35,389 nt of DNA from Gemmatimonadota bacterium (GTDB taxonomy: Bacteria; Gemmatimonadota; Gemmatimonadetes; Gemmatimonadales; Gemmatimonadaceae). Numbering within the stretch: the first letter of the stretch is position 1; each line of letters begins with the position of its first letter. The DNA lies in assembly GCA_028287285.1 (NCBI GenBank), contig JAQBPY010000003.1:1-35389 (forward strand). Direction: 5' to 3'. The notes under the pieces were generated by a model. That model saw only the letters and a program-made list of their open reading frames with translations, had not been told where the DNA came from and searched no databases. Of the stretch, positions 1 through 35,389 are shown piece by piece. The translations under genes were made by a program, and so were the position numbers.

Positions 1-505
1 CGGACGAGTACTCTCGCGACGGCCATTCCCATGGCCAGTCTTTCAGAACGCAAATCCGCTTGCGAGACAAGGGTACTTCGTCGCGCCACGAAAAGATACG
101 ACATGGGCGTTCGCACTCGCATTTGGCGATGCCTTCTTCGTGTTCGACGGGCTCAAGGTACGCCAGTTTGTAGGGCGAATGGCTGAAGCGATCCCGCTAC
201 CCGATGTCATTGTGAGTTCACAGGGCTTTAATTCGGCTGAGAAGCTCGGACGAGTCACGGCGGCGGCGCGATCAATCGCGATTGACGATCGCTATCTATC
301 AATACTATTCAGCGGTTCAGATACCAGTGTTAGTAGCCGTGTGATAGACCGTTTTGCCCTGAAGACCGGTGCATATGTTGACTCGTATCTCTTGCCGGCG
401 AAGGCAAGGTACGTAGCACAAGTCGGCCCTCAGCTACTGGTGCTAACGTCAGGCGCGATACTCTCTGTGAAGTCACGGAACACCACGCGGTCTGGCAACT
501 ACTGA
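1..505 (+). CDS. C-terminal part of a six-bladed beta-propeller protein (5' end outside window)
   Basis: The reading frame is open from the window edge (first full codon at base 2) to TGA at 503-505, giving about 167 residues, so the start lies upstream. Short beta-strand repeats such as DRYLSILFSG, TGAYVDSYLLPAKARY and QLLVLTSG resemble the last blades of BF3164/NHL-like six-bladed propeller proteins, which in these lineages are usually exported lipoproteins. An internal GTG at 140 is possible but would start mid-blade. The permease gene follows on the same strand about 170 bp downstream, so the two may share a transcript. The fold call is inference from strand pattern; ligand and function are unknown. 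Confidence 0.55.
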   Translation, partial: GRVLSRRPFPWPVFQNANPLARQGYFVAPRKDTTWAFALAFGDAFFVFDGLKVRQFVGRMAEAIPLPDVIVSSQGFNSAEKLGRVTAAARSIAIDDRYLSILFSGSDTSVSSRVIDRFALKTGAYVDSYLLPAKARYVAQVGPQLLVLTSGAILSVKSRNTTRSGNY

Positions 506-676
506 TGTGGCGTGGGACGCGCGCATCGCATGCTTCCCATTTGCGCGCGCAGAGCAGCCACTTCCTCGCCTCCGTCCGGTGTGGTGGCCTTCCGCAACAT
601 GGCGAGGCGGCGGCGCCGAGTGCCTCCGACTAATCCTGAATGCAGCAACTGTCTATCTCCAGGCGTCAGAGGCTGA

Positions 677-3049
677 TTGTTATATCTACTCGTCCGCAGG
701 CTGGCACGATCGAAAGCCTTCATTGCCTATGTCGGCGGCTTTCTCAGCGTTGCATTAGCTAGCTACATCGGCCTGGCGCAGACTGCGATGGCGGTATTCG
801 CAGAGGCAGTGCCCGGTGTGAGAGATGGTGCGCGCGTAATGCGCATTGCTGCACCGCGAGCGCAAGGTCCTTTCCCGGTCTGGAGCATGTCCTTCTCTCG
901 TCCAGAGCTGGAGGTCATCAGGGATGTTGCAAGGTCCCAGGTAGCCGACGTCGCCGGCTACGGACCGATTCGACTCGCGGTCGGCCGGTCACCCACGCTT
1001 CGCGCAGTATCTGGAGATGCTGTGACTAGCGAGTATTTCAACGTCCTCGGTGCAACTGCGGCAGCGGGAACAATAGTGTGGAGTACAAAGAGAGAACAAG
1101 GAGTTGTGATATCAGAAGTACTCGCACGAACGATCGCCGCTTCCAGCAGCGAAGCTGTCGGCATGGCTTTGCGGTTGAATGGAGTGACGTGGAACGTACA
1201 GGGAGTTGTACGAGCGTTCCGCGGTCTTGAAGAAGAGCCGAGCGATGTATTTGTGCCCGTTGAGGATCTTCATCAGCTGAGCGTGCCGGAATCGTGGATT
1301 GGCGCAGGCAGCAAGTGGCTTCGCCTCGTCACGCGTGTACCGCTCGGCGTCGCAGCGGCCGATATGCGCACCCGCTTGATCAGTACGTTGCAAGGTGAGC
1401 CGGTAGACTTCCTCACCGCACGGATCACCCTTGAACCGCTAAATATTGCACGAGGAATCGAGCGTTCGCGACGGGAAGTGGTAGTACTAGTCGCGAGCGC
1501 AACAGCAGTCACACTTCTGATCCTGCTCATAACCAACCTAGGACAGCTGTTTCTGCTTCGCTGGCTATCGAGAGCGCACGAATTCGCAGTACACGGTGCT
1601 CTCGGGGCAACGTCCATGCGACTGGCCGCACTTGCAGCGGGGGAACCACTTTCCGTCTGCGCACTCGGAGCAGTCGGGGGCGTGCTCGGCGGTCGAGCCT
1701 TCTTCCGAAGCACATCGCTATTAGCATTGCGCGGCCGAGACGCCGGATATGGCTTTGGCTGGACAGGAGCGGCAGTGCTGGGTGCTTTAGCACTCACCAT
1801 CCTCCTTGTTGCCATCTTGCCGGTGATCGTAACCGCATTCAAGTCGCGCTCGTTTGGTACGCTCAACGCTGCGCGCGATGGATCGCGGCGCTTCGGCCAT
1901 GTATTGGAGTGGACCTTAGCCGTGCAAGTGTTCATTACGACAGTGGCCATTACAATCACGACCGTCAGCGCTGACAGCCTATCACGAATCACGGAGAGTC
2001 AGTTCGGCTTCGACGCTGACCATCTCTATGCGATTGCTCCGCTGCTAAGTATGGTAAGTCCCAGAAATGCAGCGATGATTCAGATGGCTGAGAATCTGCG
2101 TGCTACTGATGGAGTGGAGTCTGTCAGCTTGTCAGGCACCGTGCCCACAAGGACGCTGTCAATGTCACGTATTTACGTGCGGGGGCGACGTGGGGCAGTG
2201 ACAGAATTCGACGCAGAAGTCTACGCAGTCGATTCCGCGTTCTTTGCCACAACTGGGATCGAGCGTCGCATTGGCCACGATGCGACGCCTATACCATGGT
2301 CCAGTAGAAGCGGTGCGATGGTCATGAGCTTGGCGGCGGATAGCCTGCGACGTTCGGTGCAATCACCAGAACCGTGTGTGCGACTTGGTGGACCAGATGC
2401 CCCGTGTCGCGCAGTAATCGGAACGGCGAAGGAGGCAAGATTTCGCAGTTTGTTTGGAGTGTCTGCTCGCACCGTTTATGTACCATTTGACACAGACGCG
2501 ACGCGACAGACAGCAATTCTTGTCCGGTCACTGCGCGCGCCAGGAGAGGTGGTATCCCTTCTCGAACGAGTCGTGGCGCGGAATCAAGATGAGCGCGCGC
2601 CAGTCGACGTGCGGTGGATTCGTGGCTCACTGGACGCAATCAGCGCTCCGTGGCGCGCAGGACTAAGGCTGATGCAGACGTTCTGTGCAATCGCGATCGT
2701 CATAGCGGCAGTCGGAGTCGCGAGCGTAAGTCTAAGGACCGTTAGAGCGCGTCGGCGTGACATCGGGATTATGCTGGCACTCGGCGCATCGCGTGGCCGG
2801 GTAGCGCGGACGATCCTGACCAGGGCAACTCTGGTAACGTTATCGGCACTGACGGCCGCCTGCATGGGGGGTGCAATAGGTATTCATCGCATTGCACCCC
2901 TGATAATGCTTAGTGCGGAGACCACATATATGCGCTCATTGGCGTTAGCTGCCGCCGTCTCGCTAATAAGTGTCCTTGTGGGTCTGGCGCTACCATTGTT
3001 TCAAATGCTGAGCATTCAACCGATAGAAAGTCTTAATCAGTCGTCATGA
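677..3049 (+). CDS. ADOP-type ABC transporter permease (MacB_PCD/FtsX duplicated)
   Basis: This 790-residue protein has the layout of acidobacterial duplicated orphan permeases. A membrane helix lies near residues 12-34, followed by an extracytoplasmic MacB-like domain (about 40-260). A first FtsX block has helices near 267-297, 318-340 and 360-388. A fifth helix lies near 411-430, then a second periplasmic domain, and a last FtsX block near 667-778. The FtsX signatures HEFAVHGALGATSMRL and RRRDIGIMLALGASRGRVAR are duplicated as expected. Such permeases pair with separate MacB-like ATPases; none is visible here. The start is TTG at 677, directly after an in-frame TGA and preceded by AGAGG; ATG 788 would lose the first helix. 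The substrate is unknown. Context with a thioredoxin and a cysteine-cluster protein suggests peptide or lipoprotein export (inference). Confidence 0.85.
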   Translation: MLYLLVRRLARSKAFIAYVGGFLSVALASYIGLAQTAMAVFAEAVPGVRDGARVMRIAAPRAQGPFPVWSMSFSRPELEVIRDVARSQVADVAGYGPIRLAVGRSPTLRAVSGDAVTSEYFNVLGATAAAGTIVWSTKREQGVVISEVLARTIAASSSEAVGMALRLNGVTWNVQGVVRAFRGLEEEPSDVFVPVEDLHQLSVPESWIGAGSKWLRLVTRVPLGVAAADMRTRLISTLQGEPVDFLTARITLEPLNIARGIERSRREVVVLVASATAVTLLILLITNLGQLFLLRWLSRAHEFAVHGALGATSMRLAALAAGEPLSVCALGAVGGVLGGRAFFRSTSLLALRGRDAGYGFGWTGAAVLGALALTILLVAILPVIVTAFKSRSFGTLNAARDGSRRFGHVLEWTLAVQVFITTVAITITTVSADSLSRITESQFGFDADHLYAIAPLLSMVSPRNAAMIQMAENLRATDGVESVSLSGTVPTRTLSMSRIYVRGRRGAVTEFDAEVYAVDSAFFATTGIERRIGHDATPIPWSSRSGAMVMSLAADSLRRSVQSPEPCVRLGGPDAPCRAVIGTAKEARFRSLFGVSARTVYVPFDTDATRQTAILVRSLRAPGEVVSLLERVVARNQDERAPVDVRWIRGSLDAISAPWRAGLRLMQTFCAIAIVIAAVGVASVSLRTVRARRRDIGIMLALGASRGRVARTILTRATLVTLSALTAACMGGAIGIHRIAPLIMLSAETTYMRSLALAAAVSLISVLVGLALPLFQMLSIQPIESLNQSS

Positions 3050-3093
3050 GCGAAGGATCCGCACGCGACTTACCCTGACAAACGGAGACGTAA

Positions 3094-3786
3094 ATGCGAA
3101 CAATAAACTGCGCGGATGAAAGTCGATCACGCCGTACAAGATCCGGCGCTGCCACCTTCGGGGAAATACTCACACTGGCATTGAGCATATGTGCTTTCCT
3201 GGTGGCGACGGCGGCATATCTGCGAGCACGTGCGGATGCACCAGCAGCGGCCACCGCGCTTCGTCACCTGGATGACTGGGCGCAACTCAGTAGCACAGGC
3301 CATAGACTTGGTACCACGAATGCTACAAAAAGCATCCTGGTGTTTGAAGATTACCAGTGCCCGTTTTGCAAAATCATGCACGGAACCCTAAAGAGGATGC
3401 GAGCGGCAAATCCGGACATCGTAGTTATCTCTCGTCAATTTCCACTTACGTCGACACATCCGCACGCAATGGCTGCCGCCATCGCTGCTGAGTGCGCATC
3501 CGATCAGGGTCGCTTTGAGCAGTTTCAGGACACTGTGTACTCGGCGCAGTCGCAGATTGGGTCAGTGACATGGGCAGAATTTGCCAACCGGAGTGGTGTA
3601 CCTGATGCGCCCCGATTCGCGAAATGTGTGGCGAGTGATACGGGAATACGAAGACGCGTGCAGCGCGATCTAGATGCAGCACTTGAGCATCAGCTGCCCG
3701 GCACTCCCGCGATAATAGTTGCGGGTGATTTGTTGACATCCCCCTCTGATAGTCTAATTCTACGGTTGCTAAAGCGTGCGAAGTAG
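3094..3786 (+). CDS. Membrane-anchored DsbA-family thioredoxin-like oxidoreductase
   Basis: This 230-residue protein has one N-terminal membrane segment (about 22-43) and an extracytoplasmic DsbA/thioredoxin_4 domain. The active-site motif CPFC is at 89-92 within VFEDYQCPFC, and the cis-proline loop GTPAII is near 203-208 (Pro205). Two further cysteines (134, 178) lie in the helical insert, as in many family members. The family makes, breaks or reshuffles disulphides in exported proteins. The start ATG is supported by GGAG shortly upstream. It sits 44 bp after the permease gene and just ahead of a cysteine-rich protein gene, so it may act on cysteines in a partner or small product of this locus (inference). 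Confidence 0.85.
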   Translation: MRTINCADESRSRRTRSGAATFGEILTLALSICAFLVATAAYLRARADAPAAATALRHLDDWAQLSSTGHRLGTTNATKSILVFEDYQCPFCKIMHGTLKRMRAANPDIVVISRQFPLTSTHPHAMAAAIAAECASDQGRFEQFQDTVYSAQSQIGSVTWAEFANRSGVPDAPRFAKCVASDTGIRRRVQRDLDAALEHQLPGTPAIIVAGDLLTSPSDSLILRLLKRAK

Positions 3787-3797
3787 GGAGGAGCAAC

Positions 3798-3836
3798 GTG
3801 CGAGAACGGACTAGTAGCAACAGGAGAACGACGTGA
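3798..3836 (+). other. Possible 12-codon leader ORF ahead of the YkgJ-type gene
   Basis: A strong GGAGG Shine-Dalgarno at 3786-3790 precedes GTG 3798 by 7 bases. The frame runs 12 codons (MRERTSSNRRTT) to TGA 3834-3836, which overlaps the ATG of the next gene as TGATG. It may couple translation to the downstream gene or be chance. Confidence 0.2.
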
Positions 3837-5212
3837 TGCGGGAACAAGTAGGGAGGTCATGCGTTGTCGAATTGCGATCACCGACAGCGATGCAGGGTGT
3901 TGACGGCAACGACGTATACTTTCCATTCGCCAGCGGGCGATTGGCGTACGATTGCGTCTCTTGCGGAGCGAAGTGCTGCCGCGGTCATGGCTTCTCTATG
4001 ACGAATGGCGTTGAGCTCGTCGAGCAAATTAAAATGCGGCCGTCATTACCATTATTCATGGACGTGCTGGATCGGGAAGGAAAGCAATGGCAGGTGTCAA
4101 ACTGCGCTCCAGGGTGCTTCTTCTTGTCACACGACGGCCGCTGCGGCATCCAAGTATCAAGCGGTTACGACGCGAAGCCAGAGACGTGTCGCTTGTTTCC
4201 TTTCAACAACATGATGCGAGTAGGCCGGTATCTTATCGTGGCACCTCACGAAGAACTGTGTCCCTTGGAGGTGACCACAGGCGGCCGCCTTAGCAAAGCG
4301 TCAGATCACAGAGCACTGCTGGACACCCTTGCATCTCAAGGCGTATGGGCGCGCGTGCCCGAATGCGTGACCGTGGGTCAGGACGTGGAAACAGTGATGA
4401 TGATCGAACGGCGTATCGTGGAATTATCCGAATCCTGCCTTGGGACAGATGACTACCTTGAGTTTGCCATTCAACAAGTGGCCTGCGGAGTATCAGTCAG
4501 CGCATCCGAGACAGATGATGCGCGCAGGTGCGCGCAATACCTCGTCACAACTGCGAACAAACTGCTAGGGACAGCGGCTCTCGTAGACTACCGCGGAAGT
4601 AATGAGTTTACACGAACGATGGTGGCGTCGACGCCGGCTCTGAGAGCGCGCTTTGCGTTTCAACGCGATCGCGGCGGTGCGGTTACTACCATTGCACATC
4701 GGCGCGTACCAGTAGCCATGCTGGCCATCTACCTAATCGCGGACGCTGCTCGCCGCGCGGGAATGCAGCAGATCACATTTCAGAGCCTGTCAAGTATGAC
4801 TATGAGGATGAGATCATTGATTGGACTGATGTCGATACTTGATGTACCCGTGACCTGGCGAAGTGACGTTGCAATTGACCTTGCGGCGTTCCGAAAGGCG
4901 GATATGCAGCTGCACTTTGTGGGAGTGGCTAAGGCGTTGCTAGCGTCCACGCAATTGCGGCAGCAGAAGCCGCTAGGTGAGGTGCTGCTAGAACACGCTC
5001 CGAGCGATGCGTTGGAGCGTGTGCTCTTTGTTAAGGAAGCAGCGCGATGTCTCGCCGGAAAACTTATACCGGTTAATACTCTGACTACTAATGTGAGCAG
5101 GAAGTCCGCTGTGCGATGGCGCGAGAGTGCATATAGATGGGCACTGCAGCGCTTTAGTGCCGACTTGGTGTGCCATGCGGCATGGAGAGGTGAGCGGCAT
5201 TTGCTTACGTGA
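3836..5212 (+). CDS. YkgJ-type cysteine-cluster protein
   Basis: This protein of about 458 residues carries the Zn/Fe-binding cysteine pattern of the YkgJ family in its first third. From Met at 3836 these are Cys40-x2-Cys43-x3-Cys47-Cys48, then Cys90, Cys94, Cys103, Cys118 (in KPETCRLFPF) and Cys142. YkgJ proteins are usually about 100-250 residues, so this one has a long unrecognised C-terminal extension of about 300 residues without obvious membrane segments. GTG 3833 and ATG 3836 are adjacent; AGGAGA at 3822-3827 fits ATG better. The gene ends in a GTGA overlap with a 70-codon ORF. YkgJ domains often sit with metalloenzymes or peptide-modification genes; the exact reaction is unknown. Confidence 0.75.
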   Translation: MREQVGRSCVVELRSPTAMQGVDGNDVYFPFASGRLAYDCVSCGAKCCRGHGFSMTNGVELVEQIKMRPSLPLFMDVLDREGKQWQVSNCAPGCFFLSHDGRCGIQVSSGYDAKPETCRLFPFNNMMRVGRYLIVAPHEELCPLEVTTGGRLSKASDHRALLDTLASQGVWARVPECVTVGQDVETVMMIERRIVELSESCLGTDDYLEFAIQQVACGVSVSASETDDARRCAQYLVTTANKLLGTAALVDYRGSNEFTRTMVASTPALRARFAFQRDRGGAVTTIAHRRVPVAMLAIYLIADAARRAGMQQITFQSLSSMTMRMRSLIGLMSILDVPVTWRSDVAIDLAAFRKADMQLHFVGVAKALLASTQLRQQKPLGEVLLEHAPSDALERVLFVKEAARCLAGKLIPVNTLTTNVSRKSAVRWRESAYRWALQRFSADLVCHAAWRGERHLLT

Positions 5213-5421
5213 CTCTAGTGGCGGTGGTGAATTTGAAGCAACCTGGTGACTGGGCGCAGTCAAAGGCGAATTGTGCGACCGGCCCGATCTTCTACGTTTC
5301 TAAAGAAATGGTCAATACGGCCGGATCACGCTGGCGTAGTTACGTCTGTTTCCATGAAGAAGGCGAGTACTTCTCAGTGTGGCCATCACGAGCAGGCTCA
5401 CCGGATTACCAAACGTGGTGA
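5209..5421 (+). CDS. Small coupled ORF, 70 residues, Trp-rich, unknown function
   Basis: GTG 5209 overlaps the stop of the YkgJ-type gene as GTGA, so translation is likely coupled. The product has four tryptophans and two cysteines (near residues 22 and 47), no signal peptide and no membrane helix. The segment HEEGEYFSVWP weakly recalls the EGQYSLWP core of MbtH proteins, but MbtH has conserved sequence after this point and this protein ends 11 residues later, so the similarity is not enough for a call. Its place directly after a cysteine-cluster protein makes it a candidate partner or substrate (inference). Confidence 0.5.
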   Translation: MTLVAVVNLKQPGDWAQSKANCATGPIFYVSKEMVNTAGSRWRSYVCFHEEGEYFSVWPSRAGSPDYQTW

Positions 5422-5531
5422 CTGACGGTCTGAACACAACGATCCAATGGGGGAAGTATTCATTTCGTGGCTTCCAGGACCGTGAACGCTTCAAGCCTCG
5501 CGCAACGGCCATCGTATTGACATCGTGGTAG
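5418..5531 (+). CDS. Very small coupled ORF, 37 residues, unknown function
   Basis: GTG 5418 overlaps the stop of the 70-codon ORF in another GTGA junction, and the frame runs to TAG 5529-5531. The product is basic and aromatic (IQWGKYSFRGFQDRERF is its middle) and ends in Ser-Trp; the preceding ORF ends in Thr-Trp. It may be a real peptide, or the shifted tail of a once longer protein. The -35 box of the next operon lies in its last codons. Confidence 0.35.
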   Translation: MTDGLNTTIQWGKYSFRGFQDRERFKPRATAIVLTSW

Positions 5532-5545
5532 TGCGGAGAGAGAAT
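5517..5545 (+). promoter_or_regulatory. Putative sigma70-like promoter of the hydrolase-caspase-MoxR operon
   Basis: TTGACA at 5517-5522 is a perfect -35 hexamer, followed after 17 bp by GAGAAT at 5540-5545 (4 of 6 to TATAAT). Transcription would start near 5552, about 30 bp before ATG 5584. It is the best promoter match seen in the window. Confidence 0.5.
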
Positions 5546-5583
5546 AGACGGCATCGCCCCGCCTTTCGCACCAGACATCCCCA

Positions 5584-6741
5584 ATGACAACCGTTGTTTT
5601 TGTCCATGGTACAGGCGTGCGCCAGCCCGCCTTCGACGTGCTGTACCAGGCGCTTTCAGGTGAGATCGCGAAAAGATATGCACTCCCGGTTGTGCCCTGT
5701 TACTGGGGAGGGCCGCATGGTGCCCGATTGATGCAGAGTGGCGCATCCATTCCCGTCCCGAATCAGACGCGTGGCGACGACGAAAACGACGAGAGCGGAC
5801 TCTGGTCCGTGCTCGCATCGGATCCGCTCGCTGAGCTGAAGGCCATGAGCGCCGGAAAAACATTCGCCTTCGATGACGAGGTTGGCGAAGCGTTGACGCA
5901 ACAGGCGCAGGCGTGCACGATGCCATCCCAGGGGTTTTCGTCCGATGTACAGCGGTTTTTTTCGCCGGCTCGCGATGCAGTCATGAGCAGCGGCGCGTTC
6001 ATTCAGGCGATGGCTCGTGCCGAGGAGCCGCTGGGACCACTCCAGAACGCGGTCGCGCGCGCGTTTCTCGCACGCGCCCTCGTGGATCGCGACGACTGGT
6101 ACGCGGAACAAAGCGCATCGCCGCCGTGGACTCTCTCCCTGGCCGAGCGCCAGGCAATCGTCGATGCCCTGGTCGAGCAGCTCGGCGGCGGCGAACGCGG
6201 CCTCGGATCGTGGATCGCTGGCATTGCCGGAGGCGCGGCCTCGACCCTCGGCACCTCCTTCATTCGGCGGCAGCGCATGACGCTGAGCGACGGCGCGTCG
6301 CCGGCGGTTGGTGACATCCTCCTGTATCAGGCGCGCGGCGACGGCATTCGGAACTGTATCCGTGACGCCATCGCGGGGATCGACGATTCCGTCGTCATCA
6401 TTGCACATAGCCTTGGCGGCATCGCGGCCGTGGAGATGCTGGTTGCGAATCACCTGCCCAGGGTATCGCTGCTCGTGACGGTTGGCTCGCAGTCGCCGCT
6501 CTTTTATGAGCTCGACGTACTCTCGACACTGCGGTACGGATCACCTCTGCCAGATCATTTTCCAGCGTGGGTCAACCTCTACGATCCCCGCGACTTCCTG
6601 AGTTACGTGGGAGCCGGCGTGTTCGGGAGCACACGAATCGTCGATGTCGCCCTCGACAACGGCGTGTCGTTTCCCGAGTCGCACAGCGCGTACTGGAGCA
6701 ACCCCATGCTCTGGTCCGCGCTCGACACGTACCTGTCGTGA
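5584..6741 (+). CDS. Alpha/beta-hydrolase fold protein, first gene of the caspase operon
   Basis: This 385-residue protein opens with the strand and oxyanion motif VVFVHGTG (His8-Gly11). The nucleophile elbow is AHSLGG with Ser276, an acidic candidate lies in YDPRDF near residue 335, and a catalytic His candidate is in SHSAYW near 367. The layout matches PGAP1/lipase-like serine hydrolases with a long lid insert (about 40-250). No signal peptide is visible, so it is probably cytoplasmic. No clear Shine-Dalgarno precedes the ATG, consistent with a short leader from the 5517 promoter. It overlaps the caspase gene by GTGA. In this setting it could be a lipase-type effector or a processing enzyme of the conflict system (inference). 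Confidence 0.8.
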   Translation: MTTVVFVHGTGVRQPAFDVLYQALSGEIAKRYALPVVPCYWGGPHGARLMQSGASIPVPNQTRGDDENDESGLWSVLASDPLAELKAMSAGKTFAFDDEVGEALTQQAQACTMPSQGFSSDVQRFFSPARDAVMSSGAFIQAMARAEEPLGPLQNAVARAFLARALVDRDDWYAEQSASPPWTLSLAERQAIVDALVEQLGGGERGLGSWIAGIAGGAASTLGTSFIRRQRMTLSDGASPAVGDILLYQARGDGIRNCIRDAIAGIDDSVVIIAHSLGGIAAVEMLVANHLPRVSLLVTVGSQSPLFYELDVLSTLRYGSPLPDHFPAWVNLYDPRDFLSYVGAGVFGSTRIVDVALDNGVSFPESHSAYWSNPMLWSALDTYLS

Positions 6742-8420
6742 CGCCTGCTCCTGTGCGTGTCGCGCGGACATATGCCGTCATCGTCGGCATCGAGGCGTAC
6801 GCCCATGAGAAATGGAATCTCGATGGGCCGACGCGGGATGCGGTGGAATTTGCGGACTGGCTCATCGGCCACGGGGTCGAGCCCGATCACATCACCATGT
6901 TCTCGTCGCCGGTACCGGGCAACGCCGCGTGCGCACCATGCCGGCCCATCGCGACCACGGCGGCAACGAGCACCGCGATTCAGCAGTATTTCAAGGACGT
7001 GTTGCCACAGATTGCCGACATCGACCTGCTGTACGTGTTCTGGGGAGGACACGGCCTGAGCGAGATCAGCGACGAGCGGTATTTGCTGTGTCACGAGGCC
7101 ACTCCCGAATCGCCGTGGAGCATGGGTCTCACCGAAATGCTCACGGCCCTCCGGAGCCGGACCTACGCGAACATTCGATCCAACGTCGTCATCGTCGACG
7201 CGTGCGCGACATTCAGATCGAGATTCGGCATCGAGAAAATCCCGGCGATGTCGTTGGCCATTGGCCAGGAGATGGCGCCAAGCAGGCAGTTCGTCATGTT
7301 CGCGAGCCAGCCTGGCCAGGCGGCAAAGAACGTGGGCGCCCAACGTACCGGGCTGCTGTCACGTGAGCTTCGCAAAGTGCTCACCGGTACGCCGCGGCCG
7401 TTCCCTCCCGACATGAGCGCTGTCGCGCAGGAGATTCGTGCGGCGTTCGAGGAGCTGAGGGACACAAAGGAGGCGCGGCAGGTGCCGCATACCTTCGAGT
7501 ACGTCACCGAATCGAACGATCGGGTAAGGAAAGTATTTGGCACCCAGCCTTGCGCGTGGACATCGGAAAAGGCAGGGCGCCTGTACAACCGGGAAGTGCA
7601 GGAGGGGGAATTCAGTCTCATCTTCCCGGAACGCCTCTCACGCAAGGTTGCCGCGCAGACCTACTTTGTTTACGGCGAGAAGTGGGAACAGCACGACTCG
7701 TTCGCACGGCGGCTCGTGGATCAGTACGTCGATCCGTTCATGTCCAAGGCGCTGGGCGTCGACGCCGGCGGAATCGGCTGGCTGGAGGCGACCGTGGCGC
7801 ACGACATTCGCGGCCTCAAGCTCCTGCAGCAGCGGATCCGGATTGGATTCGGCGCGCAGTCCACGCCGGCAACGGCATTCGATCGGGGCCGCGCGCTCAT
7901 CGCGAATGTCGACGAGCTTCGCAACCGCGAGGCAATCGTCTGTCTCATCGACATGAAGATCGCCCGGTGGGACTCCGACTATCCGGCCTTCATGAACTGG
8001 TACATCGACGAATACTGGGCTGCACTGGAGGCAGAGCCGGCGAACAAGCCTGTTGTCTCGTTCTTCATGATCGAGCTGCCGGAGGCGGCCGAACGTCCAT
8101 CCCTCATCGACAGGCTTCGCACCCACTTCGGACCCACGCTCAAGGAGCGTATCGTGCGTCTCGTACATGGCACGGAGCGAGACGCCGTTGCCACCATGTC
8201 GCAGCTTACGAGCCTGGAAATCGATCACGTCGACGAATGGTTTCGCTCCATCCTCCGCGAGCCGGGCCTGACTCCCTTCAAGCGCCGCGAAGCCGCCGCC
8301 GAGCTGTGGGCGCAAGCCAAGCCACGCTCGAGCTCCACCAGCGTGCCCCGCACGGACTCCATCGAGAGCCTGCTGATCGACCGGTACGAGGCACACACCA
8401 GCCTACAGGGTATCCCATGA
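6738..8420 (+). CDS. Caspase-like (C14) protease fused to an iSTAND-like domain
   Basis: From GTG 6738 (GTGA overlap with the hydrolase gene) the product is 560 residues. Residues about 10-260 form a caspase p20-like domain: YAVIVGIEAY strand, LLYVFWGGHG with catalytic His105, and VVIVDACATF with catalytic Cys156. Residues about 290-500 form an alpha/beta region with FSLIFPERL, QTYFVYGEKW, EAIVCLIDM and VVSFFMIELPE strands but no Walker motifs. This matches my reading of the inactive STAND (iSTAND) domains fused to caspase or trypsin effectors in MoxR/vWA conflict systems. The protein likely cleaves host or partner proteins when released by the ATPase module (inference). The frame is open further upstream, but the overlap and the domain start favour 6738. 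Confidence 0.8.
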   Translation: MTPAPVRVARTYAVIVGIEAYAHEKWNLDGPTRDAVEFADWLIGHGVEPDHITMFSSPVPGNAACAPCRPIATTAATSTAIQQYFKDVLPQIADIDLLYVFWGGHGLSEISDERYLLCHEATPESPWSMGLTEMLTALRSRTYANIRSNVVIVDACATFRSRFGIEKIPAMSLAIGQEMAPSRQFVMFASQPGQAAKNVGAQRTGLLSRELRKVLTGTPRPFPPDMSAVAQEIRAAFEELRDTKEARQVPHTFEYVTESNDRVRKVFGTQPCAWTSEKAGRLYNREVQEGEFSLIFPERLSRKVAAQTYFVYGEKWEQHDSFARRLVDQYVDPFMSKALGVDAGGIGWLEATVAHDIRGLKLLQQRIRIGFGAQSTPATAFDRGRALIANVDELRNREAIVCLIDMKIARWDSDYPAFMNWYIDEYWAALEAEPANKPVVSFFMIELPEAAERPSLIDRLRTHFGPTLKERIVRLVHGTERDAVATMSQLTSLEIDHVDEWFRSILREPGLTPFKRREAAAELWAQAKPRSSSTSVPRTDSIESLLIDRYEAHTSLQGIP

Positions 8421-9367
8421 ACTGGCGCATCTACAGCAGCCTTTCGCCGGAAGATCAGAATCGCGAGTCACGCCTTGCCGTTCCCGCCCTCGCGCGCCGG
8501 TCAGCAGGAGAAGAGGATCCGTCCAAATACATTCCGAGTCCGGGCCTGGCGAGCGCCGTGGACATCGCGATTGCCCTGGGTCAGCCGCTCCTTCTCACCG
8601 GCGCGCCCGGTACGGGGAAGACCCAGCTCGCGTACAGCGTTGCCCAGCGCCTGTTTGGCAGCGCACCCAACGGAAAGCCGCTCGTGTTCAACACGAAGAC
8701 CACGTCCACCGCGAAGGATCTCTTTTATACGTACGACGCCCTGCGGCACTTTCGGGAATCACAGTTCGGTACCGTCGACGTCACCAGCTACATCGCCTAT
8801 CAGGCGCTCGGATTGGCAATACGCCGCGCCAGCGAGGAGACGTCGGACACCGGCAAGGCCTTCCAGTCGGTTGTTCTCATCGACGAGATCGACAAGGCGC
8901 CGCGCGACCTTCCGAATGACGTACTCGACGAGATCGACAACATGCGCTTCGAGGTCAAGGAGACGGGCGCACGATTCAGCGCACCAGGAAACTTCCGTCC
9001 GATCGTCATCATGACGAGCAACTCCGAAAAGCTCCTCCCGGATCCCTTCCTGCGGCGATGCGTCTATTACAATCTCGAGTACCCCGACTTCGAAGGGCTT
9101 CAATCAATCGTGCGGTTGCGGCTCGGTGCCGACAGCGATCGTCCCGGTGCCACCCGCGAATGGATCGGAGCGGCCATCAGGCAGTTCGAGGACATTCGCG
9201 TCAAGGTGCGCCGCAAGCCCGCCACTGCCGAATTGCTGGCGTGGATCCGCGTGCTCGAGCTGATCCAGGAGGAAACGGGTGACGCGAATCCGCAGAATAC
9301 CACGGCGGGTATCGAGGCGGCGCAGGTCATTGCCGCCAAGGTCAAGGACTCCGACTCGAAATCTTGA
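8417..9367 (+). CDS. MoxR-family AAA+ ATPase
   Basis: This 316-residue AAA+ protein has Walker A GAPGTGKT (62-69), Walker B VVLIDEID (152-159), sensor 1 IMTSN (198-202) and an arginine-finger segment PFLRRC (210-215). MoxR ATPases act as chaperone-like remodelling motors with vWA or CoxE partner proteins. The ATG at 8417 overlaps the caspase stop (ATGA), and the gene ends in a TTGA overlap with the next one. Here it would be the NTP-dependent switch linking the membrane protein to the caspase/iSTAND effector (inference from family and context). The frame is open far upstream inside the caspase gene, but homology begins only at 8417. Confidence 0.9.
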   Translation: MNWRIYSSLSPEDQNRESRLAVPALARRSAGEEDPSKYIPSPGLASAVDIAIALGQPLLLTGAPGTGKTQLAYSVAQRLFGSAPNGKPLVFNTKTTSTAKDLFYTYDALRHFRESQFGTVDVTSYIAYQALGLAIRRASEETSDTGKAFQSVVLIDEIDKAPRDLPNDVLDEIDNMRFEVKETGARFSAPGNFRPIVIMTSNSEKLLPDPFLRRCVYYNLEYPDFEGLQSIVRLRLGADSDRPGATREWIGAAIRQFEDIRVKVRRKPATAELLAWIRVLELIQEETGDANPQNTTAGIEAAQVIAAKVKDSDSKS

Positions 9368-12300
9368 GCATCGTGACTGCCGCCGAGTCCCGCGAAGCAC
9401 GTGAATACGCGTGGTGCGTTGGCCTCCTCAACGGCCTTGACCGCGACATCATTCCACTCGGCCCCGATCATTTTCTGAAGGTCGAGCGTTTGCTGGACGT
9501 GATCGGGCCGTTTGCCAGGACAGCCGAGCTTCGCCAGGCGCTGGCCGCCGTCATCACGACCTCGCCGGAGCAGCAGGACTACTTTGGCAAAAAGTTCGAC
9601 ACATACCTGCGTGACGCGGAATTCATTCCCGGCGAACACGGACCCGACGACGCAGGCACGATCCGGCGGGTCAGCAGCACGACATCCGTTACGCCACGTG
9701 TTGCTGAATTTCCCAGAGAGCTCGTTGTCGTTCTGGTACTGCTCTTCGGAGTATTCATTGCGTCGCTGTCGGTCAGACCCCCGGCACCAAAAAAGATCGA
9801 CGCGCCGAGCACCACCGAAACCAACACAGCGGCGGCGCCTACAACATCGGTGACCGAGCGTGCACCTCGGCAGGTGGTTGCCGCCGCGCAGCTTCCGCCA
9901 CCGCCTCCGGTCGAGGATCCGCAGAGCATCTATGCCAATCATACCACAGCCTTCCGCTGGGTGGCGACGCTGCTCTGGATCCTCGCCACCACTGGCATCG
10001 TGTCATTTCGCTTCTGGCGCCGCCGCGCGGTGGCGGAGCGTCAGACACAGACCATTCCGCCGTTCGCGCTAGAGGTGTCAACCCCACGCATTCCCGACGT
10101 TCCCTATACGTCGGACGAGCTGCGCCTCACCGCTCGCGCAGCGCATCGGCGCCAGCGCGCCAACGTGCTCGCCTTTTCCGCCGAGGGCACGATCAAGGCA
10201 ACGATTGCTGCGCTCGGATTGCCGACACCGGTATTCAATCGCGGCAGCCGGCCCCCTGACTATGTCTTTCTGATCGAGCGCGCTGCGCTTGCCGATCATC
10301 AGATGTATCTGTTCACGCACCTTGCCGAGCAGCTGTCGGATACCGGTGCGTACATCACGTGGTATGACTACCATCGCGATCCGCGCGTGTGCGTCGACCG
10401 TGCCACCGGGGCGTCGTACCGGCTTGGCGAGTTGCGGCAGCGGCATCCGGAAGCACGGCTGCTGATCTTTGGAACCGGCGACGGGTTTCTGAGTCCGGTT
10501 ACAGGTGAGCTCGCGGACTGGTGCGAGCTGCTTCTGTCGTGGCAGGACCGCGCCCTGCTTTCGTCAGTTCCCCCCGTGCAGTGGTCCGTTCGCGAAGTCC
10601 GTCTCGCCGAAACGCTTCTCATTCTTCCGTCCACGCTCGAGGGGCTCCGCACCGCGGTCGAGCACTTTGACGCAGGCACGGAACCGTCGCTGCGCGAGCA
10701 GGTGGAATCATCGAAAGTCCCGAAAGTGCCTCGCGACGACGACTTCACCACACCCGAACAGATTCACGAATACCTCGGCAATCTGAACGCGTTTCGCTGG
10801 GTCGCCTCGTGCGCGGTGTACTCCGAGCTTCGATGGAATCTGACGCTGTACCTGGCGTTCCTCCGGGTGCTGCAGCCGCTCGCACTCACGGAAGATCTCG
10901 TGCTTCGGGTGGCGCGGCTTCCATGGTTCAGGAAGGGCGCGTTTCCGCCTGCTCTCCGAATTGCATTGCTCAAAAAGCTTCGGGCGCTCGATGCCGAGAG
11001 TGGCGTGGATACCGAAGGGGCGGTGCGGGAGCAGATCGTACGGTTGCTCGAAACGCAGCAGGTGACGCCGAATTCGATGGCGGACAGGAGCTGGAAGAAG
11101 GAGCTTCTCCTCAACCAGCTCTTTCTGTATCGCGACCACCCTGATAAGGCAAAGAAGATTGCAGGAGAGCTTCAGGACACCATTCCAGCCGCGGAGTTGG
11201 TCGGTGATGTGACGGTCGTTCGTCTCCTGCGGAGCGTGCGGCCGCCGCGGTGGGCGTTTGTTCTTCCACCCAGAATCCGGAAACTTCTCTTCAATGAGGG
11301 TTTGTCTCCCTTGGGCGTCAGCTCGTTCGCCATCGTCCTGGCGGCGATCATTGGAATTATGGGAACGCTGGGCCTCATGCGAGGTTCGGATGATCTTGTG
11401 CTGACGGGATTTGACGTGGACCCCGTCGTGATCATTTCGCAGCGCGGCGCGCTCCACACGCTCGCCTCGGAGCTGCGCTTTTCCTCCACCACCCCAATGC
11501 CGCTCGTTCGCACCAGCCTGGAGTCCGTCGCGGGTCACGTAGAGCCGACGAATTCGTTCACGTTCGACTCCACGCACCTGACCTCACGCGCCACCATTCA
11601 GCTCGATTCAGCCGGCGACGGGTACGCGCACACCGCCGCGGGCCGCTATCACGTGATGACCGTGCTGCACGTGGTCAGCGACTCATCCAGGGCACCTGCG
11701 CTACGGTTGCATCGTCCGTTCATCGTGTCGCTCAACGACACATCCAGTCTCGGCCAGAGCGTATTCAACGTTGATTCCACGACAGAAGGGCGTTGGTTCG
11801 TCTGCGACCCAGCGCGTGCCCGTATCGATTCAATGGGTGTCTTGACCCCGTCCGTGGCGGGATGGGTACTCGTTGGCAGGACCACGATGACAGCATTTAC
11901 GGATTTGGCACCGGTGTACGTGGCGAATCACGCGCTGTCGAGCGCCGAGAGGACGCTCATTGAGCCGGTGCCGGAAGACTCGGTCGGTCGTGCCGCCGCC
12001 ATTGCGCGAAAGCGAGCCGTGATGACGTCGGATACCTCGTTGCGGCTGTTCGTTCCGCTGGCGGCGCTTCCATTGTTCAAGGCGGCCGTACCCGTTGTGC
12101 AGCTGGCTCTGCTGGGTGCGGACTGGATTCAGGTGACGCCGGACACGATCACCACGCAGGGCTGTGCCGGCGATCCGCGTCAGCTGGCATGGCTCGCCAG
12201 GCATCTCCCGATATACGCGAGTCTCCGGGAGAACGGGAGCATTACTGATCAGTATATAGTCCAGCTGGGCCCCCCAATGCGCATGGACATCGGGGAGCAG

Positions 12301-13536
12301 CGACAAGTGCCGTTCATATTGGACGGCCCAAACCCTGCTCGTCACATTCGCTGGAGTGTCACTCCAGGCGGCGTCGTGCTCCTTGGCTCCACGGGAGGGA
12401 CCGCTGTGGTAACGGCGGAGTCTCCGGGCCGCGCATACGTAAAAGCAGACGTTGGAAACATGGTCGATTCAGTCCTGGTGGAGGTGGCTGACTCGATCCT
12501 TGCGCCCTCGTACGCCGGAACGGCTCGCGCCGCCTCCGGTGCCGGTGGCGTCTTCGTGCTGTCGCTCAGCCGGCGGTCCGCAACGTCCTATGTGGGGAGC
12601 ATCACGCTGACACGTCGCACCGCAGGCACGGACAGGGCTGAGCGAGCAGAGATCGATTCCGTCAATACGGACCGCTTCATTGCATCCTTTGACTCCAGGC
12701 GAGACTCGCTTCGGGTTACGCTGCCCAATGGCTCGCTCCTCACGTTTCACGTGTCCCCTGCTCGAGACCGCATCACGGGCACGCTCACGATTGATGGACT
12801 TCGAGGTTCTTTCTCTGCGGTGCGGGGGAGCACCCCTCCCCCGATGATGTCGGCGTGCTCGAGCTACTTGCCTCCCGGCGGCGTTAGCGTGGGGGTTGGC
12901 GAGATCAGAACCGTCGTTGGAAAGAATCCGAAAGCTCCGCTCACGCTTCTGCCACTTGCCACGAGCAAGGGAATATTTGGCCTGGTGGGAGAGAACCAGC
13001 TGACGGGCCAGACCACGGGCTTGGGGTGGATGGAAGTTCGCTGTGGCATTCACCGCGATTCGGTTCTCGTAACAGTCACCCCTCGGGCCAGTGTCTTTCC
13101 CGACACCCTGATCAGTGACTCGACGTTCAGGACCTTCACGACGAATCTCGCTCGGGCAACCAATGTGGCGTATTCCCAGTTGACCCAGGCCACCGGGCGC
13201 ACCGTGAAAACGGACCAGACCTCCATCATCGAGCTTACGCAGCGCGCGTTCAAGTCGTCGCGGGTGTCCTTCAGCGACTCGGCCTATGTGAGCACGCTGG
13301 CGTCCCTGTTCCTCTGTCGACAGACTGCTGCCTTCTCGCAGCAGACCATTGCTCCAACGCCGGACGAAGGCGTGATGCTGCGACAGTTGCGTTCAGGTAC
13401 GTCGCGCGACAGCCTGGTTGCCTACACCGCGGATCTCGCCGTGTCCCGCGGCTCGTGGCGCGCGTGCGTGTCCGCCGCGCCGGCCGTCCGAACCATACCG
13501 CGTAAGGAGGCTAGTCCATCCATGAAGAAGCCCTGA
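9364..13536 (+). CDS. Large membrane protein: CoxE-like N-terminus, degenerate vWA-like domain, Ig-like exterior
   Basis: TTG 9364 overlaps the MoxR stop (TTGA). The 1390-residue product starts with a helical domain (about 10-85) resembling the N-terminal region of CoxE-type MoxR partners. Then follow helix 1 (about 119-137), a Pro/Thr-rich linker (138-195), helix 2 (about 197-215, followed by RFWRRR), and a vWA-like alpha/beta domain (about 298-430) whose first strand reads DYVFLIERAALAD, so the MIDAS DxSxS is missing. After a helical part comes helix 3 (about 652-672) and about 700 residues of beta-rich sequence with BIG2/Ig-like turns (ARIDSMGVLTPSVAG; GTAVVTAESPGRAYVKADV). Positive charges place the CoxE-like and vWA-like parts in the cytoplasm and the C-terminus outside. 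It may be a transmembrane sensor or anchor. Confidence 0.7.
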   Translation: MSIVTAAESREAREYAWCVGLLNGLDRDIIPLGPDHFLKVERLLDVIGPFARTAELRQALAAVITTSPEQQDYFGKKFDTYLRDAEFIPGEHGPDDAGTIRRVSSTTSVTPRVAEFPRELVVVLVLLFGVFIASLSVRPPAPKKIDAPSTTETNTAAAPTTSVTERAPRQVVAAAQLPPPPPVEDPQSIYANHTTAFRWVATLLWILATTGIVSFRFWRRRAVAERQTQTIPPFALEVSTPRIPDVPYTSDELRLTARAAHRRQRANVLAFSAEGTIKATIAALGLPTPVFNRGSRPPDYVFLIERAALADHQMYLFTHLAEQLSDTGAYITWYDYHRDPRVCVDRATGASYRLGELRQRHPEARLLIFGTGDGFLSPVTGELADWCELLLSWQDRALLSSVPPVQWSVREVRLAETLLILPSTLEGLRTAVEHFDAGTEPSLREQVESSKVPKVPRDDDFTTPEQIHEYLGNLNAFRWVASCAVYSELRWNLTLYLAFLRVLQPLALTEDLVLRVARLPWFRKGAFPPALRIALLKKLRALDAESGVDTEGAVREQIVRLLETQQVTPNSMADRSWKKELLLNQLFLYRDHPDKAKKIAGELQDTIPAAELVGDVTVVRLLRSVRPPRWAFVLPPRIRKLLFNEGLSPLGVSSFAIVLAAIIGIMGTLGLMRGSDDLVLTGFDVDPVVIISQRGALHTLASELRFSSTTPMPLVRTSLESVAGHVEPTNSFTFDSTHLTSRATIQLDSAGDGYAHTAAGRYHVMTVLHVVSDSSRAPALRLHRPFIVSLNDTSSLGQSVFNVDSTTEGRWFVCDPARARIDSMGVLTPSVAGWVLVGRTTMTAFTDLAPVYVANHALSSAERTLIEPVPEDSVGRAAAIARKRAVMTSDTSLRLFVPLAALPLFKAAVPVVQLALLGADWIQVTPDTITTQGCAGDPRQLAWLARHLPIYASLRENGSITDQYIVQLGPPMRMDIGEQRQVPFILDGPNPARHIRWSVTPGGVVLLGSTGGTAVVTAESPGRAYVKADVGNMVDSVLVEVADSILAPSYAGTARAASGAGGVFVLSLSRRSATSYVGSITLTRRTAGTDRAERAEIDSVNTDRFIASFDSRRDSLRVTLPNGSLLTFHVSPARDRITGTLTIDGLRGSFSAVRGSTPPPMMSACSSYLPPGGVSVGVGEIRTVVGKNPKAPLTLLPLATSKGIFGLVGENQLTGQTTGLGWMEVRCGIHRDSVLVTVTPRASVFPDTLISDSTFRTFTTNLARATNVAYSQLTQATGRTVKTDQTSIIELTQRAFKSSRVSFSDSAYVSTLASLFLCRQTAAFSQQTIAPTPDEGVMLRQLRSGTSRDSLVAYTADLAVSRGSWRACVSAAPAVRTIPRKEASPSMKKP

Positions 13537-13560
13537 GCGAAGCGACTGCCATCCCCGACT

Positions 13561-13710
13561 GTCATCCCGCATGAGCGGGCGAACTGTCATCCCCCATGAG
13601 CGAAGCGAATGTCATCCCGCATGAGCGAAGCGAATGTCATCCCGCATGAGCGAAGCGAATGTCATCCCGCATGAGCGAAGCGAATGTCATCCCGCATGAG
13701 CGAAGCGAAT
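13561..13710. repeat. Tandem array, six copies of a 25-bp unit
   Basis: Six head-to-tail units begin at 13561, 13586, 13611, 13636, 13661 and 13686. Units 3-6 are identical and start GTCATCCCGCATGAGCGAAG; unit 1 and unit 2 carry substitutions. A decayed monomer spans about 13535-13560 and includes the stop codon of the preceding gene. The next bases, GTCGGGAG, resemble the inner part of the palindromic element at 19971. There are no spacers, so this is not CRISPR. The rest of the gap to 13858 shows nothing else. Confidence 0.9.
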
Positions 13711-13858
13711 GTCGGGAGATACTCGACAGTGATTGTGCCCTGACTTGGCGGGCTACGGCCAGACCTGTCTCACCCCAGCACCGGCCCCAGAGCACCTGCT
13801 GTCGTACCCACTCCACGCGCCCAATTCCCGCACCGGCCCGCCCGACGTACGTTGAGGA

Positions 13859-14935
13859 ATGGATCTCCCCGTCAATCCGCCCGTCCTCCCCATGCTCGCA
13901 AGTCGCGCGAGCGACCTTCCGCCGGGCGACGGCTGGATCTTCGAGCCAAAGTGGGACGGCTTTCGCACCCTCATCTTCCGCGACGGCGACGAGCTGTTGA
14001 TTCAAAGCCGCGACGGAAAGCCGCTCGACCGGTATTTTCCCGAGCTCGTCGAGATGCTGAAGGCGCAATTGCCCGCACGCTGCGTGCTCGACGGCGAAAT
14101 CGTGATCGCCAGGAACGGCACGCTCGATTTCGACGCACTCCAGTTGCGGCTGCATCCCGCCGCGTCACGCGTCACGCTGTTGTCGAACGAGATGCCCGCC
14201 TCCGTCGTCGTCTTCGACTGCCTGTCCGACGGAACGCAGAGCCTGTGCGACACGCCATTCAAGGCGCGGCGCGCGGCGCTGGAGAACATCCTCGCGAACG
14301 TTGACGGACGCCTGTATCTCACCCCGGCCACCCGCGACCGCGACGTCGCCGCCGATTGGTTTTCGCGCTTCGAGGGGGCGGGTCTGGACGGCGTGATCGC
14401 CAAGGCCGAAGACGCGCTGTACCTCCCGAACAAACGCGCCATGCTCAAGGTCAAGCACGAGCGTGACTGCGATTGCGTCGTCGCGGGCTTTCGCTGGCAC
14501 AAGAACAGCGATGATACCGCCGTGGGCTCATTGCTCCTTGGCCTGTACAATGACGCCGGCAGCCTCGAGCACGTGGGAGTCTGCGCGAGCTTCACGATGG
14601 CAAAGCGACGCGAGCTCCTCGAGCTGCTCGCGCCCTATCGGGACAACGCCGTCGAGACGCACCCCTGGAAGAGCTGGGCGAACGCACAATCGGCCGAGAC
14701 TCCGCAGCGAAAGCCCGGCGCGCAAAGCCGCTGGAGCGCGGGTAAGGATCCGTCATGGGAACCGGTACGGCCGGAGCTCGTCGCCCAGGTGGCGTACGAT
14801 CACATGCAGGGCGGCCGCTTTCGCCACACGGCGCAGTTTCGGCGCTGGAGGGCGGACAAGCCGCCGCGCGAGTGCACCTTCGCGCAGCTCGAGGTCGTCG
14901 CGCCGCAGGAGTTGCAGGAAATCTTCGGCGTCTAG
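13859..14935 (+). CDS. ATP-dependent DNA ligase (LigD ligase-domain / LigC type)
   Basis: This 358-residue protein contains the nucleotidyltransferase core: motif I EPKWDGFR with adenylated Lys31, motif III-like VVVFDCL, motif IV LDGVIAK, and motif V MLKVKHER. An OB-fold domain follows (about 200-350). The size matches stand-alone LigC or the ligase module of LigD. The reaction seals nicks with ATP and is used in Ku-dependent end joining or base-excision repair. The polymerase half of a LigD lies convergently at 16540-17868, so the two functions are encoded apart; no Ku gene is in the window. GAGG sits close before the ATG. Confidence 0.9.
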   Translation: MDLPVNPPVLPMLASRASDLPPGDGWIFEPKWDGFRTLIFRDGDELLIQSRDGKPLDRYFPELVEMLKAQLPARCVLDGEIVIARNGTLDFDALQLRLHPAASRVTLLSNEMPASVVVFDCLSDGTQSLCDTPFKARRAALENILANVDGRLYLTPATRDRDVAADWFSRFEGAGLDGVIAKAEDALYLPNKRAMLKVKHERDCDCVVAGFRWHKNSDDTAVGSLLLGLYNDAGSLEHVGVCASFTMAKRRELLELLAPYRDNAVETHPWKSWANAQSAETPQRKPGAQSRWSAGKDPSWEPVRPELVAQVAYDHMQGGRFRHTAQFRRWRADKPPRECTFAQLEVVAPQELQEIFGV

Positions 14936-14974
14936 CCGCCGCCCTTCTCCCCACTTCCAACTTATACCGCACCA

Positions 14975-14995
14975 GGGGGCTTGCGGCAAGCCCCC
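14975..14995 (+). terminator. Perfect 9-bp hairpin after the ligase gene
   Basis: GGGGGCTTG (14975-14983), loop CGG, CAAGCCCCC (14987-14995). The stem is strong but no T-tract follows, so it may be a weak or factor-assisted terminator between the ligase and monooxygenase genes. Confidence 0.45.
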
Positions 14996-15039
14996 CGGGC
15001 GGGCTCAAACTTCGCGCTCATTCTGAACCAGGAGTCGCG

Positions 15040-16536
<1,497 letters not shown>

Positions 16537-16539
16537 CCC

Positions 16540-17868
16540 CTACTGCGGCCGCGGCTTCTTTGTCCTCTCCCGGAATTCGCGTGTCGGGTCGTCGTCGGGG
16601 TCGGGCGTCTCCTGCGGCGGGCGCATCGCGTCGGCAACGTGTCGCAGGTTGACGCGAACGCGCGTCCACGTCGACGACCGGCCACGCATCGCATCGATCA
16701 ACACGTCGTCTACCGCGAGGTGCGATGCGGCCTCCGCATGTTTCGCCTTCCATCGCTCGAGTCCCGCGAGCGCGGCGTCCTTGCTTGGCGAGTTGGCGAT
16801 CGTGATGAGCGGCATCTTCGACGTCGCGCGTTTCGCAACGCCTTTGGCAACACCCTTGGCGCGCGACGGCGCGACACGCGCTGCCTCACCCTCGGCCTTC
16901 TGGAAATGCGGTGGCCACGGCGCGTCGCCGAGTCCGGCCGCATCGTCGCGATCGGCGAGCGCCAGCAACGCCTCGAGCGACCCGGCCGCCGCATCCATGT
17001 TGGCGTGTGGATCACCCATTGACGCAAACCGCGCCGGCACCGTGAGCACCGTGAAATCGGCCGGGTCGCAATCGCTCACCTCGGCCCATTCAATCGGCGT
17101 CGACACCCGCGCGTCCGGCAACGGGCGAATCGAATACGCCGAGCACGTCGTGCGGTCCTTCGCGTTCTGATTGTAGTCGAGGAACACGCCCTTCCGTTCC
17201 TCCTTCCACCATTTCGACGTCGCGAGACCCGGCGCACGCCGCTCCACTTCGCGCGAGAACGCGAGCGCCGCGCGCCGCACTTCGGAGAACGTCCAGCGCT
17301 GTTCGATGCGCACGTTGACGTGCATGCCGCGCGACCCGCTCGTCTTCGGCCAGCCACGAAGGCCCACTTCGCCGAGTAGCTCGTTTGCGGTCATGGCGAC
17401 GCGGCGCACGTCGTCCCACGCCACCCCCGGCCCCGGATCTAGGTCGATCCGCAACTCGTCCGGATGATCGAGGTCATTCGCGCGTACCGCGTGCGGATGC
17501 AGCTCGAGGCAGCCAAGGTTGACGATCCACGCGAGCCCTGCAGCATCGTCGACAACGAGCTCCTCCGCCATTCGTCCCGAGGGAAACGACAGCGTCGTGG
17601 TGCGGAGCCAGTCGGGCCGTTTCTCCGGAGCGCGCTTCTGGTAGAATGGCTCGCCTTCCGCGCCGTCCACGAATCGTTTGAGAACGATCGGTCGATCGCG
17701 AATTCCCGCCAGCGCCCCGTCGGCGACGGAGAGGTAATACCGCACGACGTCGAGCTTGGCGAGCCTGACGTCGCGCGAGAAGTACGGCTTCTCCGGGTTG
17801 GTGACACGCACCTCGCGTCCGTTCACCGTGAGGATTTCGGCTGCTGGTTGTTTGGCCATTGTTGTCAT
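16540..17868 (-). CDS. LigD-type polymerase/primase domain protein
   Basis: This 442-residue protein matches the archaeo-eukaryotic-primase-like polymerase domain of LigD: RIDLDPG with metal ligands Asp142 and Asp144, KTSGSRGMHV (175-184), and VFLDYNQN with third acidic residue Asp231. This module adds ribo- or deoxynucleotides during end joining. About 140 residues follow the domain, low in complexity and basic around AKGVAKGVAKRA, with no ligase or nuclease domain. The frame offers ATG 17868 or ATG 17859 (MAKQ); the first lies inside a dispersed GTTGTCATCC repeat, so the second may be the ancestral start. It converges with the monooxygenase gene, leaving only 3 bp between their stops. Confidence 0.9.
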   Translation of the reverse strand: MTTMAKQPAAEILTVNGREVRVTNPEKPYFSRDVRLAKLDVVRYYLSVADGALAGIRDRPIVLKRFVDGAEGEPFYQKRAPEKRPDWLRTTTLSFPSGRMAEELVVDDAAGLAWIVNLGCLELHPHAVRANDLDHPDELRIDLDPGPGVAWDDVRRVAMTANELLGEVGLRGWPKTSGSRGMHVNVRIEQRWTFSEVRRAALAFSREVERRAPGLATSKWWKEERKGVFLDYNQNAKDRTTCSAYSIRPLPDARVSTPIEWAEVSDCDPADFTVLTVPARFASMGDPHANMDAAAGSLEALLALADRDDAAGLGDAPWPPHFQKAEGEAARVAPSRAKGVAKGVAKRATSKMPLITIANSPSKDAALAGLERWKAKHAEAASHLAVDDVLIDAMRGRSSTWTRVRVNLRHVADAMRPPQETPDPDDDPTREFRERTKKPRPQ

Positions 17869-17920
17869 CCCGAGCGGCGAGTTGTCGTCCCTTGAGCGCT
17901 ATTGTCGTCCTGAGCCCCAT
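17861..17920. repeat. Degenerate TTGTC(A/G)TCC repeats
   Basis: Three imperfect units of about 20 bp (TTGTCATCCCGAGCGG, TTGTCGTCCCTTGAGC, TTGTCGTCCTGAGCC) lie against the 5' end of the LigD polymerase gene. They share the GTCATCCCG core with the repeats at 13561 and 19971. Confidence 0.6.
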
Positions 17921-18354
17921 TCGCATCTACTCGAACGTACCTGTGGCCCATCCCTGCGCGAAGCCTCATGAAATCGGGACGCGGCATTTGCCGTGAAATG
18001 ACCTATCGTGTTGTTCCTCTCGGCAGTCCGGAAGACACCCCCTCCTACTGGCGAACAGCCACGCAGCGACTTTGCATGCTTGCAGAGCTATGGCAGGATC
18101 GCATCGAGGGAAACGTCGCGGGCGTCGACGTGCCTGTTCTCGGCCGCGCTTCCTCTGGCATCGCCTTGAACCGCGGCTGGTCTCATGCTCCCGCATGGCA
18201 TGCTCGAGCAGGGTCGAGCGCGGCGTCCTCCGGCGACGCGAACACCTTGACCGCCACCTCTCCCCGGAGACGGTAAGCAGCGGGCTCGTGCAGTCATAAT
18301 ATGCGTGGTCGCCGCGCACGGTGAGCCGTGATCTGTGGGCCCACATCGCGTCAT
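17921..18354. other. Gene-poor stretch with a possible small-gene fragment
   Basis: Apart from a frame at 17968-18276 (+), nothing clear is present. That frame contains the segment starting MTYRVVPLGSPEDT and then SYWRTATQRL, which recalls small proteins with a YWxSRTPxERL motif found beside nucleotidyltransferase genes. Its second half is low-complexity. It may be a decayed remnant. CATAAT at 18295-18300 could be a -10 element for the sigma operon, but no -35 was found. Confidence 0.25.
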
Positions 18355-18897
18355 ATGGACGTTGCCCTCGCGACACTCATGCCCTACATGGACGAGCCGG
18401 AACTCAGACGCGCAATCGAACGACACCACGCCGAGTGCTTTGGCTGGGCGATGGCGTGCAGTGGACGAGACAGGGCGGAGGCCGAGGACGTGCTGCAGAC
18501 GAGTTACCTCAAGATGCTCGATGGGCGGGCGAGCTTTGACGGACGCGCGAGCCTGAAGACGTGGATCTTCGGCGTCATTCGTCTCACGTCGATCGAGGAG
18601 CGCCGCCGTCGGCTCTTTCGTCTGCAGTGGCGCGAACACCAGGCGAATTCACTTCCGGTGTCGCTCGAACAGCCGGCAATCGAAGGGCTCGACGACACGC
18701 AGCGCAGTGCGGAACTCGTTGCGGCCTTGGCGTCGCTCGCGTTCAGGCAGCGGGAGGTGCTCCAGCTCGTGTTCTATCACGACATGCGGATCGAAGATGC
18801 TGCGCACGTGATGCGCGTGTCGGTCGGTACAGCGCGAACACACTACGAACGCGGCAAGGCAAATCTTCGAGCCCGGCTGCGGAATATGGAGCGATGA
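18355..18897 (+). CDS. ECF-type RNA polymerase sigma factor
   Basis: From ATG 18355 the product is 180 residues. Region 2 (about 18-85) includes AEDVLQTSYLKML and LKTWIFGVIRLTSIEERRR. Region 4 (about 125-175) includes FRQREVLQLVFYHDMRIEDAAHVM and a recognition helix SVGTARTHYERGKANLRARL. It would direct RNA polymerase to a stress or envelope regulon. GTG 18328 is an alternative start, and later ATGs exist at 18379 and 18388. It overlaps the next gene by ATGA, the usual arrangement with a membrane regulator. Confidence 0.88.
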   Translation: MDVALATLMPYMDEPELRRAIERHHAECFGWAMACSGRDRAEAEDVLQTSYLKMLDGRASFDGRASLKTWIFGVIRLTSIEERRRRLFRLQWREHQANSLPVSLEQPAIEGLDDTQRSAELVAALASLAFRQREVLQLVFYHDMRIEDAAHVMRVSVGTARTHYERGKANLRARLRNMER

Positions 18898-19238
18898 TGA
18901 CCGGCGACGACGATATCCGGAAGCGGTTTGCCGCACTGAGAAACGCGGATGCGAATGCGGCGCCCGCCGTGGACGTATTGCTGGCGAGGCCACGCGTGAG
19001 AGACGCACGTCCGTTCGCACTCGCGGCCGTCGCCGCGGTGGCCGCCGCAGTTTTTGTCGCCGTAGGGATACAACTCAGGGACCCGAAAGAGCCGCCGCGG
19101 ACCGGGATGTCGATCCTCGAATGGCGATCCCCCACGGCGTCGCTGCTGAAGACGCCAGGGAGCGAATTGATTCACACCGTGCCGACCATGCGCTCGACCA
19201 TCCTGCATAGCGCGCATCCCTCACTCCCTGGAAAATGA
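18894..19238 (+). CDS. Single-pass membrane protein, putative anti-sigma-like regulator
   Basis: This 114-residue protein has a short cytoplasmic N-terminus, one Ala/Val-rich helix near residues 45-63, and a short outer tail. Its position (ATGA overlaps on both sides, between an ECF sigma factor and a secreted protein) fits a sigma regulator. No zinc-finger HxxxCxxC motif is visible, so it is not a classical ZAS anti-sigma factor. Function is inferred from context only. Confidence 0.6.
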   Translation: MMTGDDDIRKRFAALRNADANAAPAVDVLLARPRVRDARPFALAAVAAVAAAVFVAVGIQLRDPKEPPRTGMSILEWRSPTASLLKTPGSELIHTVPTMRSTILHSAHPSLPGK

Positions 19239-19927
19239 TCATGCGACTACTGGCCTGCGCAACGGTACTCATGCTGGCAGCGACGACGACCCTTACCGCA
19301 CAGCGAACAGCAACCGCGATGCCGTTGATCGTGGTCGATGGGGTGATTGTCAGCGACGGATGCGACACACCACCGTCTGTCCCCGTCAATGCGCGAATGA
19401 ACGGTGCGCGCCTCGGCCAGATCGAAGGGCTCAGCCGCAACGATATCGAGACCGTCGAGATACTGAAGGGTAACGCCCCCACAAAGATGTATGGTGCCGA
19501 TGCAAGGAACGGCGTGATCGTCGTCACAACGAAGAAGGGACGCCACTATTGCATCGATGTTCCTCAAACGCCGGCCGGCGGCGATGATCCATTGTCGCAG
19601 CATCTCTTTCCACCAGACCTGATCATGGCGCATCAGGGGGAAATCGGCCTCCAGGAAAGCCAGCACGCAGCGATCGTTGCCGAGCTGCAGCTGTCGCAGG
19701 CGACCTTCATCCAGCTCCAGTTCAAGATGAGCGCCGAGTCCGAGCAACTGGAAAAGCTGGTGCAGCCGGCGCTGGTGAATGAGGCGCAGGTACTGGCGCA
19801 GATCGATCGCGTGCTCGCCGCGGAACGGGAGATCAAGCGCGCGCAGGTGGCCTTGCTCGTTCGGACAAAGAACCTGCTCACGGCGCAGCAGCAGGCGAAA
19901 CTCGCCTCGTTTCAGCGCGGTAAGTGA
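19235..19927 (+). CDS. Secreted TonB-plug-like protein with LTxxQ (Spy/CpxP-like) C-terminus
   Basis: This 230-residue protein has a signal peptide (about 1-22, cleavage near LTAQR). Residues about 28-100 match the TonB-dependent receptor plug end: PLIVVDGVIV, DIETVEILKG, APTKMYGADARNGVIVVTTKKG. The rest (about 120-230) is alpha-helical and ends with LLTAQQQAKL, like the LTxxQ helices of periplasmic Spy/CpxP chaperones. No beta-barrel follows, so it is not a receptor. It is the third gene of the sigma operon (ATGA overlap) and may sense or buffer envelope stress for the sigma factor (inference). Confidence 0.75.
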   Translation: MIMRLLACATVLMLAATTTLTAQRTATAMPLIVVDGVIVSDGCDTPPSVPVNARMNGARLGQIEGLSRNDIETVEILKGNAPTKMYGADARNGVIVVTTKKGRHYCIDVPQTPAGGDDPLSQHLFPPDLIMAHQGEIGLQESQHAAIVAELQLSQATFIQLQFKMSAESEQLEKLVQPALVNEAQVLAQIDRVLAAEREIKRAQVALLVRTKNLLTAQQQAKLASFQRGK

Positions 19928-19970
19928 CGCAACCGCCGTTCATCAACCAGGCGCAAAGAACGGGACGCGC

Positions 19971-20091
19971 GTTGTCATCCCGCAGCGGCGCAGCCGCTGT
20001 CGGGACACACCATACTGGCTGAGTGGCCATTCAGGCGAAAAGACCCGTACAGAATCTCCCGACAGGCGCTCCGCGCCCTGCGGGATGACAA
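19971..20091. repeat. Palindromic MITE-like element, copy 1
   Basis: The outer ends GTTGTCATCCCG and CGGGATGACAAC are perfect inverted repeats. Inside them CGCAGCCGCTGTCGGGA faces TCCCGACAGGCGCTCCGCG. The middle carries CACCATACTGGCTGAGTGGC. There is no coding potential; its size (about 121 bp) suits a MITE or REP-type repeat mobilised in trans. Confidence 0.8.
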
Positions 20092-20129
20092 CGGGGTCAG
20101 TCGCAGAGCGCCTGCAGGATGACACCGCT

Positions 20130-20229
20130 GTCATCCCGCAGCGGCGCAGCCGCTGTCAGGAGACACCATACTGGCTGAGTGGCCATTCTAGCGAAAATCC
20201 CGACAGGCGCTACGCGCCTGCGAGATGAC
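20130..20229. repeat. Palindromic MITE-like element, copy 2
   Basis: A second copy shares the left arm (GTCATCCCGCAGCGGCGCAG), the centre CACCATACTGGCTGAGTGGC and the right arm TCCCGACAGGCGC...GATGAC. It is about 100 bp, with a deletion in the middle relative to copy 1. A partial right arm, CGCCTGCAGGATGAC, lies between the two copies at about 20109-20123. Confidence 0.8.
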
Positions 20230-20237
20230 AAGCGCCG

Positions 20238-20430
20238 TCAACCCACAGGATGTGGCTGGCCAGCCACACTCTCCTGCCTGGCCTCTTCACGCGACAGCCC
20301 ACCCTCGACGCGGCGGTTGAAGCCGTTGAGATAGGTATAGAACACCGGTGTCACGTAGAGCGTGATGAGCTGCGAAAAGAGCAGGCCACCCACCACCGCG
20401 ATGCCCAACGGGCGGCGCGAGGACGCCCCA
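20238..20430 (-). pseudogene. C-terminal remnant of an RND efflux-pump permease
   Basis: Reading leftward, the frame gives [20 protein letters not shown] then [13 protein letters not shown] and a natural stop at 20238-20240. This is the last transmembrane segment of AcrB/MdtB-type RND permeases. Upstream of the Arg-Arg the similarity ends abruptly at an ATPase remnant, and an in-frame TGA follows. About 1000 residues are missing, so it is a dead fragment. Confidence 0.8.
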
Positions 20431-20590
20431 CGCGCTGCGCCGGCTCATCCAGCCGGATTCTGGTGACTGACCGCCGCTCGGCGCTGGCCGTCTTGCCCAC
20501 GCCCTTTAGCCCTTCGAGACAGACCGCCGGGAGCTGCTGCAGCAAGTCGTCCAGTTCACTATACCATTTAACCTGACAATACAATACCAA
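20424..20590 (-). pseudogene. N-terminal remnant of a DUF4143-type AAA ATPase
   Basis: The frame from TTG 20590 reads SELDDLLQQLPAVCLEGLKG followed by VGKTAS, that is a Walker A GLKGVGKT, then a segment ending RLDEPAQR. This is the N-terminus of the ATP-binding proteins that carry DUF4143. The similarity stops after about 56 residues where the RND fragment begins, so the gene is truncated. Confidence 0.6.
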
Positions 20591-20759
20591 TGGGAGGCGT
20601 CGGCCTGATTCCGGACAGTTGTACGACGCTCGAAGGCAAGGGGGAAGAGTCGCGACCTGTCATTCAATGTGCCATGCGATGTATCAGACTTTCCGAGCCG
20701 CGCCGACCGAGCTCAATACTGCTTCAAGGCTCTTGCCCATACGTGGTTGCAGGTATATC

Positions 20760-20813
20760 ATGGCCAAAGTAAATAACATGGCCATGATAACCACCATGGC
20801 CACGATACCTCAA
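20760..20813 (+). repeat. Three 18-bp units, each starting ATGGCCA, at the antitoxin start
   Basis: ATGGCCA recurs at 20760, 20778 and 20796, exactly 18 bp apart. It encodes MAKVNN, MAMITT and MATIPQ in the same frame. The middle copy is part of the palindrome CATGGCCATG (20777-20786). Confidence 0.7.
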
Positions 20814-21986
20814 ATCATTGCCAACGCCATGGACGAGCCAGACGTCAGGTCCGATGCCGCTTCCCGCGGCAGCCGCGCAGAGGCCATCATCGCCGACCTC
20901 TTCGAGCACGCCGACTGGCGCGTACGCCGAGACGAACGTCCCGATTCCGCGGGAAGTAACCTCATCGTGCGCCGAGGCCGGACGACACTTCTCGTCCAGG
21001 TAAAGGCCGCAGCGGAAGGGCGCGCCGACCGGCTTATCCCCTTGTGGTCGCAAGCATACCTCGAAGCCCTGCGGGCGGCGGGAGACAAGCACCAGCCACT
21101 CACAGTGATTGCCGCGCCGAGAATTGCGCCACGCGCGGCGGAACAGGTGCTCAAGTTCGCGGCGGACGTTGCTCCGGAAGCCGCCATCGGAGTCATCGAC
21201 TTCGAGGGACTCCGTGAATTTCGTGGACCCCAGCTCGAGCACCTCAGCGCTGAGCATAGTCCCGCCCCCGCGCGAATCCGCTCGGCAGTCCAGGGTCAGT
21301 CGGATATCTTCTCTGACCTGAACCAATGGATGCTCAAGGTCCTGCTTGCTACTGAGCTTCCGGAGAAACTGCTCAGCGCACCAAGGATACGTTACCAGAA
21401 CGCGTCACAGCTCGCGCGCGCGGCCAACGTCTCGGTCATGAGTGCATTCCGGTTTGTGCAGCAGCTCGAGCGCGACGGATACCTCCATGAATCCAGTGGG
21501 TCGCTCGAGCTGGTCCGTCGCGGAGACCTGTTTCGGCGCTGGCGAGAGGCAGCGGCGCGACGAGTCATTGAAGTTCCCGTTCGCTTTCTGCTTCGCGGTG
21601 ATCCCCAGAAGGAGTTGGCGCGCACGCTACGCAGCGGGCGCGGATGTCTCGCCCTCTTTGCCGCCGCGAAAGCACTGGGATTCGGCTTTGTGCAGGGAGT
21701 GTTGCCACATGTGTATGTGCAGCGGCTTGATCCGGCGAGCATCGCGGAGTGGAAGAACATCGTTGTCGCCGGCCCCGGCGAACAGCCGGACATCCTGCTC
21801 CGACAGGCGCCGGCACCGCAATCAGTCTATCGCGGACTCGTGCGCGTCAACGACACGCCGGTGAGCGACATTCTCCAGGTCTGGCTCGATGTCTCCAACA
21901 GCCCATCACGCGGAGCCGAACAGGCGGATCTGATTCAACGCCGTATTCTCGACAAGCTCATCTCGGGCGCGCATGCCAATCGATGA
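20760..21986 (+). CDS. AbiEi-like antitoxin with wHTH and PD-(D/E)xK-like N-terminus
   Basis: From ATG 20760 the product is 408 residues. Residues about 35-110 (AEAIIADLFEHADWRVRRDE; then NLIVRRGRTTLLVQVKAA) look like a degenerate restriction-endonuclease fold with a QxK in place of ExK. A winged helix follows (about 210-262: NASQLARAANVSVMSAFRFV). The C-terminal domain ends with SDILQVWLDVSNSPSRGAEQ, as in AbiEi-type antitoxins. These proteins repress their own operon and counteract a linked nucleotidyltransferase. Three in-frame ATGs (20760, 20778, 20796) sit in an 18-bp repeat, so the start is ambiguous; TATATC lies just upstream. The toxin gene overlaps its 3' end by 14 bp. Confidence 0.65.
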   Translation: MAKVNNMAMITTMATIPQIIANAMDEPDVRSDAASRGSRAEAIIADLFEHADWRVRRDERPDSAGSNLIVRRGRTTLLVQVKAAAEGRADRLIPLWSQAYLEALRAAGDKHQPLTVIAAPRIAPRAAEQVLKFAADVAPEAAIGVIDFEGLREFRGPQLEHLSAEHSPAPARIRSAVQGQSDIFSDLNQWMLKVLLATELPEKLLSAPRIRYQNASQLARAANVSVMSAFRFVQQLERDGYLHESSGSLELVRRGDLFRRWREAAARRVIEVPVRFLLRGDPQKELARTLRSGRGCLALFAAAKALGFGFVQGVLPHVYVQRLDPASIAEWKNIVVAGPGEQPDILLRQAPAPQSVYRGLVRVNDTPVSDILQVWLDVSNSPSRGAEQADLIQRRILDKLISGAHANR

Positions 21987-22796
21987 CAGCGCCGCGCTCG
22001 CGCGATTGCTGGGAGCGTTGCGCCCATGGCTCGGCCATCTCGTCATCGTCGGTGGCTGGGCGCATCAGCTCCACCGACTGCACCCGCTTGCGACCGTGCC
22101 CGCCTATTCGCCAATTTTGACGAGGGACGCCGATGTCGCCCTCTCGCTGAACGCGCCATTGGAGGGCGATATCGGCGCCGCCCTACGGGCCGCGAGCTTC
22201 GAGGAACACCTATCAGGCGACCACACTCCTCCTATCGCCGAATACCGACTCGGCGGCGAGGAGCAGGGCTTCTACGCAGAATTCCTTGCGCCTCTGTAAG
22301 GAAGTGAATACAAGCGGCGCGGCAAGCAGGACGCCACGGGCATCAAAGCTGGAATCACCGTGCAGAAGCTTCGGCATCTCGATCTGCTGCTCATGCGGCC
22401 ATGGGGGGTCATGGTCGACGTGGGTACAGGTACGTCAAGAACGACGTCAGCCAAGGTGATGATTGCAAATCCTGTGAGCTTCATCGCGCAGAAGCTCCTG
22501 ATACAAACGGCTCGAAAGCCGGACAAACAATCCCAGGACATCCTTTACATCCATGACACTTTGGAATTATTCGCCAGCAACCTTGACTCCCTGAGGCCCT
22601 CTGGCTGGACCATCTCGTTCCGACGCTAACGTTGAAGGTTGTGAAGGACATCCAGCACCTCCACCGGGAGCAGTTCGGCAGCGTGACTGAGACAATTCGC
22701 GGAGCGGCACGAATTCCGGCGAACCGGACACTCATCCCGGAGAATATCCGGGGCGCCTGCGTCTATGGTCTGTCCCGAATCTTCGATGGGGAATGA
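21973..22796 (+). pseudogene. AbiEii-like nucleotidyltransferase toxin, broken by stop and frameshift
   Basis: The N-terminus has the polymerase-beta-type motif VIVGGWAHQL followed by LTRDADVAL. The frame hits TAA at 22297-22299, after FYAEFLAPL, and continues in the same frame with GSEYKRRGKQDA, KLRHLDLLLM, VSFIAQKLLI and DILYIHDTLELF. Near 22595-22600 similarity jumps to another frame (VPTLTLKVV, REQFGSVTETIRGAARIPA, IPENIRGACV) ending at TGA 22794-22796. The full product would be about 274 residues. Two independent lesions argue for a real pseudogene. The antitoxin upstream appears intact. Confidence 0.8.
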
Positions 22797-23171
22797 TATT
22801 TCCATGATCGCGTGCGTGGAAGCACATCTCTCCTCGCTTCCCATCGAAGTGTATCTGCATCCGCCACTCTGAGAGCTGCGTTCCGGGAAGGACACGGACA
22901 CACTACCGGCACACGAACACTGCCCGGATTCGAGTCGTTCCATTTTGGAACTTCTGCCCGCAGAGGCGCGGTCATATCGGTGCCGTCACCGATATGGTCT
23001 GGAACACCAGACATACAGGTCGTCCTCCTCGGCCCTCTCGTCATCGAAGGGGCGTGCCCACGTCAGGAGCACGGCAAGATGATCGTCCATCGCACTGCGT
23101 GAATACGACGGATTCCACACCGACAATTGGTGCCATCTAGCAACTGTCCCTTTAGGAAGATCTTATCAACT
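22797..23171. other. Non-coding gap between convergent genes, with hairpins
   Basis: No convincing gene is seen on either strand. The gap holds three inverted repeats close together (22937-22951, 22973-22996, 22997-23012). It separates the end of the broken toxin gene from the end of the leftward helicase operon. Confidence 0.5.
22973..23012. terminator. Two adjacent perfect hairpins, possible bidirectional terminator
   Basis: CATATCGGTG (22973-22982), loop CCGT, CACCGATATG (22987-22996). This is immediately followed by GTCTGG, loop AACA, CCAGAC (22997-23012). A smaller one, GTTCCA-TTT-TGGAAC, is at 22937-22951. The location between converging genes fits termination, but no T-tract is present. 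Confidence 0.35.
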
Positions 23172-23561
23172 CTAGAACGTATCTTCGCCGGACAACCGGA
23201 ACTCGTGCCAATCGCACACACGAGCCAACTCCGACAAATAGAGACCAAACTCCTCAGACGTCAGCTCATCCAAGGGAATCCAGGTTTCGCCGATGAGCCG
23301 ACCACGTCCGTCAACCGTAAATCCGACGAGATCACTGAGGCGATTCCGCTCCCACGCATACCGATAGGATGAATCGTTCGTTGCCGCCGCAAGGACTGAC
23401 CGGCGGGCAATGATTGAGCTGGCCCGGAGCACTTGCTCGGTCTCCTCAAGGCGAAACCTCACTACTTGCACACTGCCACCGTCAAGCGTCACCGTGATGG
23501 AGTCTGACGAATCGACGCGGTAGCCCGCCCGCTTGGCGAGTTCCTTCCAATCACCGCGCAA
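23172..23561 (-). CDS. Small YbjN/CesT-chaperone-like protein, last gene of the helicase operon
   Basis: From TTG 23561, preceded by GAGGTGG, the product is 129 residues and overlaps the helicase stop by 11 bp. The pattern WERNRLSDLVGFTVDGRGRL, then GETWIPLDELTSEEFGLYL and CDWHEFRLSG, recalls the YbjN / type III chaperone-like fold (short alpha-beta-beta-alpha), a protein-binding module. The frame is open further upstream inside the helicase gene, but that part is a shadow. It may be an adaptor or assembly chaperone for the helicase (inference). Confidence 0.6.
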   Translation of the reverse strand: MRGDWKELAKRAGYRVDSSDSITVTLDGGSVQVVRFRLEETEQVLRASSIIARRSVLAAATNDSSYRYAWERNRLSDLVGFTVDGRGRLIGETWIPLDELTSEEFGLYLSELARVCDWHEFRLSGEDTF

Positions 23562-26500
23562 CGTCCACCTCTGCGTCGAGACCCGCGGATAGCACCGCCA
23601 TCGAGGCATCTCGCTCAAGAAGTACTTTCTCCATGCGATCTGCAGTGGTGACCACCGCCAGTATGAGCGCCTTTGCACGTTCCAGATCGTTCTCAACAGG
23701 TCCAAGAAGAACGTCGCCCTCGATCGCAACGTCGTACGACTCGTACCGCTCATTTCGCTCGAGTGCCAGCCGTGCATAGGGCACGCCCAGCATTGACACA
23801 GCGAGATCGTCATCCCACCTATCCATTGTCACACTGCCAATCGGACTGACACATCGAAGCACGGGACGTCCGCGCAAAGACCGAAGCAAAAGAGCAAAGG
23901 GCTGAACGCGCGATTCCAGGATCATTTCGCCCACGACCTGACATGTCTCCTTCCGGTGTACACCCCTCGCGCCCATCTGACTGGCGAGTATCTCGATCGC
24001 GTCCAGCCGCTCACGCATACGAGCGGCGTCCTCTGCACTCACCGCCAGTGGCCGCCTCGCACCCTTGACCATGTCAGGTATCACCCGGAATGCGCTTCGG
24101 AGGGGAGTTCGAATAGCCTGGATATCGATAACGTGACGAATCCCCTCTTCCATCACACTGACATCAGCGCGCTCCTTCCGCGGTGTCCCTAGTCCTTCGT
24201 GCATCATTACCATGAAGCGATTGAGGCGCTCGTAGACACGACGGAGCTGCAGAACTTCGACCGTATCATTCAGATGCGGATAATAGACCTGTAGCAAATC
24301 ATTATCAGAGCCCGTCGCCGTATCGCTTCCAAGCCGCCGTTCCGTCTGGGAACCCACCCGGTCAACGCGCCCAACCCGTTGTTCCAATTCCGAGGGCATC
24401 CAGGCGATTCCGTAGTGATAGACGCTGGAGCAAAAGGTGTGGAGATCCTCGCCCTCCTTGAGAAGGTCGGTAGTGACAAGAATGAGTGGATATCCCGGCA
24501 TCCTGAACTGCTTCACTACTTCGCCATTGACCTTCCCGGCCATCCCGGCCACAGGGCGCTGTGCGCGCAACGTCTTTCCGAGGATTGTTGGTACCCGGCT
24601 CAAGTCCGCGCCCAGAAGATCCGGAGCGTTCAGCTGCACGATGAGGTGGAAATTGGCGGCGTTCTCCGCCAATTCCTGGAACGAATTGAATTGTGCCGGC
24701 TCCTCGACCCGCTGTCGCTCGAGTTCGTCGAGGATCTCACCAGCCAGATTCGGAAGCTCCATTTCGGCGATTTCTCGCGCACCTTTCCTGATGCTCTCGA
24801 GTCGATTTGCGATCAGTATGAAAATATCGATGATCGGATGTCCCTTTCTGATCATCGTCGAAACGAATTCCCTCCTGAGCTCACATTCGTGCAGGATCGC
24901 CGCGAAATCACCAGTGGCGCGCTGCGGCCAGAGATGTTTCAGTAGCACTGGTCGCAGACGCAGCTCTGAAAAGAGGGTGCGCTCCGCGAGCCACTGTTCC
25001 GCGCCCTTCTCGACCCGGTCAATCCGCTCATCCCGAATGGGAATCACGAAGACATCTCGAAGAATCGTGCGAGCATCCGCTCCGACCCGATCCTCGAGCG
25101 CACCGAGCAGGTAGAGCGCACCGGCCTGAAACGCACGCATCCGAACGCGGCTGCGCACTACCGCGCTCTTCGCTCCGAGATATCGTGCTGCCTGGCGCTC
25201 TACACGCGTGACGACGTCGGCCTCCGAAATCCCAAGCACGCGCGCCATCTCGGCGATCACTCGATCGGTCGAGACTCCGAGGACAGCCGTGACGTAGTTG
25301 TCCTCCAGGAGCGTGGAGTACGCGCTACTCGCCTTCTCGAGGTCGAGAGCAATGCTCGCCCCACTTCTTACACCGTCAGGACCCTTGCCACGAAAGAACC
25401 ATGCAAAGAAGCTGTCAATGCTGGATTGCTCTCCGTCCTCGGCAACAGTATTCCTGAATTCGTCACGCGCGCGAATACCATGACGCGCTTCGGCGCGTTC
25501 AGCCAGATAGGTCTTGATCTGCGTTTCTATCTGTGACTGGAGCGTGGCACCACGCAACGCCGCCCGCAGGCGAGCAAACAGCAGCTCATCGTACTTCTCC
25601 TCCAGCTTACGCTGCAGCTCGTCAACTGAGGCGACGCGTCGAACAAAAACCAGCGCCTTTCGACCGGTTACAAATGACTGTGCCAACTCGGCGACAATCG
25701 CATCCATCTTCGGATGCGGCATCTCTGTACCCAGTGTCTTCAGGTGGTCTTTCGCCAACGTGTTGATGGCGTCGATATCCGCACCATCTCGGCGCGACTC
25801 CCGCCCTGACGCGATCTCCTCAGGCGTTCGATGAAAGGCGGCGTCTTCAGCAGTATCCTCTCCTTCCTCTTCAGGCACATCGCTCGGGCGCAACTTTGTG
25901 CTCTTCACCGTTTCGAGGAAGCTCTCGAATGACGCGAGAAGTCCGACCTGAAACGAATGATTGTGCACGCCTGACCCGAGCAGCTCCGCAACCTTCTTCT
26001 GGACAAGTGCGACCGCGAGCCGTTGCCTGTCGGTCGCAGGACGCAGCGGTTCGTCATGCGTCGCGATCCCGCCGCCGCGCCACTCGCGCCGATACTCACT
26101 CTTCGTCAGTCGCCTATCACCCGACGAAAGCTCTGCCGTGCGGCGAATCAGGAGTCGCCGAACCACCGCCCGGTGCTGCTCGTGATCGAGACTGGCGTCG
26201 CGCAACTCATCCCACCCGGCGCTGAAGCCAAAGAGATCGAGTTGATTCCAGAGCTGGCGCATCTCGTACTCGATCGGAGTCGCACTTAGGAACAACACCT
26301 TCTTGATGCGTCGCCGGTACCCCTTGAACTGCGCCGTATCCTCGGCGATGTGCCGACCGCCCAGGGTGCAACCAAGCACCATGTTCCTGACGGACGACGA
26401 GCGTTCCTTCCAGCCGGCTTTCAGGTTGTGTGCTTCATCGACGATCAGAAGGTCGATGTCAGGCAGGGCACAATTCACCGCGCGGGCAAAGTTGCGTTTG

Positions 26501-27075
26501 TAACCCTCCTTCCGCGCATCGAGTAAGTCCGATTGTAACCATGGAACGGTGCGCAGCAGGCTCTTGCGGCGCTTGTCGAGCGTGGCGTCAGCCCCGACAA
26601 TCGGAAGGCTGAAGCTCGTAAGTCTTACGAAGAAGTCCCGATCCGGATCGTTTGATGCCTCTGTCGCGAGATCGACAAGCGAGTTGACCTTCACGAGCGC
26701 ACGAGCCGGATGCCCGCCAAGCCCCTTCACGCGCAGGTCCTCCACGCGCACGATCCGGCTGACGAAGTTTCTCCATTCCTTCATCCACTTGTTCTGGATG
26801 TTCTCCTTCGGCGCCAGGACCATGACACGCAATTCCGGCCGGAAATGCCGCAGGAGTGCCATTGTGCCAAGGGCAACATAGGTCTTGCCCATGCCCACCT
26901 CGTCTGCGAGGTAGGCCACATTCTGGTCCTGCAGCATGTTGTGAAGCGCCACCGCGCCGGACAACTGTTCCTCCGCCACTGCGGTACTTACGACACCGCC
27001 AGCAGCGCCGGCGGCAAAGTCCAATAGCTCCCGAGCCGTGGCGACGTCGATTCGCTCAGGCAACGGACGCCTCAT
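23551..27075 (-). CDS. SNF2-type DEAH helicase/translocase
   Basis: This 1174-residue superfamily 2 protein has Walker A LADEVGMGKT (56-65), motif Ia VLAPKEN, motif II IVDEAHN (211-217), motif III LSATP (263-267), and in the C-terminal lobe LVTTDLLKEGEDLH and QRVGRVDRVG (near 897). A long insertion (about 370-830), rich in charged helices, separates the lobes. Class and size resemble the large SNF2-like proteins of defence loci such as DISARM DrmD, but other DISARM genes are absent. It would move on DNA using ATP. It overlaps the PLD gene by 20 bp and the small YbjN-like gene by 11 bp, so the operon is tightly coupled. A role in recognising or unwinding foreign DNA is inferred. Confidence 0.85.
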   Translation of the reverse strand: MRRPLPERIDVATARELLDFAAGAAGGVVSTAVAEEQLSGAVALHNMLQDQNVAYLADEVGMGKTYVALGTMALLRHFRPELRVMVLAPKENIQNKWMKEWRNFVSRIVRVEDLRVKGLGGHPARALVKVNSLVDLATEASNDPDRDFFVRLTSFSLPIVGADATLDKRRKSLLRTVPWLQSDLLDARKEGYKRNFARAVNCALPDIDLLIVDEAHNLKAGWKERSSSVRNMVLGCTLGGRHIAEDTAQFKGYRRRIKKVLFLSATPIEYEMRQLWNQLDLFGFSAGWDELRDASLDHEQHRAVVRRLLIRRTAELSSGDRRLTKSEYRREWRGGGIATHDEPLRPATDRQRLAVALVQKKVAELLGSGVHNHSFQVGLLASFESFLETVKSTKLRPSDVPEEEGEDTAEDAAFHRTPEEIASGRESRRDGADIDAINTLAKDHLKTLGTEMPHPKMDAIVAELAQSFVTGRKALVFVRRVASVDELQRKLEEKYDELLFARLRAALRGATLQSQIETQIKTYLAERAEARHGIRARDEFRNTVAEDGEQSSIDSFFAWFFRGKGPDGVRSGASIALDLEKASSAYSTLLEDNYVTAVLGVSTDRVIAEMARVLGISEADVVTRVERQAARYLGAKSAVVRSRVRMRAFQAGALYLLGALEDRVGADARTILRDVFVIPIRDERIDRVEKGAEQWLAERTLFSELRLRPVLLKHLWPQRATGDFAAILHECELRREFVSTMIRKGHPIIDIFILIANRLESIRKGAREIAEMELPNLAGEILDELERQRVEEPAQFNSFQELAENAANFHLIVQLNAPDLLGADLSRVPTILGKTLRAQRPVAGMAGKVNGEVVKQFRMPGYPLILVTTDLLKEGEDLHTFCSSVYHYGIAWMPSELEQRVGRVDRVGSQTERRLGSDTATGSDNDLLQVYYPHLNDTVEVLQLRRVYERLNRFMVMMHEGLGTPRKERADVSVMEEGIRHVIDIQAIRTPLRSAFRVIPDMVKGARRPLAVSAEDAARMRERLDAIEILASQMGARGVHRKETCQVVGEMILESRVQPFALLLRSLRGRPVLRCVSPIGSVTMDRWDDDLAVSMLGVPYARLALERNERYESYDVAIEGDVLLGPVENDLERAKALILAVVTTADRMEKVLLERDASMAVLSAGLDAEVDVAR

Positions 27076-29068
27076 CCAAACGCAGGTTCTTCAGGAAGTG
27101 CCCCTCGAACCACGTGATGAACGCCTGCCCGTCCGAACCCAGCTCGAGTTTCGCGCTCAGGATTTCTGCGTGCTTCGTGCGGTCGATCAGCCTGTTGAAC
27201 TCCGAGCGATGCGCCTCGAAAAATGGCAGCTTCACGTTCCGCAACTCGCGGGCAAGCTGTCGCGTGCTCAGGAGCAGCAGGTAGGACTGAAGCACATCCG
27301 TTTCGCCTTCGGCTTCAATGATTCGGTCAACGAGGACAGGCAATGAGTCGTGTCGCTTGCCGAACAGGAGGTAATCTGCCTGTCGTTCGTGGCCTGCCTC
27401 AATGCTGGAAAGCACCTGCTTTCGCAGCATCTCGAAACCGTGGAAGATGCCGGCGAGGGTCGTGAAGAAGTTGTCCAGACGCTCCAGCCGGCTCGTACGC
27501 TCGGCACCCTCCACAAACCCCTCCGGGATATTCCCACCACGATCCAGGAGAAAGGCCGCCTTCTGCTCGGCAGTCAGCCGAGACCAGTATTCGAGCACGT
27601 CGGCGATCGTCCAGGATACTACCAGGCTCGGCTTACGGTTCATCCCGTATTCCTGTACCAAGATCGATCCTCGGCTACCATCATCATGGACGACCTGAAG
27701 TAGTGTCGTGCTGATGAGGATCTTCTCCAGCGCAATCGCGCGCTCACGATCAAGTGAAGTCCATTCCCCGACTCCGAGATTCTCGAGGGTAAAGATCTCC
27801 GAACCCGCAGACTCCACGCGCAAGCGTGGTGACACGTCCTTGCCGCCCCACCGAACCTCGAGCAGCTGCGTCGTCCAGTCGTAGCTCACCTGAAGCGGGA
27901 CGAACGCCTCCATGTTCACGTCCTCGTCTCCGAGATCGACCTTGAAGGCCCTTGGTCGCTTGGTATCCGTGGTCAGCCACCAATCCACGGCACCGCTGCT
28001 TTCGCGCTCGATGAGGAAGGATGCCTCGACGTTTCGACCGGCTCCGTGAGCCGGTACGGAGAGGTTGTGCGAGCCGACGAGGATTGCCTCGTATCGCTTG
28101 GACCGCTTCAGAAAACGATAGACCTTCGCGTGCACGCCTCGCGACAGCGCATTCGTCTCCTTTCCAAGCTTGAGCAGGTCCGGGGGCAAGCGCCCCCAGG
28201 AACAACCAGGTAGCGATCGCACTTCATCGTACAATGCCCCTTCGACGTTGGCGGTGCCATCATCAGCCGCAGGCAGGAAGACGCGAGTCTCGCGTATCCC
28301 AAAGGCGTCGATCAAGGCGCTCAACGCACTCGGTCGCTTTTCGTCGAGGAAGGGAGAGATCACTTCGAGCGAGGCGCCAGTCAGCTCGTCGCCGCGAGTA
28401 TTGCGAAGGAACTCCAGCAATGGCCGAGTGCCCGCGATCAACTGGGGGCGCAAACGACCGTCGGTCGTCCGGTGCTCGGTCTGCTGCGTTTCCCTCCTGA
28501 GCCAGACGTCGATAGCATCGAGCGGCTCATGGTCCTGATCCCGACCGCCCAGCTGCCGCACCTCCTTGAGGAAGCGACGAAGATCATCCCGGAAGCTGCA
28601 ACGATCTCCGGCCGTTATGAACTCGAAGTGCGCAGCTTCAAGGCTGGACCACCATCCGCTCTTCGTCAGGTTGGCGGAAAGAACCCCGCAGACCAGGGCT
28701 GGTTTGAGCTTGCTGCCATCGTCGGTCGGCACCGTGAGCAAGAGCACGAGCTTGGGATGAAAAACGCCGGATTTCGCTCGCACCGGGACGTAGCGAATAT
28801 CCAGCTTCTTGCCGGCGTCAGGCCGGAGTCCGACCTGGTCGTAATAGACCGCGATCGGCCCGATGGCCCCCCGCAGGGCTTCCTCGAGCTGCCACAGCCG
28901 AAGCTTCGGTTCCTGGAGGAGCGCATCGCCCGCGAGCAGCGTGACGATCTCCTCCTCAAAGAACTCCGGCTCAAGCGTGTAGGTCATGAAGACGGCAGCA
29001 GTCACGCACCTGCCGCTCAGGCTCTCTCGCACGTGCTGCGACAGCACTGCGTTTGGGATGCCTGTCAT
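27056..29068 (-). CDS. PLD-superfamily protein with two TDP1-like H-K-N motifs
   Basis: ATG 29068 shares one base with the upstream stop (TGATG), giving 670 residues. Two half-sites are visible. The first is VFHPKLVLLL (His104, Lys106) with GVLSANLTKSGWW (Asn133). The second is GVHAKVYRFL (His313, Lys315) with ILVGSHNLS (Asn335) and NVEASFLIE (Glu348). The Asn in place of the Asp of classical HKD, and the SANLTKSGWW string, resemble tyrosyl-DNA phosphodiesterase 1 rather than bacterial phospholipase D. The family hydrolyses phosphodiesters through a covalent His intermediate. The C-terminal 300 residues are unrecognised. With the helicase next to it, a DNA-end or protein-DNA-adduct processing nuclease is the likely effector (inference). 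Confidence 0.8.
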   Translation of the reverse strand: MTGIPNAVLSQHVRESLSGRCVTAAVFMTYTLEPEFFEEEIVTLLAGDALLQEPKLRLWQLEEALRGAIGPIAVYYDQVGLRPDAGKKLDIRYVPVRAKSGVFHPKLVLLLTVPTDDGSKLKPALVCGVLSANLTKSGWWSSLEAAHFEFITAGDRCSFRDDLRRFLKEVRQLGGRDQDHEPLDAIDVWLRRETQQTEHRTTDGRLRPQLIAGTRPLLEFLRNTRGDELTGASLEVISPFLDEKRPSALSALIDAFGIRETRVFLPAADDGTANVEGALYDEVRSLPGCSWGRLPPDLLKLGKETNALSRGVHAKVYRFLKRSKRYEAILVGSHNLSVPAHGAGRNVEASFLIERESSGAVDWWLTTDTKRPRAFKVDLGDEDVNMEAFVPLQVSYDWTTQLLEVRWGGKDVSPRLRVESAGSEIFTLENLGVGEWTSLDRERAIALEKILISTTLLQVVHDDGSRGSILVQEYGMNRKPSLVVSWTIADVLEYWSRLTAEQKAAFLLDRGGNIPEGFVEGAERTSRLERLDNFFTTLAGIFHGFEMLRKQVLSSIEAGHERQADYLLFGKRHDSLPVLVDRIIEAEGETDVLQSYLLLLSTRQLARELRNVKLPFFEAHRSEFNRLIDRTKHAEILSAKLELGSDGQAFITWFEGHFLKNLRLDEASVA

Positions 29069-30378
29069 CAAGCGCGACCCCGAAGCTGGTCGCTCACCAA
29101 CTTGAGCGGATTCAGATAGAAGGTGCTGCGCCACTGTTCCGCCAAGTCGGCCGGCGCGAGCAGGGCAGGGTGCGAGTCGCCGCGATAGCGCACGTCCAGC
29201 TTTTCACCGGAACGCTGGATCCACGGTTGTGACCCGTTCCGGGAGCTCATCACGAACTGATTGTGCGCCAGGGTAAGATCGATTGCCTCTTCCCACTTGC
29301 CGGAGTTCAGGGTGGCGGCGAGAGCAACAAGCCGCTCGCCAGCAGCTTGGTTGCCGAGAATTCGGCACAGGTCGGGTGCCATATCCGCGATCTCTGCGCG
29401 GCGCACGTGGCGCAGTCCCTTTCCCCACTCCTTTCGGAGTTCCTTGACGACATCGAGCACCTTGGCCTTGTCACGGTGCTGCAGGAACCCAAACAGGTTG
29501 GCCGAGGCGACGAGCAACCCCTCCAGATCCCTGATGCGTACCAACTGATCGCGCAGCGGCCCGTCCGTCGGAGCGTTGGCGGCTTTGATCAGTCGCGTCA
29601 GTGATCTGTGGTCGAAATACTCGTCCTTGGGCAGAACGGCCTCCATCAGTTCCGCAAAGCGCGGCTGCCATCCCTGCTTTCGGGCCTTTTCGCCGCCAAG
29701 AATGAGATGTGTATGGTAGAACTGCTGTTCTGCCTTTCGAAATGACGGTGACAGGATCTTGCCCAGCGCCTCGAACAACCCGGCATGACGGCCTTGGGGC
29801 TCGACCTCGCTGGCCGCCTTTGAGAGGATCGTCTCGATTGTGGCGCCCTCATCGCGGCTCCCTGCGCGCAGCATGGGGAGATAGTCGCGGTCCAGAAGCT
29901 CGCGGCTGGCTGCCGTCAGTGTGAGGTCTTTTGGCACCACCAGTCCGGAGTCTATGGCTGGGGTGATGAATAGCCCCCAAATGCCGTAGGTAGTCTGGTT
30001 ACTGAGGATCTGAAGCTCCTGGGCCGCCCCACTTCTGATGCGCCGCCCCTCCCCATCACTTAGGCGCTTTTTGATCTGGGTAATGCCACGGGTGTTCGCG
30101 TCCTCGTTCCGAATGAATCGAGCGAAACCTGCCAACTGCTCGAATTTCAAGAACGCAGCAAGTCGTACTGATTCCCGGTCCGGGAGGCCGGCAGACACAC
30201 GTTCAGCGAAATGAAGTCCGAGGAGGAGCGTCGTGAAGCCGCGGGCGGAATTGGAGGCCCCGGTCAGGTTCTCTACGACCTTGCGACCGAAGTCGCCCCA
30301 AATCGGCACGAGTCCAAGCGGATCTCGCGACCCACGAATGTTTAAGCGCTCCGTATCGGCCGCGGTAAGGAAGAACAT
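29068..30378 (-). CDS. Conserved-looking helical protein of unknown family, first gene of the helicase operon
   Basis: This 436-residue protein begins MFFLTAADTERLN and then has RGSRDPLGLVPIWGDFGRK. No catalytic motif, membrane segment or signal peptide is seen; it is mostly alpha-helical and charged. The early segment RDPLGLVPIWG followed by helices loosely recalls winged-helix start proteins of other defence loci (for example DUF6361), but this is only an impression. Its ATG follows GAGGTG by 3 bases, and its stop shares a base with the PLD gene start. As first gene of the leftward operon it may be the recognition or regulatory subunit (inference). Confidence 0.6.
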   Translation of the reverse strand: MFFLTAADTERLNIRGSRDPLGLVPIWGDFGRKVVENLTGASNSARGFTTLLLGLHFAERVSAGLPDRESVRLAAFLKFEQLAGFARFIRNEDANTRGITQIKKRLSDGEGRRIRSGAAQELQILSNQTTYGIWGLFITPAIDSGLVVPKDLTLTAASRELLDRDYLPMLRAGSRDEGATIETILSKAASEVEPQGRHAGLFEALGKILSPSFRKAEQQFYHTHLILGGEKARKQGWQPRFAELMEAVLPKDEYFDHRSLTRLIKAANAPTDGPLRDQLVRIRDLEGLLVASANLFGFLQHRDKAKVLDVVKELRKEWGKGLRHVRRAEIADMAPDLCRILGNQAAGERLVALAATLNSGKWEEAIDLTLAHNQFVMSSRNGSQPWIQRSGEKLDVRYRGDSHPALLAPADLAEQWRSTFYLNPLKLVSDQLRGRA

Positions 30379-30410
30379 TTACACCTCATTGGGGCCGTTC
30401 GGGAGCACAC

Positions 30411-30438
30411 ATTTAACCTCGTGGACGAAGAACGGCAA
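30411..30438 (-). promoter_or_regulatory. Possible promoter of the leftward helicase operon
   Basis: Read on the minus strand, TTGCCG (30438-30433), a 16-bp spacer and TTAAAT (30416-30411) resemble sigma70 hexamers. They sit about 33 bp upstream of ATG 30378. It is a moderate match only. Confidence 0.35.
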
Positions 30439-30485
30439 GCACCGGATGTGGTTGAACCGCACCAACGAGAAGCACCGATCCGTAA

Positions 30486-30502
30486 ACAAGCGCAGCGCTT
30501 GT
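30486..30502. promoter_or_regulatory. Perfect 17-bp palindrome centred between divergent operons, candidate operator
   Basis: ACAAGCGC-A-GCGCTTGT is perfectly symmetric. Its centre (30494) is 116 bp from the leftward start at 30378 and 114 bp from the rightward start at 30608. The position and symmetry fit a shared operator for a dimeric repressor; no such regulator gene is obvious nearby. Confidence 0.5.
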
Positions 30503-30607
30503 CTTGGCTCGGAAGACAGGTACGTTTGACCGCTCCGAATCCCTTGCCAGATCGAGATTCAGCGACCGGCAACCAAAGTAGCGCTCGAGACACTAACAGG
30601 AGAGGCC

Positions 30608-31261
30608 GTGCAAATCCCGTTTGGTACAAACAGCTTCGCGAGCAATCCTGACCCCCGCTGCCCATGCGTACTAGTTCTCGATGTTTCGGGATCAATGAGT
30701 GGCGCGCCGATACAACAGCTCAACGACGGCCTTCAGTTCTTCCGCGAAGAGCTTCTTGCTGATCCCCAGGCTGCGAGGAGGGCGGAAGTCGCAATGGTCA
30801 CCTTTGGTCCGGTGTCCGTGCTCCAAGATTTTGTGGGGGCTGAGTCGTACCAGCCGCCGCATCTAACCACTCAAGGAGATACGCCGATGGGAGCCGCAAT
30901 CCTGCAGGCTATTCAGCTTGTTCAGGATCGAAAGCGTGTGTATCAGGAAAACGGAATTATGTACTTTCGACCGTGGATTTTCCTGATCACTGACGGCGCT
31001 CCAACGGATGCATGGAAAAACGCTGCCATGGCCGTGCGTGAGGGAGAGGCCGCGAGCAAGTTCGCGTTCTTCGCTGTGGGTGTGAAGGGTGCCGATATGG
31101 ATGTCCTTGCACAGATCGCCCCTCGCGGACCCATGCAGCTGGAGGGTCTCCGGTTTCGCGAGATGTTTGCCTGGCTGTCTGCATCGATGAAACGCGTGTC
31201 GGCATCGGCGCCGGGAGACAAGGTAGATCTTCCCGTACCGGTAGGTTGGGCCAGCATTTGA
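30608..31261 (+). CDS. terY: TerY-type von Willebrand A domain protein
   Basis: From GTG 30608 with AGGAGAGG upstream the product is 217 residues, almost entirely one vWA domain. The MIDAS metal site is intact: [10 protein letters not shown] (Asp25, Ser27, Ser29), the Thr in GDTPMGAAI, and the Asp in [10 protein letters not shown]. The length and the [17 protein letters not shown] start match TerY of tellurium-resistance/TerY-P loci. It is cytoplasmic with no membrane segment. It is followed after 6 bp by a PP2C phosphatase gene and then a kinase gene, the TerY-phosphorylation triad. The vWA protein probably is a metal-dependent scaffold or phosphorylation target. The symbol follows the family; tellurite resistance itself is not implied. 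Confidence 0.85.
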
Positions 31262-31267
31262 GGCGGG

Positions 31268-32188
31268 ATGCACGCGGAGCCAACCGCACTCACGCCTGAC
31301 ATGACAGTCGAGTCAGTAGCCGTAGACGAGTGGCGACACGCGGAGGCTTCTATCGCCGGGCTTGCCCATGAGAAGTCGGGAACGCCTTGTCAGGATGCGC
31401 ATAGCGTTCAGTTTCTTCCTTCACGTTCTGGCACGATTCTCATCGTCGCTGTTGCTGACGGCGCGGGATCAGCGAAGCACAGCGCACAGGGCAGCAGAAT
31501 AGCGTGTGACGCCGCCGTCGAGGTCGTACGCCGACACATTGAACGCGAAGGCGATATTGCCAACGTGCAGGAAGAGTCCCTGCATCTCTGGTTTGACTCG
31601 TGTGCAGAGCGTGTGGCCGACCGCGCCGCGGTCCTGGAATGCGAAAATCGGGACCTTGCCTGCACGCTTCTTCTGGCAGTCATCTCGCCTCAAAGAGCCG
31701 TGTTTGCCCAACTTGGCGATGGCGCGATAGTCATTGAGCGCAATCATTCGCTCGATGCTGTATCGTGGCCGCAAAATGGAGAGTTCATCAACACCACACT
31801 GTTCATAACAAGTCCGTCGGATCGGGCCGAACTACAAACACACATCCTTGAGGAAGCAATCGGTGAGATAGCCATGTTTACCGATGGACTGGAGTTCCTG
31901 GCCTTGGAGTTCGCCGAACGACGCGCACACACTCCCTTCTTTGCGCCGCTCCTCGCGAGCACGCGCATGCTACTCCCCGTCGATACCGACAGCGCCAATG
32001 CGGCGCTGGGCGATTTCCTCGCATCGCCGCCAGTTCGTGAACGCACAGACGATGACCTTACTCTGGTGCTGGCATCTCGCCGCCCACCGCACTTTGCGCT
32101 TTCACCGACACAAGTACAGGTGGTTGTCGAGCCATCCTCGCCTGAACCCTCTGATACGAGTGGAACGACGGGTGGCGACGAGCCGTGA
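31268..32188 (+). CDS. PP2C-family Ser/Thr phosphatase of the TerY-P triad
   Basis: This 306-residue protein has PP2C metal-ligand motifs in order: KSGTPCQDAH, ILIVAVADGAGSAKHS, AQLGDGAIV, IAMFTDGLE, and RTDDDLTLVLA near the end. This is the PP2C_2 branch used beside TerY. The last 35 residues are a Pro/Ser/Thr-rich tail. It would remove phosphates placed by the downstream kinase, giving a reversible switch. GGCGGG precedes ATG 31268. The stop overlaps the kinase start by GTGA. Confidence 0.88.
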   Translation: MHAEPTALTPDMTVESVAVDEWRHAEASIAGLAHEKSGTPCQDAHSVQFLPSRSGTILIVAVADGAGSAKHSAQGSRIACDAAVEVVRRHIEREGDIANVQEESLHLWFDSCAERVADRAAVLECENRDLACTLLLAVISPQRAVFAQLGDGAIVIERNHSLDAVSWPQNGEFINTTLFITSPSDRAELQTHILEEAIGEIAMFTDGLEFLALEFAERRAHTPFFAPLLASTRMLLPVDTDSANAALGDFLASPPVRERTDDDLTLVLASRRPPHFALSPTQVQVVVEPSSPEPSDTSGTTGGDEP

Positions 32189-34140
32189 CCGCACAGCACA
32201 CTGACTCGCTTGGCAGGCATGTGGTACTGGGTACAATGCTTGGCCGGGGAGGGGAAGCCACTGTTTATGAAGTGCCTGCACGCTCAGGAGAAGCCGCGAA
32301 GATCTACGCGCATCCATCAGAGGAAAAGGCGGCAAAGCTTCGCGCAATGATAGCTGGCGCAACGCCCGATCTCGTCAAGGTGTGCGCATGGCCGACTGAG
32401 CTGCTACAGCAGGGGACGGGATCGTCGCCAGTCGGCTTCTTGATGCGCAAGCTGGTACAATCCCATCCGCTGGACAGCCTCATCGTACCGGCCCAACGCA
32501 ACCGTGACTTTCCGGGCGTTGATTGGCGCTTCATCGTGCACACAGCACGAAACCTGGCAGATGCAGTTGGAGAGGTCCATCGACACGGACTCATCGTCGG
32601 TGACCTCAATGAGAACAATGTGCGCGTGACAGGCACCGGCGAGGTGCGATTCATTGACTGCGATTCTTTTCAGGTACGAACGGCCACTCGCACTTTCCGG
32701 TGTCCGGTCGCGACACTGCTCTACTGGCCGCCCGAACTGCAGGGAGAGAGTGCAGATGCCGTTGATCGGACCACCAATCACGACGCCTTCGCGCTGGCAG
32801 TTCTGCTCTTTCGCCTACTGTTTCTCGGACGCCATCCATTCGCTGGGCGCTATACCGGAAATGGCGAACAGCCGGACATTCCCGAGCTGATTCGGACACA
32901 TCGCTTCGCGTTCGGTGCCAAGAGCGCCGAGCGACAGGTGCTCCCCCCGCCTGACGCGCTACGGCTTCATCAGCTTCCGACGTCTGTGGGCACGCTCTTC
33001 GAAAGGGCTTTTGCGCCCAACGCCGCAATGGACGGTTCGCGTCCTATGCCCACAGACTGGGTAGGCGCGTTGGATGGCTTGGCGAAGGCGCTCAAAGTCT
33101 GCCCGGCATCGACGGCACACTGGTATCCGTCCGCCTCGTCGGCATGCCCTTGGTGCGAAATCGAGCGAAGCGTCGGTTTCGCGCTTTTCATCGGAATGCA
33201 AGATGCAGCCGGGCCAGCAGGCCAGGCCGCATCGTCCCGGCAGGTCGACGTTGACGCCCTTTGGCGAGCGATCACGGCCGTCCCCATTCCGGCACCCGCG
33301 ATTCAGCTCTTGCCGGAGCCCCTTGAACTACGTGCCCTCGAAGCCGCAGTCGAGCCACCCGTTATCGCTGAACGACTCACCGCACTCGGCAAACTGCTCG
33401 GGATGGTCTCCATCGGATGCATCATTTTTTCCGGTACAAATGCACTACTCGCGCAATGGGGGGCCGGGGGCCTGATCCTCGCGACTCTCCTGTACGTCAT
33501 CGGCAAATCCTCGGGCGGGTATTCTCAGTGGCGACGTTCTCCGGCAAGACAGGCCGGCGCAGACTTGCGTCGATCCTGGAAGACCGCACAACAGGAAATC
33601 GAGGCAGCAAGCAACGAATTCAGCAAGACCTTCGAGCAGTTGAGAGGGCACCTCGCCGAGCACAAGCAACTCCGGGCGAACTACGAAGCCGAATACGAAC
33701 AGCTCAAGACGAAATCGCGCACCGCGCAGACTCACGAGCACTTGCAACGCTATCCGGTTCGTGCGTCGCACCTGTCAGGTATTGGCCCGACGGTGATCGC
33801 CGCCCTGGAATCGTATGGCATCTATACAGCTGACGACGTCGCCTACGATCGCGTGCTGTACGTGAAGGGAATTGGCCCAAAGCGAGCAAGCGCACTCGTC
33901 TCATGGAAGCAACGGTGCGAGTCCCAATTCAAGCCTGACAGTCGCCGAACCATCGATGCTGGGGCCTTGGCTGCTCTCAAGCAAAAATACGTTACTCGAC
34001 ACGAATTTCTGGCCGGTACATTGGCGTCTGGTCCAAGAATGCTCACAAACGCCCGAGAGCGAATCGAACAGACCGCCCGTGATCGACGCGCCGGCCTCAG
34101 CGGCCTCGCCGAGCGCGCCGAGGCTCTGCTGAAGCGATGA
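32185..34140 (+). CDS. Protein kinase-like protein with zinc ribbon, two membrane helices, coiled coil and HhH
   Basis: From GTG 32185 (GTGA overlap) the product is 651 residues. The kinase domain spans about 12-300: Gly-rich loop LGRGGEATVY (19-28), Lys39 in AAKIY, catalytic loop LIVGDLNENNV (Asp140, Asn144/145) and metal motif FIDCDSFQV (Asp158/160 in place of DFG). A zinc-ribbon-like site follows (Cys306, His312, Cys321, Cys324). Two hydrophobic segments lie near 403-423 and 427-440. A coiled coil spans about 458-515. Two helix-hairpin-helix motifs, SGIGPTVIAAL (531-541) and VKGIGPKRASAL (560-571), suggest nucleic-acid binding. This is the kinase of the TerY-P triad; a membrane-tied kinase with a DNA-binding tail is unusual. 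Confidence 0.85.
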   Translation: MTAQHTDSLGRHVVLGTMLGRGGEATVYEVPARSGEAAKIYAHPSEEKAAKLRAMIAGATPDLVKVCAWPTELLQQGTGSSPVGFLMRKLVQSHPLDSLIVPAQRNRDFPGVDWRFIVHTARNLADAVGEVHRHGLIVGDLNENNVRVTGTGEVRFIDCDSFQVRTATRTFRCPVATLLYWPPELQGESADAVDRTTNHDAFALAVLLFRLLFLGRHPFAGRYTGNGEQPDIPELIRTHRFAFGAKSAERQVLPPPDALRLHQLPTSVGTLFERAFAPNAAMDGSRPMPTDWVGALDGLAKALKVCPASTAHWYPSASSACPWCEIERSVGFALFIGMQDAAGPAGQAASSRQVDVDALWRAITAVPIPAPAIQLLPEPLELRALEAAVEPPVIAERLTALGKLLGMVSIGCIIFSGTNALLAQWGAGGLILATLLYVIGKSSGGYSQWRRSPARQAGADLRRSWKTAQQEIEAASNEFSKTFEQLRGHLAEHKQLRANYEAEYEQLKTKSRTAQTHEHLQRYPVRASHLSGIGPTVIAALESYGIYTADDVAYDRVLYVKGIGPKRASALVSWKQRCESQFKPDSRRTIDAGALAALKQKYVTRHEFLAGTLASGPRMLTNARERIEQTARDRRAGLSGLAERAEALLKR

Positions 34141-34247
34141 GGTCGTGGCTGATAGACAGAAATGGTATCACGATTCTGAACAGGGGGGATAACTAGACAC
34201 GTGGGCTCCACCGGCGACATGTTCGCCCAGCCTCAAGGAGCTCCAGC

Positions 34248-34550
34248 ATGCCGAGACGTGCCCGTCGCCATCCCGCCGCCGCCTTTAAAGCCAAGGTCGC
34301 CCTGGCCGCCGTGCGGAACGAAGGAACCCTCGCCGAACTCGCGAAGCGGTTCGATGTCCATCCCGCGCAGATTACCGCGTGGAAAGACCAGTTGCTGAGT
34401 GGGGCTGCCACCGTGTTCGGGGGCGGTGCACCCACCGAACCGGTCGTCGATGTCAAAACGCTCCACGCGAAGATTGGCGAGCTGGCGCTCGAGAATGATT
34501 TGTTCGAACACGCGCTCAGCACGGCCGGCTCGCTGAGCGCCAAACGATGA
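34248..34550 (+). CDS. IS3-family transposase OrfA
   Basis: This 100-residue protein has the HTH_Tnp_1 helix-turn-helix ([33 protein letters not shown]) and a leucine-zipper-like end. AAGGAG precedes ATG 34248. It overlaps OrfB by 4 bp (ATGA), so OrfB may be expressed by restart instead of the usual -1 slip. Confidence 0.85.
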
Positions 34551-35373
34551 TCGATCGCACCCATGCGCTCTCCCTCACCCGGCAAGCGGAGGCGCTCGGC
34601 ATCAGCCGCGGCATGGTCTATTACGTCCCGTGCGCCATGAGCGAGTACAACCTGGATCTGATGCGGACGATCGATGCACGGCATCTCGACTTTCCGTTTG
34701 CGGGTGCGCGTATGCTCCGTCGACTCCTGCGAGGCGAGTTTCCCGACGTGGGCCGTCGGCGTATCGGGAGTTGATGCTCCACATGGGCATCACCGCGATC
34801 TGCCCACAGCCGGGTACCAGTCGCCGGCATCGCGCGCATCCCGTGTACCCGTATCTCTTGCGGCATCGGACGATCACTCGCCCCAACGCGGTGTGGGCGA
34901 TGGACATCACGTACATCCCGATGGCGCACGGGTTTGTGTATCTCGCGGCCGTGCTTGACTGGGCGACCCGACGCGTCCTGAGCTGGCGCGTCTCGATTAC
35001 GCTCGACAGTGCGTTCTGCATCGCGGCCGTGGAGGACGCCCTGGGCACGTACGGGTGTCCGGAGATCTTCAACACCGATCAAGGCGCGCAGTTCACGAGT
35101 ACGGCGTTCACCGGACTCCTTCTGGATTACGGGATTCGGATCAGCATGGATGGCAAAGGGTGCTGGCGCGACACTGTCTTCGTCGAACGACTCTGGCGCT
35201 CACGCAAGTACGAAGAGGTGTACCTGCACGCCTACGACTCGGTCTCCGCCGCCATCGCCGGGATCGGCCGCTATCTCACGCTGTACAACACCCGTCGGCC
35301 CCATTCGAGTCTCGACGACCGCACCCCAGACGAAGCCTATTTCACCCCACGACCGCTCGCTGCAGCGGCCTGA
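34547..35373 (+). pseudogene. IS3-family transposase OrfB, frameshifted
   Basis: The first frame reads RGMVYYVPCAMSEYN and AGARMLRRLLRGEF, then GRRRIGS and a TGA at 34772-34774. The integrase core continues in another frame: RELMLHMGIT, AMDITYIPMAHGF (first Asp), FNTDQGAQFTS (second Asp), VFVERLWRSRKYEEVY (Glu) and YNTRRPHSSLDDRTPDEAYF. Restoring one G in CGGGAG near 34768 rejoins the frames. All three DDE residues remain, so a single lesion or a sequencing error inactivates it. Confidence 0.8.
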
Positions 35374-35389
35374 TCCCCAGCTCACGACT

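Follow-up and report, generated by a model that had tools for sequence, protein, structure and literature searches.

A 35,389-nucleotide stretch of DNA from a Gemmatimonadota bacterium (contig JAQBPY010000003.1; here called the window) carries two divergent operons, one with a helicase and a putative nuclease and the other with a kinase and a phosphatase. A first-pass annotation of this DNA read the seven genes as a single phosphorylation-gated defence system. The locus thus poses the question of whether the two operons work as one machine or are separate sets of genes that lie next to each other. Our analysis indicates that they are very probably two independent modules side by side: a four-gene form of PDC-M27 on the left and a TerY-P triad switch on the right.

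Layout of the locus

The open reading frames and their coordinates bear out the seven-gene layout of two tight, divergent operons:

23172..23561, minus strand: YbjN-like small protein, fourth gene of the left operon (129 aa, inferred TTG start at 23561; Pfam YbjN E = 1.3e-5, above the cut-off)
23551..27075, minus strand: SNF2-type SF2 helicase, PDC-M27C-like (1174 aa; PADLOC PDC-M27C E = 7.4e-72; Pfam ResIII 2.6e-10, Helicase_C 2e-9, SNF2 3.8e-7)
27056..29068, minus strand: predicted TDP1-like PLD-superfamily nuclease, PDC-M27B-like (670 aa; Pfam RE_NgoFVII 0.0019 and Tyr-DNA_phospho 0.023, both below the cut-off)
29068..30378, minus strand: protein A, PDC-M27A-like, mostly helical (436 aa; without a Pfam family; PDC-M27A E = 8.7e-17)
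30608..31261, plus strand: vWA protein (TerY/YegL-like), first gene of the triad (Pfam VWA 3.7e-9)
31268..32188, plus strand: PP2C phosphatase, PphC-like (Pfam PP2C_2 3.7e-50)
32185..34140, plus strand: Ser/Thr kinase, YegI-like, with a Cys/His cluster, one hydrophobic stretch and a C-terminal helix-hairpin-helix (Pfam Pkinase 8.9e-7 and HHH_5 0.0011, both below the cut-off)

Within both operons, neighboring genes overlap or lie 6 bases apart, and the operons themselves are separated by 229 bp (30378-30608). The YbjN-like frame stops at 23172 and its inferred TTG start overlaps the end of the helicase gene; the ATG of the PLD gene has one base in common with the stop of A, with an alternative GTG start at 29134. 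Promoter-like and terminator-like sites were no more frequent than in shuffled sequences. The earlier family calls (PLD, SNF2, YbjN-like, vWA, PP2C and kinase) also held up in Pfam, with the PLD, Pkinase and HHH_5 matches below their cut-offs.

The right operon and the TerY-P triad

Judged by alignment, the right operon is a TerY-P triad of vWA, PP2C and kinase and a homolog of E. coli yegL-pphC-yegI. The E. coli record has yegL, pphC and yegI in the order of the window triad, with identities of 60.6% (vWA to YegL), 33.9% (PP2C to PphC) and 30.2% (kinase to YegI). The vWA protein aligns with YegL with the MIDAS-type D-x-S-x-S, T and D residues present, and the operon combines a MIDAS vWA, a PP2C phosphatase and a Ser/Thr kinase, as TerY-P is defined; in the definition given in PMC11090510, the kinase is fused to a C-terminal zinc ribbon. 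In the window kinase, residues C306, H312, C321 and C324, which follow the kinase core and may bind zinc, are invariant in all seven aligned kinases, as are the glycines of the helix-hairpin-helix; a hydrophobic stretch lies near residue 404. None of the PADLOC models matches the vWA or PP2C protein, and the kinase matches kinase models that belong to other systems (PD-T4-6, MkoA). A PDB sequence search with the kinase gave weak matches only, and phages gave no match to it.

TerY-P is described in PMC11090510 as a hypothesized signaling switch found with several restriction systems, and as a frequent companion, not a core part, of some CoCoNuTs. The same source describes a stand-alone antiphage form with an OB-fold tail, and cloned TerY-P protected P. 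aeruginosa PAO1 from phage (PMC10889362). In E. coli, YegI is dephosphorylated by PphC (PMC13232886).

One possible but doubtful alternative keeps the two operons independent, and to that extent overlaps our preferred explanation, while taking the triad for a non-defence YegL-PphC-YegI signaling set that sits beside a defence operon. The triad resembles the E. coli set, whose place in locus L061 is between mdtAB and yegD-alkA, and this fits such a role. The patchy distribution of the triad (3 of 395 sampled genomes in the window's phylum have a full-length kinase), the presence of the kinase on plasmids (55 records) and the protection that TerY-P forms give against phages (PMC11090510, PMC10889362) all argue against it.

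The left operon and PDC-M27

A comparison with PADLOC models, which the first-pass annotation had proposed as a check, placed the left operon in a known group. PADLOC holds models for PDC-M27A, PDC-M27B and PDC-M27C, and the window matches all three with protein A (E = 8.7e-17), the PLD protein (about 1e-9; 9.3e-10) and the helicase (7.4e-72), respectively. By these profile matches, the left operon is a member of PDC-M27, a candidate defence system already in PADLOC. The relatives agree: PDC-M27A was matched by 20/20 A proteins (the window and 19 loci) and PDC-M27B by 20/20 PLD proteins, while the PDC-M27C comparison covers the window helicase only. ZacB was also matched by 20/20 PLD proteins, and the window PLD scores better with ZacB (E about 1.3e-20) than with PDC-M27B. 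A literature search by name for PDC-M27 and Zac found no paper.

We scanned one genome per species (84,980 species) for protein A with a single peptide pattern, by which A proteins that lack the pattern are missed, and obtained 22 loci. Twenty of these have the genes for A, PLD and helicase on the same strand and in this order; the other two, one at a contig end (L044) and one with a fragment of A (L047), hold no complete unit. Two plasmids, together with two genomes of the phylum to which the Myxococcales locus L037 belongs, added further A-PLD-helicase loci, for 24 outside the window, which are not 24 independent events because L046/L048, L051/L053 and L054/L055 are close kin. A-PLD-helicase is a conserved unit in a fixed gene order. 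Its host genomes, by title, include Gemmatimonadota, Parcubacteria, Myxococcales, Pedobacter, Lachnospiraceae, Treponema and Pseudomonas among others. The count includes L082, whose PLD gene (10235-12552) is split over two overlapping frames, which may reflect a frameshift or an error of assembly.

Within the window's own family, protein A was found in the window's genome only, among 179 genomes, and viral contigs held no relative of it. Plasmids gave no match to the window's own A or PLD; three plasmid records with a PLD of this family were detected with the PLD of L009 as the query. A helicase match was present in 32 plasmid records, and the two of them that were opened were both A-PLD-helicase loci.

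The closest relatives of the left operon are 31 to 39% identical to it. To compare residues, we aligned 20 members of each of the three families, from the window and 19 loci, leaving out the incomplete L044 and L047 and also L048, which is near-identical to L046. The HxK, SxN, HxK and GSxN motifs of the PLD protein are invariant in 20/20, as are Walker A (GxGKT), the D-E of the DEAH box and the motif VI residues of the helicase. PDB sequence searches gave nothing for the PLD protein, the helicase or A. At the level of fold, the label "TDP1-like" that the PLD protein had been given finds support: the best Foldseek match of its predicted structure is yeast Tdp1 (1q32, E = 1.1e-11; rmsd 6.8), with modest TM-scores of 0.32 by query and 0.48 by target. 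Further matches are phosphatidylserine synthase, SauUSI (7clg, E = 3.6e-4) and BfiI (2.8e-3). Protein A has a mostly helical predicted model (pLDDT 88.5) with no PDB match in Foldseek at E ≤ 0.001; a second look at the model found weak resemblance to DNA-binding folds only.

A YbjN-like fourth gene in a small branch

YbjN-like homologs lie directly 3' of the helicase gene in L034 (Gemmatimonadota, E = 6e-11) and L035 (Parcubacteria, E = 2.9e-14), the two closest relatives of the left operon. The three YbjN-like proteins align and have a C-terminal motif in common, and those of L034 and L035 on their own do not reach Pfam YbjN. The other 22 complete A-PLD-helicase loci outside the window gave no significant YbjN-like match, with chance-level matches in L049 (E = 0.55) and L081 (E = 0.77). 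Recurrence of the gene in L034 and L035 places the window in a small PDC-M27 branch whose operon has four genes. From these alignments, the four-gene variant is a new but modest addition to PDC-M27. A literature search for YbjN with helicase or phage defence returned no YbjN paper among the matches listed.

Genomic neighborhood

Among ten genes chosen from beside A-PLD-helicase operons (nine upstream, one downstream), three fell into defence families of other kinds, namely an Argonaute-associated helical REase, a Type I methyltransferase and a Type I specificity subunit; the remaining seven had no match. On its left side, the window holds an AbiE-like pair and a caspase-type cluster. These genes, together with the defence-family neighbors elsewhere, fit a defence island.

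The cluster at 5584-13536 (plus strand) encodes an alpha/beta hydrolase, a caspase fused to an inactive STAND, an AAA ATPase and a 1390-aa protein that matches no Pfam family, and looks like a caspase-type conflict system. The AbiE-like pair, an HTH protein followed by an NTP_transf_8 nucleotidyltransferase spread over two frames (20619-22629, plus strand), lies about 0.5 kb left of the YbjN-like gene, with one half interrupted. Between these two sets, an ATP-dependent DNA ligase (13859-14935, plus strand) and a LigD-type primase-polymerase (16540-17868, minus strand) are separate genes that flank an FAD hydroxylase. Frames of an IS3-type transposase (34248-35373, plus strand) lie directly 3' of the kinase gene.

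The two operons occur apart in the other loci examined

If the seven genes formed one system, as first proposed, their families would be expected to occur together elsewhere. In the loci examined they do not. Among the 24 A-PLD-helicase loci outside the window, 0/24 have a vWA, PP2C or kinase gene in the flanks examined, and among 21 triad loci outside the window, 0/21 have a match above 40 bits to A, PLD or helicase in the flanks examined. The flanks compared extend no further than about 10 kb on either side, or 12 kb for plasmids, and those of L003, L035, L039, L055, L058 and L061 are shorter. In a joint test of 46 loci, 22 carried the triad and 23 carried A-PLD-helicase, with one, the window, carrying both. 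In the flanks examined beside the six other aligned kinases, the left operon was likewise not found.

The 21 triad loci comprise six plasmids, one E. coli record, four loci from the window's phylum and ten more (five from the order of genome G411 and five from the window's phylum); in 8 of the 21 (L058, L060 and L072-L077) the kinase profile matched over partial length, which marks these as looser relatives. In L058, the vWA gene would lie beyond the contig end and the locus was scored as a triad on kinase and PP2C; a 16-bit helicase match in L056 was taken as generic. Left out of the triad count were L021-L030, whose kinase matches are weak (E 1e-10 to 1e-14) and mostly lie next to a PP2C-like frame, and L063, with a partial kinase (G414). 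L002, L033 and L059 coincide with L034 and were not counted separately, and L001, L011-L020, L031, L032, L062, L064-L067 and L078-L080, short versions of the window or of other counted loci, were left out.

Counts by genome and by plasmid give the same picture. A kinase match at E ≤ 1e-20 is present in two of the 22 genomes that carry A, and in neither does it adjoin A. G411 has the kinase on a 63,760-base contig and A on a 311,796-base contig, and in G414 the search found a partial kinase only, which does not lie beside A. The kinase occurs in 55 plasmid records and a PLD of this family in 3, with no record in common; seven of the 55 kinase records (the six plasmids and the E. coli record) were opened. 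Across 395 sampled genomes of the window's phylum, A occurs in 2 and the kinase profile matches 20 at E ≤ 1e-10, 3 of them at full length; the window's genome is the only one with both. Literature searches that combined TerY, SNF2, PLD and related words returned no entry whose title or opening lines of abstract describe such a layout.

We therefore consider it improbable that the locus is one composite system, in which the triad would sense infection and its kinase and phosphatase would gate an A-PLD-helicase-YbjN nuclease by phosphorylation. The divergent adjacency of the operons across 229 bp would allow shared control, and both halves keep the conserved residues of their families. Against this stand the counts of 0/24 and 0/21, by which the composite is rejected as a conserved system. 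The helix-hairpin-helix tail, which the first-pass annotation suggested could bring the kinase to the DNA of the helicase, is present in all 7 aligned kinases whatever their neighbors, and so is no evidence of a link to the neighboring helicase. Of the proposed phosphorylation-gated defence system, the gene identities and the defence flavor of each half stand, and the single conserved system does not.

Since the relatives are only 31 to 39% identical, a partnership specific to this locus could be missed, and the distance of the relatives, the kinship among loci and the one-pattern scan together leave room for a private arrangement in this lineage. We give a slim chance to such an arrangement, in which a four-gene PDC-M27 restriction-like nuclease would have acquired a TerY-P kinase/phosphatase switch as its controller, and the YbjN-like protein would act as a phospho-regulated adaptor. 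That the juxtaposition is an assembly artefact is highly improbable. In its favor, the assembly has 441 contigs at 84% completeness and an IS3-type transposase lies at the window's right edge; the similar GC of both operons (0.57-0.61, below the 0.66-0.67 of the ligase, FAD-hydroxylase and primase genes further left) is weak evidence to the contrary.

A proposed model of two independent modules

The relatives examined carry the two sets separately, which points to neighboring defence genes rather than to one new combined machine, and the preferred reading remains that of two independent modules. On the left, the divergent four-gene form of PDC-M27 would act as an ATP-driven restriction-like complex. 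Protein A may recognize DNA or load on it. SNF2 motors translocate on or remodel DNA, and the motor of this operon would do the same. The TDP1/SauUSI-like PLD protein, with its conserved active-site residues, would cut DNA, and the YbjN-like protein may serve as a small adaptor or chaperone. Because the window's operon has no methyltransferase, self DNA would presumably be spared by recognition of a modification or of a DNA state.

On the right, the kinase, the opposing phosphatase and a metal-binding vWA partner would form a stress or phage-response switch of their own, a kinase/phosphatase relation that the E. coli pair PphC and YegI supports. The related triads described in PMC11090510 and PMC10889362 function without a partner nuclease, so the window triad may likewise function alone. 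The two modules would share nothing but the divergent intergenic region. The defence flavor that the first reading saw in both halves is upheld, on the left by the PDC-M27 models and on the right by published stand-alone TerY-P defence (PMC11090510, PMC10889362). Also counting against this explanation, the tested stand-alone TerY-P described in PMC11090510 has an OB-fold tail whereas the window kinase has a helix-hairpin-helix, and the same source describes TerY-P triads built into some other systems.

Taken together, the census argues against filing the seven genes as a new composite; the two halves are better treated as separable cassettes. PDC-M27 gains an anatomy, namely a conserved gene order, a TDP1-like PLD active site, a confident model of A without a clear PDB match and a YbjN-like branch, and would offer clear parts to test if it is confirmed as antiphage. 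The value of the finding lies in this correction of the composite reading and in the four-gene branch.

Comparison with known systems

The closest known system is PDC-M27 itself, whose models match the window's A, PLD and helicase and whose matching relatives keep the gene order. The window differs in the YbjN-like fourth gene that follows the helicase in its branch and in a helicase longer than most: the three members of the branch have 1157 to 1201 aa, and the genome relatives have 861 to 1007 aa in 14/20 loci and 1134 to 1386 aa in four others. The helicases are unusually long in the PDC-M27-like operons of L054 (1386 aa) and L055 (1371 aa), whose A proteins align in BLAST over only about 11 to 12% of the length of the window's A.

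SauUSI and other helicase-PLD restriction enzymes resemble the left operon in PLD fold (7clg, E = 3.6e-4), and SauUSI-type enzymes have an SF2 motor, as the window operon does. Unlike them, the window has separate polypeptides, a TDP1-like two-motif PLD and a protein A without a Pfam family. DISARM (DrmC, DrmD) and BREX-related Type-2 systems also pair an SNF2 helicase with a PLD/HKD nuclease. Separate genes for DrmA/DrmB, a methyltransferase, DUF499 and DUF3780 were absent among the ten neighboring proteins scanned, and the DrmD model NF038317 gives the window helicase 70 bits against an NCBIfam cut-off of 610. With these partners missing and DrmD far below its cut-off, we rejected membership in DISARM or the BREX-related systems.

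The right operon is most like E. coli yegL-pphC-yegI, with the same three families in the same order. E. coli YegI has two strong hydrophobic segments near residues 391-433, whereas the window kinase has the one near 404, and the helix-hairpin-helix tail of the window kinase is unlike the tails reported in PMC11090510, which are of the zinc-ribbon and OB-fold types.
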